The notes beneath the pieces are model-generated. The model saw only the letters and a list, made by a program, of their open reading frames with translations, had not been told where the DNA came from and searched no databases. A stretch of DNA of 61,553 nucleotides, from positions 1 to 61,553 of IMG/VR virus record IMGVR_UViG_3300020147_000004. One strand, 5' to 3'. Positions 1 through 61,553 of the stretch are shown here, piece after piece (position 1 is the stretch's first letter; the number at the start of each line of letters is the position of its first letter). The position numbers and the translations under genes were made by a program. This DNA comes from a virus.

Positions 1-71
1 CGTTCCAGAGCCAAATCGAGGAGCTCGAGAAGAAAATCGCGGCTCTCTCGCGTGGGAAGAAGGCGGCCTGA
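1..71 (+). CDS. C-terminal end of Gln/Ala-rich S74-domain virion protein (partial copy)
   Basis: The frame from base 3 encodes the last 22 residues, a coiled-coil-like lysine-rich end, and stops at TGA 69-71. It is the same C-terminus as the complete gene at 59578-61497, seen again because of the 127-base overlap. It is not a separate gene. Confidence 0.9.
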   Translation, partial: FQSQIEELEKKIAALSRGKKAA

Positions 72-127
72 TGGCATTCGGCCAATTCGTATCAAGCGAG
101 CCGGCGGGCCCGGGCGCATTCCGCTTC
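1..127. repeat. Terminal direct repeat, copy 1
   Basis: Bases 1-127 are identical to bases 61427-61553. The repeat falls inside coding sequence, covering the end of one virion gene and the start of the next. An exact 127-base overlap is what a k=127 de Bruijn assembly leaves on a closed circle, so it most likely marks a circular or circularly permuted genome. A physical terminal repeat of the packaged DNA is less likely. Confidence 0.95.
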
Positions 128-1915
128 GGCTTACAAAACGGCCAGAGCGTGCTCATGAACGGGCCTGCCGCTGAGGACTTGAACAAGCGGATCGGAGCGA
201 GTCAGGCGCTCGGTCCCGGTGCACTTGCGGCGGGACCGTCGCAGTCGTTGCCGCCGGACACCGCTTCCGATTTCGTGACTCCGAACCCGACGGCGCAGGC
301 GGCGAACATGAGTGTTGCTCCGCCGCCGTCTGCAACGCCCGAGAGGACAGCGGGCGGCGGCGCTCGGATGAGCCTCGACGCGGCTAGAGGATTGATGGCG
401 CAGAAGGCTCCGAAGCCGGGAGCCGAGAAGGTGCCGGCCGCTCCGGGCCTACCGAGCACGCCGAGCGCGCCGACTCAGCAGGCGGCGGCACCGGCCGGTG
501 CAACGACTGGCGCTCCTGAGGCTCCGCAACAGCCGCAAGGTGACGTGCCGCTCGGCTACACGATGGAGGCAGTCGGCCCGGGCGGGCAGAAGATCACCGG
601 CCCCGCCGTGCGCCGCCCCGATGGATCCATCGGAGTGTACGTGCCTCCCAGCAAGGGCAGCCCGGGCGGGTTCACGAAGCTCGGGCAACAGACGCTCGAG
701 CAACACGTCCAGACCGAAGCGGCCGCTTCGACCGCGGAGCAGCAGGCGGCCCAAGCGAAGGCCATGGGTGTCGACGCCGAGGTGCAGCGACTCGCAGCGG
801 AAGAGGGCGCCGCCGAAGAGGCGAAGTGGCAGGCTGCGCTTCAGGTCCAGTCGCAGCAGGACGAAATCTCGGCTGAGCAAAAGAAGTTCGAGGAGTACGA
901 GGGGCAGTACGCGAAGCTCTCCGAAGAAGTGAAGAGCACGAAGATCGACGAGAACCAGTACATGAGCGGCGCGCGCGGCGTGTTCTCCGCTCTGGGCATG
1001 GCGCTCGGCGCGTTCGGTGCGGTGCTCGGCAAGAGTCCGAACTTCGCAGCCGAGTTCGTGCAGTCGCAGATCGACCGGAACATCCGACGCCAAGAGGCCG
1101 AGCTCGCGACGAAGAAAGAGGGCGCGGGCAACGCGCTCGCGCTCTTGCAAAAGCAGACGGGCAACTTGCAGACGGCGAAGGCGACGCTCCGGTCGCTGCT
1201 CACCGAGCGAACCGCGGCGGACGCACGGGCGGCCTCACTCACGGGCGGCAGCGAGCAGCGCCGGTCCTTTGCGGCTGCTACGGCTGCTGAGCTCGAGGCA
1301 CAGGCGCTCCGTGCGAACGAGGTGCGGCAGATGTCGTTCCGAGAGCATCTGCTCGCGAACAAAGCGTACTACCAGCAGGGGCGGGCGGGCTCTTCGGGTG
1401 GGATGCTGCTGGTCACACTCGAGCAGCGCGAGCGGGCGCAGAAGCTCCAGTCCGGAGCTCAGGACATCGAGAAGACCGACCAGCAGATGCAGATCGACCG
1501 GCAGAAGGCGGAGCAGGAAGCAGCCGGTAAGGGTCCGGGCGGCGTGAAACTCTCGGCTCCGGCGGCGTCGCAGGTCGCGCAAATCGATGCAGCGCTCGAA
1601 GGGCTCGCGGCATACGACAAGCAGCACAAGGAATTCGGGCGTCCGGGCGTGCTCGTGCGCGGTGGCATGTTTGCCGGCGACGAATCGAAGGCGCTCACCG
1701 GTCGGGCCACGGCGCTCGGCCCGGTCGTCGCGAAGGCGCTCGAAGGCGACGCGGCGACCGCTGCATCGATGGACGCGGTCAAGGACGCGCTGCTCAACAA
1801 GAGTGGCGACCAGACGGAGCTCTCGACGAAGGCGCTCGCCGAGCAGCTCGTCATGAAGCGCAAAGCTTTGATGGCAAATCCGAGCGCTGGGAGCGGCACT
1901 CCGCCTACCCAGTGA
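71..1915 (+). CDS. Putative internal virion / DNA-ejection protein, 614 aa
   Basis: I do not recognise a named family. The first ~190 residues are Ala/Pro/Gly/Gln-rich and probably disordered. A glycine- and alanine-rich hydrophobic stretch lies near residues 298-320, followed by a long Glu/Arg/Gln/Ala helical region to about residue 480, likely coiled coil. The ATG overlaps the TGA of the preceding gene by one base, and the gene overlaps the next by four (GTGA). Its size, composition and place between an S74-domain protein and a 1,223-residue protein fit the ejection or inner-core proteins of podoviruses. The start is repeated at 61497-61553. Confidence 0.7.
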   Translation: MAFGQFVSSEPAGPGAFRFGLQNGQSVLMNGPAAEDLNKRIGASQALGPGALAAGPSQSLPPDTASDFVTPNPTAQAANMSVAPPPSATPERTAGGGARMSLDAARGLMAQKAPKPGAEKVPAAPGLPSTPSAPTQQAAAPAGATTGAPEAPQQPQGDVPLGYTMEAVGPGGQKITGPAVRRPDGSIGVYVPPSKGSPGGFTKLGQQTLEQHVQTEAAASTAEQQAAQAKAMGVDAEVQRLAAEEGAAEEAKWQAALQVQSQQDEISAEQKKFEEYEGQYAKLSEEVKSTKIDENQYMSGARGVFSALGMALGAFGAVLGKSPNFAAEFVQSQIDRNIRRQEAELATKKEGAGNALALLQKQTGNLQTAKATLRSLLTERTAADARAASLTGGSEQRRSFAAATAAELEAQALRANEVRQMSFREHLLANKAYYQQGRAGSSGGMLLVTLEQRERAQKLQSGAQDIEKTDQQMQIDRQKAEQEAAGKGPGGVKLSAPAASQVAQIDAALEGLAAYDKQHKEFGRPGVLVRGGMFAGDESKALTGRATALGPVVAKALEGDAATAASMDAVKDALLNKSGDQTELSTKALAEQLVMKRKALMANPSAGSGTPPTQ

Positions 1916-4900
1916 CCCAATCCATCGACCCCCGCCTCCTCGGGCAGCCGCGCACGGTGGCCCCTGTTGTGGTGCCTCCTCCGCCCGTGGCTGCGGTGCC
2001 CGGTCAGGTAGCTCCAGCGTTGGCGACGTTGCCAGCGGGCGCCGCGTATTGGTCCAACGAGCAAGCCGCGCAGCAGACGGCGGACGAAGACGAGGCCGTA
2101 GCGGAAGCCCGTCGCGCCGCCCTCCGCGAACAAGTCGGCGTTGCCGAGACCATCGGGACGCAGTTCGCGCGCGGTGCACTCGATACGCTGCTCGCCCCGG
2201 GTGCGCTGGTCGGCGTTGGCGCGCAGTCGCTCGGCTCACTCACCGGCTCCAAGGCGCTCGAGAAGTTCGGCGAAGACCTCGGCAAAGCGTCCAATGCCAA
2301 AGCCGCAGCCGAGGCGCTCGGCTTCGTTTTTGGCGGCGGCGGCGAGAACATGGCGGGCTCAGCGCTCGGCATCACGCAGACGTACGCCGAGCAGGTCAAC
2401 GCGCTCGACGCCTCCGCGAAGGCGGTGCGCGAAATCGAGAAGCAGGAAGAGGCTCGCCCGACCCTCACGACGGTGAGCCGCATGGCGGGCATGATGGCCG
2501 CGGGGCTCGGCATCGGCGTCGGGGCCGGCGCTTCTTCCGGTGTGGCAGCGACAGTCGGGGCCAACGTAGTCGAGGGTGCGGCGGGCGGCGCGCAGGCGGT
2601 CTACGAGAATCACCCGGCAGCCCCGTTGAAAGACGTGCTCGTCTCGGCTGCTATCGGCGGCGTGCTCGCTGGCGCCATCACGGGGGCTGCGGAAGGCGCC
2701 GTTACGAGCATCAAAAAGGCCTCGCAGGCTGACCTGAGCAAGGTCTTCGGCAAGGTTCAGCAGTTCGCCGACGAGCGGATGATCAAGTCTGCGATCGGCA
2801 ACGACGCGAAGACGATGCGGATCCTGACCGACAACGGGAAGGACTTTGGCCGCGTCGCACGCGTCGCCGAGAAGATGCGGCAGGCGGATCTGCCGAATAG
2901 CGCGGACGAGATGCTCGGCGCTGTCACGCGAAACCTCGACGAGGCGACAGACACGCTTTCGTCGCTCGCGGCGAAGCTCGACGCGGAGGGATTGCGGCCA
3001 TCGTCCCGCGACCTGTTCGACACGATCGACGAGCAGATCGCCGAGCTCCGCGCAAAAGGGACGGGCACGCACCAGAACGTGGCGGACGCGCTCGAAAAGC
3101 AGATCGCCCCGTTCCGGGCCAAGTTGCAATCGCCGGTCGGAGACGCCGATGCGCTCCGGAATGCGGCCCGCCAACGCATTGCGGAGCTACGCGCCGCGGC
3201 GCCGAATCCAGTCACGGCCGCAGAGAACGCGGCGCGTGCTGACGCAACCGAGAAGATCCTTCGGAGGCTCGAAGCTGTTGACCTTGAGGGGAGGCCACGC
3301 GCGCTTGCCCCTCAGGAGCTGCTTACGGTGCGCCGTGAGATCCGCAACGTGCTCGGCGACGAGAGATTCGGGGCGGTCTCGCAGTACGCGGACCCAACGT
3401 TCACAGAGCTAAGACGGCTCAAGACTGCGCTCGGCGAGGCAACGCGGTGGGGCAAGCGTGCCCCGAGTGTCTCAGACGAGGCCATGGGGGAGCTCTACGG
3501 CAACGTCGCGCGACGGCTCGACGGTGCGGCCGATGCTGCCGGGCCGGAAGTCGGGGCAGCATGGCGGCGAGCGAACCAAGACGCTTCGGACTGGTTTGTG
3601 CTGCGCGATGGGCTCGAAGAGGAGCTCCAACGTCGCCTGAAGAACCGCTTCATCAGCCCGAGCGACTACGGAACGGGGCTCACTGGTGCGCTCGCCACGT
3701 TGATTGGGACTGGCGGCGCGGCGTTGCCGGCGCTGGCCGCCGGAGCTGCCGGAGCATTCGGCAATCGGCTCCTCCGCCACGGCGCGTCCAAGATGCTCGG
3801 CGAGCTCGCGGATCGTTTCGCCAAGGTCCAATTCAAGGTCCCACTCGCCCGCGCGGGCGGCAAGGAAGCGCAAGAAGTCCTCTCGATGCTCGCGCGGTCA
3901 CGCCGCTTCATCGAGGAGACGGCCGAGCGCGCTGGCGCAAACCCGACGGTACGAGCGACTGCTGCAGACGTTGCTCGTGAGGTCGCGGCCGCAGAGTGGG
4001 CCAAGCGCGCCGGGAAATTCGACGCGGCATCGTGGGCCACCAAGCCACCGAACGCGGTTGCGAAGGTCGTGTTTCGCGGCCCGATTCTCGACGCGGCGGC
4101 CAAGGATGTTGCCGAGGCCACCGGGCGCGCGTTGCAACTCGTGCCGAAGATCCCCGAGAGCCTCGACGTGGCAAGGGTCGCGCGCCTCGCCCGAGATGCA
4201 GACGGGCCGGCGGCAATCGGCGCGGTCCAGCAGGCCATTGTGGGGCTTGTCGAAGGCGCTCCCGCGACTCCGACCGGGAGCAAAATGGGGCAGGTGCTCC
4301 GGAAGGCATACGACGAGCTCTCGCGCTCTGACGTGGCGGAAACGTTCGCGCTCGGGCATCGACTGTCCGTGGCGCTCGACGCAGCTGCCGGGGCAGCGCC
4401 GGACGACATTTCCCGCCAGTTTGCTGCCAGGGCGGCGGATGAGCTGCGAGCAAACATTGCATCCGATGCATTCGGATCCGCCGGCAAGCAGTACCGCGCG
4501 CTCATCGTTCGGCCGGAGCTGGCCGCGCCGGGATTTACGGATCCGAAGGCACTGCGCGACGTTCTGCGCACCCTCGACAGCCGGGGCAAGCTCTCCGAGG
4601 GCGCCAAAAACATCAGCCGTCAGATCCTCGAGGCGCACGCCGCGGCGAAGGCTCTCGGCGGCTCTGCCCCGGGCGCGGATGTCACTCGCGGACTGCAACG
4701 CTGGGAGCGGCTGGTTGAGGCGGCCGAGAGCGTCTCGACGGTGGACGGGCGGCGGATGAGCGAGCTCATCGAACTTGCCGACCATCCGGCAACGAAGAGG
4801 GCGCCCGCAGTCAACGAGCAAACCGTGCTCGACGCGGTGGCCCCGTCGCTCGACCCAATCTCCCGAGCGCTCCGCCGCGAGTCGCCCAAGGAAGTCTTCG

Positions 4901-5583
4901 AAACGCTGAGCTACGAAGAGGCCTTCCCAGAGCTCGACAACGCGGCGAAGCGCGGTGGTGCACTGCCCGGAATCATTGCGCCCAAAATCGAGGAGCAACG
5001 TAGGCTCTACCGGCAACGTACGGAGGCTTTGGCGCGGACATTGAACGACCCGGGGATGCTGGCCGACGCTGTCCCGGGTGGCGCCGCCATTGGGATGGGC
5101 GCCAGCGAAAAGCTCCAGCAGCTCCTGGACGACATGCCCAAGCCGGTCGAGACGCTGCGGGGCAAGCGCGATCTTTCGAGTGACGACTTGCGCAAGGCCA
5201 ACGCGATGTGGGAGGCCACGCTCGAGCCGCTCAGCGTGTTCCAGGACTTCGCGCGCGGGCAGGTGGACTACGACAAGGTCAAATACGCCTGGAAGCAATA
5301 CCCCGGGCTTCAGCAGGCGGCACAAGCGGGCGTCGTGGACGTGCTGATGCACGACCTCAGCGAAGAGCAGCGCGCGAAGGTGCCCGACCCGATGCTCTCG
5401 CAGCTCGACTACCTGCTGGGCTTCAACGGTAAGCTCCAGCCGACCGTGGATCGCGAGTTTGCGGTGCGCATGTCGTCGATGCCGCAGCAAGAGCAGAAGG
5501 ACCAACCGAAGCCGGGCGGAATGCTAGAATTGCCCGGCTCGGAGCCAACATTCACCGAGCGGCTCGCACGCCGCGGATCGTAG
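1912..5583 (+). CDS. Large internal virion / DNA-ejection protein, 1223 aa
   Basis: The GTG start overlaps the upstream TGA in a GTGA. Visible features are a Pro/Val-rich N-terminus, several Gly/Ala-rich amphipathic or membrane-active stretches (near residues 190-225, 240-270 and 585-620), and long Ala/Glu/Arg/Leu helical segments over most of the rest. No catalytic motif is evident. Giant helical proteins with glycine-rich hydrophobic patches at the end of a podovirus structural operon are usually ejected with the DNA and help it cross the envelope (T7 gp16-like or P22 gp16/gp20-like role). That role is inferred from size, composition and position, not from a recognised domain. Confidence 0.72.
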   Translation: MTQSIDPRLLGQPRTVAPVVVPPPPVAAVPGQVAPALATLPAGAAYWSNEQAAQQTADEDEAVAEARRAALREQVGVAETIGTQFARGALDTLLAPGALVGVGAQSLGSLTGSKALEKFGEDLGKASNAKAAAEALGFVFGGGGENMAGSALGITQTYAEQVNALDASAKAVREIEKQEEARPTLTTVSRMAGMMAAGLGIGVGAGASSGVAATVGANVVEGAAGGAQAVYENHPAAPLKDVLVSAAIGGVLAGAITGAAEGAVTSIKKASQADLSKVFGKVQQFADERMIKSAIGNDAKTMRILTDNGKDFGRVARVAEKMRQADLPNSADEMLGAVTRNLDEATDTLSSLAAKLDAEGLRPSSRDLFDTIDEQIAELRAKGTGTHQNVADALEKQIAPFRAKLQSPVGDADALRNAARQRIAELRAAAPNPVTAAENAARADATEKILRRLEAVDLEGRPRALAPQELLTVRREIRNVLGDERFGAVSQYADPTFTELRRLKTALGEATRWGKRAPSVSDEAMGELYGNVARRLDGAADAAGPEVGAAWRRANQDASDWFVLRDGLEEELQRRLKNRFISPSDYGTGLTGALATLIGTGGAALPALAAGAAGAFGNRLLRHGASKMLGELADRFAKVQFKVPLARAGGKEAQEVLSMLARSRRFIEETAERAGANPTVRATAADVAREVAAAEWAKRAGKFDAASWATKPPNAVAKVVFRGPILDAAAKDVAEATGRALQLVPKIPESLDVARVARLARDADGPAAIGAVQQAIVGLVEGAPATPTGSKMGQVLRKAYDELSRSDVAETFALGHRLSVALDAAAGAAPDDISRQFAARAADELRANIASDAFGSAGKQYRALIVRPELAAPGFTDPKALRDVLRTLDSRGKLSEGAKNISRQILEAHAAAKALGGSAPGADVTRGLQRWERLVEAAESVSTVDGRRMSELIELADHPATKRAPAVNEQTVLDAVAPSLDPISRALRRESPKEVFETLSYEEAFPELDNAAKRGGALPGIIAPKIEEQRRLYRQRTEALARTLNDPGMLADAVPGGAAIGMGASEKLQQLLDDMPKPVETLRGKRDLSSDDLRKANAMWEATLEPLSVFQDFARGQVDYDKVKYAWKQYPGLQQAAQAGVVDVLMHDLSEEQRAKVPDPMLSQLDYLLGFNGKLQPTVDREFAVRMSSMPQQEQKDQPKPGGMLELPGSEPTFTERLARRGS

Positions 5584-5612
5584 CAAGTCGCAGGCCGTTC
5601 AGGAGAATCCCC

Positions 5613-6164
5613 ATGTCCTATCAGTGGTTCAACGAAAACTTCCCGCTCCAAAACACGACCAGCATGAAGGACGTGGCGGTTCTGAACGTCGGGCCTACAT
5701 CGACGGGCATCGACCTTCGCACGCTCTTCGGCAATCGCACTGCGGGCATTTCGAAGCCTTCGGGCACCGTAGATCCAAGTCTCGCCGCGCCCTCCGGTCT
5801 GCCCAACGTGGACGCAGGGCACTACTACACGATCCAAGCCGACGCGGCCGGCCCGTCTCCCACCGGGGTTGGCGCGTGGCGCGCGTACGTTGCGCTCGGC
5901 GCTGGCTTGCGGACGCTCGACCCGAACGCTACCCGGACCGCCTCCGGCGCGTGCTGGGCGCTCAAGGACAGCGACCCGCCCGCACGCTGGAAGATCCCCA
6001 CGGCACGCGAAGTCGGAACGGGCGTCGCGACCATGCCCGCCTACACGACGCTCAACTTCGTGGCTCCGGCCGGTGGCGGTACCGGTTGGCTCAGGATCTA
6101 CCGGTCGAGCCTCGCGGAGGGGCAGAACACGGCGGAGTTTTTGGATCCGTTCGTGAAGTTCTGA
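5613..6164 (+). CDS. Hypothetical virion-operon protein, 183 aa
   Basis: It has an ATG with a clear AGGAGA ribosome site 7 bases upstream. The protein is rich in Gly, Thr, Ala and Pro with short beta-type segments, which suggests a small structural or decoration protein, but I do not recognise a family. It is the last plus-strand gene of the structural operon. Its 3' end overlaps a convergent minus-strand gene by about 74 bases. Confidence 0.75.
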   Translation: MSYQWFNENFPLQNTTSMKDVAVLNVGPTSTGIDLRTLFGNRTAGISKPSGTVDPSLAAPSGLPNVDAGHYYTIQADAAGPSPTGVGAWRAYVALGAGLRTLDPNATRTASGACWALKDSDPPARWKIPTAREVGTGVATMPAYTTLNFVAPAGGGTGWLRIYRSSLAEGQNTAEFLDPFVKF

Positions 6165-6345
6165 TCTGAGCCTTCTTCTCGTCTCGCTGCTGGTACTTGC
6201 GCACGACGCGCCAAACGGCGGCGAACTCGGGCAGTGCTTTGAGCTCCGCCGCGAGCTCCGCCGGTCCCGTCCACGTGCGGCAATCGAGGTAGCCGCCGAC
6301 GAGGTTTTGCCAGGCGAAGTGCTGCCAGCGGTTGAGTGGTTTCAC
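6091..6345 (-). CDS. Small hypothetical protein at end of sugar operon, 84 aa
   Basis: The GTG overlaps the TGA of the dehydratase gene upstream in a GTGA, the coupling rule of this operon. The first ~55 residues look like a real small helical protein with several Trp. The last ~25 residues are encoded antisense to the 3' end of the virion gene at 5613-6164 and are low in complexity. It is the last gene of the leftward sugar operon. No family recognised. Confidence 0.55.
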   Translation of the reverse strand: MKPLNRWQHFAWQNLVGGYLDCRTWTGPAELAAELKALPEFAAVWRVVRKYQQRDEKKAQIRTSRTDPKTPPCSAPPRGSTGRS

Positions 6346-7337
6346 GCGGCTTTCCGCAATGCCGTGAACTCTCCGACCGTCCTTCGCAGACCCTCCTGAA
6401 ACTCCACGCTCCGTCGCCACCCGATCGCCTCGAGCTCGTCGCCCGTGATGGCGTAGCGAAGGTCCGGTGCGAGCCTGCCGGGTGGCCTCTCGACGAGCTG
6501 CCATCGCGGCTGCACGCCCATCATCGCGCCGAGCAGCGTCACGAGCTCGACGTTCGACACTTCGACCTCGCCGCTGATGTTGTACCGGCCGCCCTTGTCG
6601 GTGCCGTCGATGACGGTGCCGCTCGTGAGCACGCGGAGCACGGCGGATGCAGCGTTCTCGGCGTGCGTGTAGAACCGCGAGCAGGGAATGCCGTTGACCG
6701 CGTGGATGTCGATCGTCGCGCCGCGGGAGAGCTTGTCCAGTGCGATGGGAATGAATTTTTCCCCGCACTGCGCCTCACCATAAAAATTGGTCCCGTGTGT
6801 AACGACGACGTGCAGACCGAACGTCTCTGCATACGAGACAGCGAGCTGCTCCGCCGCGCTCTTTGACGCGGCGTACGGATTGCGCGGCGCATGCCTGTCC
6901 CACGGCCGAAAGGACACACCAGCCGGAGCCGGCCCAAACACCTCGTCCGTCGAGAAGTAGAGCAGCTTGCCCCGCGGCGAATGGTGCCGCGCGAACTCCA
7001 AAAGATGCCCCGTCCCGACCACGTTATCCCCGATGAACCCAAGCGGGTCGGAGACGCTGCGGTCCACGTGCGAGCCGGCTGCGAGATGCGCGATGTAGTC
7101 GAAGGGCTGCCGTAGCGCTTCGTTCCCGAGCGCATCGGGCCGAACCGTGGCGCGCAGGTCGTGCCAGACGAACCGGAACCGGTCGGAGCGCGTCGCCGAT
7201 GCGAGGCGGGCGAGCGAAGCGGCCTCGTCGAGCCTGTCGAGAGCGACGACGTGCCAGTCCGTCTCCTCCAGGATATGCCGCACGAGGTGGGCGCCGAGAA
7301 AGCCGGCGGCTCCGGTGATGAGGATTCGGGTCGTCAT
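6342..7337 (-). CDS. NAD-dependent nucleotide-sugar dehydratase, RmlB-like SDR, 331 aa
   Basis: Extended short-chain dehydrogenase. The NAD-binding GAAGFLG lies at residues 9-15. The dehydratase-type Thr-Asp-Glu triad sits in STDEVFG (129-135), and YAASK at 155-159 carries the Tyr and Lys catalytic pair. The HLAAGSHVDRS segment and NV-GT pattern are typical of dTDP-glucose 4,6-dehydratases, which make the 4-keto-6-deoxy sugar at the entry to deoxysugar pathways. The ATG at 7337 has a GGAGG-type ribosome site, so I prefer it to the in-frame start 18 bases upstream. Length is normal for the family. The exact nucleotide and sugar cannot be read from the sequence. Confidence 0.88.
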   Translation of the reverse strand: MTTRILITGAAGFLGAHLVRHILEETDWHVVALDRLDEAASLARLASATRSDRFRFVWHDLRATVRPDALGNEALRQPFDYIAHLAAGSHVDRSVSDPLGFIGDNVVGTGHLLEFARHHSPRGKLLYFSTDEVFGPAPAGVSFRPWDRHAPRNPYAASKSAAEQLAVSYAETFGLHVVVTHGTNFYGEAQCGEKFIPIALDKLSRGATIDIHAVNGIPCSRFYTHAENAASAVLRVLTSGTVIDGTDKGGRYNISGEVEVSNVELVTLLGAMMGVQPRWQLVERPPGRLAPDLRYAITGDELEAIGWRRSVEFQEGLRRTVGEFTALRKAA

Positions 7338-7347
7338 TGTGCCTCCG

Positions 7348-7482
7348 TCAGGCAATCATCCAAATCGTGGCCAGCCCCACTGCGCTCGCGAGGCACACGG
7401 CCATCCGAACCGGCCGCTCCGTGTAGGCGTGGAACAGGCCGAGCAAGAGGAACATCAGGGCAGCGGCGGGGATGAGGTTCAT
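7348..7482 (-). CDS. Small membrane protein, 44 aa
   Basis: It starts 2 bases after the methyltransferase stop and ends 10 bases before the dehydratase start, filling the gap in the operon. It is almost entirely two hydrophobic helices joined by a short charged turn, so probably an inner-membrane hairpin. The function is unknown. It could anchor or assist a glycosyltransferase complex, but that is a guess. Confidence 0.65.
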   Translation of the reverse strand: MNLIPAAALMFLLLGLFHAYTERPVRMAVCLASAVGLATIWMIA

Positions 7483-7484
7483 GG

Positions 7485-8660
7485 CTAGGCGGCCCTCTTT
7501 GGCAAAATCCACTTGCCCCGGTAGTCCGGGAACTTCGCCTGAATCTCCGCCGCATATGGCCAAGCAGAAATCAGCACGGCCTCGGGGTTCACCGACCGCA
7601 GCTTGTCGCTGTGCACAATCGACCAGTTGAGCCCTGGCGTGAACTTGCCGACCTTCATCGGGTTGTCGTCGAACACGCAGACCACGTCACGGGGCGCCAA
7701 GCCCAGAGCGTACACGTACGTCGTGAGCCGAGCCGGAGCGCCGTAGATCGCGAGGCCCTGGCCGAGGTACGGAGCGAGCTCCCGCATCGTCTCTTTCATC
7801 TCGGCGTTGACGCGGGCGGGCCAGTTCTTGAGCAGCTCGGGCAGCCTCTCGCGCTCGTCTGCCACGGCGATGCGCACCGCCGGGCTCGGCAGATTCAACG
7901 TGCTCACGTAGCCGCGAATCGAGCCGCCCTGCGTCGCGACGTGGTGAACGTTGTTCAGGTAGAGGCCGTGCTCCTCGAAAAAGGAGACGAGCGGGGCGAC
8001 GTGGTGATGGCTCATGTGCTCCGCGTAGAGAGTCCCAATCTCGTTCTTCTGGAGCACGTCGAGCAGGTAGGCCACCTCGAACACGAAGACGCCATGGTCG
8101 CCGATGAGCTCCCGCACGCCATCGGCAATCGAATGCAGGTCGTCCGCGTGGGCGAAGGCGTTCAGGCACGTGACGACATCGACGGGACGGCCGAGCGTCT
8201 TTCGCACCTCCCGCGCGATGTCCGGAGTGAAGAACGCCGGGACGGTCAGGCAGCACCGGGCCGAGGCAAGCGCGGCGAGGTTGCAGGCCGGATCTACTCC
8301 GAGCCCGGCCATGCCGGCGTGACGAGCAGCGGCAATCAGCGTCCCGTCGTTCGAGCCGATGTCCACGATGGTTCGGTGTCCGTCGCGGTAGAGCTCGACG
8401 GCGAGGTCCCATAGGTGCGCGCGGAACGAGGCGGCGGTGCCCGAGACGTACGCGTACTCCTCGAACAGCAGCTTCGGGTCCACTACGACCGGGAGCTGGA
8501 CGTGGCCGCATGTCTTGCACTCGGCGAGGTAGAGCGGATACGTCTTCTGCGGACGGGGCGACGCCACGTACTCGTTCGCCAGCGGAGTGTCAGGGAGCGT
8601 GAGGACCGTCTTCAGCGGGCCGGAGCAGAGGCGGCAGTCGGTGCGTTCGGTGTAAGTCAT
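7485..8660 (-). CDS. Sugar C-methyltransferase (NovU/TylCIII type), 391 aa
   Basis: SAM-dependent C-methyltransferase in three parts. An N-terminal zinc site has Cys 9, 12, 48 and 51 (CxxC pairs). The Rossmann SAM site is DIGSNDGT near residue 100. The C-terminal domain is typical of enzymes that add a methyl group to carbon 3 of 4-keto deoxysugars. The YAEHMSHH segment matches the His-rich active-site loop of this family. The likely substrate is an NDP-4-keto-6-deoxysugar such as the product of the neighbouring RmlB-like enzyme. It overlaps the upstream glycosyltransferase by four bases (ATGA). Length is normal. Confidence 0.87.
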   Translation of the reverse strand: MTYTERTDCRLCSGPLKTVLTLPDTPLANEYVASPRPQKTYPLYLAECKTCGHVQLPVVVDPKLLFEEYAYVSGTAASFRAHLWDLAVELYRDGHRTIVDIGSNDGTLIAAARHAGMAGLGVDPACNLAALASARCCLTVPAFFTPDIAREVRKTLGRPVDVVTCLNAFAHADDLHSIADGVRELIGDHGVFVFEVAYLLDVLQKNEIGTLYAEHMSHHHVAPLVSFFEEHGLYLNNVHHVATQGGSIRGYVSTLNLPSPAVRIAVADERERLPELLKNWPARVNAEMKETMRELAPYLGQGLAIYGAPARLTTYVYALGLAPRDVVCVFDDNPMKVGKFTPGLNWSIVHSDKLRSVNPEAVLISAWPYAAEIQAKFPDYRGKWILPKRAA

Positions 8661-9661
8661 GCCGGATGATGAGCGACGCCAATCGCCCTCTCCCTTCGTT
8701 CACGTAGCGACCACTCGGGGTTGACCGGCAGTCGCAGCCCAGCCGCTCGGGTCAGCTCGCACATGCGCTTGTTGTGCGTGATGGGCTTGCCGAGGCGCTT
8801 CACGTTCAGGACAGGTCGTGGGTTCACCACCGTAACCATCCCGGTCTCCGGCGGTCCGTTCTGCCACTCGATGCCGCGCTCTTTCAGCCGATACGAGAAC
8901 TCCAAGTCCTGGTAGCAGTGGCTCTCGTCGTACGCCTCGTCGAGCCCGTTCATCTCCAGGAACAGCTCGGTCGGGAAGCTCTCGTTTTTGAAAGAGCAAA
9001 AATTCCAGTCACCGGGCTTGCGCAGAGTGCACGGTCGGTGCCTGTACGTTATCTCGAGCCCTTCAGGTGACGTGAACGGCTCCGCGAAGATGCTCCACAT
9101 GAACCGGTCGAGCTTGCCGGACTCGAGGTCTGCCACGTAGCGGTCGGTCGCCGCGTTCGTCGCCGCTTCCTGCTCCGCCTCGGGCACTCCCGTCTGGTGG
9201 TAGCCGGGGAACTCGGGGTGCAGCTTCGGGAGTGCGCAGTAGTCGTAGTCGAGGTGGAGCGGGCCGGGGCGCTTGGCTTGAAGCTCGGCGTGCGTTGCGA
9301 GGCAGTCTTTTGCCAGAAATGAGTAGTCGCAAAGCAATACGATGATGTCGCCGCGCGCCTGCTCGATGCCGGTGTTTACGGACCGGCAGTAGGCGGTCGC
9401 GGGGAATGGGTTGGGCCGGGCCGTCACCACGTTGACTGGGAAATGCTTCGCCCGGTTCGCGCTAAGCCGAGGCTCCTCCACGTAGCCCGGCAGCAGGCCA
9501 TTGAAGCTGTTCATGTAGCGCTTCCGGACGTAGGGCGCGCGCCGCTCCAGATTGTCCACGAGCACCAGCTCGAAGTCCCGATACGTCTGCGCTTCGAGGC
9601 CGGCGAAGAGAACGTCGAGCCCGCCGACCCTGTTGGTCGGGACCACCACGCTCAGGCGCAT
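8657..9661 (-). CDS. Family 2 (GT-A) glycosyltransferase, 334 aa
   Basis: The N-terminus has the GT2 nucleotide-binding pattern (SVVVPTNR then LVLVDN). An ARGDIIVLLCD segment corresponds to the strand leading to the metal-binding acidic motif. The C-terminal half has a DEAYDESHCYQDLEFSYR stretch typical of the acceptor-side ED motif. It should transfer a sugar from a nucleotide donor, on the cytoplasmic side. The ATG at 9661 is chosen because residues before it in the longer frame are Arg/Ala-rich and unlike the family. It overlaps the upstream small gene by 10 bases. Confidence 0.85.
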   Translation of the reverse strand: MRLSVVVPTNRVGGLDVLFAGLEAQTYRDFELVLVDNLERRAPYVRKRYMNSFNGLLPGYVEEPRLSANRAKHFPVNVVTARPNPFPATAYCRSVNTGIEQARGDIIVLLCDYSFLAKDCLATHAELQAKRPGPLHLDYDYCALPKLHPEFPGYHQTGVPEAEQEAATNAATDRYVADLESGKLDRFMWSIFAEPFTSPEGLEITYRHRPCTLRKPGDWNFCSFKNESFPTELFLEMNGLDEAYDESHCYQDLEFSYRLKERGIEWQNGPPETGMVTVVNPRPVLNVKRLGKPITHNKRMCELTRAAGLRLPVNPEWSLRERRERAIGVAHHPA

Positions 9662-9906
9662 TCGAGCTCCTCCACGTCCCTCTCCTGCCCGCAAACCCAC
9701 TGCCTGAGCAGCATGTCGCCGCGAAGCAGTCGCGTGTGGCCGCCGAATGCCGCAGCATGCCGCCGCAATCGCTCCGGGTCGTTCGCAGCGGGCCAGAGCG
9801 AGACGCAAGCCCACCGCTCGCCGATGAGCTTCTCGAACTGGTACGGGTGCCGGGTCTGGCGGCGGCGACCGGTTGGTCGGGCGTTGAAGGAGCCGGGGAA
9901 GTTCAT
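9652..9906 (-). CDS. Small hypothetical protein of the sugar operon, 84 aa
   Basis: The ATG shares one base with the TAA of the cupin gene (TAATG). It is a basic, helical small protein with two Cys near the C-terminus. No family recognised. Its frame is kept open between the cupin and GT2 genes with short overlaps on both sides, which supports it as a real operon member. Confidence 0.7.
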   Translation of the reverse strand: MNFPGSFNARPTGRRRQTRHPYQFEKLIGERWACVSLWPAANDPERLRRHAAAFGGHTRLLRGDMLLRQWVCGQERDVEELECA

Positions 9907-10352
9907 TACAAGACCTTGACCCGCACCAAGTCCGCCTCGTGCTCTGCGTGCGTCCGGGTTCGATTGCTCATGGAGACCATGATTGTGAACACCGGGAAGA
10001 ACATCACGTGCTCGCGCTGCGGAGGCGTGAAGAACATGTCGCCCGACTTGAACACTTGCTTCTCGGGGAGGGTCTCTTCGCCAGGCGCGCGCTCGTAGTA
10101 GTGAACCTCGCCGCTCACCACATACAAAGCGTGGGAGTCCTCCCGGTGAAGATGATTTGCCCGCGTAAAGCCAGGCTTCGTGTAGAGAACCGAGACCGTC
10201 CCGGGCACGCCGTTGTGCTTCAGGTTGTCGATTTGGCCGGCTTCGGACTCCCACCCTTCGTCCGCGAGCGGGACTTTGCCGCCGACGGTTTGGTCCCACC
10301 AGAGGGCGGGAGCTGGGGCGGGGTCGGTGTCTCTTCGGTTGTCTTCGGACAT
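9906..10352 (-). CDS. Cupin-fold protein, 148 aa
   Basis: Single cupin barrel. The first motif, with HLHREDSHALYVVSGEVHYY, supplies the His/Glu metal ligands. The second ends in FFTPPQREHVMFF. Such small cupins occur in polysaccharide clusters beside glycosyltransferases, as sugar-binding or isomerase-like proteins. The reaction here is not known. The ATG at 10352 has a strong GAGGAGAAA ribosome site. Its 5' 133 bases overlap the 3' end of the upstream glycosyltransferase in another frame. Confidence 0.82.
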   Translation of the reverse strand: MSEDNRRDTDPAPAPALWWDQTVGGKVPLADEGWESEAGQIDNLKHNGVPGTVSVLYTKPGFTRANHLHREDSHALYVVSGEVHYYERAPGEETLPEKQVFKSGDMFFTPPQREHVMFFPVFTIMVSMSNRTRTHAEHEADLVRVKVL

Positions 10353-11653
10353 GTCGTTTCTCCTCGGCTCGCAATCAACTCGGCAATCCTCTCGGCAGTC
10401 CGCCGCCACGTCAGCCGCTCGGCAAGCGCTCCCGCCTTCGCGTTCAGCTCGTCGCGGTACGTCTCGTCCGTGAGCGCGCGGATCACCCGGTCACGCCAGA
10501 ACGGCACCCAGTTGCCATCGGGCTCTTTGCCCTTGAACATCTCCGTCGGCTGCAAGTCGGAGTAGACCGCCGCGAGCGCGTCGCAGTCGGTGATGATGGG
10601 GCAGGCACGCGCGGCGCAGCACTCGAGGATGGAGCACGAGAACCCTTCGCTCCACGTCGTCGTGTCGCACGGGTAGGCCTGGACTTCCGCCTGCGCCATC
10701 TCCCTTTCGATGGTCTCGCGGCTCACGGAATCGCGCAGCGTCACGTCGAGACCGCCGTGCTCTTTGAAGCGGCGGAGGCACTCTTCGACGTAGTTCGCGC
10801 GGGCCCGGAGTGGCTCAATCGGCGGAAAGTAGGGCGTCCCGTCGAAGCCGCGCAGCCACGGCTCGAGGCGGTAGAAGATATGCAAACTGGCGTGCGGGAC
10901 GGCGCGCTTGATTGCGGGCCATTCTTGGAGGAGCCAGTGGAGTCCGCGGTCGGGCGAAGAGCAGTAAATTACGCGGCCGGGGATCTTCTCGAATGGCTTG
11001 GTCTCGGGGTACCAGTGCCCGGGCCCGTCCGTCCGGAAGCGCAGGCCGCATGGCGGGCACCACGGCTCCTCGGGGCGGTCAGTCTGACGCACCCAGAGCG
11101 AGCCGCCGCACTTCGAGCAGGTGCCTTTGATGTCGTACCGCCACGGGTCGCACCCAAGCTCGACGACCGTCCACTTGTCCGGCTCCGGCTCGTACAGCGC
11201 TTTCCCGTCCGGGAACTCGGGGCCGGTCTCGACCTTGCGCCATTCGGGATTGTTGAACAGCTCCTCCGCGTGCGCCGCGCTGGGCGAGCAGAACAGGTCC
11301 ACCCACTCGTGAAAGCCAACGCGGTTGTGCGTCGTCTGGTTCAGCCAGTACATGCAGACGCGGAACGATGTCGCCGGCACGCCACGGAGAAGGTCGGGCT
11401 CGTTGATTGCGATGACCGCGTCGAACTCACCCATCGGCGAGTCGATCGGCTCAATCTTCACGCCGTGCCATTCCTTGTCGTTGGACACGGTCCGCAAAAC
11501 GACTTCATGCCCCAGCGCAGCCAGCTCCTCCGCAATCCGCACCGCCCCGAGCTCGCTTCCGGTCAGGCCGCGGGGGTCGGACCAGAGCGAACCGAAGTCC
11601 ATGGTCTTTCTGAAGGCCAAACAGAGGCCGCCGAAGAGGACTGCGATTTTCAC
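10220..11653 (-). CDS. GT4-like glycosyltransferase with zinc-ribbon insertion, 477 aa
   Basis: The second half matches GT-B family 4 enzymes: a GRVIYCSSPDRGLHWLLQ donor-domain segment and, near the C-terminus, a SEGFSCSILE stretch that corresponds to the E-x7-E region. The GTG overlaps the TGA of the 811-residue enzyme (GTGA), so the 24 residues before it are left out. Residues 179-202 hold a CxxC-16-CxxC zinc ribbon inserted between the two lobes, which I do not know from ordinary GT4 enzymes. The last ~45 residues are low-complexity Pro/Thr/Lys/Ser and overlap the cupin gene. The SSPDRGLH-LLE-WPAI region is shared with the neighbour, so the two are paralogues. Confidence 0.82.
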   Translation of the reverse strand: MKIAVLFGGLCLAFRKTMDFGSLWSDPRGLTGSELGAVRIAEELAALGHEVVLRTVSNDKEWHGVKIEPIDSPMGEFDAVIAINEPDLLRGVPATSFRVCMYWLNQTTHNRVGFHEWVDLFCSPSAAHAEELFNNPEWRKVETGPEFPDGKALYEPEPDKWTVVELGCDPWRYDIKGTCSKCGGSLWVRQTDRPEEPWCPPCGLRFRTDGPGHWYPETKPFEKIPGRVIYCSSPDRGLHWLLQEWPAIKRAVPHASLHIFYRLEPWLRGFDGTPYFPPIEPLRARANYVEECLRRFKEHGGLDVTLRDSVSRETIEREMAQAEVQAYPCDTTTWSEGFSCSILECCAARACPIITDCDALAAVYSDLQPTEMFKGKEPDGNWVPFWRDRVIRALTDETYRDELNAKAGALAERLTWRRTAERIAELIASRGETTCPKTTEETPTPPQLPPSGGTKPSAAKSRSRTKGGSPKPAKSTT

Positions 11654-14085
11654 GCCGCCCCCTTGAACGCCGGCACGACGTTGTCCTTCACGTCCAGCAG
11701 CACCCCGCGCAGCATCCGGTCCCACTGCTCAGCCAGCGAATCGAGATTGAAGTTCGCGCGGGCGTAGAGCTGCAGGTCTTCGCGCGACATGCGCTCCCAC
11801 TCGCCGCGGAGCGCCTTCACCATCTCGGCCACGAACGCCGCCTTGTAGCTCTCCGGTTGCGCCGCTCGATGGTCCGGAATGAACCCGTCGAGCAGCACGC
11901 CGCGGGTGCTCACCGTCTCGGCAAGGGCGGCCAGCGCAGAAGAGACGATGTAGAGGCCGGCGGACTGGGCTTCAGCCGCACCGATACAGCTCGTCTCGGT
12001 AAAGCCCGTCGGGTAGCCCCAGACGCCAGCGCCGAGCATCTCCCTCGCCAGCTCCTCCTGATTCACCCGTCCGCGCAGGAACACCCCGGGCAAAGTCCTC
12101 GCGAGGTGCTTAATGCGCCGGAGCAGCGTGGAGAGCTCCGCATCGTTCGTCGCCGCGATGGTCTTCTCGATGTTGTCCATCCCGTAGAAGACGTGCAGCT
12201 CCGCGTCGGGCACCTCAGCGCGAATCGCCGGCCAGCATTCGAGCAGCGTGTGCAGTCCGCGGTCAGGAGAGCTCGAGTAGATGACCTTGTGCGGGTTGCG
12301 CTCCACGTCGATCGCAAACCGCTTCGGGTCCACCCCGTTCCGCGTCTGATGGATCTTCTCCTTCGGCAGGAACGGATAGACCTGCGCCAGCACTTCGCGG
12401 TGCCACTCGCTGAGCGCCAGCACGCGGTCGAACCGCAATGCGCGCCTAGTGTCGAGCGCCTCGCCGCAATGCACGTCGTGGACGTAGAGCAGCCGGCACC
12501 CGGCCTTGACCTGGAACTCGTCGTCGATTGCCGCCGGCTGCCGCGACGAGATCAACACGTCGCACTCAGTGCCGGCGTAGCGCGACGAATCGAGCCACTC
12601 GACGCCTTCGAACAAGCCCTCTTGCCCCGCGGCGCACTGCCCGAAAACCCGGACGCGGTGCCCGAGCTTGCGCAGCCGCCTGGACAGCTCCCACACCATC
12701 GTTTCCGAGCCGCCCATCCCGCCCGCCATGAGCGTCTGCGGGTTCCAGGGCTCGAGCCCGTAGCCGACGAAGAAGACGATATCGAGGTAGCCCGGCTCTT
12801 TCAGCTGCGGAGCGGGCGGAGCGGACGGAGCCGGCGGGAGCAGCTGATCCACGCTGCCGCCCTTCAGCAGGTGCGCAATCATCTGCGCCGACTGCGGGGG
12901 CAGCTTCCCGTACTGGTGCAGCTTGTCGAGCCCGCTCATTACAGAGCGCGAGGACAGCTCCGTTTCGCAGAGCTGCGAAACGCCCGTGAGGAACTCGTCG
13001 CCCGGGAGACCTTCGAGACCCTTCTGACATGCCTCGAGCGCGCCTTCGACGTTGCCGAGCTTCAGCAGCACGTCGGCGAGGATGCGGCGCACTTCGAACC
13101 GCTTCATCGGGTTCACGAAGAGCACCGTGTCCGCCTCGGGAATGGTCAGCCCGAGCTGCGCAAAGTGCGCCGCGCGCCGGATGTTGTAGTCCGTCTCGAC
13201 GCCCTGCCGCGCGAGCTCGTAGAAGCACTCCGCGAGAACCCAATACGGCTCGGGCCAGGCCTTAACGACCATGGACTTGAGCGCCCAGTCGATCGCAGAC
13301 TCAAAATCGCCCATCTGCTGGTAGATGCGCGCGACCTCGAAGTGAGCGAGGCACTTCTCGTCGTGCCAGTTCGAAAGCTCGATGTACCGGCGCAGCGTCA
13401 TCAGCGCCTTGCCCCACTCGCCATGCCGCGAGAGCTCGACGCCGAAGTAATAGAGCGCGCGAACGTCGCCCTCCACGACACGCCCAACGTACTTGCGCAG
13501 GATGCGAAGGTTCCGCTGCGGGTCGGGCGCCTTGGCCGACAGGTGCTTGCGATGCATCCGCTTCACGAGCGTCGTGGGCGGCATCGTCACGACCTGGACG
13601 CCGGGCTTGGGCATCAGCACCTCGTGAACCGGCACTTGCCACGTGAAGTTTTTGGCAGGGACCGCGAGGTTTTCCCGCTGGTGCAGGCAGATGACGCGGC
13701 CTTGATTGTCGTACTCGTACTCGTACGGGATGAGCCACTGCGCGGTCTCGGCCGGCCGTTGCGCGATGAGCGTACGCAGGTGCTCCCCGCCGACAAGCAC
13801 GTCGTCCGCGTCGATCCAAAACTGCGCGCACTCGGGGCCGATGAGGCTGAGCGCGTGATTCCTTGCGAGAGCGAAGTCCTCGATCTGCTCGGTCGCCGGG
13901 TCGTTGCAGGAGAGAAATACGTCGAAGCGGTCGGCGTAGCGGCGGGCGATGTCGGGGGAGTTGTCTACGCTGCCGGTATCGACGACAACGAGACCATCCA
14001 CGTGCGGGCGGACGGACTGCAGGCAGGCTTCGAGCGTGGCGCTATCATCGCGGCAAAGCACCGCGGCGACGATCGGAGTGGTCAT
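11650..14085 (-). CDS. Bifunctional GT2-TPR-GT4 glycosyltransferase, 811 aa
   Basis: Three regions are visible. Residues 1-200 are a GT2 domain with VVVDTGSVDNS and the metal-binding IDADD at 91-95. Residues ~205-390 are helical repeats of TPR type (paired helices with A/Y/G spacing). Residues ~435-811 are a GT-B domain with GGMGGSETMVWELSRRL and IYSSSPDRGLHTLLE. One chain may add two sugars in sequence, or the TPR part may dock the acceptor. The ATG overlaps the upstream TGA in an ATGA. It is the largest gene of the operon. Confidence 0.88.
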   Translation of the reverse strand: MTTPIVAAVLCRDDSATLEACLQSVRPHVDGLVVVDTGSVDNSPDIARRYADRFDVFLSCNDPATEQIEDFALARNHALSLIGPECAQFWIDADDVLVGGEHLRTLIAQRPAETAQWLIPYEYEYDNQGRVICLHQRENLAVPAKNFTWQVPVHEVLMPKPGVQVVTMPPTTLVKRMHRKHLSAKAPDPQRNLRILRKYVGRVVEGDVRALYYFGVELSRHGEWGKALMTLRRYIELSNWHDEKCLAHFEVARIYQQMGDFESAIDWALKSMVVKAWPEPYWVLAECFYELARQGVETDYNIRRAAHFAQLGLTIPEADTVLFVNPMKRFEVRRILADVLLKLGNVEGALEACQKGLEGLPGDEFLTGVSQLCETELSSRSVMSGLDKLHQYGKLPPQSAQMIAHLLKGGSVDQLLPPAPSAPPAPQLKEPGYLDIVFFVGYGLEPWNPQTLMAGGMGGSETMVWELSRRLRKLGHRVRVFGQCAAGQEGLFEGVEWLDSSRYAGTECDVLISSRQPAAIDDEFQVKAGCRLLYVHDVHCGEALDTRRALRFDRVLALSEWHREVLAQVYPFLPKEKIHQTRNGVDPKRFAIDVERNPHKVIYSSSPDRGLHTLLECWPAIRAEVPDAELHVFYGMDNIEKTIAATNDAELSTLLRRIKHLARTLPGVFLRGRVNQEELAREMLGAGVWGYPTGFTETSCIGAAEAQSAGLYIVSSALAALAETVSTRGVLLDGFIPDHRAAQPESYKAAFVAEMVKALRGEWERMSREDLQLYARANFNLDSLAEQWDRMLRGVLLDVKDNVVPAFKGAA

Positions 14086-15008
14086 GACTTGAGAAACTCC
14101 CTGAGCCCATCTTCGAGCTTCACCGCCGGCTCGTAGCCGAGCTCATAGCGCGCGCGCCGGATGTCGGGGCAGCGCCGATTCGGATCCCCACCGCTCGGCC
14201 AGTCGTCAGGCGGCTCGATGACCTCGACTTTGACGCCAGCCATCTCCGCCACCGCCAGCATCGAGACTTCCGGCTTGTCGTTCCCGATGTTGTAGGCAAC
14301 GCCCGGCCTACCCGCGACGAGTGCTTGCAAGCACCCGCGCACCGTGTCCGTCACGTAGCAGAAAGTGCGCGTCTGCCGGCCGGTACCGTAGATGCGGAGC
14401 GGCTCGCCGAGCCTCTTCGCGCGCCTAAGGTTGGGCATAAACCGCCGGTCGTCGTCGCTCATGCCCGGGCCGTACGCGTTGAACAGCCGGACCACGACGG
14501 CCTGGACGCCCTTGCGCGCGTAGATACTGCACAGCGTCTCGCCCACGCGCTTGCCTTCGTCGTACGGCGCGCGGTCGCCCATCGTGTCGAGAGCCCCTAA
14601 GTAGGATTCGGACGTGGGTACCTCGGTCGGGTCGCCGTAGATCTCCGAGCTCGAGAAGAACAGCACCCGAGCGCCCCAGAGCTCCGCGAGCCGCAGCACG
14701 TTTTCCGTGCCCTCGGCGCTGGCTCTCAAGGCGCCGAGCGGATTGCGCCGGTAGTGCCAAGGCGAGGCGATCCCCGCGGCATGCAGGATGTAGTCGTACG
14801 GCTGGGCCTTGCGGAACGAATGCACGAAGTCCGCGGCCGTCACGTCGCAGCCCTCGTCGCCGCTCCGGATGTCCAGACCGAGGCAATCGACCCGGAGCGC
14901 TTCGATCGCGTCGCAAAGGTGCGAACCGAGGAAGCCTCCGGATCCGGTCACCAGAACGGACTTGCCGTCCAAGGCGGAGGTGACGGAGTCGGGGAGTGCG
15001 AAGTTCAC
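14082..15008 (-). CDS. UDP-glucuronate decarboxylase-like SDR, 308 aa
   Basis: The NAD site TGSGGFLGSH lies at residues 21-30. An FFSSSEIYGDPTEVP segment, the YDEGKR Tyr/Lys pair near residue 150, FNAYGPGM and the GTGRQTRTFCYVTD stretch are the landmarks of UDP-glucuronic acid decarboxylases (UDP-xylose synthases), which turn UDP-GlcA into UDP-xylose. Related epimerases share part of this pattern, so the activity is likely but not certain. The GTG at 15008 overlaps the TGA of the membrane protein gene (GTGA). The longer frame would add 27 unlike residues. Confidence 0.86.
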   Translation of the reverse strand: MNFALPDSVTSALDGKSVLVTGSGGFLGSHLCDAIEALRVDCLGLDIRSGDEGCDVTAADFVHSFRKAQPYDYILHAAGIASPWHYRRNPLGALRASAEGTENVLRLAELWGARVLFFSSSEIYGDPTEVPTSESYLGALDTMGDRAPYDEGKRVGETLCSIYARKGVQAVVVRLFNAYGPGMSDDDRRFMPNLRRAKRLGEPLRIYGTGRQTRTFCYVTDTVRGCLQALVAGRPGVAYNIGNDKPEVSMLAVAEMAGVKVEVIEPPDDWPSGGDPNRRCPDIRRARYELGYEPAVKLEDGLREFLKS

Positions 15009-15313
15009 GATGTGACCCACAGCAGGAACCAGCCGCTGGCCACCGCGAACAAGGGCCTGAGGAGCATCTTCGCGAGCGGGTGCCACCACGGCTCGCCCTC
15101 GTCGCGCTTCGGCTGCGAGTGATAGGTCAGGAAGTACACGACCATTGCGAAGCCGATCGCGCCCACCATTGTCAGCGGCGGCACGCCCAGCGGCACGATG
15201 AACCAGCCCCAGAGCTTGCGTAGCGCCCAGCCGTTCAAGACCGTGCTGACCACGACAATCACCGGGAGCGACAGGAGCAGCGCAACACCGGCAGCCTTCT
15301 TATCGTCGTCCAT
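15005..15313 (-). CDS. Small integral membrane protein, 102 aa
   Basis: About three transmembrane helices are visible: residues ~8-32, ~37-62 and a shorter one near the C-terminus, with a hydrophilic loop holding Lys/Arg/Asp between the second and third. The ATG at 15313 shares a base with the upstream TGA. It belongs to the sugar operon by position and overlap. It may help in lipid-linked sugar transfer or flipping, but no family is recognised. Confidence 0.75.
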   Translation of the reverse strand: MDDDKKAAGVALLLSLPVIVVVSTVLNGWALRKLWGWFIVPLGVPPLTMVGAIGFAMVVYFLTYHSQPKRDEGEPWWHPLAKMLLRPLFAVASGWFLLWVTS

Positions 15314-15684
15314 CACTTCTCCACCATGTCGTCGAAGAACCACGCGAGCTCTCGGAACGCCGATGTGATGACGGCTCCGTCCGGATAGAACAGATAGCCA
15401 CCGTCTCCCCACCACGTGTGGCGGCATTCGCGCAAGTCGCCCAACGCCCCCTCTCCGTGGAAAATCGTGAAGACCTTCTCGTCAGAGCCGTCGAGTTCGC
15501 GTTCGGCAAATGTCAGAACGGCGAACTTGAGCCAGAAGGCGCTGGTCCGGTTCAGTGCCAGGTACCCGTCGCCCGCCAGCCGGCGCACTTCGAACTTCTG
15601 ACGGATGGCGTCCAGCGGATACATAGGGTCGCCGTTGTCGTCGAACTCCGGCTCGCCCAGCCAATCGACTTTGGGCCCGGTCAT
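15313..15684 (-). CDS. Hypothetical protein of the sugar operon, 123 aa
   Basis: The ATG overlaps the TGA of the paratose-epimerase-like gene (ATGA). It is an acidic, aromatic-rich protein with mixed alpha/beta character and many Trp/Phe/Tyr in the last 50 residues. I do not recognise a family. It could be a small accessory or immunity-type protein. Nothing in it suggests membrane or secretion. Confidence 0.7.
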   Translation of the reverse strand: MTGPKVDWLGEPEFDDNGDPMYPLDAIRQKFEVRRLAGDGYLALNRTSAFWLKFAVLTFAERELDGSDEKVFTIFHGEGALGDLRECRHTWWGDGGYLFYPDGAVITSAFRELAWFFDDMVEK

Positions 15685-16652
15685 TTCTCCCCTGCGTAGA
15701 TCTGCGCCAACCGCGCCGCGTTCTCTCTCGCCCAGTCGTAGATGACGCGCATGCCGATCGGCGTGGAGACCTTCGGAGCCCACCCGGTCGCCGCAAGCAG
15801 CGCAAACGTGTCCGTCACGAACAGCTGGTCTTCGTGCTTCCGCCCCGGCCCTTGCCGCGATGGCGACTTCGAGCCGAACTGGCGGAGAATGTCGTAGGCG
15901 CCTGCAACGCTGATGACGTTCGCGGGGCCACCGCCGAGGTTGAAGACCTTGCCACTCAGCTGCTCGATGTTCTCCCACCCGAGTAGGGCAGCCTCGGCAA
16001 CATCCGAAGCAAAGAGCATGTCGCGACGCTGCGAGCCGTCGCCCTGGATTTCGATGGGCCAGCCGAGCGCAGCGCGGATGCAGAATGCCGTAAGCCAGCC
16101 GTGTCTAGCGCCGTGAGGCGCCGCGTTGCCGAACAGATTGGAGCAGCGGTACGTGACGAGGGGGATGCCGTAGCTGCGCGCGTAGGCCATGCACGCCATG
16201 CTCTGCGCGGCCTTGCTCGCGGCGTATGGCTCGTCAGGCTCGAGCGGGAAGGACTCATCGGCGCCGCAATCGGTGATGCCGTGGAGCCCGTACGGCTTCA
16301 CACTCGAAAGCACGACCGTCGGCTTCGGGTTCTTCCGCAGCGCCTCGAGCAGCGCGATTGTCCCGTCCACGTTCCGCTGCCAATCGTCGAGCGGCTCCTC
16401 CGCGCTGTACGGGATGCCCGTTGAAGCAGCGGCATGGAACACCCGGTCGCAACCCGCTACGATGTCCGCGAGCACGCGCGGAGTGAACCGCTCGAGTCGT
16501 AGGTCGTAGTAGACCGGCCCCGGAAAGCTGTTGAAGTAGTGCCGCGCAGCGTTGCCGTCGTCGATGATGGTGACCGCGTGGCCCTCGGCGTGGAGGCGCT
16601 TGGCGAAGAGGGACGCGACTAGCCCTCGGCCCCCCGTGATCAGGTATCGCAT
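15681..16652 (-). CDS. CDP-paratose 2-epimerase-like SDR, 323 aa
   Basis: Extended SDR with the NAD site GGRGLVAS at residues 7-14 (third Gly replaced, as in some family members). YAASK at 143-147 carries the catalytic Tyr and Lys. A GDGSQRRDMLFASDVAEA stretch resembles tyvelose/paratose epimerases and related nucleotide-sugar epimerases. Likely role: inversion of a ring carbon of an NDP-deoxysugar. The ATG at 16652 shares a base with the TGA of the regulator gene (TGATG). A TTG three bases earlier is less likely. Confidence 0.84.
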   Translation of the reverse strand: MRYLITGGRGLVASLFAKRLHAEGHAVTIIDDGNAARHYFNSFPGPVYYDLRLERFTPRVLADIVAGCDRVFHAAASTGIPYSAEEPLDDWQRNVDGTIALLEALRKNPKPTVVLSSVKPYGLHGITDCGADESFPLEPDEPYAASKAAQSMACMAYARSYGIPLVTYRCSNLFGNAAPHGARHGWLTAFCIRAALGWPIEIQGDGSQRRDMLFASDVAEAALLGWENIEQLSGKVFNLGGGPANVISVAGAYDILRQFGSKSPSRQGPGRKHEDQLFVTDTFALLAATGWAPKVSTPIGMRVIYDWARENAARLAQIYAGEK

Positions 16653-16927
16653 CAAAACCCCGCCGCTTTCTTTATCGGCAGAACCACCGCCGCACCGCTC
16701 GGATTAGGCCCGAAGGCCAGCCCGGCCCCGCGACCGACGACTGGGCCACCTTGCCACATTGCGCCACCGGTTGGCACGGCTTGCCACATTGCCTCGACCC
16801 CGACCTTCAGCGCCTCGCGGGCGATCCGGCTGACCGACAGAAACGGCATTCTCTCGCGCAATTCGGCCAACTTCGCCAGCGTCTCATCGCTGATGGGAGC
16901 GTTGAACCGACGCGTAGGGAGTGCCAT
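16652..16927 (-). CDS. Ribbon-helix-helix-type regulator leading the sugar operon, 91 aa
   Basis: Residues 5-45 have the pattern of a ribbon-helix-helix DNA-binding domain: a short basic strand (TRRFNAPIS), then two helices. After it comes a tail with two MWQ repeats and a Gly/Pro-rich end. It is the first gene of the minus-strand sugar operon and its ATG lies inside a 16-bp inverted repeat. Autoregulation of the operon is a natural inference. The ATG at 16927 is preferred because the longer frame reads through the promoter region. Confidence 0.72.
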   Translation of the reverse strand: MALPTRRFNAPISDETLAKLAELRERMPFLSVSRIAREALKVGVEAMWQAVPTGGAMWQGGPVVGRGAGLAFGPNPSGAAVVLPIKKAAGF

Positions 16928-16994
16928 ACGTGGCACATAATGTCTCATAACGGCACACTTGAACGCAAGCACATTCGTGTGGCAAAATCGACCG
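16921..16994. promoter_or_regulatory. Divergent promoter/operator region between sugar operon and envelope cassette
   Basis: This AT-richer gap separates two divergent operons. It holds the inverted repeat GTGCCA-TACG-TGGCAC (16921-16936), overlapping the regulator's start codon, and further half-site-like GGCACA (16952-16957) and TGTGGCAA (16978-16985). A possible rightward promoter is TTGAAC (16959-16964), an 18-bp gap, and CAAAAT (16983-16988). That would place transcription start almost on the ATG at 16995. Binding by the ribbon-helix-helix protein is inferred. Confidence 0.55.
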
Positions 16995-17222
16995 ATGAGC
17001 CGAAATTGCACCACCGTCCCGATGGTCGGCCTGGTCGTTCCACTGTGCATGGCTGCCACGGCAACACTGCTGACAGGGTGCCCGTCCCAACCCGAGACGC
17101 CCCCGTGTGACGCCGCGACGCTCGCGCAAATCACAGCGACCTGCCCGAGCGAAGAGGAGTGCAATCGGCTGCTCGATGAGCGGCAATCGACCTGCTCGAA
17201 GCGAATCGAGGCGGACAAATGA
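16995..17222 (+). CDS. Small lipoprotein, 75 aa
   Basis: N-terminal signal of lipoprotein type: a basic start, a hydrophobic core and the lipobox LLTGC, giving a mature lipidated Cys near residue 29. The rest is short, hydrophilic and contains several Cys. It is first in a plus-strand cassette of six overlapping small genes. An outer-membrane lipoprotein in such a place could be an o-spanin (Rz1-like), but it lacks a Pro-rich body, so this is only possible. The ATG at 16995 follows the promoter. The upstream in-frame start would disrupt the signal. Confidence 0.72.
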   Translation: MSRNCTTVPMVGLVVPLCMAATATLLTGCPSQPETPPCDAATLAQITATCPSEEECNRLLDERQSTCSKRIEADK

Positions 17223-17401
17223 AGGCTCTCGAGACGGTCGCCAACATCTTGGCGAAGCTCCCGCCCGAGGCCGTCAAAGGCTTCGTCGATCTGCTGAATG
17301 CTCTGTTGGCGGGCCGCCCCGACAAAGCCGAACGACTCGCGCGACTCACCGCTGAGACGCTCGCCGCAAAAGAGATCGTCAAGCGCAGGTTCAGCAAGTG
17401 A
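17219..17401 (+). CDS. Small helical protein, 60 aa
   Basis: The ATG overlaps the lipoprotein stop (ATGA). It is an amphipathic helical protein rich in Ala, Leu, Lys and Glu with no membrane segment of full length. No family recognised. Confidence 0.65.
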   Translation: MKALETVANILAKLPPEAVKGFVDLLNALLAGRPDKAERLARLTAETLAAKEIVKRRFSK

Positions 17402-17580
17402 CCTCCGCGTTCTGGCGAACGTTGGAGCGCGAAATCGACGCCGCGCATCGCGAGGCAGACAAGAGTGACGAACTTGAGCGGCGGTGGGTCGCGCTCACTG
17501 CACTGCCCATCGCGCACGAAGGCGACGAACGTCGTGACTGCGATGTCCCCGGCTGCTTCGTGTGCGGAGACAAGACGTGA
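17398..17580 (+). CDS. Small hypothetical protein, 60 aa
   Basis: The GTG overlaps the preceding TGA (GTGA). The first 40 residues are helical and charged. The C-terminus has three Cys (CDVPGCFVC), possibly a metal knuckle. No family recognised. Confidence 0.62.
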   Translation: MTSAFWRTLEREIDAAHREADKSDELERRWVALTALPIAHEGDERRDCDVPGCFVCGDKT

Positions 17581-18314
17581 TCGTCCCCTGCGCCGCACTC
17601 TGGCCCAAGCGCGATCCGATCGATTTCTTGCTCCATTGGTGGGGAATCGCTGAAGCGCTCGGCGCGCCACGCACTCGCGCGCGCCCGTTCCTCATCGGCA
17701 TTCGCGGCGCAAAGGAAGGCGACAAGGAGACGCATCAGCCCGTCCACCGCCCGGCGTACGACGACACGTTCGTGCTCATCCCACCCGCGGAGCTCGGGCC
17801 CACCGTCGTCTTCCCCGGCGCGACTCACTCCTATCAGCGCGACTCGAAGCTCTCGCCCGACGTGGACGGCGACAAGCGCGGAGATGTCGGCTCCATCCGC
17901 TGCGGCCGCTACGAGCTCAAAGACATGGGCAGCAAGCCGCACCCCATCTTCCTGCTCACCAACACCGACGGAACCGGGCAAATACCGGCGCACCGCGACA
18001 CTGACCACGACGGCGTCATCAGCGAGGCCGAAGCGCTGCGGAGCGAGACGGCCACGACCGGGAAGCAGGTCAACGCGCAGGGCCACTACGCGACCGCCGT
18101 GCTCTTCCACACCGGCTACGACGCGCCGGCCAATGCGAAGCACCGCAGCTCCATCGCGTGCCAAACCGCGTCGCTCAAGTGGCTCGAGCTCATGCGCGAG
18201 CGGGCCCAGCCGACGGGCGGCGTCATCGACTACGTGCTCGTCAATGCCTGGGACCTCGTGCCCATCGCCGACGAGGCGCGACGCAAACGAGCAGGCGTGG
18301 AGAAAATCGCATGA
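17577..18314 (+). CDS. Putative peptidoglycan hydrolase / L,D-peptidase-like protein with EF-hand loop, 245 aa
   Basis: Residues 178-197 contain HTG then SSIACQT. The His-Gly ... Ser-x-x-Cys-Gln-Thr spacing resembles the catalytic motif of YkuD-type and related phage wall enzymes, with Ala where Gly is usual. Residues 141-152 form a textbook EF-hand calcium loop (DTDHDGVISEAE), and residues 95-105 have another Asp-rich turn. There is no signal peptide, as expected for a holin-dependent endolysin. The GTG at 17577 has GGAGA six bases upstream and overlaps the previous stop. The coiled-coil and membrane genes that follow support a lysis role, but the enzyme class is tentative. Confidence 0.6.
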   Translation: MIVPCAALWPKRDPIDFLLHWWGIAEALGAPRTRARPFLIGIRGAKEGDKETHQPVHRPAYDDTFVLIPPAELGPTVVFPGATHSYQRDSKLSPDVDGDKRGDVGSIRCGRYELKDMGSKPHPIFLLTNTDGTGQIPAHRDTDHDGVISEAEALRSETATTGKQVNAQGHYATAVLFHTGYDAPANAKHRSSIACQTASLKWLELMRERAQPTGGVIDYVLVNAWDLVPIADEARRKRAGVEKIA

Positions 18315-18619
18315 GCCAGGCATCAGAGCTCCGGGACATCGCGGAAGCCTTGGAATTTCAGCAAGCACAGCTCGCCGCGCAGAAGGCGCGCAGTGCGCAA
18401 CAAGACGAGAAGATCGGGGAACTCGAGCGCCAGTTCGCCGTCGTCCACCGCGCTCAACAGACCATCGAGAATCAGATCGAAATATTCAGAGTCGGGATGA
18501 AGGACGCGAGCGACCGGCAGGGTCGCGTCATCGACGACAAGTTCCGCGGGCTGACACGGCTCATCGACGACCTGTTCAGGCAGCTACGGAAGGACATGAT
18601 GAATGGCCACGGTGAGTGA
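18311..18619 (+). CDS. Coiled-coil protein of the putative lysis cassette, 102 aa
   Basis: The ATG overlaps the preceding stop (ATGA). It is almost wholly helical with heptad-like Leu/Ile/Val spacing over residues 10-95, and no membrane segment. A soluble coiled coil next to a membrane protein recalls paired lysis helpers such as XhlA-like proteins. That is inference from layout. Confidence 0.68.
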   Translation: MSQASELRDIAEALEFQQAQLAAQKARSAQQDEKIGELERQFAVVHRAQQTIENQIEIFRVGMKDASDRQGRVIDDKFRGLTRLIDDLFRQLRKDMMNGHGE

Positions 18620-18884
18620 CGAAGAGAAAGCGCGGCTCGCCATCGAGCGACTCAAAGTGCGTGCCGAGATGCGTTCAGCGGGCGAAGACGAGCTGTCCGA
18701 CGTAATCAACCAGCGCGCCGTGTCGCGAACGGAAGCGCCGCCGAAAAGCACGAGCGTGCCGTCGCCTGCCCGAGGACTCATCGCAGTGCTGAACGCGCTG
18801 CCGCCGTGGTCCAGGCCGGTCGTCGTCTTAGCGCTGATTGCCGCCATCGCTGTGCCCGGGTCGAAGTTCGCAGGGTGGTGGTGA
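18603..18884 (+). CDS. Single-span membrane protein, holin candidate, 93 aa
   Basis: It overlaps the coiled-coil gene by 17 bases and starts with ATG. The N-terminal ~45 residues are charged and helical. One transmembrane helix of about 20 residues lies near the C-terminus, ending in a short Lys/Trp tail. It could act as a holin-like or anchoring partner of the coiled-coil protein. It is the last gene before the convergent left operon. Confidence 0.62.
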   Translation: MATVSDEEKARLAIERLKVRAEMRSAGEDELSDVINQRAVSRTEAPPKSTSVPSPARGLIAVLNALPPWSRPVVVLALIAAIAVPGSKFAGWW

Positions 18885-18987
18885 GCCCCGTCGCCACAAT
18901 CGAAAAGGACAACTTGAATGACTGCCCAAGTGCGTAATTGGCTGCTCGGCTTCCGGCCATCATCGGGTACTTTCGCGGGCAGTAGGG
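18885..18987. other. Convergent intergenic gap
   Basis: About 100 bases separate the plus-strand cassette from the end of the leftward operon. I see no clear hairpin with a T-run. A short open frame from 18918 has no family resemblance and is not called. Confidence 0.5.
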
Positions 18988-19251
18988 TCACGGCTTCTCC
19001 GCCGCCCGGTCTCTCTTCGGAACCACCCAGCCGACCGCGTGGACACCGCCGCGCGACTCCGCGTACTGCCTTGGGTCTTCTCCTTCCGGGATGAGCTCGA
19101 CCGTCGCTCCGGACGGAACGCGCGCGTTCCATATCGGAGGCTGATCGCAGCCGAAGACGACGAAGTCCTTCGTCGGTGGCCCGTCCCACGCCGTGAGGTG
19201 CGGCGTCCCGCCTCGCCAATATCCAACCAGGTAAACCTCGTCCCAGTCCAT
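18988..19251 (-). CDS. Hypothetical early protein, 87 aa
   Basis: It shares one base with the upstream gene's stop (TGATG). It is a Trp/Gly/Pro-rich beta-type small protein without membrane or zinc motif. It is the last gene of the leftward early operon. No family recognised. Confidence 0.65.
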   Translation of the reverse strand: MDWDEVYLVGYWRGGTPHLTAWDGPPTKDFVVFGCDQPPIWNARVPSGATVELIPEGEDPRQYAESRGGVHAVGWVVPKRDRAAEKP

Positions 19252-19601
19252 CAGCGGGTCTCCTTCACGTGCGGGAATGCCGCCTGTAACGCCGCCAACG
19301 CGGCGCGCTCCGCCGGTCTCTTGTTGGTGCGCGTGGAGCGGTCCGAGATGGTGAATTCGAGGCCGAAGACGATGGCGGGCACGTGCGCCTCGAGGGCCGT
19401 GAGCTTCGCCACTGCCGCGTCCAACGCGGTGCCCTTCATCTGAAAGATGGCGTTGTTGATGATGTCCTTCAGGCGCTTGTTCTCGGCCTTCACCTCGGCG
19501 AGCTCGCGTTCGGCGGATTCGGCGCGCTGCTTGTAGTCGCGGATCATCGCCGCGGGACCGCGGAAGGGGTACGGCTCGTTGTCTTCTTTCACGTCAGCCA
19601 C
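19251..19601 (-). CDS. Coiled-coil early protein, 116 aa
   Basis: The GTG at 19601 is preceded by a strong AAGGAGG site, which decides the start; the longer frame adds an Arg-rich shadow. Residues 20-60 are a Glu/Lys/Ala coiled coil, followed by a mixed C-terminal half. It overlaps the upstream gene by 8 bases. No family recognised. Confidence 0.68.
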   Translation of the reverse strand: MADVKEDNEPYPFRGPAAMIRDYKQRAESAERELAEVKAENKRLKDIINNAIFQMKGTALDAAVAKLTALEAHVPAIVFGLEFTISDRSTRTNKRPAERAALAALQAAFPHVKETR

Positions 19602-20127
19602 GTTCGCCCTCCTTCGCCGGCACGCGGCCGGTGCCACGGCACGTCTCACAATCACCGCCCCGAGCGGTCCGATATCCGGTACCGAGGCACGGGCCGCATT
19701 CCTTCGTCTCCCCGCTCGGCGCTTCCTTCGCCTTGTCGATGCGCGCCACGATGTCCTCGAGCGCGACCTGCCAGTGCTCGCCCGCGTCACATTGGTCACG
19801 CCGGTAGTAGGTGTCCGCCGCTGATTCGCTCGCCGCTTGCTTTACATCGTCAAGCAGAGCCTCCGCCCTCCGCCTCGCCTCCCGCTCGGAAGTGAGATCG
19901 CGCTCTGCGTCTCTGACCTTGTCGATGTATTCGTTTAGCTTCTCTTCGAACACGTCGCGCGTCATGCGCTGGTACGACGCTTCGCGCTTCGCCGCCTCGA
20001 GCTCGGCGTGGAGCTCGTCGGCGTAGGCGAGGGCGTCACGAACCGACTCCGTGCGCTCGCTCAATAGCACCGCGTCCAGGCGCTCCCGCAGCTCCCGCAT
20101 CCGCTCCTCGTGGGTCTGGTCGGTCAC
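19594..20127 (-). CDS. Coiled-coil protein with DnaJ-like zinc knuckles, 177 aa
   Basis: The GTG overlaps the upstream TGA (GTGA). Residues ~5-130 are a long charged coiled coil. The C-terminus has two CxxCxGTG repeats (CGPCLGTG and CETCRGTG), the metal-binding pattern of DnaJ-type zinc domains. The same short module recurs in the gene at 22022-22651. The function is unknown; it may be an adaptor or scaffold. Confidence 0.7.
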   Translation of the reverse strand: MTDQTHEERMRELRERLDAVLLSERTESVRDALAYADELHAELEAAKREASYQRMTRDVFEEKLNEYIDKVRDAERDLTSEREARRRAEALLDDVKQAASESAADTYYRRDQCDAGEHWQVALEDIVARIDKAKEAPSGETKECGPCLGTGYRTARGGDCETCRGTGRVPAKEGERG

Positions 20128-20357
20128 GAGCTGACTCCGTCGATGACGGTTTCCGCCAGCAGCTTCAGGATGTTCCTCTTGACGCTGATGTCGTGCCCGG
20201 GTCGCATCAACTCCGAAGCACGCCGCAACCCCCGCTTCAGCTCCCAACAAGCATTGCAGAGCCGAGTGCCCTCATTGATTGTGGGTTCCAGGCACACTGA
20301 GCAAGCAACGTTAGGCATCGTTCGATAGGCGCGCTCGTTGGCGTTGTTATCGGACAT
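20124..20357 (-). CDS. Small zinc-finger-like early protein, 77 aa
   Basis: Two CxxC pairs (CSVC and CNAC), about 14 residues apart, form a likely treble-clef or zinc-ribbon-type site, followed by a basic helix. The ATG at 20357 is chosen over an Arg-rich extension. It overlaps the upstream gene by 11 bases. No specific family recognised. Confidence 0.68.
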   Translation of the reverse strand: MSDNNANERAYRTMPNVACSVCLEPTINEGTRLCNACWELKRGLRRASELMRPGHDISVKRNILKLLAETVIDGVSS

Positions 20358-20919
20358 CCTCAATCCTTTCGCCCTCGGGCGTGCTGAGGTACGCATACAA
20401 CGCGTTCATCAGCGCAGCCTCGGACTCCGCGTCCTCCCGACTTCCCAGCCCGGCGTCGTACCAACGAATCGCCGCCTCGACGACCGGGGCCATGCGGGAC
20501 TCGCGGGAGGCGGCGGAGAGGAGGCGGCGTTGCTCGTCCTGGTCTACTCCGTCCGCAGGCCCTCGCACGCCCACATCGAGGCTTCCTCGAGCTTCGTGAT
20601 CACGAGCGACCGCGCTCGCGACTTCGGGCCAGCGTTCAGCCCCTTCAGCATCCCCTCGATCACCATTCGAATCTCGGTCAGGTCGTGGGTCTCGATATTG
20701 ATCTCGGTTTTCGGCGCTTCCAGTCCTTCGGGCATTGTCGGTCTCCTGTTGTTGTTGTCGAAGATTCTCTTTGAGGCATTCGGCCACCGCCTCGTTCCAC
20801 CCGAGGTCGTACGCCGATTGCTTGCTGAGCGCTGAGCAGTCGCACAGTCCGCACTCGCGGTCCGCTAGGGACCAGCAACGTGCGTCGTGCTCGAACTTCG
20901 GGGCGGGCGGGGAAGGCAT
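20347..20919 (-). CDS. Early protein with open frame spanning a nested gene, 190 aa
   Basis: The first ~62 residues (Cys-rich, with CGLCDCS) and the last ~48 residues (helical, acidic) look like normal coding sequence. The middle third is Arg/Asp/Gly-rich and looks like an out-of-frame shadow, because a separate 63-residue frame lies over it (20544-20735). The 190-residue product may be real with an overlapping gene inside it. Alternatively an indel may join two separate genes, the second starting at ATG 20493. The ATG at 20919 shares a base with the upstream TGA. Confidence 0.5.
   Translation of the reverse strand: MPSPPAPKFEHDARCWSLADRECGLCDCSALSKQSAYDLGWNEAVAECLKENLRQQQQETDNARRTGSAENRDQYRDPRPDRDSNGDRGDAEGAERWPEVASAVARDHEARGSLDVGVRGPADGVDQDEQRRLLSAASRESRMAPVVEAAIRWYDAGLGSREDAESEAALMNALYAYLSTPEGERIEDVR
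20544..20735 (-). CDS. Nested small early protein, 63 aa
   Basis: It lies in a different frame inside the 190-residue frame. Third codon positions are mostly G or C, as in true genes here. The protein is a balanced acidic helical one with a conserved-looking ITKLEEASMW stretch. I judge this frame as the real coding one for this segment. No function is evident. Confidence 0.6.
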   Translation of the reverse strand: MPEGLEAPKTEINIETHDLTEIRMVIEGMLKGLNAGPKSRARSLVITKLEEASMWACEGLRTE

Positions 20920-21137
20920 CACTCCACCTCTTCCCCGGTCGTGATGACCGTGCGGATGGCTGCGATTGCTTGCTGGTAGTCATCATTCGAAACCAGCACA
21001 TCTCTCGCCCCTTCCGGATAGGCAGGGTTGCGAACCAGGACCGTGATCTTCACCGGCTCGGTGAACATGTCCTCGATTGCTGCCGCGTGTGACGCGATGG
21101 CCTCGTGCAGTCGGCGCATGATTGCAGGGTCGGCCAT
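20919..21137 (-). CDS. Hypothetical early protein, 72 aa
   Basis: The ATG has a strong GGGAGGAAG ribosome site. It is a helical N-terminal half followed by a beta-type segment and an acidic end. No motif recognised. Confidence 0.7.
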   Translation of the reverse strand: MADPAIMRRLHEAIASHAAAIEDMFTEPVKITVLVRNPAYPEGARDVLVSNDDYQQAIAAIRTVITTGEEVE

Positions 21138-21488
21138 CTACTTCCTCCCCTTCCCCGCCCGGGCGCGGCTCACCGCTCCTATGCGGTGGCCACAAGCTCC
21201 GTACATGCAGCTACCGACCGTCCTCGACGGTTCGATAGGCTTTTCGCAGATATAGCAAAGCCCCTGTGACCAGAGCCGACCGACACGCTCAGCAAACGCT
21301 GCCACCTCGCGCTCGCGCGCGGCATGGTCTTCGTCGGTCATCCACTCGCGCTTCGGGCATGTGTCCGGCGGAGCCTTCTCGGTGAGCTGAAGGCATGGGA
21401 GCGGCCTGGTGAGCGTCTCCAGCGAGACGCCAGTGAGGCACGTCGCGTACTGGATGCCGCGAAAGTGACGGCACTTCGCGTCCGCCAT
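21138..21488 (-). CDS. Cys/His-rich early protein, 116 aa
   Basis: It contains an N-terminal C-x2-H-F pattern and a C-terminal CYIC ... C ... CGH group that could bind zinc. The ATG at 21488 overlaps the upstream TGA. The long upstream extension of the frame is Arg-rich and rejected. No family recognised. Confidence 0.66.
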   Translation of the reverse strand: MADAKCRHFRGIQYATCLTGVSLETLTRPLPCLQLTEKAPPDTCPKREWMTDEDHAAREREVAAFAERVGRLWSQGLCYICEKPIEPSRTVGSCMYGACGHRIGAVSRARAGKGRK

Positions 21489-21676
21489 CACCGCCCCCTC
21501 CCGCTCGCGCGGACGTAGCGGACGGCGCGGTATTGGATGTACGGCGTGCCGTCTTCGAGCCACGACTTGGCCGTCGTTTTGCTCCGACTGCCGAAGGCGA
21601 ACGGTACCCAGGGTCCCCAGCGCCTGTTCATCTTCAGCGAGCGGCACTCGTGCAGCCAGACGCCTTGCCGCGCCAT
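21488..21676 (-). CDS. Small basic early protein, 62 aa
   Basis: The ATG overlaps the neighbouring stop. It is a basic, Trp-rich, beta-type small protein. No family recognised, but small overlaps on both sides support it. Confidence 0.62.
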   Translation of the reverse strand: MARQGVWLHECRSLKMNRRWGPWVPFAFGSRSKTTAKSWLEDGTPYIQYRAVRYVRASGRGR

Positions 21677-22017
21677 TACTTACCCCTCAGCGCGAGGCGG
21701 TAAGCTCGCACTGCATCACCCAGGCGTTGCATTAGCTCCGTAACCCGACGCGCTGAGCGGTGGACGCGACCCTCGGGGAAGAGCGAGAGCGCGGCAGAGA
21801 GTACAGCGAACGGAGACCCCGAGGCTGAATAGCCGTTGGTGATTAGCGACTGCTCTAAGTCGTCCGAGAACTCCGCGTCCACCGAGCGCCGCCGCTGCGC
21901 GTACTCCCACAGCAAGTCCTGAGCGGTCGGGTCCTTGACCGATAGCGGCACCTTGCCGCGCGGGGTCGTAGGGTACTTGTCGCTCTGAAACTCGCCGTCG
22001 ATGATGTGAGAACCCAT
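21676..22017 (-). CDS. Hypothetical early protein, 113 aa
   Basis: It starts MGSHIIDGEFQSDKYP. The start, a short polar lead into a region on protein stability or order, resembles small conserved phage early proteins I cannot name. The C-terminal half is helical. The ATG at 22017 is preferred over the longer Arg/Ser-rich frame. Confidence 0.68.
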   Translation of the reverse strand: MGSHIIDGEFQSDKYPTTPRGKVPLSVKDPTAQDLLWEYAQRRRSVDAEFSDDLEQSLITNGYSASGSPFAVLSAALSLFPEGRVHRSARRVTELMQRLGDAVRAYRLALRGK

Positions 22018-22021
22018 AGCG

Positions 22022-22651
22022 TTATTCCTTCCCCCTCGCGGCGAGGCGCTGGGCGCGGATGATTCGCTCGAACAGCTTCCGCTCCGTGGCGTTGAGCTTT
22101 CCCCCGTCTTTGCCTTCAACGTCGTCGCGGAGAATCTCCTCCGCCTCATCGAGAAGCCTCAGCCCCTCGCGTCCCGTCTCGTCGCTCCTCCAACCCGACC
22201 CGCCGCAAGCGTCGCAGCCCTTGCCGTTGCGGTAGAGCTCGCCTTCGCCTAAGCATACAGAGCAATCCGCCTCGTCGAGCAGCCGCTCGGATTCGGGCTT
22301 GTCATTCATCAGGGCCGGCACGGCCTCCGCGTGCTCCGTGTACCCGTCCAACTTGGACTGCTCGGGGAACTCGAACTTAGGCTTCTCCTCCTGCGCGGGC
22401 GGCGGGGCGGTGAGCACGCGGCGGATCTCCCGGAGCGCGTCGGACAGGAGGGCCAGGTCGTCGGCACACGCCGCGGGCGATCGAGCGCGCAGTGCATTGT
22501 CGGCAATCTCCCGCGCCTTCTCCGCCCGGCTCTGCTCGAGGCGGTCGAGGGCGGAGAGGATTCGCGTCGCCATGCCTTCGGGGCCGCCGTCGCGCACCAG
22601 GTCGAAGCCTTGTACTGAGTCGATCAGTTCTTTGATTCTCGGGTCCGTCAC
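22022..22651 (-). CDS. Early protein with DnaJ-like zinc knuckle, 209 aa
   Basis: The GTG overlaps the upstream TGA (GTGA). The N-terminal ~90 residues are helical. Residues ~135-165 hold CSVCLGEGE ... CDACGGSGW, the paired CxxCxGxG zinc pattern. The C-terminal helices are acidic. The knuckle matches the one in the gene at 19594-20127. No enzymatic motif. Confidence 0.68.
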   Translation of the reverse strand: MTDPRIKELIDSVQGFDLVRDGGPEGMATRILSALDRLEQSRAEKAREIADNALRARSPAACADDLALLSDALREIRRVLTAPPPAQEEKPKFEFPEQSKLDGYTEHAEAVPALMNDKPESERLLDEADCSVCLGEGELYRNGKGCDACGGSGWRSDETGREGLRLLDEAEEILRDDVEGKDGGKLNATERKLFERIIRAQRLAARGKE

Positions 22652-22884
22652 GGCTCGTCGTCTCCTTCGTTGCGATGGGTGGCGCCACCCCTGCCCTCCG
22701 CATCTTCGACGTGGCTCCCGACGAACGCCCAGTGTCCCGCTCGCTCCACAAGTGCCGCCGTCACAGACGTGAACGTCGCTGCCTGCGACCAGGTGCCACC
22801 GAACATCGGCCCAACCGCGGACATGCGCTGGTAGTAGGTCCCGTTCCTGTGCTTCAGCCGAAACGGCGGTTTCCTGCGCGCCAT
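22648..22884 (-). CDS. Hypothetical early protein, 78 aa
   Basis: The ATG at 22884 shares a base with the upstream stop. The N-terminus is basic and the middle is aromatic/beta-type. No family recognised. Confidence 0.62.
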   Translation of the reverse strand: MARRKPPFRLKHRNGTYYQRMSAVGPMFGGTWSQAATFTSVTAALVERAGHWAFVGSHVEDAEGRGGATHRNEGDDEP

Positions 22885-23486
22885 CAGCTCTCCCACCCCG
22901 CCGTGCTCCACGCGTCCCAATCGCTCGGGTGGCGCTGCTCAGGTGCGGCGCGCTTGGCGGAGGCGATGCGCTCCGGCAGTTCTTCCCGCGGCACGTCCAA
23001 CAACGCATGCCGCGCCGCGTCCCCCGCGCAGTCCTGACAGATGGGCCTCCCGTCGTAGTCGAGGCCCGGAGCGTTGTGCTGTCCGCACGTCGCGCACTGC
23101 TTCGCTTGTGCCTCCGCACCAGGGGGATCTTCGCGCTCGGGTGAATGAGCCCGGGCGGCATCTGTTAGGGCAGATTCAGAACCGCCCTGGGGCGGAGGCG
23201 TCTTGTGCGGGCGGGGGATGCGGGTCCAGTCGAGCTCCCCTGGCTCGACGTAGAGGCGCCGCTGTTCAAACTCGGAGCCGTCGAGCCGATCTGAGCTCTG
23301 CACCCGGTAGAGCCCATGCCTCAGCTCGACGCCGAAGAGTCGGTACCCGCCGTTCCAATTCCAGACCGCCCCATCGGGCAGGCTGCTAGGGAGTTCTTCC
23401 TTCGGCGGACAGGTGCCGTAGTACTCCACCGGCTCGGGTTGGGCGGGGCCACAGTCCGGCGGGACGAAGCCTTCGAGCCAGATCAT
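22884..23486 (-). CDS. Early protein with C-terminal zinc ribbon, 200 aa
   Basis: The ATG overlaps the SSB stop (ATGA). The N-terminal half is Trp/Gly/Pro-rich and beta-like. A CATC ... CQDC pair near residues 133-155 makes a likely zinc ribbon. It is co-transcribed directly after SSB, which hints at a DNA-linked role, but no family is recognised. Confidence 0.66.
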   Translation of the reverse strand: MIWLEGFVPPDCGPAQPEPVEYYGTCPPKEELPSSLPDGAVWNWNGGYRLFGVELRHGLYRVQSSDRLDGSEFEQRRLYVEPGELDWTRIPRPHKTPPPQGGSESALTDAARAHSPEREDPPGAEAQAKQCATCGQHNAPGLDYDGRPICQDCAGDAARHALLDVPREELPERIASAKRAAPEQRHPSDWDAWSTAGWES

Positions 23487-23920
23487 CGATCCCACCACAA
23501 TTCGGTTGCGGAGTAGCAGGACAGAGCGAAGGGGATCTCCCCGTCTCCGCCCGCCGTCTCCGGCGCGAAGCGGTCGTCGTCCGAAGGGGGAGCGGAGCCA
23601 CGTGAAGCCGCTGGCGGTCCAACCGGCTTTCCTCCGCCCATGAAGTCTATCTCCGCGACGTTCAGCTCGACGTAGGTCTTTCCGTTGTACTCCCGCGTTG
23701 AGAGCTCGCCGACGACCGCAACACGCTTACCCTTCGTGAGATGCTGAACGCGCGTCTCGCCGCGGTTGCCCCAAAGCGAACATCGCACCCATGTCGTGGT
23801 CTCCTCGCCGCCCCTTTTCTTCTTGGACGACGCGACGCTGAAGCTGCAAACCGAGGTGTTCCCGGCCTGGCGGATCTCCGCGTCGTTGCCGATGTTGCCT
23901 GTTACGAATGCTTGGATCAT
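23483..23920 (-). CDS. ssb: Single-stranded DNA-binding protein, 145 aa
   Basis: OB-fold SSB. The N-terminus (QAFVTGNIGNDAEIR), the TTWVRCSLWG strand and the KGKRVAVVGELSTREYNGK hairpin are diagnostic, over residues 1-105. The linker is Pro/Gly/Ser-rich. A GEIPF segment resembles the acidic IPF tip that recruits partner proteins in bacterial SSBs. Here it is followed by about 15 more residues rather than ending the protein. It protects ssDNA in phage recombination or replication. It lies between a conserved-type gene and a RecE-like exonuclease. The ATG at 23920 is chosen by family alignment. Confidence 0.93.
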   Translation of the reverse strand: MIQAFVTGNIGNDAEIRQAGNTSVCSFSVASSKKKRGGEETTTWVRCSLWGNRGETRVQHLTKGKRVAVVGELSTREYNGKTYVELNVAEIDFMGGGKPVGPPAASRGSAPPSDDDRFAPETAGGDGEIPFALSCYSATELWWDR

Positions 23921-24324
23921 TGGTCCGCCTTGGTGTGCATGGTCATGGGGATGGGTTTCTTGCGCGGTAGTTTCACCTCGACGGCGATCGGCTCCGCGAT
24001 GTCCGGGCTGCCCCAGACGCGCGTCGCTTCCTCGCCGTTCCACTTGTCGGCGAACAGAATGACGCGCTTGCCGACCCATTCGGCTAGCTTGCGACCGAAC
24101 ATCGCGCGCAAGCAGATGCCGTTCGTCTTGTTGAGCGGAAGCTGCTTGGGGGTCTCGACGAACGAGACGATGCCCTTGACCTTCTCTTTACCGTCGTCGC
24201 CGACGAGGTTGTCGAGGTCCACGTCCTTGATGGTCAGCGTGGGCCTTTTGCCCTTGAACTCGCCGGCCTTGATGAAGCGTCCCGGGTAGAGCTCGTCCCA
24301 ATCGACAGGTTTCGTAAGTGCCAT
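23917..24324 (-). CDS. Recombination-cluster protein of unknown function, 135 aa
   Basis: It has an ATG start, overlaps SSB by four bases (ATGA), and follows the exonuclease gene. The protein is beta/alpha with LYPGRFIKAGEFKGK and KVKGIVSFVETPKQLPLNKTN segments, resembling small proteins often found beside SSB and exonuclease in temperate phages. I cannot name it. Its position suggests a role in phage recombination. Confidence 0.75.
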   Translation of the reverse strand: MALTKPVDWDELYPGRFIKAGEFKGKRPTLTIKDVDLDNLVGDDGKEKVKGIVSFVETPKQLPLNKTNGICLRAMFGRKLAEWVGKRVILFADKWNGEEATRVWGSPDIAEPIAVEVKLPRKKPIPMTMHTKADQ

Positions 24325-24377
24325 GTGTTTCTCCGTTCTTGGTTGCATGCCTTGGTCGCAATGACCGTGGGCGTTGA

Positions 24378-25232
24378 TCATTCGGCTGCGCCTGGTAGTT
24401 CCAGGCCGAGAGACTCGAGGTCGTCGTCTTCGGTCATCATCCACGCCGGCAGCTGCGCATCCATTTCGCAACCGTTCGCGTAGCCGGGCCACTCGCGCCT
24501 GTGCTCACACTCGACGAGCCGGATGAGCATCGACCGGTACTCCTCGCGGCCCTTATCGAGCACCTCGTTCGTCATGTTGTAGACGACCACGTCATGCGGC
24601 TCCTCGAACTCGACCGCGACGACCTTTGACTTCGGGTCGGAGCCCGGAACCGCCGCCTTGAATCCGTCCAGGTAGAACGCCTTTTGCGCGTGGTAGAGGA
24701 GTCGAGCGGCCGACCGCCAAAATGCGAACGACTCGATGTTCGCTGCGCCCTTCAGATCCACGACCACGTCGGACGGGTCTTGTGACACCCAGTCGAGTCG
24801 GCCCTTGCAGCGAACTCCCGTCTCCGTGTCATCCCAGACGATTGTAACCTCGGGGTGACCCGCCTCGAGGTACCGCATTGCGCAAGCGTCCCGGCGGACA
24901 GCGTCGCGAATGGCGATGGCCGTCTTGTACTCGTCGGTCTTGATGATCTGCTTGCCGTCGTTGGCAGCCTGGAACTCCTTCCACTTCTTGCCGGCGCGTC
25001 GCTTGCCGCTGAAGAGCGCGTAGTCGATCATGAATCGCTCGGGCTCCAGAACGGCGGTGTGCGCAGCGGTCCCGAGCCGCATGTTCTTTGTCGAGGGGCG
25101 TGGGCTCTTTAGCCGGTGTCGGTAGCGCCGCGGCGACGTGAGGATCTCCTTCAGCGAGGAGAAGTTCACGGCCTGGATGGTCGCGTAGTCCACGGCACCG
25201 CTGAGATAGAGACCCGGCTTGACCTCAGTCAT
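24378..25232 (-). CDS. RecE / exonuclease VIII-type nuclease (PD-(D/E)XK), 284 aa
   Basis: Family landmarks are an N-terminal SLKEIL-SPRRY stretch, GTAAHTAVLEP, and the nuclease core GRLDW ... VVDLKG with the catalytic Asp and Lys, then HAQKAFYLDGF. This is the 5'-3' exonuclease type (exonuclease VIII C-terminal domain) that makes single-stranded ends for phage recombination. No RecT-like annealing gene is recognised beside it; the 135-residue protein downstream could take that place. The ATG at 25232 overlaps the upstream 57-residue gene. Confidence 0.88.
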   Translation of the reverse strand: MTEVKPGLYLSGAVDYATIQAVNFSSLKEILTSPRRYRHRLKSPRPSTKNMRLGTAAHTAVLEPERFMIDYALFSGKRRAGKKWKEFQAANDGKQIIKTDEYKTAIAIRDAVRRDACAMRYLEAGHPEVTIVWDDTETGVRCKGRLDWVSQDPSDVVVDLKGAANIESFAFWRSAARLLYHAQKAFYLDGFKAAVPGSDPKSKVVAVEFEEPHDVVVYNMTNEVLDKGREEYRSMLIRLVECEHRREWPGYANGCEMDAQLPAWMMTEDDDLESLGLELPGAAE

Positions 25233-25402
25233 TGCTCCTCCACGGCCACCGAGACCTCGCGGTTCACAACGATCCATTCCGAGCCGTCGGCTGGCACCCG
25301 CTCACGTGCAAGCCGCTCAGCTTCGCGCGGGTTTTGAGCCTCGACTTCGATGCTCAGCACCGATTCGACGACTCGGACAATTTGGACTCGATGCGGTTGC
25401 AT
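25229..25402 (-). CDS. Small early protein, 57 aa
   Basis: ATG 25402 to TGA 25229, overlapping the exonuclease start in an ATGA. It is a beta-alpha-beta type small protein with mostly G/C third positions. No family recognised. It fills the gap between two coupled genes, which supports it. Confidence 0.62.
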   Translation of the reverse strand: MQPHRVQIVRVVESVLSIEVEAQNPREAERLARERVPADGSEWIVVNREVSVAVEEQ

Positions 25403-25408
25403 GACTGT

Positions 25409-25630
25409 TCAGGTGCCTCTCTCCCAGAAGCGGGTACCTAATTCCGTCGTGACCCTCTTCGTCAGTTGGGCGTCGTGATAGTCAACCTCCCGCTGCTCCC
25501 GCATCTCCCGGACGATGATCTCGATTCGCTCGAGCTCGCGGCCGGCCGCTTCGGCATCGCCTTGCACCGTGAATCGCGCGAGACGATTGGCCGCGCGGGC
25601 GAGGCGGTCGGCGAGGGTCGGGGAGATCAC
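25409..25630 (-). CDS. Small helical early protein, 73 aa
   Basis: The GTG overlaps the upstream TGA (GTGA). The whole protein is a charged helical hairpin or coiled coil (Arg/Glu/Ala/Leu). No family recognised. Confidence 0.66.
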   Translation of the reverse strand: MISPTLADRLARAANRLARFTVQGDAEAAGRELERIEIIVREMREQREVDYHDAQLTKRVTTELGTRFWERGT

Positions 25631-25860
25631 GACTTCCTCCAGGTGGAGGCCAGGTGCACCGCGAACCTCGCGTGCACTCCCCTCGCGATCAACTCGTCGT
25701 AAATGTGCCCAGCCTCCACGAGCCGCTCGCCGAGCACATTCCAGTGCTCCTCGCAGAAGGTGACCTCCGTGCCGTCGCCCATGTCCACGCCATGCCGCGG
25801 ATGGTGAACACACGCGATGCACTGGGGCTTGATGGCCAACTCCTTCCTGCGCGGGCTCAT
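25627..25860 (-). CDS. Small Cys/His zinc-binding-type early protein, 77 aa
   Basis: Residues 14-40 have CIAC-HHPRH ... CEEHW, a Cys2-His type arrangement for one metal. The C-terminal half is helical. The ATG is coupled by overlap to both neighbours. Confidence 0.66.
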   Translation of the reverse strand: MSPRRKELAIKPQCIACVHHPRHGVDMGDGTEVTFCEEHWNVLGERLVEAGHIYDELIARGVHARFAVHLASTWRKS

Positions 25861-26087
25861 GGTCTCCGACGCCTCTCGCTAACTCGCCTCCTGAGCTCAC
25901 CGAGGACGAGCTCCCGCGCAGCCTTCGAGTACGGCGTGGAGTCGGCCGCGTCGAACAGTGACTGCCACAGCGCGTCACTTTGCTTCTCGACGTGAGCCAG
26001 GATGGCAGCCGGGCTACCCGCCAGCATCGCATCGAGCTCCCGCAAGACGCGGTTAGCATGCTGAAATACATCGGCACCCCGGCCCAT
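25857..26087 (-). CDS. Small helical early protein, 76 aa
   Basis: The ATG at 26087 shares a base with the upstream TGA (TGATG). It is helical throughout with a basic Arg-rich C-terminus. No family recognised. Confidence 0.64.
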   Translation of the reverse strand: MGRGADVFQHANRVLRELDAMLAGSPAAILAHVEKQSDALWQSLFDAADSTPYSKAARELVLGELRRRVSERRRRP

Positions 26088-26302
26088 CACCGGAGCTCCC
26101 TTCGCGGGTCGAGCTTGTCCATCAGATCGCACGCAGCCGCCTGTCCCTCGTGGACAGCGACGAACCCCTTCGACACAGTGAGCACGCACCAGCGCATCAG
26201 CTTCAGCTCAGTTGCGCTCAAGCTGGCAATCTGCTCACGAAGGTAACTCTCGCTCTCGGCGGCGCTCGCCAGCGGCGGTGGTAGATCGAATGGTTCGCTC
26301 AC
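26087..26302 (-). CDS. Small early protein, 71 aa
   Basis: An acidic, Pro-rich N-terminus is followed by helical segments. It overlaps both neighbours by a few bases. No family recognised. Confidence 0.64.
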   Translation of the reverse strand: MSEPFDLPPPLASAAESESYLREQIASLSATELKLMRWCVLTVSKGFVAVHEGQAAACDLMDKLDPRRELR

Positions 26303-26523
26303 CTCGGCCTCCCTTCCAACACCCGAATCAACACATACAGGACAGCCTGCTCCGACGGCGGCACGTGCGGCTGCTCCATGCGTGCCCGAAGCAGCTCCTC
26401 CAGCGCCCGCAGCGTTACGTCGGAGGCGTGGGTGGCGAGGGCGTCAACGCAATCCTCTACGGGCGCTCGAACCGCGGCGATCGGCGTGAGCCACTGGATT
26501 GCGGCGTCGCGGAGGGTGGTCAT
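26299..26523 (-). CDS. Small helical early protein, 74 aa
   Basis: The ATG at 26523 overlaps the upstream TGA; the 17-residue Arg-rich extension is rejected. It has two or three amphipathic helices. No family recognised. Confidence 0.64.
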   Translation of the reverse strand: MTTLRDAAIQWLTPIAAVRAPVEDCVDALATHASDVTLRALEELLRARMEQPHVPPSEQAVLYVLIRVLEGRPR

Positions 26524-26867
26524 GGCTCGTTCCTTTCGAGTCGGTCGATGCATCGCTCTAGGCGCTCGGCCCAATCCTCAGCGCGAGGGTCACTGATTAC
26601 GGTCGTGCCGAATCCGAAGCCCGGAGCCGCCGCAGCCAGTGTGCCGCCAAGAGTGCAGTGCGGCGCCGGATGCAGAACCTTCGGCCATGCCACGCACGCT
26701 TCCTTGTGGCGCACCCGCTCCTCCTCGGTCGAGGCTTCCGGGTCAGGCGCAAAGTCGTTTGGGTCACCGCCGAGGAAGAACCCGTAGTGGGTATCTTCGG
26801 CCGCAACGCGAATGTCGGAGAGCAGCTCGCGCAGCTCCTCGATCGCTTCATCGTGGCGCTCGCTCAC
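26520..26867 (-). CDS. Hypothetical early protein, 115 aa
   Basis: The GTG overlaps the TGA of the 51-residue membrane protein (GTGA). A helical acidic N-terminus is followed by a Gly-rich segment and a charged C-terminal helix. No family recognised. Confidence 0.65.
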   Translation of the reverse strand: MSERHDEAIEELRELLSDIRVAAEDTHYGFFLGGDPNDFAPDPEASTEEERVRHKEACVAWPKVLHPAPHCTLGGTLAAAAPGFGFGTTVISDPRAEDWAERLERCIDRLERNEP

Positions 26868-27019
26868 GGCTCCCCCCAAGGCACCGGGTCAATCCCCGTC
26901 CCGACGGCAGCCAGCAACCCGACCGCCGCCGCGATGAACAGCACCGCCAGAATCAAGCTGCGGCGATCGCGCCACACGGTGCACACCGCGTCCCAGGCGA
27001 AGAAGTAGAACCAGCCCAT
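26864..27019 (-). CDS. Small single-span membrane protein, 51 aa
   Basis: It starts at ATG 27019, sharing a base with the upstream stop, and ends in the GTGA start of the next gene. An aromatic N-terminus and a basic patch are followed by one ~22-residue transmembrane helix. The function is unknown. Confidence 0.66.
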   Translation of the reverse strand: MGWFYFFAWDAVCTVWRDRRSLILAVLFIAAAVGLLAAVGTGIDPVPWGEP

Positions 27020-27288
27020 CACAACCTCACGAACAGATGGAAAACCAGGGTGCCGCCGTGAAGCTGAAACGTTCCGACGTAATCAGCCTCCGCCGTCAGG
27101 CCCGAAGCATCGTGCCCAGTGCCGCGCATGGCGAACCGCCGTGTCTCCATCTCCGCCTCTTCATTCACGAGAGCCCAGACGCACGGTTGATTGCCCTGCG
27201 TTTGGACACACAGCAGCCGAGCGCCTCGCGGCATCTCGATTGTGAACTCGTCCCGCATCGGGAGAGTGAACTTCCAGATCGTTGCCAT
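27019..27288 (-). CDS. Small conserved-type phage protein, 89 aa
   Basis: The MATIWKFTLPM start and the TQGNQPCVWALVNEE and YVGTFQLHGG-LVFHLF segments give an all-beta small protein. This type is common in phages, starting with a WKF(P/L)L strand. The function is not established. The ATG at 27288 shares a base with the upstream TGA. Confidence 0.74.
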   Translation of the reverse strand: MATIWKFTLPMRDEFTIEMPRGARLLCVQTQGNQPCVWALVNEEAEMETRRFAMRGTGHDASGLTAEADYVGTFQLHGGTLVFHLFVRL

Positions 27289-27503
27289 CAATACCCCTCC
27301 ACGAGCTCCCGCTCGTCTTCAGTCAGCCCGTCACTCGTCATCCGAAATTCCCCGTCAACGCAGTCCGCATCGACCGCGTCGCCGAGCAGTTGTTGTCCAC
27401 ACAGGCCACCTGGCTCCGTGCGGTAGAACGCGAGTGCTTCCGCGAACGCGTCGAAGCGGCGCACATTCCTCAGGCAGTAGCCGTAGCGGACGCGGTAGGT
27501 CAT
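27288..27503 (-). CDS. Small early protein, 71 aa
   Basis: The ATG at 27503 is coupled by overlap to the upstream gene. It is a basic Tyr-rich N-terminus with an acidic C-terminal tail. No family recognised. Confidence 0.64.
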   Translation of the reverse strand: MTYRVRYGYCLRNVRRFDAFAEALAFYRTEPGGLCGQQLLGDAVDADCVDGEFRMTSDGLTEDERELVEGY

Positions 27504-27631
27504 CGGCGCCTCGCAATCTCCGCATAGCCGAACGCAACGCGCAGCAGCGCAGGTCCGAGCGTGCGCAGAACAAGTCGCCGCACCTCTACTACTGGGCTCC
27601 AGTAGCCGAACACGCAGAGGCCGGCGCTCAC
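27500..27631 (-). CDS. Small basic early protein, 43 aa
   Basis: The GTG overlaps the upstream TGA (GTGA) and its stop overlaps the next ATG. It is hydrophobic-basic and helical, possibly membrane-associated. It is short, so support rests on coupling. Confidence 0.5.
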   Translation of the reverse strand: MSAGLCVFGYWSPVVEVRRLVLRTLGPALLRVAFGYAEIARRR

Positions 27632-27957
27632 GACGCCACCCTTTCCCTCTCCCGCCGCGCTTGCAGGCGCTTGGCGGCAATCGGCCTCTCCCCGACAACG
27701 CGCCGGAGCTTGCGGCCCAGTTTGAACATCCACATGGACAGACCCCAAGCGCTCCCGCTGACGCGGACGATGCGACCGTCGCGAGTGACGACGCGCCAGC
27801 CCTCAGTGGGCGGCTGGTAGCAGCGGCCACGCTTGAAGAGCACCGGGGAAGCGAGGTCGATTCGGTACCCAGCGAGCTTCAGCGCCTTGTTCAGCGACGC
27901 ACCGTCGTCCAGCGCGAGGCAGCCGATGAGGGCGCGGGTGGAGGGGGTGTGTTTCAC
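27628..27957 (-). CDS. Basic early protein, 109 aa
   Basis: The GTG overlaps the upstream TGA. It is strongly basic in its last 40 residues, with a beta-type centre. No family recognised; nucleic-acid binding is possible from charge alone. Confidence 0.64.
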   Translation of the reverse strand: MKHTPSTRALIGCLALDDGASLNKALKLAGYRIDLASPVLFKRGRCYQPPTEGWRVVTRDGRIVRVSGSAWGLSMWMFKLGRKLRRVVGERPIAAKRLQARRERERVAS

Positions 27958-28379
27958 GACGCCACCTTCGAGCTCGGGTCTGGGAAGTGCGTGACGCTCG
28001 CCACCTTTGCCTTCATGGCCAATTGCATCCGGTGAACAGGGTCCAAGCCGGGGCCGGAAGCGCCACGCGCAGCCGCTACCCCGCCATCACCTACGATCAC
28101 AATATCGATGCGAGGCGGCTCGATGTGAACGAGCGGCATCTGCTGCCCCGCCGCCTTCTTGGTGAACTTCTTGCGTCCGCCGCCACGGAGACCGGTGCGT
28201 AGAAACCAGTCGTCCTTGTCGATCGTGTAGGCGCCAGGACCGGTCCGATGCACGCCGTCATCGTGCTCATGCGGCTTGTCGCCTCCCTCGTGCGAGTGGG
28301 AAAACTTGTTCAGCCACGTCTTGTGCGCGTTCGGACCACTGATGATGTAGTGCTCGTGCACTTCGAGTTTCGCGCTCAC
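27954..28379 (-). CDS. His/Gly-rich early protein, 141 aa
   Basis: The GTG overlaps the upstream TGA. Notable is a His cluster (FSHSHEGGDKPHEHDDGVH) near residues 26-45 that could bind metal, followed by a Gly/Lys-rich stretch. No family recognised. Confidence 0.66.
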   Translation of the reverse strand: MSAKLEVHEHYIISGPNAHKTWLNKFSHSHEGGDKPHEHDDGVHRTGPGAYTIDKDDWFLRTGLRGGGRKKFTKKAAGQQMPLVHIEPPRIDIVIVGDGGVAAARGASGPGLDPVHRMQLAMKAKVASVTHFPDPSSKVAS

Positions 28380-28714
28380 GACCGGCCCTCTTCGGCGGCG
28401 ATGGCGCGAGCGGCGCGGGCCTTCTGCGCAGAAACGCCAAGCTCATCGTAGCGATCGAGGCCAATACGACCGATCGCCTCTCTTCGTGCGGCGGCGAAGT
28501 GGTGTCTGCACTTCCGCCGAAACGCGCCGTCACGCTTGGCGAGCGACGCGAGGCAGCGCTTGCAGGTGACGCTGACGCGATGCTCAACAAACCACATCAT
28601 GTAGCCGCCTTCAGTCCGCTTATCGGCACCGCATGCCGCCGCCGACCCTATGCGGATATGTCGCGGCACAGCCCGGCGGCCGGCACCGTCGTCCTTCGTT
28701 TCGCGTCGGCTCAC
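28376..28714 (-). CDS. Hypothetical early protein with Cys/His cluster, 112 aa
   Basis: The GTG overlaps the TGA of the first gene of the operon. Residues 51-73 have C-x2-C ... C-x-H-H, a possible zinc site, followed by charged helices. The long upstream extension of the frame is rejected. No family recognised. Confidence 0.62.
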   Translation of the reverse strand: MSRRETKDDGAGRRAVPRHIRIGSAAACGADKRTEGGYMMWFVEHRVSVTCKRCLASLAKRDGAFRRKCRHHFAAARREAIGRIGLDRYDELGVSAQKARAARAIAAEEGRS

Positions 28715-28977
28715 GACACCACCTCCACAAACCCACCGATCCAAAACGACACCCCATCCTCGTCCGCGTCGTCGCAGCCGAACGTCCCGCTCTCCGTGAT
28801 CCGGTAACCCTCGGGCAGCGCCGCCTCCGCCTGCTCCTCCGACAGGAACGGGCCGTCGCGGTCGCCGTCGCGCCAGGCGAGCCACACGAGGCCGGTCGGC
28901 AGCTTCGGCGGGGTCAGGTAAACGCGTTCGATCGGGGCAAGGTCGGCGGCAGTGGCTGGGCGCGTTGGGGTGTTCAT
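28711..28977 (-). CDS. First protein of the leftward early operon, 88 aa
   Basis: The ATG at 28977 has a GGAGA ribosome site and lies about 17 bases after the predicted transcription start of the leftward promoter. It is an acidic beta-type small protein with a Trp-rich C-terminus. In lambda-like phages this place often holds antitermination or regulatory genes, but no such motif is seen here. Confidence 0.68.
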   Translation of the reverse strand: MNTPTRPATAADLAPIERVYLTPPKLPTGLVWLAWRDGDRDGPFLSEEQAEAALPEGYRITESGTFGCDDADEDGVSFWIGGFVEVVS

Positions 28978-28993
28978 TGGGTCTCCGTGCTGA

Positions 28994-29040
28994 CCAGCCC
29001 ATCCTGAGTCATATGACATTCAGTGTCAAGTGACTCGCAA
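28994..29040 (-). promoter_or_regulatory. Leftward early promoter with two operator sites
   Basis: Read on the minus strand, TTGACA is followed by a 17-bp gap and CAGGAT. Two operator-like GTCA-N2-TGAC sites (29008-29017 and 29025-29034) lie exactly 17 bp apart and overlap the promoter elements. The arrangement is the same as in the rightward promoter at 29.75 kb. Repression of the leftward operon by the nearby repressor is inferred. Confidence 0.72.
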
Positions 29041-29175
29041 TGTGTCCAGCAAAATAGGCCCGCCGGCCGCTGCGAGCACATCCGGACCCTTGGGGCGCCG
29101 TGCCCCAGTGGCTCGCCCTAAACCCCCGTCCCGCGTCTAGACGCGCTGGCCCGGGCGTTGCAAGTTTCCCCGTAA
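29041..29175. other. Intergenic spacer upstream of the 74-aa gene
   Basis: About 135 GC-rich bases. I see no open reading frame, clear promoter or terminator in it. Confidence 0.4.
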
Positions 29176-29400
29176 ATGCAGGGGGCTTTCGTAGAAATCA
29201 GTCGTGTCGGCGAGCGTTGGATGGCGAAGGTCTACGGCCTTCGGAAATCCGGTGCTGTCGAACTTGTGGCCGAGGTGATCGGCGAGTGGTCCCTAGTGGA
29301 GCTAGTCGCTAACCGCTCAGGGTTACTTCTCGCCAGGACGGACGGACGCGCTGAGCTCGTCGAGCTGCTCCGCGCGAATGGGTGCCGAATCTCGACGTAG
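29176..29400 (+). CDS. Hypothetical immunity-region protein, 74 aa
   Basis: The ATG lies in the spacer downstream of the leftward operators. It is a balanced alpha/beta small protein with no DNA-binding motif visible. It overlaps the 3' end of the convergent repressor gene by 78 bases, so it could influence that gene's expression. No family recognised. Confidence 0.55.
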   Translation: MQGAFVEISRVGERWMAKVYGLRKSGAVELVAEVIGEWSLVELVANRSGLLLARTDGRAELVELLRANGCRIST

Positions 29401-29703
29401 GCGGCGCGGCTGCTGCTCCGGCGGTGATTCATTGGCCAGCAAGTAGCCCACCGACACGCCGAGCTCGCGCGCGAGTCTAACTGCCGTGAGTGCTGTCATC
29501 CCGCGGACGCGGATGCCGCGTTCTAACCTAGAGGTATTGATCGAGAGCTCCGTCGGACCCTTGTCGGTATTCGACGTGCGGGCAGCCGTCAGTCGCTCCG
29601 GGAACCCGCGAAGCTCCTCGGGCACGTCTGGCGCCTCGGACTTCGTCGGCTTGCGCCTCGTTTGAGCAGCGCGCGGCATCAACCCCATCTTGTCACCTGA
29701 CAT
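29323..29703 (-). CDS. CI-like repressor with Xre-type HTH, 126 aa
   Basis: Residues ~35-95 form a Cro/C1-type helix-turn-helix (FPERLTAAR ... LSINTSRLERGIRVRG ... VRLARELGVSVGYLL). There is no C-terminal peptidase or dimerisation domain like that of lambda CI; the remaining ~30 residues are charged. It is divergent from the Cro-like gene. Its own start codon lies on the GTCA-CC-TGAC site, which suggests autoregulation. Likely lysogeny repressor. Upstream or internal starts are possible because the N-terminal 30 residues are low in complexity. Confidence 0.78.
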   Translation of the reverse strand: MSGDKMGLMPRAAQTRRKPTKSEAPDVPEELRGFPERLTAARTSNTDKGPTELSINTSRLERGIRVRGMTALTAVRLARELGVSVGYLLANESPPEQQPRRLRRDSAPIRAEQLDELSASVRPGEK

Positions 29704-29772
29704 TCGGAGCTGTCACCCCCGCCCCCAGAATGGCACTTGACTTTCAATGTCACGTGACTCACGATGCGGTGA
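29692..29772 (+). promoter_or_regulatory. Rightward early promoter and operators of the immunity switch
   Basis: Sites GTCA-CC-TGAC (29692-29701), GGCA-CT-TGAC (29732-29741, one mismatch) and GTCA-CG-TGAC (29749-29758) are visible; the last two starts are 17 bp apart, exactly as on the left. Promoter elements are TTGACT (29737-29742), a 17-bp gap and CACGAT (29760-29765). The promoter sequence matches the leftward one over most of its length. The predicted transcription start falls near 29772. Confidence 0.72.
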
Positions 29773-29773
29773 C

Positions 29774-30043
29774 GTGAAACCTCGCACCGGAGACAACAGA
29801 GGGGCCCAGCGGCTCCGTGAGCTTTTCCCAGAGCGCAGCGCCAAGCGGCTCGCGGACCAGGTGGGCGTGGACCAGTCCGTTGCTGGCCGGTGGCGCTCAG
29901 GCGACCGCTCACCAGAGCCAAAGAACCGCGCGAAACTCGAGGAGCTGTACGGCATCGGCTGGCGGCTCTGGGACATTCGGCTCAAGGAGGAGGAGCCCGC
30001 CTCCGAGCGCACGCCCGTCCCCGGAAAGTCCGGTGCCGCGTGA
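29774..30043 (+). CDS. Cro-like HTH regulator, 89 aa
   Basis: Residues ~15-65 form a helix-turn-helix (AKRLADQVGVDQSVAGRWRSG with the recognition-helix spacing), followed by YGIGWRLWD, typical of small Cro/C1-type proteins. It is the first gene of the rightward operon, divergent from the repressor. The GTG at 29774 is preferred because the predicted promoter starts transcription at about 29772, giving a leaderless or nearly leaderless mRNA. An ATG at 29747 is possible if another promoter is used. Confidence 0.7.
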   Translation: MKPRTGDNRGAQRLRELFPERSAKRLADQVGVDQSVAGRWRSGDRSPEPKNRAKLEELYGIGWRLWDIRLKEEEPASERTPVPGKSGAA

Positions 30044-30252
30044 CGCTCGAAGAGGCTCGAGTCCAACTCGCCGCCTGGCTCGTGGAAGAGCCGGGGAGGT
30101 ACTACGAGCGAAGCTTTTACGCTGACGGTCGCGTCGTTCGCATCGAGCTCCACGACGCGTACGACCTTGGCGTGGTGTTCATGTCCGGCGCTTTCGCCGA
30201 CGAGCCTTCCGCCATCCTCTCCGCGCTCGAGCGGGCGAAGGGGCTCAAGTGA
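30040..30252 (+). CDS. Small early protein, 70 aa
   Basis: The GTG overlaps the Cro-like stop (GTGA). It is an alpha-beta-alpha small acidic protein with no motif recognised. Confidence 0.68.
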   Translation: MTLEEARVQLAAWLVEEPGRYYERSFYADGRVVRIELHDAYDLGVVFMSGAFADEPSAILSALERAKGLK

Positions 30253-30608
30253 GCGACGCAATTCTTCGCGCGCGCCTCGCAGCTGTCGAAGCTGAACGGC
30301 AAGCGCTCCAGTCCGAGATCCGCGCTCTCCCTCCGGTGATGGCTCGTAGGTCAATGCGAGAGGTAGACGAGAGCAAGTCGCGTACCGCGTTCGTTTCGTG
30401 GGTGAACGACCGGCGCGCAATGCAGCTCAGCCTGCGCGCGATCGCCGACTCGTTGAACGACATCGACGTGCACTTCCTCGTGGATCTCTGCGAAGGGAAA
30501 CGGCGCATTCCATCGTGGATTTGGCCCGTGATGGCACGCGTTGATCTCGCTGCGTTTCACCGCGCAACGCTGTGTTGGCAACCCACCGAGTTCGGGAAGA
30601 CGGGCTGA
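30249..30608 (+). CDS. Hypothetical early protein, 119 aa
   Basis: The GTG overlaps the preceding TGA. A helical N-terminal 40 residues are followed by a segment (SLRAIADSLNDIDVHFLVDLCEGKRRIPSW) that has some helix-turn-helix spacing. Regulation is possible but not shown. Confidence 0.66.
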   Translation: MSDAILRARLAAVEAERQALQSEIRALPPVMARRSMREVDESKSRTAFVSWVNDRRAMQLSLRAIADSLNDIDVHFLVDLCEGKRRIPSWIWPVMARVDLAAFHRATLCWQPTEFGKTG

Positions 30609-30736
30609 TGGCTGAACAGCCGTTGATCCAAATTGGCCAACAAGGCCAACTAAACCGATTGCGTATGTGCGCACCGTCATGCTGCGCGGATTGGCGCCGC
30701 TGCGCATTCGTAACCCTCGCGGGTGTGCAGGGCTGA
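30608..30736 (+). CDS. Very small Cys-rich protein, 42 aa
   Basis: The ATG shares a base with the upstream TGA (TGATG). The protein has a CAPSCCADWRRC cluster. It is too short for a family call. It is accepted because of coupling and because the next gene follows after 2 bases. Confidence 0.45.
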   Translation: MAEQPLIQIGQQGQLNRLRMCAPSCCADWRRCAFVTLAGVQG

Positions 30737-30738
30737 AC

Positions 30739-30864
30739 ATGAAAAAGCGCCACCACGTTCTCATCGTCGCAGCCCTCCCGCTCGTCACCGTCGCCGCGTT
30801 CGGTCTCCTCTGCATCGCCGGGACGGTCGAGGCGATCGATGCGTGGGGGAGGGTCAGGCGATGA
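30739..30864 (+). CDS. Small membrane peptide, 41 aa
   Basis: A basic start (MKKRHH) is followed by one transmembrane helix of ~22 residues and a short tail. The ribosome site is weak. The role is unknown. Confidence 0.55.
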   Translation: MKKRHHVLIVAALPLVTVAAFGLLCIAGTVEAIDAWGRVRR

Positions 30865-31175
30865 TCTGCGCTGCCTGCTTCCGGGACCCGAGCGGGGTTT
30901 GCGAGACGTGTGTCGGTCAGTGCGTGGCGCTGGTCCAACGCATAGCCGAGGCGAACCGTGCGGCGCGGGGGCCTGCCGATGCAGTTTCACGTCGAGCCTA
31001 CGACGCTTTGCTCCTCGAGGTGAAGCGCATGCAAACGCAGCTCATCGGTGCGCAGGCAACAGCCGACTTCGCCGCCAACCAGCTCGGGCAGGACTACGAG
31101 GCCACGCAGACATTTCTCCGCATCTCGCGAATCTGCTCGATAGGGCTGAACGGGCCGGACAAGGAGCGGACGTGA
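30861..31175 (+). CDS. Hypothetical protein with N-terminal Cys pairs, 104 aa
   Basis: The ATG overlaps the preceding stop. CAAC and CETC within the first 20 residues form a small zinc-knuckle pattern; the rest is helical coiled coil. No family recognised. Confidence 0.66.
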   Translation: MICAACFRDPSGVCETCVGQCVALVQRIAEANRAARGPADAVSRRAYDALLLEVKRMQTQLIGAQATADFAANQLGQDYEATQTFLRISRICSIGLNGPDKERT

Positions 31176-31492
31176 CCCAGCCCAAGTTCGGCCACTACCT
31201 CCGTGCGTCACGCCTCGGGTTCAGGTGGGTGCGCGCAATCGACCGGTACGTCCGCGTCTGCGATTGGGGCGACAACTGGGTTGTTGAGACCTGCACGCCG
31301 GAAGCAATCCTCGGCAAGGTCGAGAACCGCGAGTTCCGCTGCTGGTGGGAAGGCGAGTACGGCGCTCGACTCGAGAAGCTCGTCCCGGCGCTCTTCGACT
31401 TTCAGGTTCTATCTCGAGCCCACACGATCATCGTCGTGGACAACGACGGCAACCGCGTGCGGCGGCCGGGGACTTGCGAGGAGGCAACGTGA
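31172..31492 (+). CDS. Hypothetical early protein, 106 aa
   Basis: The GTG overlaps the preceding TGA. It is a Trp/Tyr-rich alpha/beta protein with a basic C-terminus. No family recognised. Confidence 0.66.
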   Translation: MTQPKFGHYLRASRLGFRWVRAIDRYVRVCDWGDNWVVETCTPEAILGKVENREFRCWWEGEYGARLEKLVPALFDFQVLSRAHTIIVVDNDGNRVRRPGTCEEAT

Positions 31493-31599
31493 CCATGGCC
31501 CTCCGCCTCTTCGTCCTCGCCGCTCTCGGCCTGTCCCTCGGCTCTGCGGGATTCGCGGTTTGGAAGGTCGGGGAGATGAGGGCGGAGGTGCGGAAGTGA
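31489..31599 (+). CDS. Small membrane peptide, 36 aa
   Basis: The start is GTG 31489, or ATG 31495 just after; AGGAGG lies 4 and 10 bases before them. It is one transmembrane helix with a short charged tail. Confidence 0.55.
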   Translation: MTMALRLFVLAALGLSLGSAGFAVWKVGEMRAEVRK

Positions 31600-31829
31600 G
31601 CCGCCGCCACGACAACAAGCGGGCTGCGCGGATGTCTCGTTGGCTTCGTCACGAACTCGTCCATGCTGCCGGCTGCTCGTTCGGCGGCAATGTGCCCGTC
31701 GCGCACATCTGCGAACTCGACGACCTCGTGCTGGACGAGATCGAAGCTCTTGGGCTGGAGCCTCGCCGTGTGTCCGTGCCGCGATCGCTACGCTGGCAGC
31801 TCGGTCGGTTCATCGGAGGTGCCCAGTGA
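31596..31829 (+). CDS. Small early protein, 77 aa
   Basis: The GTG overlaps the preceding stop. It has a basic N-terminus, an HELVH segment that could be chance, and a helical rest. No family recognised. Confidence 0.62.
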   Translation: MSRRHDNKRAARMSRWLRHELVHAAGCSFGGNVPVAHICELDDLVLDEIEALGLEPRRVSVPRSLRWQLGRFIGGAQ

Positions 31830-32053
31830 CCACGACCCTCGCCCTCGCCATCGCATCCGGCCTGGCCATCTTCTGGTGGTGCAAGTCCGTCGAGCTGAAG
31901 CGGCAGACCGAGGTGCAGCGCGTCGAGCTCGACTGCGTGAGCGCGACCATCGAGTCGCTCATGGAAGAGCGGGCCTCGCTGCTCGCGGAGGTCGAGGGGA
32001 AGCGCGGCAGGGCCCAGGCGTGGGCGGATGTGATGAAGGCGAGGATGAACTGA
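31826..32053 (+). CDS. Membrane-anchored coiled coil, i-spanin (Rz-like) candidate, 75 aa
   Basis: The GTG overlaps the preceding TGA. One N-terminal transmembrane helix (residues ~3-20) precedes a coiled coil of about 50 residues, the architecture of inner-membrane spanins. It sits two genes before a lysozyme-like enzyme, which fits, but no partner lipoprotein is seen next to it. Confidence 0.55.
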   Translation: MTTTLALAIASGLAIFWWCKSVELKRQTEVQRVELDCVSATIESLMEERASLLAEVEGKRGRAQAWADVMKARMN

Positions 32054-32217
32054 TGAAGTTCCCGAAGTTGGACCGGTTCGAGAAGATCTTGCTGGGCGTT
32101 TCGATCTCATTCCTCGGCCTTCTTGCTTGCCTCGCATACGCGGAGCACCGCCATCGTGTCGAATGCATCCGCTCCGGCGGCGAGATGTGCGGGTCGGTTT
32201 GCAGGAGGGCGAAGTGA
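32053..32217 (+). CDS. Small single-span membrane protein, 54 aa
   Basis: The ATG shares a base with the preceding TGA (TGATG). A basic N-terminus and one ~22-residue transmembrane helix are followed by a Cys/Arg-rich tail. With the neighbouring wall enzyme and coiled coil it could be a holin or spanin partner; this is not shown. Confidence 0.58.
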   Translation: MKFPKLDRFEKILLGVSISFLGLLACLAYAEHRHRVECIRSGGEMCGSVCRRAK

Positions 32218-32735
32218 TTCCGGAGGCCACGCTCATCCACGCCCTCGAGCGCCTCCCGGCCTGCTACGCCGATCGTCACCTCCCGCGTGAGTCGAAGCGC
32301 GCCCAGTACGCGACGATCGCGAAGTCACTGCGCAAGGCGCGCCGTTCCGTGAAGTGGCGCGACGACGTGAGCTTCTACGCGATGATGATCGCGATCGGCT
32401 ACAACGAGTCCCGCTACTGCACCGACGTGCACGCGGGGAACTGCCGGCCCGGGACATGCGGAGGCGGCGCCGCGTTCGGCGTCTGGCAGGTCGAGCCGCG
32501 GAATCGGGAAGACGGCAACGCGCTGGTCGGCCTCGACCAAGAGGCGACGGACCGGAGCGCAGTGGCCGCGGCGAAGATCCTGTCGAAGTCGTGGCAGTGC
32601 GGAGGGCACCCGCGGGGCTGGTTCACCGGGTACGCCGGGCGCAAGTGCGGGACCGATTGGAAGACGCTCGAGCAGCGCGTCGCAACGTATTGGCGCGTTG
32701 CGGGGCGGCTCGCGGTGAAGGGGGATGCAGCGTGA
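32214..32735 (+). CDS. Lysozyme-like / lytic transglycosylase enzyme, 173 aa
   Basis: The pattern IAIGYNESRYC ... GGGAAFGVWQVEP is that of SLT-type lysozyme-fold enzymes. Glu 65 of NESRY is the expected catalytic acid, and the GVWQ strand follows with normal spacing. Several Cys suggest disulphides. It would cut glycan strands of peptidoglycan, for lysis or for entry. It lies in the rightward early operon just before xis and int, unusual for a lysis gene. The GTG overlaps the upstream stop. Confidence 0.78.
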   Translation: MIPEATLIHALERLPACYADRHLPRESKRAQYATIAKSLRKARRSVKWRDDVSFYAMMIAIGYNESRYCTDVHAGNCRPGTCGGGAAFGVWQVEPRNREDGNALVGLDQEATDRSAVAAAKILSKSWQCGGHPRGWFTGYAGRKCGTDWKTLEQRVATYWRVAGRLAVKGDAA

Positions 32736-32932
32736 GCGAAAACGAATATCTAACCCTCGCCGATGTTGCCGCCCTGCTCCGAGTGAGCAAGCCGACCGTC
32801 AGGAAAGCAGTCGAGCGCCAAGGCCTCCCTGCCCTCCGGCTCGGGCCGCGCGTCTACCGCTTTGCTCGAGCAGACGTGCTCGCGTGGATCGAAAAGCAGA
32901 AGGGAGGGTCCGATGGCGGTCGTGCCGCGTAA
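32732..32932 (+). CDS. xis: Excisionase-like winged-HTH (MerR/AlpA type) protein, 66 aa
   Basis: Residues 5-55 match the excisionase helix-turn-helix type: YLTLADVAALLRVSKPTVRK ... GLPALRLGPRVYRFARADVLAWIEK. Such proteins bend attachment-site DNA and direct integrase to excision. The GTG overlaps the lysozyme-like gene, and its 3' end overlaps integrase by 20 bases. The gene name rests on fold and position. Confidence 0.82.
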   Translation: MSENEYLTLADVAALLRVSKPTVRKAVERQGLPALRLGPRVYRFARADVLAWIEKQKGGSDGGRAA

Positions 32933-34298
32933 GCGCAAAAACCGGACGGTCTACGGCGTGCTCACTTCATGGGCGGGCGGTGATCACTGGGAGCTCGTCG
33001 GCCCGAACCGGCGCGAAGCGGAGCTGCTCGACAAGCAGCGTAAGCGCGAGGTCAAGGCGGGGACGTTCCGGCCGGGTGAACTGACGGACGTGGCGAGCGT
33101 GAAGGCGTTCGCCGACCGGTGGCTCGAGCTCCGGGACAATCGGTCTGCTGAGAACGAGCGCGCGCTGGTCAAGCGGCACGTGCTCTCCGTCGAGTGGTTC
33201 GCCTCGTTGAAGATGGGAGAGGTTCGCCCCAGGCACATCATCAAGCTCATCGACGAGATGAGCCGGGGGACGCTCTCGGCAAAGTCCGTGTCGAACGTAA
33301 TGGGGATCATCCGGGTGATGTTCCGCGACGCGGTCATCCAAGACGTGCTGACGACCAGCCCCTACATCGTCCCACACGGCACGCTGAAGCGCTCCGGCGT
33401 GAAGCGGAAGCCCTACGACGCGGACGAAGTGCTAGCCCTCATCGGTCCCGCGGTCGGGGAGAAGGAGCGGATCTGGAACACGCTCGCCTTCTACACCGGG
33501 GCGCGGTGCGGAGAGATTTGCGGCCTGCGCTGGTCCGACTGGGACGAGAAGCCCGTCCCCCTCGGCGCGCTCACCATCGAGCGGCAGTACGAAGGGCAGG
33601 CCCTGAAGACCGAGCGGCCACGCGTCACGCCGGTCCATCCGGAGCTGGCCGACGCCCTTGCAGCCTGGCGGGAGCGCTGGTCGTTCCACTTCCTCCACCG
33701 GCCCGGCCCGAACGACCTCATCGTCCCCCGCCTGATGCCAGGGTGCGACCCGGAGCCGATGACGAAGAACGCGGCGTACAAGGCATGGGTCCGGGCGTGC
33801 TCGGCGGCCAAGGTCACGAACCGGTCCATCCATTCCAGCCGGCACACGTTCATCACGTTCGCCCGCCGCGGTGGCGCCGACCCGAAGATCGTCGAGCTCG
33901 TCACGCACAACCCCAAGGGGACGATCATCGACCGGTACACCACTCGGGACTGGGCCGAACTGTGCTCCGCAGTGCTCGCCGTCTGCTACGCGCCGAATGA
34001 CGGGCCGGTTGACGGGAGTTCTCTAAATCACTCTAATTCTGGCTCCAGAGCCTGGACTCGAACCAGTGAGAGTAGCGAAACACCGAGAGAAGCAGGGGCA
34101 ATCGGGGAAACTGGGGGATTCGAAACACCGGGAATTCATCAACTCGCACCCTGCGCGGATGCACGGTTGGATGCATGTCCAACGGACGATGATCCCGAGG
34201 CTTTCGAGTGGGCCAGCACACTCGCCGAGCACGCGGAGAGAGCAAGAGTAGCAGAGGTTCTTTGGGGGGCCAATGCCCCCGGTGAGGTGCTCGCGTGA
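32913..34298 (+). CDS. int: Tyrosine integrase with attP inside its reading frame, 461 aa
   Basis: Tyrosine recombinase. Residues ~60-160 form a SAM-like core-binding domain. The catalytic part has Arg in GARCGEICGLRW (~196), HSSRHTF (~306) and Tyr in DRYTTRD (~341). The family normally ends ~25 residues after this Tyr, but the frame continues another ~90 residues, across the tRNA-Asn-like core at 34040-34069, to a TGA that overlaps the next gene (GTGA). Integration would therefore replace the tail. The ATG has GGGAGGG upstream and lies inside the xis 3' end. Confidence 0.92.
   Translation: MAVVPRKRKNRTVYGVLTSWAGGDHWELVGPNRREAELLDKQRKREVKAGTFRPGELTDVASVKAFADRWLELRDNRSAENERALVKRHVLSVEWFASLKMGEVRPRHIIKLIDEMSRGTLSAKSVSNVMGIIRVMFRDAVIQDVLTTSPYIVPHGTLKRSGVKRKPYDADEVLALIGPAVGEKERIWNTLAFYTGARCGEICGLRWSDWDEKPVPLGALTIERQYEGQALKTERPRVTPVHPELADALAAWRERWSFHFLHRPGPNDLIVPRLMPGCDPEPMTKNAAYKAWVRACSAAKVTNRSIHSSRHTFITFARRGGADPKIVELVTHNPKGTIIDRYTTRDWAELCSAVLAVCYAPNDGPVDGSSLNHSNSGSRAWTRTSESSETPREAGAIGETGGFETPGIHQLAPCADARLDACPTDDDPEAFEWASTLAEHAERARVAEVLWGANAPGEVLA
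34040..34069. other. Probable attP core, 3' end of host tRNA-Asn
   Basis: Read on the minus strand, this matches the T-arm and 3' end of a bacterial tRNA-Asn: TCACTGGTTCGAGTCCAG, then an acceptor-strand segment ending GGAGCCA. Discriminator G and an A72 partner for U1 are tRNA-Asn signatures. The match stops in the variable loop, so this is a fragment and not a tRNA gene. Temperate phages often integrate in such 3' ends and restore the tRNA from their own core. Confidence 0.8.
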
Positions 34299-34984
34299 CG
34301 CCGTACTACGAGCACGGTGGGGTCACGATCTTCCACGGGGATTGTCTCGAAGTCCTCCCCTCCCTGCGCGCGGACATCGTTGTTACGGACCCACCGTTCG
34401 GTATCCAAGACGCGCCGATGTTGGATCTGCCGGGGCGGGGCAAGCGTGGGAACAACACGTACCACCCCCCTTCTGATTGGGACGCGAAGATCGACCCCGC
34501 CTGGGGCGCATCAGTGGCGGCGTGCGCCGAGCTGGTTGCGTGGTTTGGCAACTGGCGGATGAGAGAGGCTGTAGCCGCGTCTTTCCCCTACCCGCTGCGA
34601 TGTGAGCTCATTTGGGCCAAGGACACTCACGTCGGCCCTCCGTGCCCGGCCGCCATGCAAGATGAGCGGATTTGGGTGTTCGCCAAGTCCGGCGTCACTC
34701 CACTTCGCTTCGAAACCACCGTCTGGCTAGAGCCGATCATCCCTACCTGGGGACACAGGTTCCATAAGAACGAGAAGCCGCTTCGCTTGATGAAGCGGCT
34801 TATCGGCTGGCTACCGGGCGAGACTGTCATCGATCCGTTCATGGGTAGCGGCACCACCCTGCGCGCCGCGAAGGACCTCGGCCGCCGTGCCATCGGCATC
34901 GAAATCGAGGAGCGCTACTGCGAGATCGCAGCGAAGCGCCTGAGCCAGGAAGTCCTGCCGTTTGCGGAGGTGCGCAATGCCTGA
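34295..34984 (+). CDS. DNA adenine/cytosine-N4 methyltransferase, beta class, 229 aa
   Basis: Motif IV TDPPFG lies at ~32-37, before the SAM-binding motif I DPFMGSGTT at ~181-189, the order of beta-class enzymes. DCLEVLP near residue 16 and the KPLRLMKRLIGW region are also typical. It would modify phage or host DNA, probably to evade restriction. No cognate nuclease is next to it. The GTG overlaps the integrase stop. TDPPF is compatible with N4-cytosine or N6-adenine. Confidence 0.88.
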   Translation: MTPYYEHGGVTIFHGDCLEVLPSLRADIVVTDPPFGIQDAPMLDLPGRGKRGNNTYHPPSDWDAKIDPAWGASVAACAELVAWFGNWRMREAVAASFPYPLRCELIWAKDTHVGPPCPAAMQDERIWVFAKSGVTPLRFETTVWLEPIIPTWGHRFHKNEKPLRLMKRLIGWLPGETVIDPFMGSGTTLRAAKDLGRRAIGIEIEERYCEIAAKRLSQEVLPFAEVRNA

Positions 34985-35228
34985 CCCCGAGCGACTCGAA
35001 GAGGAGAGCCCCGTCCGGCTCCGCGAGTGCCTCGACGCCCTGGCTCGGGCCTCCGAGCGGGACATCTACCGCGTTGAGATAGTGGCCACGCGGACCGGGC
35101 TGAAGCTCTTCGTGACCGCATCACCGGACATTCACGAGGAGGCGATCGTTCGGCGCATCCTCGCCGAGCTGAGGCCCTACTTCGAGGTGCTGCAGAGCGC
35201 GCAGCCCGAGGAGGACGGCAATGCCTGA
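34977..35228 (+). CDS. Small early protein, 83 aa
   Basis: The ATG lies 8 bases before the methyltransferase end. An acidic helical N-terminus is followed by an alpha/beta part. No family recognised. Confidence 0.65.
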   Translation: MPDPERLEEESPVRLRECLDALARASERDIYRVEIVATRTGLKLFVTASPDIHEEAIVRRILAELRPYFEVLQSAQPEEDGNA

Positions 35229-35394
35229 CCCCACCCTCGCCGAGCTCCGCCGCCACTACTGGTCGAAGGGCCTCGACGGCTTTGAGCTCGAGCGCGCCGT
35301 TCAGAAGCATCTCCGGTTGCTCCGGCCGCTCGATCCGGAGGTGGCAGGCGCGACGGAGGCTGACCCGAGTCGAAGGCGCAAGAGGCGCCCTTGA
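35221..35394 (+). CDS. Small basic protein, 57 aa
   Basis: It starts at ATG 35221, inside the previous gene's end, and stops at TGA 35392-35394, which overlaps the helicase TTG start. Helical with an Arg/Lys-rich C-terminal tail. No family recognised. Confidence 0.6.
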   Translation: MPDPTLAELRRHYWSKGLDGFELERAVQKHLRLLRPLDPEVAGATEADPSRRRKRRP

Positions 35395-36893
35395 CCTCAC
35401 ACATTTCCACCCTCCTCACGGCCCTCCAGCCGTTGCGACCGTACCAGTCTGAGACGGTCGAGAAGGTCTACGCGGAGTGGACCAAATCGAGACGAGTCCT
35501 GCTCGTCGCCCCGACCGGCGCGGGTAAGACCCGGCTCGCCGAAGAGTTCGTCGTCCGGTTCACCGCCCAAGGCCAAAGGGTCGTCTTCATCGCGCACCGT
35601 CGCGAGCTCATCCGGCAGGCGGCCGAGCGCCTCAGAAGATCGATCGGCGTGCTCGATGTGGGTCTCGTCGCACCCGGGGAAGAGCTCTGCCTGCACGCTC
35701 CCGTCCAGGTCGCGACCGTCCAGACGCTGCTCGCTCGCTCCCTCCGGCCAGAGGCCGACCTCATCATCCTGGACGAGGCGCACCACTACGTCGCCGACGA
35801 TTGGAGCCAGCTCGCGGCGAGCTACCCGCACGCCAAGGTGCTGGGCCTGACCGCGACGCCCGAGCGGCAGGACGGGCGGCCCATGGGCGACATGTTCGAG
35901 TCGCTCGTCGTCGCCGCGAAGTACTCGGAGCTCATCCGCGACGGGCACCTCGTCCCGTGCCGGGTGTTCCAGCCGCCGGCCGACTTCGCTGGGGACGGGC
36001 TCGCGCAGGACCCGATCGCAGCCTGGCAACGCTACGCCGATGGAGCCCGTACTTTTTGGTTCTGCCGGACCGTCGAAGACGCGTACGAGACGGCGAAGAA
36101 GCTCTGCGAGCTGGGCATCCCAGCCGCGTGCATCGAAGCGAAGACCGAGAAGGCGGAGCGCGACGAGCTACTCGACCGCTTCGCTCGCGGCGGGCTCGTC
36201 GTGCTCACGAACGTCTACGCGCTGACCGAAGGTGTCGATGTGCCGGCGGCCCGCTGTTGCCTCCTCGCCCGGAGCTGCGGGCACGTCGGGCCTTACTTGC
36301 AGATGGCGGGCCGCGTGCTCCGTCCTCACAAGGACAAGGCCGACGCCATCCTCATCGACCTGAGCGGCGCGACCCTCCGGCACGGGCTGCCGACCGAAGA
36401 CCGCGAGTACAGCTTAGAGGGCAACGGCATCCGGCGCACCAGCCCGACGCCGCTCCGGAACTGCCTTCAGTGCGGCGCGACGTTCCCGAGCTACGACCGG
36501 AAGTGTCCCGAGTGCGGGTACGAGGCGCCGCAAGAGAAGAAGCACGTTCGGATCTACGACCTTGAGTTGCAGGCGGTGTTCGCCGGGGCCGCGACGCCAG
36601 GTGACGCGAAGCAGCGGGAGTACCGACGGCTTCGGCAGCTCGGGAAGACGCGCGGCTGGAGCCTCTACTTCGTCCAGAAGGAATACAAGAAGCTCTTCGG
36701 CGAGCTGCCGATCATCAGCGACGCCAGCATCGATGAGCAGCGCGACGAGTACGTGAAGCTCACCCTGCTCCAGCGCCAACGGGGCTTCAAGCCCGGCTTC
36801 GTCTCCGTGCGCTTCAAAGAGATGTTCGGGAGCTGGCCGAGCGCTGCGGTCAAATCAGCTGCCAGCCAAGCGCAAAGACCACAAGACGCATGA
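35391..36893 (+). CDS. DEAD/DEAH-box (SF2) helicase with zinc ribbon, 500 aa
   Basis: Motifs are Walker A PTGAGKT (41-47), DEAH in LDEAHHY (~127), LTATP (~152) and QMAGRVLRP (~303, motif VI). A zinc ribbon CLQCGATFPSYDRKCPECGYE follows near residue 357, then a helical C-terminal domain of ~120 residues. It is likely the replicative or recombination helicase of the phage, upstream of a VRR-NUC nuclease and a primase-polymerase. The start is TTG overlapping the preceding TGA (TTGA), which fits the coupling in this operon. Confidence 0.9.
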   Translation: MTSHISTLLTALQPLRPYQSETVEKVYAEWTKSRRVLLVAPTGAGKTRLAEEFVVRFTAQGQRVVFIAHRRELIRQAAERLRRSIGVLDVGLVAPGEELCLHAPVQVATVQTLLARSLRPEADLIILDEAHHYVADDWSQLAASYPHAKVLGLTATPERQDGRPMGDMFESLVVAAKYSELIRDGHLVPCRVFQPPADFAGDGLAQDPIAAWQRYADGARTFWFCRTVEDAYETAKKLCELGIPAACIEAKTEKAERDELLDRFARGGLVVLTNVYALTEGVDVPAARCCLLARSCGHVGPYLQMAGRVLRPHKDKADAILIDLSGATLRHGLPTEDREYSLEGNGIRRTSPTPLRNCLQCGATFPSYDRKCPECGYEAPQEKKHVRIYDLELQAVFAGAATPGDAKQREYRRLRQLGKTRGWSLYFVQKEYKKLFGELPIISDASIDEQRDEYVKLTLLQRQRGFKPGFVSVRFKEMFGSWPSAAVKSAASQAQRPQDA

Positions 36894-37234
36894 GCTCCAC
36901 CCAAGAGCACACCGAACTGGTCACAGCGACCCGCCTCGAGCTGGGTCGTGAAAAAGACTTCACGCTCTGGCCCAACTCCAAAGTCACCTACGTCGATGGG
37001 CAGCCACGCGCAAAGCCTGGTCTCTGCAAAGGCGCCTCCGACCTCATCGGCATCCTCGCACCCACCGGCCGCATCGTCGCGCTCGAAGCGAAGACGGGCG
37101 GGGCGACCACCACGCGAGAGCAAAAGCTTTTCCTGGAACTCATCCGCGCACGCGGCGGGTTCGCGGCGGTCTTCCATTCGGTCGAAGAGGCTCGAGCAGC
37201 ACTTGAGAGGGCGAGGAGAGGCCAGTGCCAGTGA
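36890..37234 (+). CDS. VRR-NUC nuclease, 114 aa
   Basis: Small PD-(D/E)XK nuclease of the VRR-NUC type: KGASDLIGIL, then VALEAKTGGATTTREQKLFLELI, with the Asp and Glu-x-Lys catalytic residues and the RG-GF end. Phage members act as structure-specific nucleases, for example Holliday-junction resolvases. It lies between helicase and primase genes with overlaps at both ends. Confidence 0.88.
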   Translation: MSSTQEHTELVTATRLELGREKDFTLWPNSKVTYVDGQPRAKPGLCKGASDLIGILAPTGRIVALEAKTGGATTTREQKLFLELIRARGGFAAVFHSVEEARAALERARRGQCQ

Positions 37235-39468
37235 CAGAACCGATCCAATTCGACGAGGCAAAACGGCAGCAGGGGCTTCTCGCGTACGCCAAGCGCGGCT
37301 GGCACGTTTTTCCCTGCTACGAGATCAACGAGCAGGGCAACTGCGCGTGCTCCAAGGGCCCGGCGTGTGGCAACCCGGGCAAGCACCCTCGCACCCCGTC
37401 CGGGTTCAAGAACGCGAGTACCGATCCGGAGCAGATCCGGGAGTGGCTGCGCCGGTGGCCCCGTGCCAATTGGGCTATCGCTTGCGGCGCCTCCCGCCTA
37501 GCGGTCGTGGACGTGGACCCACGCAACAACGGTGACGAGACGCTCGCGGCTCTCGAGAAGGCCTACGCGCCACTCCCCGATACCATCCGGGCCTGTACCG
37601 GCGGCGGCGGGCAGCACTACCTTTACGCGTTCCCCGAGGGCGAGGACATCCAATCCTCCGTATTGGGCCTCGGCATCGATCTGAAGGCGACTGGCGGCTA
37701 CATCATGGTCCCGCCGTCGAATCACGTGTCGGGCCGCTCCTACCTCTGGGATGCAGGCGGCCACCCGCGCGACCTGCCGCAACCAGCCGAGGCGCCGCAA
37801 TGGATCCTGACCCTCATCGGGACGAAGGACGCGAAGCAGTACGAAGCGTCGGGCGCCGTCGTCGATGGGTTTCTGGGCGCTGCGTTCGAGGCGGCCGGGT
37901 GGCTCGGGCGCTCGCTCGGCGCCGACAAGCAGGCTGCGCGTTGCCCGTGGGAGGACGAACATTCAACCGGCTCGCGCTTCGACTCGAGCACCGTGCTTTT
38001 CGGACCGACGCAGGGCTTCAAGGTCGGGTGGTTCTGGTGCTCTCACGGCCACTGCCAACGCGCCCGCACGCTCAAAGACGTGCTTGCCCAGCTGCCCGAC
38101 GGGGCTAAGGCCAAGGCGCGCGAAAAGCTCGGGCTCGACGCTCTCTACAATCCGGAGGAGGAAGAGGCGGCCAGACAGAAGACGCAGTCCATCCAGTCGC
38201 TCTCGGAGGATTGGGCGAAGCTTCTGCGCCGCAACGCCGAGGGCTTCATCACTCGCGACGCAGGCAACGCGGCGCTACTACTCGCGAACCTCGAAGAGTG
38301 GCGCGGCTGCCTCGAGTACGATTCGTTTGCGGACCGGATGCGATGGGTGAGGCCGGTGCCTGACCTCCATGGACTACCCGCGCCCAAGCCTGGCGACGAG
38401 CTCGCGGACCACCACGTGTTGTACGTGCACCACTGGCTCGCGAAGCTCCGAGGCATCGCGTTCACGAAGCAGGCCATCCAAGACGCTTTGGAGCTCGCCG
38501 CCAAGGCCAATGAGCGGCATCCTCTGCGCGACTGGCTCGCCTCCCTCCAATGGGATCGCAAGCCCCGCGCCGCTACGTGGCTCACGCGCTACCTCGGTGC
38601 TCCGGACGACCCATACACGCACGCGGTCGGCAGATGGTGGCTCATCAGCGCCGTCGCTCGCATCTTCTCGCCCGGCTGCCAGGCTGACCATCTCGTCGTG
38701 CTGCAGGGCGGCCAAGGCGCTGGCAAGAGCACAGCTGCGCGCATCCTCGGCGGCGAGTTCTTCCTGGCGAACCTGCCGGACATCACGAACAAGGACGCGG
38801 CGGCTGTTCTCCAAGGCCACTGGATTGTCGAAATCGGTGAGCTCGACGCGTTCCGAGGCGCGGCGGGAACCAGGGTCAAGGATTGGGTCACGCGCACGGT
38901 GGACAGCTTTCGGCCCGCGTACGGGCGTTTCACCATTCGCCGATCGCGTTCCTCCGTCTTCATCGGCACGACCAACGAAGAGCACTTCCTGCTCGACGCT
39001 ACCGGTGCACGTCGCTTCTGGCCGGTTACAGTATCCACGCTTGCTCGCGAGGAGCTGCAGTCCGACCGCGCGCAGATCTGGGCAGAGGCCAAGCACTACT
39101 ACGACGCTGGCGAGCCGTGGTGGCCGAGCGAGGACCTCGCGCCAGCAATCCACGCTGCTCAGGAGGAGCGGTACGTTGGCGACGAGTGGGAGCGGCGCAT
39201 CGAGGTCTGGGCCAAGGCACGGGAGCCATTCACCATCGGGGACGTGCTCGGAGGCTGCCTCGGTCTCGAACCTGGCAAGTGGGAACGGGCGGCTCAGACC
39301 CGCGTCGGGAACTGCCTGAGACGGCTCGGCTGGACGGCGCGGCAGACCCGAGAGGGGGAAGCACGTGTGCGTAGGTACTACCAGGTGGGTGCGTATCCTA
39401 CTTCTGAGCCTCCACCTTTCGTTGTTGAGCAAACTATGCAGATTCGCAAGGAAATCGGCCGAGAGTGA
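37225..39468 (+). CDS. Primase-polymerase / VapE-type helicase fusion, 747 aa
   Basis: Residues ~1-190 are a bifunctional primase-polymerase (prim-pol) domain with DVDPR (~94, metal-binding Asp-x-Asp) and TGGGGQHYLY. A zinc-like Cys segment lies near residue 35. Residues ~430-700 are a VapE/D5-type helicase: GGQGAGKST (Walker A, ~493) then WIVEIGELDAFR (Walker B) and the TTNEEHFLLDATG region. It would prime and unwind DNA at the origin. The GTG at 37225 has AGGAGAG about 7 bases upstream; GTG 37231 (GTGA) is an alternative. Confidence 0.9.
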   Translation: MPVTEPIQFDEAKRQQGLLAYAKRGWHVFPCYEINEQGNCACSKGPACGNPGKHPRTPSGFKNASTDPEQIREWLRRWPRANWAIACGASRLAVVDVDPRNNGDETLAALEKAYAPLPDTIRACTGGGGQHYLYAFPEGEDIQSSVLGLGIDLKATGGYIMVPPSNHVSGRSYLWDAGGHPRDLPQPAEAPQWILTLIGTKDAKQYEASGAVVDGFLGAAFEAAGWLGRSLGADKQAARCPWEDEHSTGSRFDSSTVLFGPTQGFKVGWFWCSHGHCQRARTLKDVLAQLPDGAKAKAREKLGLDALYNPEEEEAARQKTQSIQSLSEDWAKLLRRNAEGFITRDAGNAALLLANLEEWRGCLEYDSFADRMRWVRPVPDLHGLPAPKPGDELADHHVLYVHHWLAKLRGIAFTKQAIQDALELAAKANERHPLRDWLASLQWDRKPRAATWLTRYLGAPDDPYTHAVGRWWLISAVARIFSPGCQADHLVVLQGGQGAGKSTAARILGGEFFLANLPDITNKDAAAVLQGHWIVEIGELDAFRGAAGTRVKDWVTRTVDSFRPAYGRFTIRRSRSSVFIGTTNEEHFLLDATGARRFWPVTVSTLAREELQSDRAQIWAEAKHYYDAGEPWWPSEDLAPAIHAAQEERYVGDEWERRIEVWAKAREPFTIGDVLGGCLGLEPGKWERAAQTRVGNCLRRLGWTARQTREGEARVRRYYQVGAYPTSEPPPFVVEQTMQIRKEIGRE

Positions 39469-39500
39469 GGCAAAAATGCTGGACAGCCGGCCGAATTTCT

Positions 39501-39665
39501 GTCACAACGGCACAACCTGACACGACCTGCGCGACCATCTCCTTAACAAGCTATATTACTATTACACCTCTCTAGGGGGTAGGTTGTGACAGTAGTGACG
39601 GTAGTGACAAGAGCCGAATTGATGCTGGATTGGATCGTCACAACCCCTGTCCCAACCGTCACAAC
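39501..39665. repeat. Iteron-like repeats, candidate replication origin
   Basis: This lies in the 241-bp gap after the primase-helicase. GTCACAAC occurs at 39501, 39637 and 39658 (the last two 21 bp apart). Three tandem 9-mers of type GT(T/A)GTGAC begin at 39583, 39592 and 39601 on the other orientation. Between the groups is an AT-richer stretch (39544-39570). Repeats plus an AT-rich unwinding zone next to a primase-helicase suggest an origin. This is inferred. Confidence 0.6.
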
Positions 39666-39709
39666 GTGGCACAGGCTGGTCAGACCAGTTGAGTAGAGCA
39701 GGATAAGAA

Positions 39710-39997
39710 GTGGCCCGCGACGACGAAATCCGGAAAGATGTCGCACGCTTAGACCGTGCCCTGGACCGGATCGACGAGATACTGACGCAACGTGCTGGAC
39801 GAGGCGCGGACGAGAGCGAGGTCGTGCTCCTCGAGAAGCGGCAGCTGGCCGCCATCGACCGCATCGTCCCTCTGCTGAAGCGGCGTGCTGAGACGCTCGG
39901 GCTGGACGCCCCGGCCCGCAAAGACGAAGACGGGCCAGCGGAGTCGCCCATCGAGCGGATGCTGCGAGAGGCGAAGGACCGGGAAGCGCGGAGCTAG
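39710..39997 (+). CDS. Small helical protein, 95 aa (small terminase candidate)
   Basis: The GTG has AGGATAAGAA upstream. It is helical and charged throughout, with a basic middle and acidic end. It is the first gene after the origin-like region and precedes the late genes, so a small-terminase role is possible, but there is no recognisable HTH. Treat it as hypothetical. Confidence 0.6.
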   Translation: MARDDEIRKDVARLDRALDRIDEILTQRAGRGADESEVVLLEKRQLAAIDRIVPLLKRRAETLGLDAPARKDEDGPAESPIERMLREAKDREARS

Positions 39998-40033
39998 GAG
40001 CGCTTGTCCGCGCTTGTCCGGGCGCCCGATGCC

Positions 40034-40240
40034 ATGTACCTTGCCGGCATGCATGAGGGGCTACGCGAGGCGGACGAGGCGGTGGACATCAGCGAGGCGC
40101 GGCCACTGGTCGCACCCGAGCCGGGACGATGGCTCAGCGACGGGCAGCAGCTCGTCGTACGGTGCGCGCTGGTGCTGGGCGTCACGGCGATGGCGCTCTG
40201 GCTGCTGCGCGCGGCGCTCGAGCCGGCTCCGTGGTGGTAG
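40034..40240 (+). CDS. Small C-tail-anchored membrane protein, 68 aa
   Basis: Start uncertain: ATG 40034 or ATG 40049, with no clear ribosome site. An acidic N-terminal part is followed by one transmembrane helix near the C-terminus and a WW end. No family recognised. Confidence 0.52.
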   Translation: MYLAGMHEGLREADEAVDISEARPLVAPEPGRWLSDGQQLVVRCALVLGVTAMALWLLRAALEPAPWW

Positions 40241-40622
40241 CGACTGCGTTGGTCGGCTGGCCTATCTTCGGGTCTAAACACACGAATCGCTTCCGCTTTT
40301 CCGATTTACCCGTCTGAAGCCTTGCGTGGTATACCACCACAGGCTAGATTGATTGGTGTCAGCGATGACTGACGGCCCGGAAAGACGGGCTGAACCCAGC
40401 CCGTGGCGACGATGACGGGCTAGCGAGCGAACCGGCGAACCAGGTGAGGTCGAGACAGGGCGGACACAGCCAGTGACAGCGGGAAAGACTGCTAGCGACG
40501 GCCGGCGAGAACAGGCTCCCCAGCCCCGACGGCCACAAGCCCGAGGGGCTTCGGCGGTAGATGGTCGGCCCGGCGAGTTGTAGCTCCCGGGCCCGGCCGG
40601 AACCTGAAGAGGAGATTCCGAC
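40241..40622 (+). ncRNA. Long structured leader / candidate noncoding RNA with promoter
   Basis: No gene is seen in this 382-bp gap. A promoter-like TTGCGT (40322-40327), 17-bp gap and TAGATT (40345-40350) has the perfect palindrome GTGGTATACCAC (40326-40337) over it. Downstream are strong hairpins: ACGGGCTG-AACC-CAGCCCGT (40385-40404) and AAGCCC-GAG-GGGCTT (40537-40551). Repeated motifs GGAAAGAC-GCT and GCTAGCGA are also present. It ends in the GAGGAG ribosome site of the next gene. It may act as a regulatory leader or an antitermination-type RNA; the function is inferred. Confidence 0.55.
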
Positions 40623-40877
40623 ATGGCAAACCTAGCAGACATCGTGAGCAAGCTCGAAGCGATCGAAGGCGGCCGAGTCTGGGCTGCGGAGAAGGCCTCG
40701 GAGCCGCACGTCCGAGTCTACTTCGGTGGTGACTCGTACGTCGCGGTGACGGACGAGGGTGACTCGTACGGCGTCGCTTTCGTGGCTGGTGAGGGGTTGT
40801 CCTACAAGAGGCGGGAGCGTCTCTCGGCGCAATACTCGGCCAAGGTTTCGGCTGCGCTCGGTGTGGTGCTCTCATGA
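40623..40877 (+). CDS. Small late-region protein, 84 aa
   Basis: ATG with GAGGAG upstream, first gene after the leader. It is an alpha/beta small protein with repeated DSY turns. No family recognised. Confidence 0.68.
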   Translation: MANLADIVSKLEAIEGGRVWAAEKASEPHVRVYFGGDSYVAVTDEGDSYGVAFVAGEGLSYKRRERLSAQYSAKVSAALGVVLS

Positions 40878-41155
40878 AGGCCGAGGACGAAGACGGAGCT
40901 GCGCTGGCCACTGTAGCAACGAAATTCGATTATTTCACCGTCGAGGGCGAGCCCGGGACGTGGACCACACACGAGCGGCTAAGCGACGCGATAGAGCGAG
41001 CCACGGAGCTCGGCGTGTCAGTGGTGTGGGGCGTGCGGTACACAGTGGAGCGGAGCGGCTTGACCGGCGTGCACAAGCGCCCCGTCTGGAAGGCGCCGGG
41101 GGTCTCGTACGAGGACGCGGGATTGTCATGCACATTGACGCAGGCGGCGCCGTGA
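40874..41155 (+). CDS. Small late-region protein, 93 aa
   Basis: The ATG overlaps the preceding stop. It is acidic, with a beta-type middle. No family recognised. Confidence 0.64.
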   Translation: MKAEDEDGAALATVATKFDYFTVEGEPGTWTTHERLSDAIERATELGVSVVWGVRYTVERSGLTGVHKRPVWKAPGVSYEDAGLSCTLTQAAP

Positions 41156-41403
41156 GCCAGCGCGCCCCCGGCGACGACCGCTGTAAGGACTGCCCCGAGC
41201 TCCACGAGCCGGGGCGTTCGCGCTGTGCCGAGTGCGCAGCGAAGCGGCGCCAGATCGAAACTGATGGCCGCGCGCAGCGGCGCAAACGGCGGCAGTGCCT
41301 CACGTGCGGCGCGGCCGTCGGCAAGCGCAAACGAGATGGTAAGCTGGCGCGGCACTGCCCCCGCCACGCGGATTACTACGCAGCGAGAGCGAGGGCAGCA
41401 TGA
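41152..41403 (+). CDS. Cys/Arg-rich zinc-finger-type protein, 83 aa
   Basis: The GTG overlaps the preceding TGA. CKDC, CAEC, CLTC pairs plus a CPRH end give two possible zinc sites in a very basic protein. It may bind nucleic acid. No exact family. Confidence 0.66.
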   Translation: MSQRAPGDDRCKDCPELHEPGRSRCAECAAKRRQIETDGRAQRRKRRQCLTCGAAVGKRKRDGKLARHCPRHADYYAARARAA

Positions 41404-41642
41404 CGGTCGCCGAAATTATCGTCCCCGCCGACCCCGACCAAGACGATTGCCTCGAGGCCGCCGCGGAGACCTACATCCGCAACTACCCGGCGCTCGAGGG
41501 CTGGGGCCTCGCGCCGCGATTCGCCTCGGAGACCGACCGTGAGAGCGTCGTCCTGACGGTGCCCTACTGGGCCGCGCCGGGCTACGAGGCCGACCCGGAA
41601 GCAGAGGCCGACGTTCACCGTGCTCGGGAGCGGGACGAGTGA
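41400..41642 (+). CDS. Small acidic late-region protein, 80 aa
   Basis: The ATG overlaps the preceding stop. It is strongly acidic (many Asp/Glu) with a beta-type centre. No family recognised. Confidence 0.62.
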   Translation: MTVAEIIVPADPDQDDCLEAAAETYIRNYPALEGWGLAPRFASETDRESVVLTVPYWAAPGYEADPEAEADVHRARERDE

Positions 41643-41854
41643 CCGTTCGCCCCGACCGCCACCGCGGGCCCCGAACGCTCGTGCAGATCCCCGCCAGTCC
41701 GGACGACATCCGGCGCTGGCGGGCTCTGGCCAAGGCGGGCGACCTGCCGCTGGGGCGATGGCTCATCGAGGCGGCGCGGGCGTACGAGATCATCTCGGAG
41801 CGGCAGGACGCGCTCAGTGACGAGGAGTGGCGGAGGGTTGTAGGATGGGACTGA
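41639..41854 (+). CDS. Small ribbon-helix-helix-like protein, 71 aa
   Basis: The GTG overlaps the preceding stop. The basic strand RTLVQIPAS followed by helices with WLIEAARAYEII has the spacing of a ribbon-helix-helix domain. It may regulate late genes or bind DNA near packaging. Confidence 0.58.
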   Translation: MTVRPDRHRGPRTLVQIPASPDDIRRWRALAKAGDLPLGRWLIEAARAYEIISERQDALSDEEWRRVVGWD

Positions 41855-41865
41855 GGGAGACCACG

Positions 41866-42207
41866 ATGAAGAAGGCGATCGCGATATTGGTGGCGGGCTT
41901 GTTCGGGGCGGGCTGCGGCGGCGCTTCCGAGCCGGGGCAGGAGCCGGACTGGCACAACGCCGGCACGGTCGTCACGGCCTGCCACGGGATCCGAGCCACG
42001 GTCGATGGGGTAGTCTTCGAGGGCGCTGGCTGCGAACGTGCCAAGGAGTGCGCGGGCGTCACGGACGAGCTACTCGAGGTGTGGACGTACGACTTCGTGC
42101 CCGACGACATCAGCGACGTGAGCGAGCCGTTCGAGTGCGAGTGCCTGGCGGTGCGCTGCGAGAGCGGGCGGTCGGCGGTGAAGGTCGAAGGGGAGTGTGA
42201 GTGCTGA
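41866..42207 (+). CDS. Cys-rich lipoprotein, 113 aa
   Basis: Start MKKAIAILVAGLFGAGC: a signal with lipobox LFGAGC, lipidated Cys at residue 17. ATG with GAGGGAGA upstream. The mature part has eight or more Cys, including a CECLAVRC end, likely disulphide bonded outside the cytoplasm. Such lipoproteins in phage late regions can be superinfection-exclusion or envelope proteins; this one is unassigned. Confidence 0.72.
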   Translation: MKKAIAILVAGLFGAGCGGASEPGQEPDWHNAGTVVTACHGIRATVDGVVFEGAGCERAKECAGVTDELLEVWTYDFVPDDISDVSEPFECECLAVRCESGRSAVKVEGECEC

Positions 42208-42428
42208 TGAGCCAGCCTAGGGAACACGACTTTGCCGACGAGCTTGCGGCGCTGATCGCTCGCTACGCCGACGTTCCGCGCGGAGGCCGCGGTGCGTATC
42301 TGATGACCGCCATCGCAGCACTCATCCAGGCCGAGAAAGGCGACGTGCCGACCGTGAAGGAGTTCGGCGACTGCATCATGGCTTTAGTGAAGAAGGTGGC
42401 CGACCAGGGACAGGTGCGAATGAACTGA
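42207..42428 (+). CDS. Small protein upstream of terminase, 73 aa
   Basis: The ATG shares a base with the preceding TGA (TGATG). It is helical. Its frame is the same as the terminase frame and is separated from it only by this TGA (42426-42428), so readthrough would fuse the two. It may have a small-terminase-like role, but no HTH is evident. Confidence 0.6.
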   Translation: MSQPREHDFADELAALIARYADVPRGGRGAYLMTAIAALIQAEKGDVPTVKEFGDCIMALVKKVADQGQVRMN

Positions 42429-42437
42429 TACAGGCCC

Positions 42438-43925
42438 CTGCCCGCCACCTTCGCGACTCTCCAAGTACTCGACGCTGCGCTCCAGAGCGGCGGCCATCAC
42501 GGCCTCACGCCGTTTTGGTCGGACGTATTGGAGCGGCTCTACTCGTCGGGAAAGACCAATTTGGTCGCCCGCGTCGGTCGTGGTGGCTGCAAGTCGCACA
42601 CGAGCACGAAGGTCGCGACGAACGAGGTGCTGTTCGGCGATTGGCGCGTCCCACGCGGCGAGGTCCACTATTGGGCGTTCGTCTCGGCGCGCAAGGACGA
42701 GGCCGAGCAGCGCGTCGTTTTGATTGAGAGCTTCCTCCGCGTGCTCGGCGTGAAGTTCGAGGCGAAGGGGAACACGATCACGCTGAAGGACCGGCCGCGC
42801 GGCTTCAAGGTCTTCGCGTGCAACGTCGGCGCGGTCAGCGGCTTCCGCTGCATCGGCTACTCGGCGGACGAGCTTGCCAAGTGGAACGTCGAGGGCGTGA
42901 ACCCGTCGGCGGAGGTGTGCGCGTCGCTGAACGCGATGACGGTGACGCATCCGGGCTCGAAGCGCCTGCTTATCTCCTCGCCGCTCGGCATGACCGACTA
43001 CCATGCGACGCGGTTCGAGCGTGGCGACGACGAGACGCAGATGGTCGCAAGGGCGGCGACGTGGGAGGCAAACCCGAGCGTCACGGAGGAGCAGACGCAC
43101 GAGCTCGAGCCGGACGATCGCGTGTGGTCGCGCGAGTACGCGGCTGTCCCTGGCTCGGGCATCACGGACGACTGGTTCGGGGCGGGCGTCGGGCTCTCGG
43201 CTACGAAGGAAGTGCCGCCATGGAAACCGTGGATGCGTACTTGGATTGCCCTGGACCCGGCGTTCGCTCAGGACCGATTCGGCTGGGCGGTGTGTACGTC
43301 GATTCAGGCTGCATCGGGTAGGCTCACGACGATTCACGAGGTGGGCAGCTGGAAGCCGGACCGGTCGCCGGGGGAGATGGCGGCTCGAGTGCGCTCGGAG
43401 CTCTGCGCCAAGTACGGCGTGGGCGAGGACGACACGAAGCGGGTGTTCACGGACCAGTACGAGGGCTATTCGTTCACCGAGCTCGCCAGGAGAGAAGGGC
43501 TTTTCTGCGAAGTCGTCCCCTGGACCGGCGGCGCAGGCGAGACGAGCAAGGCCACGCGGTTCAAAAACGTGCGGATGGCCATGCTCAGCGGTGAATTCCG
43601 CATGCCTGACGAGGTCGGATGGATCAAACGGCTGCGCTCGGTGCGCGGCGTGCTGCTCTCGAGTGGGTCGGAGCGCATCGAGGTGCCCCGCACGTTCGAC
43701 GGCCACGGCGACGACGTGTCCGCGATGGTGATGGCCGCCTCGATGGCCTTGTCGGTGCCGGCGCAACCCGTCTACGTCGAGCCCGTTCGGCCCGGGTCGC
43801 CTGAATGGCTCGCGGGAGAGCAGGCGCGGATGCGGGAGGAGGCGGCGAAGCGGGTACGTGAAAGGCAGGCGGTGCGGGGGCAGCGGGCGGGGAGTTTGGA
43901 GGCGAGGATTAGGGCCCTCCGCTAG
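42438..43925 (+). CDS. terL: Large terminase subunit, start uncertain, ~495 aa
   Basis: ATPase with Walker A-like VGRGGCKSH, RCIGYSADELAKWN as the Walker B/acidic region, LLISSPLG as motif III, and a nuclease part with LDPAFAQDR and a distal TDQYEG and GHGDD. It packages DNA into the procapsid. The in-frame stretch from the TGA at 42426 has no ATG or GTG. TTG at 42528 would leave only ~20 residues before Walker A and omit the TPFWSDVLERLY segment that looks native. CTG 42438 is a possible start, or the TGA may be read through. Confidence 0.8.
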   Translation: MPATFATLQVLDAALQSGGHHGLTPFWSDVLERLYSSGKTNLVARVGRGGCKSHTSTKVATNEVLFGDWRVPRGEVHYWAFVSARKDEAEQRVVLIESFLRVLGVKFEAKGNTITLKDRPRGFKVFACNVGAVSGFRCIGYSADELAKWNVEGVNPSAEVCASLNAMTVTHPGSKRLLISSPLGMTDYHATRFERGDDETQMVARAATWEANPSVTEEQTHELEPDDRVWSREYAAVPGSGITDDWFGAGVGLSATKEVPPWKPWMRTWIALDPAFAQDRFGWAVCTSIQAASGRLTTIHEVGSWKPDRSPGEMAARVRSELCAKYGVGEDDTKRVFTDQYEGYSFTELARREGLFCEVVPWTGGAGETSKATRFKNVRMAMLSGEFRMPDEVGWIKRLRSVRGVLLSSGSERIEVPRTFDGHGDDVSAMVMAASMALSVPAQPVYVEPVRPGSPEWLAGEQARMREEAAKRVRERQAVRGQRAGSLEARIRALR

Positions 43926-44047
43926 TCCTTCCCGAACAGCCCCTCCCACGCCCCTGCAAGCGGCAATAGCAGCACCGGCCACCAATGCTCGGACCAGTGG
44001 CAGAGCATCGCGACGACCGCGATCCAGAGCAGGGTTGCCGAGGTCAC
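43922..44047 (-). CDS. Small convergent membrane protein, 41 aa
   Basis: Minus strand; its TAG shares a CTAG with the terminase stop. About 85% of third positions are G or C, so the frame looks real. One or two short hydrophobic helices with several Trp. The start is GTG 44047 without a clear ribosome site; the in-frame 5' extension is less likely. No function evident. Confidence 0.5.
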   Translation of the reverse strand: MTSATLLWIAVVAMLCHWSEHWWPVLLLPLAGAWEGLFGKD

Positions 44048-44334
44048 GGCGGAATGGAGCGCCGCTGGCCGGGATGGAGTCAAGTGGACCGGCCGCGCGC
44101 GGTTTTTAGGCCGTTTCCCGCATGAACCGGGGGAAACACCCGCGGATTGGCTGGTTTCGGCCGCGCACGGCAAAAAGCGCGCGAATTATTCCAAAACTAT
44201 TCTGCGCCACTGTGTGACAATCTGCCCCATTGCCTTTTGTCCCACCTCCGCGTACGATTGCCCCAGCCCAGGGCTGTACGGCCTCGATTCCCCTCCGAGG
44301 CGGTTTGGCCCGGGCGCTAACTACGGAGCCTGGA
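44048..44334. promoter_or_regulatory. Intergenic region before the structural genes
   Basis: No gene of its own is seen here. It contains a self-complementary GC run followed by five T (CCGCGCGCGGTTTTT, 44093-44107), a weak terminator-like element on the plus strand, and an AT-richer stretch near 44180. The hairpin-like CAGCCC-A-GGGCTG lies close to 44270. It may hold the promoter of the structural operon, but I cannot fix it. Confidence 0.4.
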
Positions 44335-44658
44335 ATGACCGCAGATGAAGCACGGCAGGAAGCGGAACTGGTCGCTATCGCGACGCTCCCGACCGTCGAG
44401 CAGCAAATCAAGGCGCGGCTTGGCGTGCCAGCCGCAAAGTACATGGGCGGGGTGTTCCGCGTCGGTGTGTGCCGGCAGGACTTCGCGGTCCTGAAGGACC
44501 TAGTGGCACTGCGCGGCGTCCGTCCGGAGCGAGACGGCACCATCCTGATCCACACCCCGTCGGGCCCGGTCCACGCGTTCGACGACGATACGGTCCCGCG
44601 TGGCGGCATGTCGCTCGTCTTCTACTCACGCACCGCGAAGTTCGAAGGGGCCGAGTGA
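44335..44658 (+). CDS. Hypothetical structural-operon protein, 107 aa
   Basis: ATG with GGAG upstream, after a long leader. A helical N-terminus is followed by an alpha/beta part. No family recognised. Confidence 0.66.
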   Translation: MTADEARQEAELVAIATLPTVEQQIKARLGVPAAKYMGGVFRVGVCRQDFAVLKDLVALRGVRPERDGTILIHTPSGPVHAFDDDTVPRGGMSLVFYSRTAKFEGAE

Positions 44659-44942
44659 TGGCCGCAGCAGTCGCAAAACTCGAGAAGCCCGCTGAACCGG
44701 CGGTGCCGGACCTTTCCAAGCCCGTCGCGATGCGATGGTGGAAGGCGCCGAGTCTGCTCGGTTCGCAGACCACTGACACGGTCGTGCTGGGCCAGGACGT
44801 GGTGACCGGCAACGGCGCGCAGGGCAAGGTGCAGAGCATTCTGCGCTACCCGAGCGGCGGAGTGCTGGTCGAGCTGCGACACGAGAGCTTGGGCAAGACT
44901 CACTACCTCGTCATCGACGGCGGGCATGGGGTGGCGGAGTGA
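44658..44942 (+). CDS. Hypothetical structural-operon protein, 94 aa
   Basis: The ATG shares a base with the preceding stop. It is mostly beta-type with a KVQSILRYPSGGVLVEL stretch, as in small beta-barrel proteins. No family recognised. Confidence 0.62.
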   Translation: MAAAVAKLEKPAEPAVPDLSKPVAMRWWKAPSLLGSQTTDTVVLGQDVVTGNGAQGKVQSILRYPSGGVLVELRHESLGKTHYLVIDGGHGVAE

Positions 44943-45454
44943 GCGAGCCGCAGTTCACGGAGCCGAGCGCTGCGTTCGATTTCGAGGTGCTCAAACAGCT
45001 CGCGGATTGTCTGCCGTCAGGGAATCCCGGGCAGACGCTCGGGTGGGATGGCGCGTGGCACAGCGAGATGCGCATGCTCTCCGACAACGTCCTTGTCGTG
45101 CTCGAGCCGCCGCCGAAGGAAACGAAGAGCGGCATCGCGATCGTGCACACCCGAGCTCCGGGAGCACGTGAGCATCGGACGGCCCGCGTTTTAGCCGTGG
45201 GTCCAGGCCACTACAGCGGCTGCAAGTCGTGCGGTGGCGAGCGGACGCACTTGATTCCGACGGAGCTGAAGCCGGGGGACCGCATCGTCGTGGATGCGAT
45301 GTGCGGGAACAAGTGGGACTTCGATGTTTCAAGCGTCCGCAGCAATCCGAACCCGCAGTTCGACTCGATGCTCGGCGAGCGTGGCGACTTCCGGGTGATT
45401 CGGGAGGCGGAGGCCCTCGCTGTGCTGGAAGAGGAGATTAGGCATGTTGAGTAA
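44939..45454 (+). CDS. GroES/Cpn10-like co-chaperonin, 171 aa
   Basis: Residues ~45-165 have the Cpn10 pattern: MLSDNVLVVLEPPPKETKSGIAI, ARVLAVGPG, LKPGDRIVVD and a FRVIREAEALAVLE end. Two differences are seen: a ~40-residue N-terminal extension, and an insertion at 92-108 with two Cys (CKSC). Phage GroES-like proteins (such as T4 gp31) help fold the capsid protein with host GroEL. Placing it just before the portal and capsid fits that. The symbol is not given because the exact family is not certain. Confidence 0.82.
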   Translation: MSEPQFTEPSAAFDFEVLKQLADCLPSGNPGQTLGWDGAWHSEMRMLSDNVLVVLEPPPKETKSGIAIVHTRAPGAREHRTARVLAVGPGHYSGCKSCGGERTHLIPTELKPGDRIVVDAMCGNKWDFDVSSVRSNPNPQFDSMLGERGDFRVIREAEALAVLEEEIRHVE

Positions 45455-45480
45455 GACCATGAACCAGACGAAGGTTAGGA

Positions 45481-45771
45481 ATGCCTGAGTGCACCGAGGA
45501 GGAGCGGGCGCTGCTAGACACGCTGGCGCAGAGACCGGTGCCTAACGACGGCCTCCGAGAGGCGTGTGCCCAGTGGGCACTGACCCGTGTCTCTCCGGAG
45601 CTCAAAGAGCGCCTGGTCTCCGCCATGGCCGCGGGCCGCCAAGCTGGGAAAGCGGAAGCGGCGTGCTGGGCGGAGCTGGACGCACTGGGCCTCAACGACG
45701 GAACAACCAAGACGTGGAACGACTTCTACAAGGCCGTTGAGGCAGAAGCCGAGAAGCGTCTCTCGCAGTAA
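45481..45771 (+). CDS. Small helical structural-operon protein, 96 aa
   Basis: ATG with a weak AGG site. It is helical and acidic, with a KTWNDFYKAVEAEAEK end. It could be a small head or packaging protein. No family recognised. Confidence 0.62.
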   Translation: MPECTEEERALLDTLAQRPVPNDGLREACAQWALTRVSPELKERLVSAMAAGRQAGKAEAACWAELDALGLNDGTTKTWNDFYKAVEAEAEKRLSQ

Positions 45772-46052
45772 TGGCCGGCCGTCGCCACCGCCTCCACGAG
45801 CCCTGGATGTACGACCGCAAGCCTGAAGCCGGACGCCGCTCCGTTGCGCTACGACGCGCGAGCGAGTGCTCGTCCGGGAAGATGGGCTACGACTCGAAGC
45901 AGCAGGCTCGAGTCGCGACGGCCAGGGCAACGGCGGCGCATGGGGAACCGCTCGGCGTGTACCGCTGCAAGGAGTGCAGTCGGTGGCACAAGACTTCGAA
46001 GCTGGGCGGGACGACGGTGCCCGTGAGTGAGAAGGCGCGGAGGGTTGCCTAA
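45771..46052 (+). CDS. Small Cys/His protein, 93 aa
   Basis: The ATG shares a base with the preceding TAA (TAATG). It is basic, with a CKECSRWH zinc-knuckle-like centre. It may bind DNA or RNA. No exact family. Confidence 0.62.
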   Translation: MAGRRHRLHEPWMYDRKPEAGRRSVALRRASECSSGKMGYDSKQQARVATARATAAHGEPLGVYRCKECSRWHKTSKLGGTTVPVSEKARRVA

Positions 46053-46069
46053 ATGCTTTAGCCCGGCAC

Positions 46070-48073
46070 TTGGCCGTCCGACGCAACCACAAGCGCATCG
46101 AGTTACCATCGCAGCCCTGGTACGACCTGCCGGAAGACGAGCAGGGTGCCGCGGTCGAGCGGCTCGTGCGCGACTACCGCACGGCTCAGGCACCGCGACG
46201 TAGCCGCTACATCCGCAACCTCGAGCTCTACGAGGGCCGGCCGATGAGCGGATACTCTGCGTACTCGTACTGCGAGGACGACCTGATGCCGTTCGACCGC
46301 GAGCGGCTCCGGCTCATCCGTAGCGCGGTCTCCTCAGCGGTAGCGAACATCTACGCGCCGCAGAAGCCGAAGCCGCAGTTTCAGACGCTCGGGGCGACGT
46401 GGGCGCAGCGGCGCAAGGCGTACAAGCTCGACAAGATCTGCGAAGGCATCCTGAACCAGCGTCAGGGCCGGTGGATCAACGGCTGGGCGATGATGATTGA
46501 CGCGGGGGTGGAGGCTTCGAACCAGGGCGTCGCGGCCGTCATGGTCACGGCGAACAAGGCGCAGGGGCGCATCGAGCACGAGCTCGTGCCGCTGCCGGAT
46601 ATTTTCACGGACCCAGCCGAAGGTCGTAACCCGCGGAACTTTTTCTGTCGCCTGCCGATTGCCGAAGACGCGGCGTGCGCCATGGCCGCAGCGAACTACG
46701 GGCACGGCAAGCAATACGAGACCATCAAGCGCGCAATCGAAGGCGCGAAGCCCTACGACTGGTTCGGCAATCCGAATCGCGCGACGGTGCCCCGAGCTGT
46801 CCGCGTCGTGGAGATCGACTACGCGTGGCACATGCCGGCCAGCAAAGACGAGCCGGGCCACTGGTGCGCGCAGATAGGTGGCGTGCGCATCGATGGCGGC
46901 GAGTGGACCGCGCCGGCCCCGCCATTCGTGTTCTTGCTTTGGGAGCCGTGGCGGGACGGCTTCTGGGCTTCAGGCATTGCGGATGAGGGCGGTTCGCAGT
47001 CGCAGGAAATCGACGACCTCGATATGCGGCTGATGATTCGGGAGAAGATCGCTTCGGGTCTGAAGTGGTTCTACCAGAAGGAGACCATCAACCCTGATGA
47101 CCTGATGGTGAACGACCCGACGGTCGGCATTCCCTACGAAGGCAACGTACCGCCGACGCCCGCCAACCCGATGCCGTTCCACCCGATGGAGCTCGACTAC
47201 CTGAAGTTCAAGGTTCAGGGCTTCTGGGATTCAATCGGCATCTCGCAGGTCTCAGCGGCAGCGCGGCGCGAGCAGGGCGTCTCGAGCGGCGTCGCGATTC
47301 AGACGCTCAACGACACGAAGAGCGGCCGGCAGCTGGTCAAAGGCCAGCGCTACGAGCAGGCGTTCGTGGACCTGGCGCACCAATACGTCTGGCGCCTGCG
47401 CGAGCTCGCCGCCGACGATCCGAACTTCGCCGTGAAGTGGGCCGGGAAGTCGCTGATTCGTAGCTACAAGTGGAAAGACGCCGACGTAGAGGACGACGCG
47501 TTCTCGACGACCGTCGCACCCGCATCGGCCTTCCCGCACGACCCGGCCGGACGCCTCGACTACGTGCAGGCCATGTACAAGGCCGGGCTCGTTTCGCAGG
47601 AGACGGCCAAGCAGCTGATGAACTGGCCGGACCTCGAGTCCGAGATGAGCATGGAAAACGCCGAGACCGAGTATCTCGACATGCTCATCGAGCGCTACCT
47701 CGACGCGGATGCAGACACGTGGGGAGCCGGCGACTACCAACCGCCCGAAGCATTCATTATCAACAAGGTCGGCGCGATGCGTCGCGTGGCGTCTGCGTGG
47801 TTCCGCGCGCGCATCGACCAAGCGATGCTGCCCGAGAGCGAGCGCGAAGCGGCGGAGTTCAGCATCTCGCTACTGACTCGCTACATGCAGGAGCTGGACG
47901 CGCTGATGCAGCCGCCAGCGCCACCGCCGGGGGCAGCAGCTGCTCCTCCTGGCCCTGGTGCGCCCCCGCCGCAGCTCCCCGGCATGCTCCCGCCCGGTGG
48001 TCCCGGTGGGCCGCCGAGTCCGCAGATGCTTCCCCCGCCGTTGCCGGTGGGACCGCCGCAACCTGGAATTTGA
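46070..48073 (+). CDS. Portal protein, 667 aa
   Basis: Large podovirus-type portal (head-tail connector dodecamer). Patterns include RLRLIRSAVSSAVANIYAPQKPKPQF near the N-terminus, SQSQEIDDLDMRLMIREK and FWDSIGISQVSAAARREQGVSSGVAIQTLND in the core, typical of the portal wing and stem. The last ~55 residues are Pro/Gly-rich. The start is TTG 46070 with no clear ribosome site; no ATG is better. It forms the DNA entry ring and docks the terminase. Confidence 0.82.
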   Translation: MAVRRNHKRIELPSQPWYDLPEDEQGAAVERLVRDYRTAQAPRRSRYIRNLELYEGRPMSGYSAYSYCEDDLMPFDRERLRLIRSAVSSAVANIYAPQKPKPQFQTLGATWAQRRKAYKLDKICEGILNQRQGRWINGWAMMIDAGVEASNQGVAAVMVTANKAQGRIEHELVPLPDIFTDPAEGRNPRNFFCRLPIAEDAACAMAAANYGHGKQYETIKRAIEGAKPYDWFGNPNRATVPRAVRVVEIDYAWHMPASKDEPGHWCAQIGGVRIDGGEWTAPAPPFVFLLWEPWRDGFWASGIADEGGSQSQEIDDLDMRLMIREKIASGLKWFYQKETINPDDLMVNDPTVGIPYEGNVPPTPANPMPFHPMELDYLKFKVQGFWDSIGISQVSAAARREQGVSSGVAIQTLNDTKSGRQLVKGQRYEQAFVDLAHQYVWRLRELAADDPNFAVKWAGKSLIRSYKWKDADVEDDAFSTTVAPASAFPHDPAGRLDYVQAMYKAGLVSQETAKQLMNWPDLESEMSMENAETEYLDMLIERYLDADADTWGAGDYQPPEAFIINKVGAMRRVASAWFRARIDQAMLPESEREAAEFSISLLTRYMQELDALMQPPAPPPGAAAAPPGPGAPPPQLPGMLPPGGPGGPPSPQMLPPPLPVGPPQPGI

Positions 48074-48288
48074 TGGCCAAGTACATTCAAGAACACGCAG
48101 GCGAAGACGGTTGGTCCCGCTGGGTTCAGCCGGTGCGCCGCGGATACAAGCTGCGCTGCTGTGACTGCGGCCTAGTCCACAACATGGACACACGCATTCG
48201 CAAAGGGCGCGTGCAGTTCCGCATGAGCCGCAACAACCGATCGACGGCGATGGTCCGTCGCCACCAGAAGAAGACCAAGAATGGCTGA
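48073..48288 (+). CDS. Small basic Cys-containing protein, 71 aa
   Basis: The ATG shares a base with the portal stop (TGATG). Basic, with a CCDCG centre. It lies between portal and scaffold, so a small head protein is likely. No family recognised. Confidence 0.64.
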   Translation: MAKYIQEHAGEDGWSRWVQPVRRGYKLRCCDCGLVHNMDTRIRKGRVQFRMSRNNRSTAMVRRHQKKTKNG

Positions 48289-49456
48289 ACCAGCAACAGC
48301 AACGCCCGAGACGACCGCCGCGCCCGCCACCACGCCGGAGCCGGCTACACCAGCCGCGAAGCCCGGAAGGACGCCACGCGCAGCCGCGAAAGCAAAGGCC
48401 CCTGCGTTCAAGGAAGCGTGGTACGCGCACGGCGGCGACGAGGTGACCGGCACGTATCCGCGCGACGTGAAAACGGCAGAAAAAGCGCCGGCGCCGAATG
48501 ACGACACTTCGACGCCTCCCGTCGAAACGCCGCCACCCGCCGACCCGGAGAAGACCGTCCCGGACAACCCGAAGCCGCCGAGCCCGGGCGAGATGAGCGA
48601 GCTGGAAGAGCTCAAGGTGCGCGCCGCGAAGCTCGGCTTCCTCCTCGAGGATGGCAAAATCACGACGAAGGACCGCGCGGAGCTGCGCCTCGCGAAGAAG
48701 AAGGCCACCGACGAGATCGCGGCGAAGCAGCGCGAGATGCTGACGCAGGTCGAGCAAGCGACGCTGACGCACAAAGAGCGCATCGAGCGGGCCGACAAGA
48801 TCCTCTCTGCCGTGGACTCGAAGGACCACGACGAAATCGCGAAGGTGCACGGCTTCGAGTCGTGGGACGCGATGGTCGAAGACCGCATCAACCGCCTCGC
48901 CGATCCGAACTATCAGCGCCTGAAGAAGCTCGAGCAGGAAGCCAAGGAGCGTGCGGAGCGGGACGAGCGGGCCGCGAAGGAGCACGAGGAGCGCCAGCGC
49001 ACGCAAGCCCGCATCCAAGCGCAGGCGCAGTACCGCCAACAGCTAGCGACGCAGATGAAGGTGAGCACGAACAAGCTCGTCCAGGCGTTCGCGGATGACC
49101 CGGGCTTCATCGCGGCGATCTTCAACATCCAGCAGCAGAACTACGACGGCGCGCAGGTCCCCACTCCGGAGCAAGCCATCCGCATGAAGTCCCAAAACGC
49201 CGCCGAGTCCCCCTACGAGTACATCGAGCGCGTCTACAGGCGTGCGAAGGGCGTCTTCGAGGAGCCGCCGCCCGTCGAAGCAGCGAAGCCCGCGCCGACC
49301 GCAAAGCCCGCGCCGAAAACCTCCGCTCCGCCCAAGCCCGCGCCGGCTCCACGCGGCAAGTTCGACACGAAACGCGCTGGGATGGACGACGCGATTCGGC
49401 GCTTCGAACAAGCGGTGAAGATGGACGAAGCGGAGGACCGGAGAAAGCTCGCCTAG
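48281..49456 (+). CDS. Scaffolding protein, 391 aa
   Basis: A Pro/Ala/Thr-rich N-terminus is followed by a long charged coiled coil (residues ~105-270) and a Pro/Ala/Lys-rich linker with a helical end. This composition, and the place directly before the major capsid gene, are typical of an internal scaffold that leaves the head before packaging. Confidence 0.78.
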   Translation: MAEPATATPETTAAPATTPEPATPAAKPGRTPRAAAKAKAPAFKEAWYAHGGDEVTGTYPRDVKTAEKAPAPNDDTSTPPVETPPPADPEKTVPDNPKPPSPGEMSELEELKVRAAKLGFLLEDGKITTKDRAELRLAKKKATDEIAAKQREMLTQVEQATLTHKERIERADKILSAVDSKDHDEIAKVHGFESWDAMVEDRINRLADPNYQRLKKLEQEAKERAERDERAAKEHEERQRTQARIQAQAQYRQQLATQMKVSTNKLVQAFADDPGFIAAIFNIQQQNYDGAQVPTPEQAIRMKSQNAAESPYEYIERVYRRAKGVFEEPPPVEAAKPAPTAKPAPKTSAPPKPAPAPRGKFDTKRAGMDDAIRRFEQAVKMDEAEDRRKLA

Positions 49457-49647
49457 CCCGCTATCAGCACATGTGATGTCACAGACTGGCACACTCTGGG
49501 ACATATTATTGAGTTGCGAAATATCAGTGTGCCAGTTCACACTGTGAACACCTCGGAGTAATCCGAGAGGCAGGGCCACCGGAGCCCATTGAATCCGAGA
49601 CGATGCCCGATGCGGAAAACCCGCGTCGATAACCAGGAAATCGTCTC
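49457..49647. promoter_or_regulatory. Palindrome-rich region upstream of the capsid gene
   Basis: No gene of its own is seen. It has CTGGCACACT (49486-49495) facing AGTGTGCCAG (49526-49535), an exact 10-bp inverted repeat with an AT-rich loop. The perfect GTTCAC-ACT-GTGAAC lies at 49535-49549 and CACATGTG at 49468-49475. These could be operators, a processing hairpin or a promoter zone for high-level capsid expression. Confidence 0.6.
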
Positions 49648-50901
49648 ATGGGTTCTACGCTCTCTACATTCGATGCTCTGCTCAAAGAGCGGTATATCGA
49701 TTCTTCGAAGGTCGAAGAACTCGTGTATCCGCAAAACGTGCTGCTCGGGCGACTCGAGAAGCGCGGCGATACTGGCATGGTCGGCGATTCGATGCCGATC
49801 CCGATCATCACTGCCAACCCTCAGGGTGTAGGCGGTGTGTTTGCGCAGGCTCAGGCCAACGCGAGCAACATCGGCGCCAACAAGTTTTTGACGACCGCGG
49901 GTGACTACTTCGGTGTCATCGCGATCGGCGACAAGGTGATGAAGGCGTCCCGCACCAACGCAGGCGCGTTCCTCGAGAACAAGATCACCGAAATCGACGG
50001 TCTCTATGAGACCGCGATGGACTCGCTCAGCCTCTACGCATGGGGCAACGGCGGGCAGTCACTCGGACAGATCGCGAGCATCAGCGGGAACACGTTCGTT
50101 CTCACGGTCCCGAGCGACGTGGCGAACTTCGAGGTCGGCATGTCGGTCGTGGCGTCGCTGAACGACGGCGCAGCCTCGACGGACGCACTCATCGACTCCG
50201 GCAACTCGACCACGGTCTCCGGCATCAACCGCGCCACTGGTGCGGTCACGCTCGCCAACGCGGCGGCCATCTCAGGGCTCGCGAACGGGAACTTCCTGTT
50301 CCGCGAGGGCGACTTCTTCGGCAACACCGGGACGATCGTTATCCGCGGCGTCGGTGCCTACATCACCGCGACGGACACCCCCGGAGCACTGTGGGGCGTC
50401 TCGGCCGCGACGCGCGCGACCGACGTGCAGCGCTGGTCCGGCTGCCGCGTGGATCCCACGACCCTCGCCGGCAAGTCCTACGACCAGCGCATCAAGGCGC
50501 TGTTCTCGCAGATGACGGGCCGGTTCAAGGCGAAGGCGCCGACCGCTTGCTACCTGCACCCCGAGGACTTCGACGTGCTCGAGACCGTGATGGCCGCCAA
50601 GGGCATCCGGCCGCTCGAGGATGAATCGACGCAGTTCGGGTACACGAAGATCGACGTGATGACGGCCTCGGGCCGCGTGCCGATCTTCTCGGACCGTCAC
50701 GTCCCGCTCGGCAACTGCTTCGCTCTCCGTGAGGAGAACTGGTGGATCTCGAGCATGGGCGAGCTCCTGCACGTCCAGAACAGCGACGGCTTGCAGATGC
50801 TCCGGCAGAGCACGACCACGGACTACGAGTTCCGGCTGCTCAGCTATCCGATCCTCGCCTGCAACGCCCCGAAGAACAACGGCCGCATCGCCCTGACCTG
50901 A
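49648..50901 (+). CDS. Major capsid protein, HK97-type fold, 417 aa
   Basis: ATG with AGGAAA upstream. Patterns include an N-terminal helical arm, a GDSMPIPIITANPQ segment, and a C-terminal TDYEFRLLSYPILACN stretch like the P-domain end of phage capsid proteins. An insertion-like, Gly/Ala/Ser-rich beta segment lies at residues ~130-230. It is the gene most likely to be strongly expressed after the palindromic region. Confidence 0.82.
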   Translation: MGSTLSTFDALLKERYIDSSKVEELVYPQNVLLGRLEKRGDTGMVGDSMPIPIITANPQGVGGVFAQAQANASNIGANKFLTTAGDYFGVIAIGDKVMKASRTNAGAFLENKITEIDGLYETAMDSLSLYAWGNGGQSLGQIASISGNTFVLTVPSDVANFEVGMSVVASLNDGAASTDALIDSGNSTTVSGINRATGAVTLANAAAISGLANGNFLFREGDFFGNTGTIVIRGVGAYITATDTPGALWGVSAATRATDVQRWSGCRVDPTTLAGKSYDQRIKALFSQMTGRFKAKAPTACYLHPEDFDVLETVMAAKGIRPLEDESTQFGYTKIDVMTASGRVPIFSDRHVPLGNCFALREENWWISSMGELLHVQNSDGLQMLRQSTTTDYEFRLLSYPILACNAPKNNGRIALT

Positions 50902-50914
50902 GGAGTTCGGCCCG

Positions 50915-51391
50915 ATGCCTGCAATTCCGACTCAACTCGCGTTCGGCAACGCCAATCAGTTTGCGCTGCGCTCCTCGGGGCAACTCGGGGAGCACGGGTT
51001 CGTCGTTCCGCTCGCGTTCCAGGTGGGCTCGGGCGGAATGCCCGCCGTTGGCCGCATCACGGCAAGCGGCGGCACGGTCACCGGCATCGTGGCGAAGACG
51101 GAGTATCCCGGCTTCGGCGTGACGCTGGTGGGCACTGCGCTCTACAACGTGCAGCTCCCAAATGCGCCGTGGACAACGGTGTTGGCGGACGTTGCGGCGC
51201 CCTCGGGCCGCGCGTTCGATGCGAAGCGGCAGTACAACCGCGGCGACTCGGCGTCCGGGCTGATGAAGCTCGGCACGTTCGAGACCGTGGTGAGTGGACA
51301 GCGCATCCCCGCGGCGGCGCCGACTGGCTCCATCGTGGATCTGCTCGTCTACGTGAACCCGCGTAACGGCGGGGGGCTGACGCGCTTCTGA
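50915..51391 (+). CDS. Small head or decoration protein, 158 aa
   Basis: ATG with GAGGAG upstream. All-beta Gly/Val-rich protein next to the capsid gene, so a decoration or head-stabilising protein is likely. No sequence family recognised. Confidence 0.66.
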   Translation: MPAIPTQLAFGNANQFALRSSGQLGEHGFVVPLAFQVGSGGMPAVGRITASGGTVTGIVAKTEYPGFGVTLVGTALYNVQLPNAPWTTVLADVAAPSGRAFDAKRQYNRGDSASGLMKLGTFETVVSGQRIPAAAPTGSIVDLLVYVNPRNGGGLTRF

Positions 51392-51693
51392 TGGCTGACC
51401 CGTTGGCAGAGATGCTCGGCGGCGAAGGGGACGGCGCCGAAATGGACATGGGCAGTGGAGCCGACACGTCGGTTGACCCGCTGCCCATGGACGATTTCGG
51501 AATGGCCATCTCCGAGGCGTTCCCGGACAACACGTGGACGCCCGAGAAGCTCGACGCGATGAAGGAAGCCATTCGGCTCTGCCTCGATGAGGACAAGGCC
51601 GGCGGCTACGACGACGCAGCTTCCGGTGGGAAGCCGAAGGGGGACGACGCGCTCGCCCTGATCTTCGAGGGGCCGCCCGCCAAGAAGAAGTAG
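51391..51693 (+). CDS. Acidic small head protein, 100 aa
   Basis: The ATG shares a base with the preceding stop. Strongly acidic N-terminus, helical centre and a Lys-rich end. Possibly a head-tail or internal protein. No family recognised. Confidence 0.64.
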   Translation: MADPLAEMLGGEGDGAEMDMGSGADTSVDPLPMDDFGMAISEAFPDNTWTPEKLDAMKEAIRLCLDEDKAGGYDDAASGGKPKGDDALALIFEGPPAKKK

Positions 51694-51699
51694 CGCCGC

Positions 51700-54534
51700 A
51701 TGAGCCGGAACTCTACGCTCGCTCGGCTCCGCGCGGACGTGGAGAACCAGGCCGACATCGTCGGCGCTGCGAACCGCTATCCGCCGACGCTCATCAATCG
51801 GCTGATCAACCAGTCGATTCAGCGTTTTCGTGAGCGGATCTCCAACGAGGGGATCACTCACTACCTGACGGCGACGACGGGCACGCTCTCGTCCGGGACG
51901 ACGAGCCCCTACCCGTTCCAGGTTCTGGACCTTTCGGCCGTCTCGCCCGGCATTGTCCGAACGCTTGGCGTGGACCTGACCGTTCAGGGGACGGTCTACT
52001 CGCTGAAGCACGTTCCGTTCGAGGAGCGCGCAAGCTTTGGCACGCACACGGCGCAGCCGCTCGCGTGGGCGCATTTCCAGACCGCGAAGATCGCGATTCT
52101 GCCGGCGCCGGACGCCTCGTACGACTACACGGTCTGGTACCTCCCGCTCCTCTCGGATCTGACCGCCGAGACCGACACGTTCGACGGCGTCGCGGGCTGG
52201 GAAGATTTCATCGTCTGGGATGTCGTCAGCAGGCTCACGCAGCGCGACACGTACCAGGCCGCTTTTGCGCTCGCGAAGCAGCAGAGTGCGGAGCTCTTCG
52301 CCGACATCATCCGCAGCGCCACGAAGGTCACCGCCGCGGGCGGGACGCATACGGGGCGGGACACGTTTGGGCAGCTTGGCTTTTTGCCGGGGCGGAGGCG
52401 TGGTCCCACTGCGTCCGCGGGCGGCGGCGGCTCCTCGGTCATCGCGAACGGCAGCGTCACGAACGCGAAGCTCGCGGAGATGGCGGCCCTCACCATCAAA
52501 GCGAACATCACCGCGGTCTCGGCCAGCCCGACCGATGCGACCGGCGCGGAAGTCTCGCAGTACATCCTCCCGAAGTACGCCGGTTCGACTCCGGGGCTTG
52601 TGCCGACCGGTGCGGGCTCAACCTCGTTGTTCTTGCGCGAGGACGGGACGTGGGCGGCGCCGAGTGTCGGCGGCTCGGTCTCTGGACTCACGCTCTCGCA
52701 ACTCCAAAACATCGCAGGGCCGCGCTTTCTCGGTCGCTTCGCTGCGACGGGCGCGGTCGAGCAGATCACAACGGCGCAAGTCGCGTCGATGGTTCCGCTC
52801 TTCACGACCTCGACGCCTGGCGCTGTGCCGTATCCAACGGGCGGCGCGGCAGGCTTGTTTTTGCGGGATGACGCGACGTGGGCAGCGCCGGCTGGGGGCG
52901 GGGGCAGCTCGAGCGGCATCTCCAACTCGCAGCTGGCGCCAGCGCCTCCGCTGACGGTCAAGGGGCGCTTCTCGACTGGTAGCGGGGCGGTCGAAGACGT
53001 GACGGCCGCGCAGGTCGCCTCGCTCCTTCCCAACTTCGGGACGGCCTCGGGCGCGACGCGCGGCTTCGTCTACTCGCCGACCGCGGGCGTGGCCGGCCGC
53101 TTCCTTCGCGACGACGGCGTCTTCGCTTCTGTCCCGGTCGCCTCTGCCCTCGCGAGCGGCATCCAATTCGGTCAGCTCGGCGCGATGCAGTCGCCGCGCA
53201 TCTTGGGGCGCATTACTGGCGGCTCGGGAGCTCGAGAGCAGCTCACGGGCGCTCAAGTCGCGTCCTTCATCGCGCCGTTCACGACCACGACGCACGGCCT
53301 CGTCCCGTTCCCGACGGGCGGAGCGAACGGCGCGTTTCTCAAGGATGACGGCACGTGGGCAGCCGTCAGTGGGGGCGGCGGCGCAGCCAACAATCCCGGC
53401 GCGCCCACGGGTGGCATTCAGTTCAATGCTGGCTCGGGTGTCTTCGGCGGCTCGAGCGGCTTCATGTTCGCGGTCGGCTCGGGTCTGAAGATCGACTACC
53501 CGATCTTCCAGCCCACCGGGTACATCGGCCTCGGTGCGACGGGGGGGCCGCAGATCCCGCAGACGTATCTCACGTCGCTAGGCGGCAAGTTCGGCATCGG
53601 CTTCTCGCAGAACCCGTCGCTCACGGCATTCCAGGTCGAGAACAATCCGGCTCTCCCAGCAAACGTCAAGTTTACGGCGCACGATGCGGGCGGTTACGGC
53701 TCGCCTCGTGAGTGGCTGAGCATTGACCGTTCGGCGCCGTCCGGAACGCTCGACATCTTCCTCGGGCACCCGACAGAGACCGACGATGTCCTGCTGCGCG
53801 CGAAGCGACTGGTCAATGCGCAGATCACCGGAACAGGCGCGTTCATCGCGCAGGTCGATGACCGGACCGCCTTCCGCGTCTCGGCTTCGGGCGTTTTTGT
53901 CCCGAGCGGATGGCTCAATGTCGGCGCGCTTCCCATCCGCACGCCGACACTCATCTCGACGAGCAACTTCCTCCGGTCTGACGGTGAATGGGCCGCGCCA
54001 GCAGGCGGCGGCGCAGGCACTCCCGCCGGCCCGACCGGAGCGCTCCAGTTCAACGCGGCGGGCTCTTTCGGCGGCGCGACTGGCATCACGATTACCGCAT
54101 CCGGGCTTGCGCTCGGCGTCACCCCGAGCGGCCCACTGCTCCACGCGAGCGGGATCAACATGCGCTCGTCGGACATCGACAACGTCAAGCGCATCAACGG
54201 GCTGCAAGGCATCAAGGTCTACGGCGAGGTCAGCGGCGGCGGCGCGGCGTCAGGAACGCAGGCTCTCTCGGCCGCCAGTGGGACGGCGTTCATCATCCCA
54301 GCCACCGTTACGACCGGCCAAGTCTTCTTCGCCGTCCCGTCGCTCGCGACGCATGGCGATAGCATCCTGCTCGAGAACCTCTCGAGCATCACGCACCGCG
54401 TGAACAACACCGGCACGGGTATGGGCGCGGCGTCTGGCTTCGTCGCGACGCTCGCCTCTCGCTACGGCATCTCTCTGCGGTTCGCTTCCGGGGCCTGGGA
54501 ATACGGCAACAGGTACCAGCTGGGCGGGTTCTAG
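51700..54534 (+). CDS. Head-tail adaptor-like protein fused to tail-fibre repeats, 944 aa
   Basis: Residues 1-~215 are a helical/beta unit resembling the adaptor (head-completion) proteins of podoviruses. The rest is a fibre-like region, with repeats of an FLR-DGTWAAP unit at about residues 309, 385, 466, 544 and 757, and Gly/Ser-rich spacers. A single chain linking an adaptor to a fibre is unusual. The C-terminal ~80 residues end in a compact beta domain. Receptor binding is inferred. Confidence 0.75.
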   Translation: MSRNSTLARLRADVENQADIVGAANRYPPTLINRLINQSIQRFRERISNEGITHYLTATTGTLSSGTTSPYPFQVLDLSAVSPGIVRTLGVDLTVQGTVYSLKHVPFEERASFGTHTAQPLAWAHFQTAKIAILPAPDASYDYTVWYLPLLSDLTAETDTFDGVAGWEDFIVWDVVSRLTQRDTYQAAFALAKQQSAELFADIIRSATKVTAAGGTHTGRDTFGQLGFLPGRRRGPTASAGGGGSSVIANGSVTNAKLAEMAALTIKANITAVSASPTDATGAEVSQYILPKYAGSTPGLVPTGAGSTSLFLREDGTWAAPSVGGSVSGLTLSQLQNIAGPRFLGRFAATGAVEQITTAQVASMVPLFTTSTPGAVPYPTGGAAGLFLRDDATWAAPAGGGGSSSGISNSQLAPAPPLTVKGRFSTGSGAVEDVTAAQVASLLPNFGTASGATRGFVYSPTAGVAGRFLRDDGVFASVPVASALASGIQFGQLGAMQSPRILGRITGGSGAREQLTGAQVASFIAPFTTTTHGLVPFPTGGANGAFLKDDGTWAAVSGGGGAANNPGAPTGGIQFNAGSGVFGGSSGFMFAVGSGLKIDYPIFQPTGYIGLGATGGPQIPQTYLTSLGGKFGIGFSQNPSLTAFQVENNPALPANVKFTAHDAGGYGSPREWLSIDRSAPSGTLDIFLGHPTETDDVLLRAKRLVNAQITGTGAFIAQVDDRTAFRVSASGVFVPSGWLNVGALPIRTPTLISTSNFLRSDGEWAAPAGGGAGTPAGPTGALQFNAAGSFGGATGITITASGLALGVTPSGPLLHASGINMRSSDIDNVKRINGLQGIKVYGEVSGGGAASGTQALSAASGTAFIIPATVTTGQVFFAVPSLATHGDSILLENLSSITHRVNNTGTGMGAASGFVATLASRYGISLRFASGAWEYGNRYQLGGF

Positions 54535-55316
54535 TGGCCTGGGTTGCCCTGTGGCTGTTCGACGAAGCTGCGAGCGGGACGGGCCCCGCGTCCGTCCTGG
54601 ACTCGGTGGCCTCTCCGGTAAACCTGCCGATCACATATGACGGCGCGACGTGGACGAGCGTTGCTGCCGGGCGTGGGTTGCAGCTGCCCGACGATACTGG
54701 TGCTCGTGCCTCGAACAGTTCGATCGGCAGCACAAAGCTGGCGTTCACGTCCGGACTGACGGCGTTCACCATCGAGGCAACCGTCGGTCTGAATTTCAGC
54801 GGCGGGACGTGGCAGTCGCGCGGGTTCTTTGAGCTCGAAGACCAGTCGGTCGCCCAAAGCGGCGTCTACGTCAAAACGGACCACACCATCTCCTCCTTCT
54901 CGGGGGTGTTCGACGGCGCAGCGTTCAGCTGTAGCGGCACCAGCCCGTCGATGACGACGCCGCACGTTTTTCACTGGGTCTTCGACCCGACGAACGCGAC
55001 AGCGGACGACCGATTCCGCTTCTACGTGGACGGCGTACGCGCGTCAGACACGAATTCGTTCACTGGCTCCGAAGTCCTCGAGAACATCGATCGACTTTGG
55101 ATCGGGTTCGGCGAGCACGGCGGAGGAAGCGCGGCGTGCACCTTCTATGAAGCCGCGTTTGCCGACCACGCCGCCGACGCGAGCGAGATTGCATCGCGCG
55201 CAACGGCGTTGCTGGCAAACAATGATGCCGACCCCGCGAGCGCTCCCGAGCCACCCGCTGTGGTGGCCGTCACGACATTCGCGTCGGACTTCGAGCGGAG
55301 GAGGGTGCTGCTTTGA
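54534..55316 (+). CDS. LamG/ConA-like protein, 260 aa
   Basis: GTG overlapping the previous TAG (TAGTG). It has the laminin-G-type sandwich pattern (FTIEATVGLNFSG, FRFYVDGVRAS, LWIGFG). Such domains in phage tails bind carbohydrate. Its C-terminal tail is acidic and Pro-rich. It follows the adaptor-fibre gene, so it likely belongs to the tail tip. Confidence 0.78.
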   Translation: MAWVALWLFDEAASGTGPASVLDSVASPVNLPITYDGATWTSVAAGRGLQLPDDTGARASNSSIGSTKLAFTSGLTAFTIEATVGLNFSGGTWQSRGFFELEDQSVAQSGVYVKTDHTISSFSGVFDGAAFSCSGTSPSMTTPHVFHWVFDPTNATADDRFRFYVDGVRASDTNSFTGSEVLENIDRLWIGFGEHGGGSAACTFYEAAFADHAADASEIASRATALLANNDADPASAPEPPAVVAVTTFASDFERRRVLL

Positions 55317-56026
55317 TGCAGTCCACCTGGGATCCGCTGCGACTCAGGCCGCTGATCTGGCTTCCGGCGACGCTCCACGACGTGCGCATCACTGGCGGCA
55401 ATCAAGTCGTCGATTGGCGCAGCCGGACCGGAGACACGCAGCGCATCCCGGCAAGCAATGCGCCCAATTGGGAGCCCAACGGCTGGGGCTCGAACATAGG
55501 CGCCGTGCGGTTTTCGCAGGCTGCGGGGGGCCCGTTCTTCTCGACGACAAGCGGCTCGCTCGCGGCACTCGGCGGCGGCTTGGCGCAGCCGTTCAGCATC
55601 CTGATGACGGTGCATCAAGTCTTGGTGGCCGACCACGTGCTCGTTTGCTGGGACGACACGGGCGGCCCCTCCGTCTCGAACTTCCGCGTAGACAACACGG
55701 GCGGCGGGCGACTGCGGTACACCCGTACGGACGTAGGCTCGACCACGAATACCGTCACTGCCTCTGCGGACATCGGCACGGGTCACCAACGCGTGGGCAT
55801 GGCGTACAGGGGCCAGTTTTCCGACTTGTTCACGGGCCGCGCTGGCGTCACGTCCGGTGACTCCGGCTCTGGCACGTCAAACATCAACCGGTTTCGCTTC
55901 GGCACCGGCCCGGTCATCGACGCGTTCACGGGCGTATTCGCCGAGCTCGTTGTGCTCGAGCGGGCCATCTCCTTGTCGGAGTGGCAGGCCTATTTTGACT
56001 ACTCCGTCCGAAGGTGGGGCATCTGA
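55316..56026 (+). CDS. LamG/ConA-like protein, 236 aa
   Basis: The ATG shares a base with the preceding TGA. It has a concanavalin-like arrangement (FSILMTVHQVL, NFRVDNTGGGRLRYT, FAELVVLERAIS-SEWQAY). It is a paralogue of the preceding gene by fold and place, with a different sequence. It may bind host glycans. Confidence 0.72.
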   Translation: MQSTWDPLRLRPLIWLPATLHDVRITGGNQVVDWRSRTGDTQRIPASNAPNWEPNGWGSNIGAVRFSQAAGGPFFSTTSGSLAALGGGLAQPFSILMTVHQVLVADHVLVCWDDTGGPSVSNFRVDNTGGGRLRYTRTDVGSTTNTVTASADIGTGHQRVGMAYRGQFSDLFTGRAGVTSGDSGSGTSNINRFRFGTGPVIDAFTGVFAELVVLERAISLSEWQAYFDYSVRRWGI

Positions 56027-56469
56027 TGGGCACCTCGCCTGGCGTTCCCCTCCGCTACAGCACGCGCTCCATCGAGGAGCTCGCGAAGGACATGGAGCGC
56101 GCCGCGGTGGCGCTGACGACATGGGCCAAGGGCCTCCCCTCGCCGACCGACGCGCTGCCCATCATCGGCCCGCTTGCCGCGACAGGCGCGACGCTCGCGT
56201 TCGGGCAGACGGCGCGAGTCAGTCCGCGCGAGGGGGAGCAAATCACTCTGTTCCTTCCGCGTCCGGACAGTCGCAACGGTGGGCGGACGGTTGGCGTGAT
56301 GCGGCTTGCTGCTCTCGGCGCCGTCGAAATCGTCGCGACCGACTGCACGGTCAACGGCCTCGAGCACATCTACCTTCTAGGTGATGTCGGGCTCACGTCG
56401 ATTCAATTCGACGGTGGGGACTACTTCATGAGCAACGCGGGCTCTCTCCCGTGGGGTGACGGGCTGTGA
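56026..56469 (+). CDS. Small tail protein, 147 aa
   Basis: The ATG shares a base with the preceding TGA. A helical N-terminus is followed by an all-beta part. No family recognised. Located between LamG-like and the largest tail protein. Confidence 0.64.
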   Translation: MGTSPGVPLRYSTRSIEELAKDMERAAVALTTWAKGLPSPTDALPIIGPLAATGATLAFGQTARVSPREGEQITLFLPRPDSRNGGRTVGVMRLAALGAVEIVATDCTVNGLEHIYLLGDVGLTSIQFDGGDYFMSNAGSLPWGDGL

Positions 56470-56476
56470 GGATGCA

Positions 56477-59400
56477 ATGCGGAGCGTAGAGAACAAGCTC
56501 ATCCACATCACGTGCGACAAGGGCACGCAGCAAGAGACGAACAAGCGGATCTCCCCGATCGGCACCTTTTCGCTCGTGCAGAACATGCGCATCAACGGCC
56601 AGGGCGTGATGCAGAAGCGGTACGGGACGCGCGCGATCGGGAACGGCTCGGTCGGGCCGGCGGCGCTCACTGCATCCGGTGCGACAGACGACCCGGTATA
56701 CGCGCCTGCATTCATCTCGCGCGTCGGGGGCTCCGGGCTTGTTGGCGACACGGACGGTCGCGCGTTTGCTCACATCGACGACACCAGCGGCCTCAACGTT
56801 GATGCGCTCTGCCTGCAGGGCAGGTACTCCACGTGCATCCCGGTCCGCAAGCGCTTCGGCATCATGGGCTCGGAGATCGGTAGCGGGTCGGGATACGGTC
56901 GGCGCGCGCCAGCGGTCGCGGTCAACTCGCTCGGTTACGTTATGGTCGCAGCTATCAGCGACGGGGACGACCTCTACGCGTACGTCGAGACGCCCGAGGG
57001 AGTCCGAACGTTCATCAAGCGAATCGACAACGCGACGGTGGTGCAGGTGCGGCTCCTCACCTACGGCGCGACGTTCGTCATCGTCTGGCAAATCGGAACG
57101 ACAATCCGCGCGCAGACCGTCGTTGACGGGGCGTCGGCGAGCGCCGAAACGGATCTGACCACGGCGTTGCCTTCCGGCGGGCACTGGGACGTGACCGCCT
57201 ACGATGCAACGAACTGGTTCCTCGGCTACAACTTCGACAGCAGCGGAAGCAACGTGATCCGCGTCTCGAAGATGACGGCACTTGTCGCCAGCTCTTCGAC
57301 CAACATTGCGATCGACGGCACGGACGACGGGTTTGGGCTCGAGCCGGTCGCGCCGATGTCCTTGTACGGCGACACGGCGAACACGAAGGTTTGGGTCGGC
57401 TGGTACGACGAGACCGTTGATGTCAAGTACGCCGTTTTGAACGCGGCTTCTATGGCAGCGGTGCTGAGCGGCGCAACGATCGCGACCGTCGCCACGAACG
57501 CAGGCGGGCCGCCACTGTTCGGCCGCTATCGGTTCGCCACGGACACGGTCCGGTTCATCTATCGGCTCATCACCAGCGCAACGACGCGGGCGACGGTGTT
57601 CGGCGACGCGGTCAGCGGCGGCGTTTCTGTCGTCGGGGGGAGCCTCAGCAACATCGTCCCCATTTCCAAGCCCGACAGCGACCTGCGCTTTTGGGCCATT
57701 ACCGACGCGAACAGTTCCAATTTCCTCCTCTCGCGCGCGGTGCTCGTTCGAATGCCTGGCGATTCGAGCGTCGCCACTCCCACGATTGAGCTCGCGTCGC
57801 CTCGCATGCCGTGGATCGGCAACACCTACAGCGCGGTGCAAGACGTGCAGTTTTTCCACGCAACGGCGGAGGCTGCGCGCTCGCACATGTTCGCGTTCCC
57901 GTTTGTGCTGACCACGTTCGGGGACAACCCGCTCGTAAAAGTCGAGGTCTACGAGTACGAGACGACCGATGAGCACGCGCACCGGTCTCCAGTGCCAGCG
58001 GGGGCGACCACGTTCATCCCAGGGCAAGCCGTCGAGGTGTACGCGCAGCCGACCGGGACGACGAACTACAACGGGTCACTGGTCAGCAGTGGCGGCCTGT
58101 ACATGGGCGCCGCGGAGGTGGGATTTGTCGAGACCCCGCTCATCGTCTCCTCCAGCGCAGCGAGCGGAAGCGGCGTCGGAGCGGGCACGTACTCTTACCG
58201 CGCGGTCTTCGAGTGGACGGACGCTTATGGCCGGCGGCACCAGTCCGCGCCGTCCGCTCCGTTCGAGGTGACGCTCGGACAGGCCCGCGACGTGACCCTC
58301 ACACTGCGGAGCTGCAACGTCACGCAGCGTGTGTCTGCGTACGCTCCGGTATCGCAGCCGCGCACGGTCGTCTACCGGACCGTTTCGGGCGGCACGAACT
58401 ACCACCGACTGCCGGGTAGCGGGACCACGTCCTTCACGGACAACTTCGCCGACGATTCGATCGACGACGAGGCGTTCCTTTACACGGACGGCAACGTGCT
58501 CGAGAACGACCTCGCGCCGTCGTGCCGGTTCATGCGCTTCGTCTCGGGCCGGCTCTGGTGCGGCGGGCTCTGGGACCCGGCCATCATCGAGTGCAGCAAG
58601 CTCTCGGTGCCGGAGGAGCAGGTCGCGTTTACGGGCGACCCGAGCCACCAAGTCCCGATCGGCGCGGACTGCACCGGGCTTGCCGTCATGGACGACCAGC
58701 TCGTCGTGTTCACGGCGGACGGCATCTTGGCCGTCGTCGGCGAGGGCCCAAACGACCAGGGCATCGGCGGCTTCGGCGTGCGCACCGTATCGGTCGGCGT
58801 CGGCTGCTCGGACTATCGCAGCATCGTCGAGACCGACCTGGGGGTCATCTTCCTGGCGCGCCTCGGCTTCTATTTGCTCCCCCGTGGCTTTGGCCCGCCG
58901 CAGTACATCGGCGCCATGGTGCAAGACATGTTTGCCAGCTATTCGACCTGTCTGGCTGGCGCAGCGTGGCACGGCAACGGCGCCAACTTGGCCCGATTCC
59001 TGATGAGCGACGGGAGCACCGGCCGCGTCACACTCGACTTCGACGTGGACAAGGGCGCCTGGTACGTCTCGACCTACGCACAACGAAACAACGAGCTCGG
59101 GGCGTGGCCGAGCGGCTGGGTGCTCTGCGCCGCGGATCTGGACAGCGACTCGACGCCGCGGCCGCTGCTCGTCGAGGACACATCGAAGGTCGCCGACGCG
59201 GTGCACGCCAGTAGTACTGGCTCGCACATCGAGCAGCGGGCCACGACGAACTGGATCACCCCGTCCGGCCCGGGCGGCTGGGCAACGGTGCAGAAATTCA
59301 TCGGGGCTGTCGTCCCGCTCGCAACGGCGAAGCTCCACCTTGCGGCCTACGTGAACACCGACGCTTCGGTTCAGACGAACAGCTGGGACATCTCCGGCGC

Positions 59401-59581
59401 TGATGAGATCGCGTATCGCTACCTTTTGCCCGCAGACCCACACGGCGTCTCATTCCGCGCGTCGATCTACGACTCCGCGCCTGCTGGCGGACCGTCTCGG
59501 GGTATGCAGTTGCTCGCAATTACGCTAGAATTTGAGCCCGATGGCGGTGTCAGGCCGCCGAATTACGGAGAGCAGTCATGA
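56477..59581 (+). CDS. Very large beta-rich tail protein (nozzle/stabilisation type), 1034 aa
   Basis: ATG with GAGGA upstream; GTG 56456 is an alternative. The N-terminus (VENKLIHITCDKGTQQ-TNKR-SPIGTF) and the long chain of short beta strands resemble the tail nozzle or stabilisation proteins of podoviruses (T7 gp12-type or P22 gp10-type). The region VSGRLWCGGLWDPAIIECSKLSVPEEQV looks like a propeller blade. The identity is inferred from size, composition and place. Confidence 0.66.
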   Translation: MRSVENKLIHITCDKGTQQETNKRISPIGTFSLVQNMRINGQGVMQKRYGTRAIGNGSVGPAALTASGATDDPVYAPAFISRVGGSGLVGDTDGRAFAHIDDTSGLNVDALCLQGRYSTCIPVRKRFGIMGSEIGSGSGYGRRAPAVAVNSLGYVMVAAISDGDDLYAYVETPEGVRTFIKRIDNATVVQVRLLTYGATFVIVWQIGTTIRAQTVVDGASASAETDLTTALPSGGHWDVTAYDATNWFLGYNFDSSGSNVIRVSKMTALVASSSTNIAIDGTDDGFGLEPVAPMSLYGDTANTKVWVGWYDETVDVKYAVLNAASMAAVLSGATIATVATNAGGPPLFGRYRFATDTVRFIYRLITSATTRATVFGDAVSGGVSVVGGSLSNIVPISKPDSDLRFWAITDANSSNFLLSRAVLVRMPGDSSVATPTIELASPRMPWIGNTYSAVQDVQFFHATAEAARSHMFAFPFVLTTFGDNPLVKVEVYEYETTDEHAHRSPVPAGATTFIPGQAVEVYAQPTGTTNYNGSLVSSGGLYMGAAEVGFVETPLIVSSSAASGSGVGAGTYSYRAVFEWTDAYGRRHQSAPSAPFEVTLGQARDVTLTLRSCNVTQRVSAYAPVSQPRTVVYRTVSGGTNYHRLPGSGTTSFTDNFADDSIDDEAFLYTDGNVLENDLAPSCRFMRFVSGRLWCGGLWDPAIIECSKLSVPEEQVAFTGDPSHQVPIGADCTGLAVMDDQLVVFTADGILAVVGEGPNDQGIGGFGVRTVSVGVGCSDYRSIVETDLGVIFLARLGFYLLPRGFGPPQYIGAMVQDMFASYSTCLAGAAWHGNGANLARFLMSDGSTGRVTLDFDVDKGAWYVSTYAQRNNELGAWPSGWVLCAADLDSDSTPRPLLVEDTSKVADAVHASSTGSHIEQRATTNWITPSGPGGWATVQKFIGAVVPLATAKLHLAAYVNTDASVQTNSWDISGADEIAYRYLLPADPHGVSFRASIYDSAPAGGPSRGMQLLAITLEFEPDGGVRPPNYGEQS

Positions 59582-61497
59582 CGCTTGACGAATACCGCGC
59601 TGCCAATCCGCCGCCGACCCTTGCGGACTTCGGCGGCAACGCCATCGCGTTCACGCAAGCCATTACGCAATACACGCAGCAGATGCGCAGCAGCGTCGAT
59701 GACCGCAGCCAGCAGGAACTCGACCACAAGTACGAGCAGCAGCGCGCCAACCAAGACGCGGAATGGTGGAACCCTCTCGACGATACGGCGGGAGCATTCC
59801 AAGGCTCGGCGCCAATTCAGGGCGGCAGCGGTGAGGGTTTCGCGAGCGACGTTTACAATAACTTCTCAGAGGGTACCGGGGAACAATTCCTGGCGGGCTA
59901 CGGCAACCAGGCGCAACAGGAACTCCAGGGCATTCAGCAAGGCGCGCTCGACACGGGCACGTCGCTCGCACAACAGTCCGCAGCGGCGGGCTACAACTAC
60001 GGCGACGCGCAGGCCGCCGCGGGTCAGCAATACGGCGCGGCAGTTGCGGGCGCAGGGGCTGCAGCGCAGCAGCAGCTCGGGCTACTCGGCCACCAGCTCT
60101 ACGACGCGCAAACGGGCGTCGGCAACGCGGCGGCTCAGTACGGGCTCGGGCAAGCCGCGAACATCGGCGGCATCTCGCAAGCGGGAGCGGCGAATCTCGG
60201 CGCGATGGGCGCGGACATGTACGGTCAGGGCCAGGCTGCGGCGGGTCGCAACGTCACGAGCTACGACCCGAATGCTGGCGGCATGTGGCGGCAAAACGCG
60301 AGCGAAGCGGCTGGACAGCTCGGCGGCCTCGAGCGCACCGAAGGGCCATCGGCGGCACAAGCTCAGCTCCAATCCGGGCTGAACCAGGCGCAGTCGTCAA
60401 ACCTCGCGATGGCGCGGTCGGGCCGTGGCTGGGGTGGCGGCGCAAGCAGTCTCTCGCAGGCCGCGGTGCAGAACGCGCAGGCTGGTCAGCAAGCGGCGAA
60501 CCAGTCCGCGGCGCTACGAGCGCAGGAGACCGCAGCGTGGCGGCAGCGGCAGGCGGCGAACCTGCAAGCGAATGCGGGCGTAAACATGGGGCTCTCGCAG
60601 CAGGCGATGCAGGGGCAGGTCAATCAGAACCAGATCGCCTTGCAGCAGCAACAGCAAAACGATGCCGCGCAACAGGCGCTCTACTCCGGCGCGTTGCAAG
60701 GCGCTGGGCAATCGGCGCAGGTCGGACTACAGGGCGCGCAAGCCGCGGCAGGTATCGGCCAGCAAGCGTACGGCCAGCAGCTCGGTGCGTACCAAGGCGC
60801 AGGCCAGGCGGCGATGGCCGGCATTCAAGCCGGGCACGAGGCGAACATGGGCGGGCTCCAGGCTGGCGGCAGCATGGCGTTGCAAGGGCTTGGGCAGGGC
60901 GCAGGGACGACTTTGTCCGGGTTGGGACAAGGGGGCGCGCAGTACGCGCAAGGCCAGCAAACGGCTTTGGCAGCCGAGGGCATGCAGGGCCAAATTGAAG
61001 GCGCGTACCAGCAGTACGAGCAGCAAGAGACCCAGAACTACTTGCAGGCCGCGGGCATGGAACAAGGCGTTGCGCTCCAGAACGCGCAGATGGGCAACGC
61101 GCTTGTCGGCGCGAGCATCGGTGCCGCCGGTAGTCTTTTGGGCAGCGCGGCGAAGCTCTCCGACGCAACGACCAAGACCGGCATTGCCCCCGCCGACGAC
61201 GCGATGCTCGACTTGCTCGACAAGGCCCCGGCGTTCGGCTGGGAATACAGCGACCCAACGGAACCCGGCGCGGGCGAAGGCCGCTTCTTCGGCCAGATGG
61301 CGCAGGACCTCGAGAAGAGCGAGGTGGGCGCGTCGCTCGTGAAGGATGCCCCGACCGGGCGGAAGATGGTCGATGGCGTGCGAGCTGGGCTCGTCGCGCT
61401 TGGCAGCGTGGCGGCAGTCAAGCGGTCGTTCCAGAGCCAAATCGAGGAGCTCGAGAAGAAAATCGCGGCTCTCTCGCGTGGGAAGAAGGCGGCCTGA
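59578..61497 (+). CDS. Gln/Ala/Gly-rich virion protein with S74-type C-terminal chaperone, 639 aa
   Basis: ATG overlapping the previous stop (ATGA), with ACGGAGAGC upstream. Residues ~60-510 are strongly Gln/Ala/Gly-rich. The last ~115 residues (LSDATTKTGIAP ... FGWEYSDP ... GRFFGQMAQDLEK ... a coiled-coil end) match the intramolecular chaperone/autoprotease domain (peptidase S74): the Ser of LSD with a nearby Lys is the expected cut site. Such domains usually trimerise fibres and then leave. Its C-terminus is repeated at bases 3-71. Confidence 0.8.
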   Translation: MTLDEYRAANPPPTLADFGGNAIAFTQAITQYTQQMRSSVDDRSQQELDHKYEQQRANQDAEWWNPLDDTAGAFQGSAPIQGGSGEGFASDVYNNFSEGTGEQFLAGYGNQAQQELQGIQQGALDTGTSLAQQSAAAGYNYGDAQAAAGQQYGAAVAGAGAAAQQQLGLLGHQLYDAQTGVGNAAAQYGLGQAANIGGISQAGAANLGAMGADMYGQGQAAAGRNVTSYDPNAGGMWRQNASEAAGQLGGLERTEGPSAAQAQLQSGLNQAQSSNLAMARSGRGWGGGASSLSQAAVQNAQAGQQAANQSAALRAQETAAWRQRQAANLQANAGVNMGLSQQAMQGQVNQNQIALQQQQQNDAAQQALYSGALQGAGQSAQVGLQGAQAAAGIGQQAYGQQLGAYQGAGQAAMAGIQAGHEANMGGLQAGGSMALQGLGQGAGTTLSGLGQGGAQYAQGQQTALAAEGMQGQIEGAYQQYEQQETQNYLQAAGMEQGVALQNAQMGNALVGASIGAAGSLLGSAAKLSDATTKTGIAPADDAMLDLLDKAPAFGWEYSDPTEPGAGEGRFFGQMAQDLEKSEVGASLVKDAPTGRKMVDGVRAGLVALGSVAAVKRSFQSQIEELEKKIAALSRGKKAA

Positions 61498-61553
61498 TGG
61501 CATTCGGCCAATTCGTATCAAGCGAGCCGGCGGGCCCGGGCGCATTCCGCTTC
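61427..61553. repeat. Terminal direct repeat, copy 2
   Basis: Identical to bases 1-127. It joins the S74-domain gene to the 614-residue virion gene, showing that the two ends of the window are adjacent on a circle. Confidence 0.95.
61497..61553 (+). CDS. Start of 614-aa internal virion protein (partial copy)
   Basis: The first 19 codons of the gene at 71-1915, seen again in the repeat. It is not a separate gene. Confidence 0.9.
   Translation, partial: MAFGQFVSSEPAGPGAFRF

Follow-up and report, generated by a model that had tools for sequence, protein, structure and literature searches.

A conserved phage cassette predicted to make a C-methyl-branched deoxysugar and attach it to proteins

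Annotation usually treats the glycosyltransferases of phages singly, as DNA-modifying or serotype-converting enzymes, and they often glycosylate DNA. The phage gtr serotype-conversion cassettes comprise the gtrA flippase, the gtrB bactoprenol transferase and a multi-pass GtrC. Virion glycosylation in mycobacteriophages reportedly involves few transferases. Mycobacteriophages encoding glycosyltransferases are reported to carry glycans on capsid and tail-tube proteins (Freeman et al. 2023, cited in PMC12619734). Chloroviruses and Mimivirus supply both nucleotide-sugar enzymes and transferases, and the capsid glycan of PBCV-1 is virus-made (PMC4691112). In the cyanophage S-SCSM1, a single phage carries numerous NDP-sugar enzymes along with glycosyltransferases; this set is GDP-mannose/fucose-centred and was read as host cell-wall modification (PMC9602691). 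Among protein glycosyltransferases, SunS and GmaR combine GT2 with TPR, while FlmG combines TPR with GT-B; the acceptors of SunS/ThuS, GmaR and FlmG are cytosolic polypeptides.

The locus described here lies in IMGVR_UViG_3300020147_000004. The whole record of 61,553 nucleotides was analysed (the window), and a 127-bp end overlap indicates a complete, circularly closed phage genome. All 14 of the minus-strand genes originally predicted at 6091-16927 are present as tightly packed ORFs (16927→6091) in this 61-kb tailed-phage genome, with intact catalytic motifs. These and the other features used below are as follows.

16652..16927, minus strand: g01, small ribbon-helix-helix-like protein, possible regulator (assigned by eye; no match in Pfam and NCBIfam searches)
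15681..16652, minus strand: g02, SDR (PF01370, E 1e-44; nearest solved structures CDP-tyvelose 2-epimerases; in its NAD motif Ala replaces the third Gly)
15313..15684, minus strand: g03, ORF of 123 aa
15005..15313, minus strand: g04, small membrane protein of 102 aa with two hydrophobic membrane-like segments
14082..15008, minus strand: g05, UDP-glucuronate decarboxylase (UXS)-like SDR (PF01370, E 3e-47)
11650..14085, minus strand: g06, GT2-TPR-GT4 fusion, the key transferase, cassette core (domain, profile and fold matches)
10220..11653, minus strand: g07, GT4-like glycosyltransferase, cassette core (domain match)
9906..10352, minus strand: g08, cupin, cassette core
9652..9906, minus strand: g09, ORF of 84 aa
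8657..9661, minus strand: g10, divergent GT2-like transferase (weak Pfam and NCBIfam matches)
7485..8660, minus strand: g11, putative sugar 3-C-methyltransferase of the D-mycarose 3-C-methyltransferase/TcaB9 type, cassette core (PF08484 and PF08421)
7348..7482, minus strand: g12, ORF for a membrane-like peptide of 44 aa
6342..7337, minus strand: g13, RmlB-like NDP-sugar 4,6-dehydratase, cassette core (PF01370, E 7e-42)
6091..6345, minus strand: g14, ORF of 84 aa, the weakest gene call, not picked by the coding-score caller and sharing bases with the 3' end of the virion gene listed next, which converges on it
5613..6164, plus strand: last gene of the virion block, kept in relatives
32913-34298: integrase, 16 kb from the cassette
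42528..43925, plus strand: terminase large subunit (weak PHROG match)
46070..48073, plus strand: portal-position protein, which defines the phage lineage (named from genome position and size; no PHROG match)
49648..50901, plus strand: major head protein (context)

Compared with the mycobacteriophages, which likewise encode glycosyltransferases, this cassette would also make the sugar and C-methylate it, and has a GT2-TPR-GT4 fusion. Chloroviruses and Mimivirus are eukaryotic giant viruses with different enzymes. In S-SCSM1 the RmlB-like enzyme is 41% identical to g13, and this cyanophage is absent from the records that matched g11. The 14-gene block is real; multi-gene sugar clusters are known in other phages too, such as that of S-SCSM1 (PMC9602691). 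In Caudoviricetes sp. ctKR88 (MW202524, Manatee Spring), a homologue of the GT2-TPR-GT4 protein (28% identity) stands two genes past the major capsid gene, and more transferases and methyltransferases come after it; the C-methyltransferase, cupin and RmlB core were not found in this phage. What sets g06 apart from SunS/ThuS, GmaR and FlmG is that a single chain unites GT2 and TPR with a further transferase domain, GT4. Phage-borne glycosyltransferases are common to gtr cassettes and the present locus, but gtrA, gtrB and GtrC were not found here: g04 matches no Pfam family, GtrA included, and no membrane helices were detected in the cassette transferases. Moreover, the adjacency of gtr cassettes to an integrase or att site is not seen here.

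Within the block, the junctions are overlaps of 1, 4 or 10 nt and gaps of 2 and 10 nt, together with a single long overlap, 133 nt in length, of g07 with g08. These values agree with the original prediction, except that its second long overlap (16 nt, g04/g05) requires g05 to begin at 15020 and not at 15008. A scan for promoters and terminators gave no signal above shuffles. Pfam searches upheld the sugar-enzyme calls for the SDRs g02, g05 and g13 and for g11, g08, g07 and g06; g10 is GT2-like, but its Pfam match (E 0.002) is weak and below the cut-off. In the relatives, no match was found for g03, g09, g12 and g14, nor a close counterpart of g02 in the conserved core; g03, g09 and g12 had no match in family libraries either, and the membrane-like g04 and g12 are present only in this phage. 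A regulator belonging to the block and a neighbouring lysis cassette, both named in the original prediction, are candidate assignments.

An assembly chimera with host DNA is ruled out by the circular closure, by the G+C content of the block (65%, uniform with the remaining genome) and by the same cassette in independent phages. A host polysaccharide locus as the origin was likewise rejected: among 201 genomes, all of the phylum of the MAG, only one matched the g06 profile at E <= 1e-60, and this match lies on a circular 59-kb phage contig. Searches with g06 and the portal gave no prophage match besides the MAG contig.

The cassette core consists, in order, of the GT2-TPR-GT4 protein (g06), the GT4 (g07), the cupin (g08), the C-methyltransferase (g11) and a dehydratase-type SDR (g13 or a g05-like SDR). 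Comparison with other phages showed this order to be conserved: at least ten phage contigs having this phage's portal gene carry the same core, and the order is kept in ten virion-lineage records and in six large-phage contigs (81-428 kb). Each of the 18 viral loci in which this cupin was found holds the cassette, complete or cut. Chance does not account for the block, since many distinct contigs keep its order while their proteins are about 35-50% identical. As originally stated, it adjoins virion genes, both here and in most relatives, where it is co-directional with and next to the cpn10-TerL-portal-MCP or ejection genes; in one relative (G030:C32) it lies between TerL and portal. In this phage it runs counter to the virion genes, and late expression together with them is therefore not guaranteed. 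The distances of the core enzymes track those of the portal (rho 0.52-0.61, p<=0.007; MCP 0.67), which marks the cassette as long established in the lineage and not as a moron gained recently. The earlier framing as a lysogenic-conversion locus thus gives way to a core inherited with virion genes in the whole lineage and common to large phages. One complete relative of 37 kb (G022), with virion genes of the same kind, lacks the cassette; no homologue of 5613-6164 was detected in it, and a shorter ORF stands at that position.

In the large phages, collagen-like fibre ORFs lie just upstream of the cassette in 7 of 10 loci, against 2 of 20 control windows (Fisher p 0.002; 6 of 9 loci with duplicates merged, p 0.004); such ORFs are also frequent near other phage glycosyltransferases (11 of 29 loci). 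Hallmark searches of the large contigs with PF03237 and PF07068, the latter without a positive control, were nearly all negative, and their viral status therefore rests on IMG/VR and, for three of these contigs, on matches to tail fibres next to the cassette.

The motifs of the cassette are conserved across 11-14 members. The g13 protein aligns to RmlB structures (E 1e-46), and its motifs TGAAGFLG, STDEVFG and YAASK, conserved in virion-lineage members, fit the extended-SDR RmlB pattern (TGxxGxxG, S-T-D-E-V, YxxxK). Its score of 218.6 bits is below the true-RmlB cut-off of NCBIfam TIGR01181 (365.1), so we designate it RmlB-like rather than RmlB. For g05, the best match is UXS1 (E 1.7e-53), far ahead of all others; this and its active-site motifs SSSEIYG and YDEGK point to a predicted UXS-like activity. 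Homologues of g05 occur in the cassettes of large phages and of G030:C32, and those of g10 in L009 and G030:C32. The g11 protein matches D-mycarose 3-C-methyltransferase (E 5e-72) and TcaB9 (E 3e-57) and has the features of the TylCIII/TcaB9 type, namely zinc-binding Methyltransf_13, the SAM domain, Methyltransf_14 and the catalytic motif YxEH; it is a putative C3 methyltransferase acting on an NDP-4-keto-6-deoxysugar. The cupin g08 has its nearest fold in the cupin domain of CapF (E 5e-9). With an RmlB-like dehydratase, a 3-C-methyltransferase and an epimerase-like cupin, the building and transfer of a branched deoxysugar, as originally proposed, is possible in principle.

The transferase g06 matched GmaR (E 2e-24) and SunS (E 3e-13) in PDB profile searches. 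Its AlphaFold model (pLDDT 85, pTM 0.56) matched SunS/ThuS first and then SPINDLY and OGT, with low global TM-scores of about 0.3 against OGT/SPY. The GT2 DXD motif is DADD or DGDD in 11 of 11 members, and TPR helices follow the GT2 domain. In sequence and fold, g06 follows the GT2-TPR protein glycosyltransferase (SunS/GmaR) pattern, and its predicted resemblance is to cytosolic protein glycosyltransferases (GmaR, SunS, SPINDLY/OGT). At 22.5 bits against the NCBIfam SunS equivalog cut-off of 350, it probably works like SunS-type enzymes and is not a member of that family.

That the same core recurs in the same order in many phages, usually beside virion genes, suggests an unusual sugar built by these phages themselves and placed on proteins, most likely on those of their own particles. 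We consider it somewhat probable that the cassette yields an NDP-activated 6-deoxy-3-C-methyl sugar for transfer to proteins, with virion proteins as the probable acceptors; the exact sugar, reaction order, acceptor and benefit are what we infer, and acceptor and glycan are putative. In the proposed route, g13 would form a 4-keto-6-deoxy sugar from a host-supplied NDP-glucose-type precursor, g08 would probably epimerise it and g11 would methylate it at C3. A ketoreductase would complete the branched 6-deoxysugar: most relatives encode a Gfo/Idh/MocA enzyme with the cassette, and in this phage, which has none, SDR g02 or g05 may perhaps serve. The TPR superhelix of g06 would bind a polypeptide, and g06 with g07 and g10 would start and extend the glycan in the cytosol. 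If the target is a virion protein, as is likely, progeny particles would bear the glycan; a shield for the particle, tuned adsorption or a variable surface could be the benefit.

The original prediction also named the host surface, its main reading, and DNA as possible targets. In the former case, an infected cell or a lysogen would have its LPS, capsule or exopolysaccharide altered, excluding other phages or shifting serotype. RmlB-type enzymes and glycosyltransferases are typical members of O-antigen loci, the integrase makes expression from a prophage possible, and the membrane-like g04 and g12 are confined to this phage. Cyanophage sugar clusters are usually interpreted in this way (PMC9602691). 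However, the gtr-type membrane parts were not found in the block, no flippase, polymerase or ligase was recognised among the 14 genes, and the module is linked to virion genes in the lineage while the integrase lies far from it. With these parts not found and g06 like protein glycosyltransferases, a virion (or host cytosolic) protein is the better acceptor, and we regard surface modification as unlikely.

Should the acceptor be a cytosolic or secreted host protein such as flagellin or pilin, a receptor could be hidden or motility disabled; GmaR and FlmG, both glycosyltransferases with TPR, are flagellin transferases (GmaR by PDB match; FlmG PMC7591256). Against such a role, the cassette has long diverged together with virion and fibre genes and adjoins them, and a single shared host target is less likely with cassettes in phages of very different genome sizes and G+C; we hold it to be rather improbable. 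Hypermodification of phage DNA bases against restriction is a common role of phage glycosyltransferases, and this phage encodes a DNA methyltransferase. Yet a thymidylate-synthase-type hydroxymethylase (PF00303) was not found in the complete genome although controls were positive, the cassette is not near replication genes, and the TPR scaffold of g06 is of the peptide-binding kind, which leaves DNA a very improbable target. Virion proteins thus remain the favoured acceptors.

A broader and more tentative reading is that a conserved and self-contained protein-glycosylation cassette of the ~40-60 kb lineage and of large phages up to ~430 kb makes a C-methyl-branched deoxysugar and uses its three-domain GT2-TPR-GT4 enzyme to put it on virion proteins (collagen-like fibres in the large phages); bacterial viruses would then have an equivalent of the autonomous glycosylation of capsids seen in chloroviruses. 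A cassette of fixed order, inherited with virion genes and present in very different phages, offers a testable case of phages making their own sugar for proteins. Should virions be its target, it would matter for the stability, adsorption and immune recognition of phage particles, and for enzyme tools with which branched deoxysugars can be made and transferred.

The original prediction had described a 14-gene sugar-modification operon on the minus strand at 6091-16927, and all 14 open reading frames (g01-g14, numbered from 16927 down to 6091) are indeed present there, the outermost two being:

16652-16927, minus strand, g01
6091-6345, minus strand, g14

The predicted tight packing was also borne out, with junction overlaps of 1, 4 or 10 nt and gaps of 2 and 10 nt, the exception being a 133-nt overlap between g07 and g08. 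Pfam searches recovered the expected three extended SDRs (g02, g05 and g13), sugar C-methyltransferase (g11, Methyltransf_13/14), cupin (g08), GT4-like transferase (g07) and GT2-TPR-GT4 fusion (g06). The GT2 call for g10 has a Pfam match, but a weak one, and no Pfam family was found for g01, g03, g04, g09 and g12. A small plus-strand ORF (16959-17222) with an LTGC lipobox-like signal starts very near the operon's 5' end on the opposite strand; it is possibly a spanin-like lipoprotein or part of a lysis region.

Against solved structures, g13 matched RmlB (E 1e-46) and retains STDEVFG and YAASK, scoring 218.6 bits, below the NCBI RmlB cut-off of 365.1. Likewise, g05 matched UDP-glucuronate decarboxylase (E 1.7e-53; SSSEIYG and YDEGK retained), and the nearest structure to g02 is CDP-tyvelose 2-epimerase. 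g11 matched D-mycarose 3-C-methyltransferase (E 5e-72) and TcaB9 (E 3e-57), with the zinc cysteines and YxEH present. The cupin has the conserved pattern HxHxxDxH...HExDxVR, and the nearest fold to its model (pLDDT 83) is CapF (E 5e-9), whose cupin domain epimerises a 4-keto-6-deoxy sugar. Within the cassette or close to it, most virion-lineage relatives encode a Gfo/Idh/MocA oxidoreductase, plausibly the ketoreductase of the pathway; none was detected in the window, where g02 or g05 may take its place. The pathway would run through dehydratase, epimerase-like cupin, C3-methyltransferase and reductase, and its logic points to an NDP-6-deoxy-3-C-methylhexose as product.

The transferase g06 consists of GT2 (DADD), TPR and GT4 (GGSE, SSPDRG, E...E) parts, and most motif residues are kept in 11 homologues of about 40-47% identity to it, that of L008 having Gln in place of the last Glu. 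Its profile found GmaR and SunS in the PDB, and its model (pLDDT 85, pTM 0.56) resembles SunS/ThuS first, then SPINDLY and OGT, all of which act on proteins or peptides. In Caulobacter, FlmG recruits its protein acceptor through TPR repeats (PMC7591256). As a transferase, g06 points to a protein acceptor. No membrane segment was found in any cassette transferase.

Relatives were collected by profile searches with g06, g07, g08 and g11 and by a search with the portal-position protein. The order g06-g07-g08-g11-SDR is conserved in ten records of the virion lineage, i.e. those sharing this portal (G003, G006, G009, G010, G016, G018, G019, G021, G025 and circular phage contig G030:C32); G018 and G024 do not differ in the compared proteins, the G016 cassette is split by contig ends, and G020 has a cut copy. 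The core also recurs, with a g05-like or distantly g13-like SDR, in six large contigs measuring 81-428 kb (L151, L153, L154, L156, L159, identical to L160, and L166). Each of the 18 viral loci in which this cupin turned up has the cassette or a cut copy. G022 (complete, 37 kb) is the sole portal-bearing record of at least 28 kb without it, and therefore the virion can do without the cassette, although the lineage usually has it. For g06, g07, g08, g11 and g13, identity between pairs of relatives follows portal identity (Spearman 0.52-0.61, permutation p 0.0015-0.007; MCP 0.67), which argues for mostly shared descent and not recent gain. The lineage head protein was not found in the large phages tested, so the cassette there implies an old horizontal transfer. 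The G030:C32 genome (L148-L150; 59,107 bp, 100-bp end overlap, full cassette) lies within an Anaerolineae MAG, probably through mis-binning or as a hint at the host.

The window is an IMG/VR virus record of 61,553 bases. Its two ends share an exact 127-base repeat, and the same overlap closes G018, G022 and G025; most simply, the assembler produced this overlap where a circular genome closes, and the window is a complete phage genome, about 61.4 kb in length. This genome encodes helicase/primase, SSB, exonuclease, a terminase (weak match), a matched major head protein and:

32913-34298, integrase
34295-34984, stand-alone DNA methyltransferase, the next gene after the integrase
44939-45454, a GroES-like Cpn10 encoded by the phage, located between terminase and portal

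Cpn10 is kept in nearly all relatives and is usually the first landmark past the cassette.

For most of the lineage, the cassette is found directly upstream of cpn10-TerL-portal-scaffold-MCP and is co-directional with them; in G030:C32 its place is between TerL and portal. It is downstream of the ejection genes in both G003 and the window, in the same direction in the former but reversed in the latter. A GH25 lysozyme (L016:8771-9553) separates ejection genes and cassette in G003, and no recognisable family was found for the ORFs tested in the matching region of the window (17219-17401 and 17562-18314).

Among large-phage loci, a same-strand collagen-like ORF is directly upstream of the cassette in 7/10, compared with 2/20 hand-chosen, not random, 20-kb control windows of the same phages (Fisher p 0.002; 6/9, p 0.004 with the duplicate merged). 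These loci include L011 and L013, where only g06, g05 and g07 relatives are present. The upstream ORFs tested match tail-fibre families, and very long ones precede the glycosyltransferase cassettes of L151, L156, L159, L166, L011 and L013. Collagen-like ORFs also occur in 11/29 other phage GT loci from the same search, so the link is with phage glycosyltransferases in general. In two large phages, patatin-like phospholipase genes lie immediately 3' of the cassette (L156:14044-14907 and L166:13268-14137).

Mycobacteriophage virion glycosylation is already known from work cited in PMC12619734, as are chloroviruses that glycosylate autonomously (PMC4691112) and cyanophages with large sugar clusters (PMC9602691). 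The deposited Caudoviricetes sp. ctKR88 has a GT cluster after its capsid gene. No published description of this cassette was found among open-licence papers.

As for the target, modification of the host surface is unlikely, since its membrane parts are missing from the cassette, and glycosylation of host proteins appears less probable still. DNA glycosylation, for which no hydroxymethylase was detected, is very improbable. Because the cassette is linked to virion and fibre genes, we favour, with some reserve, virion proteins as the likeliest target of glycosylation.
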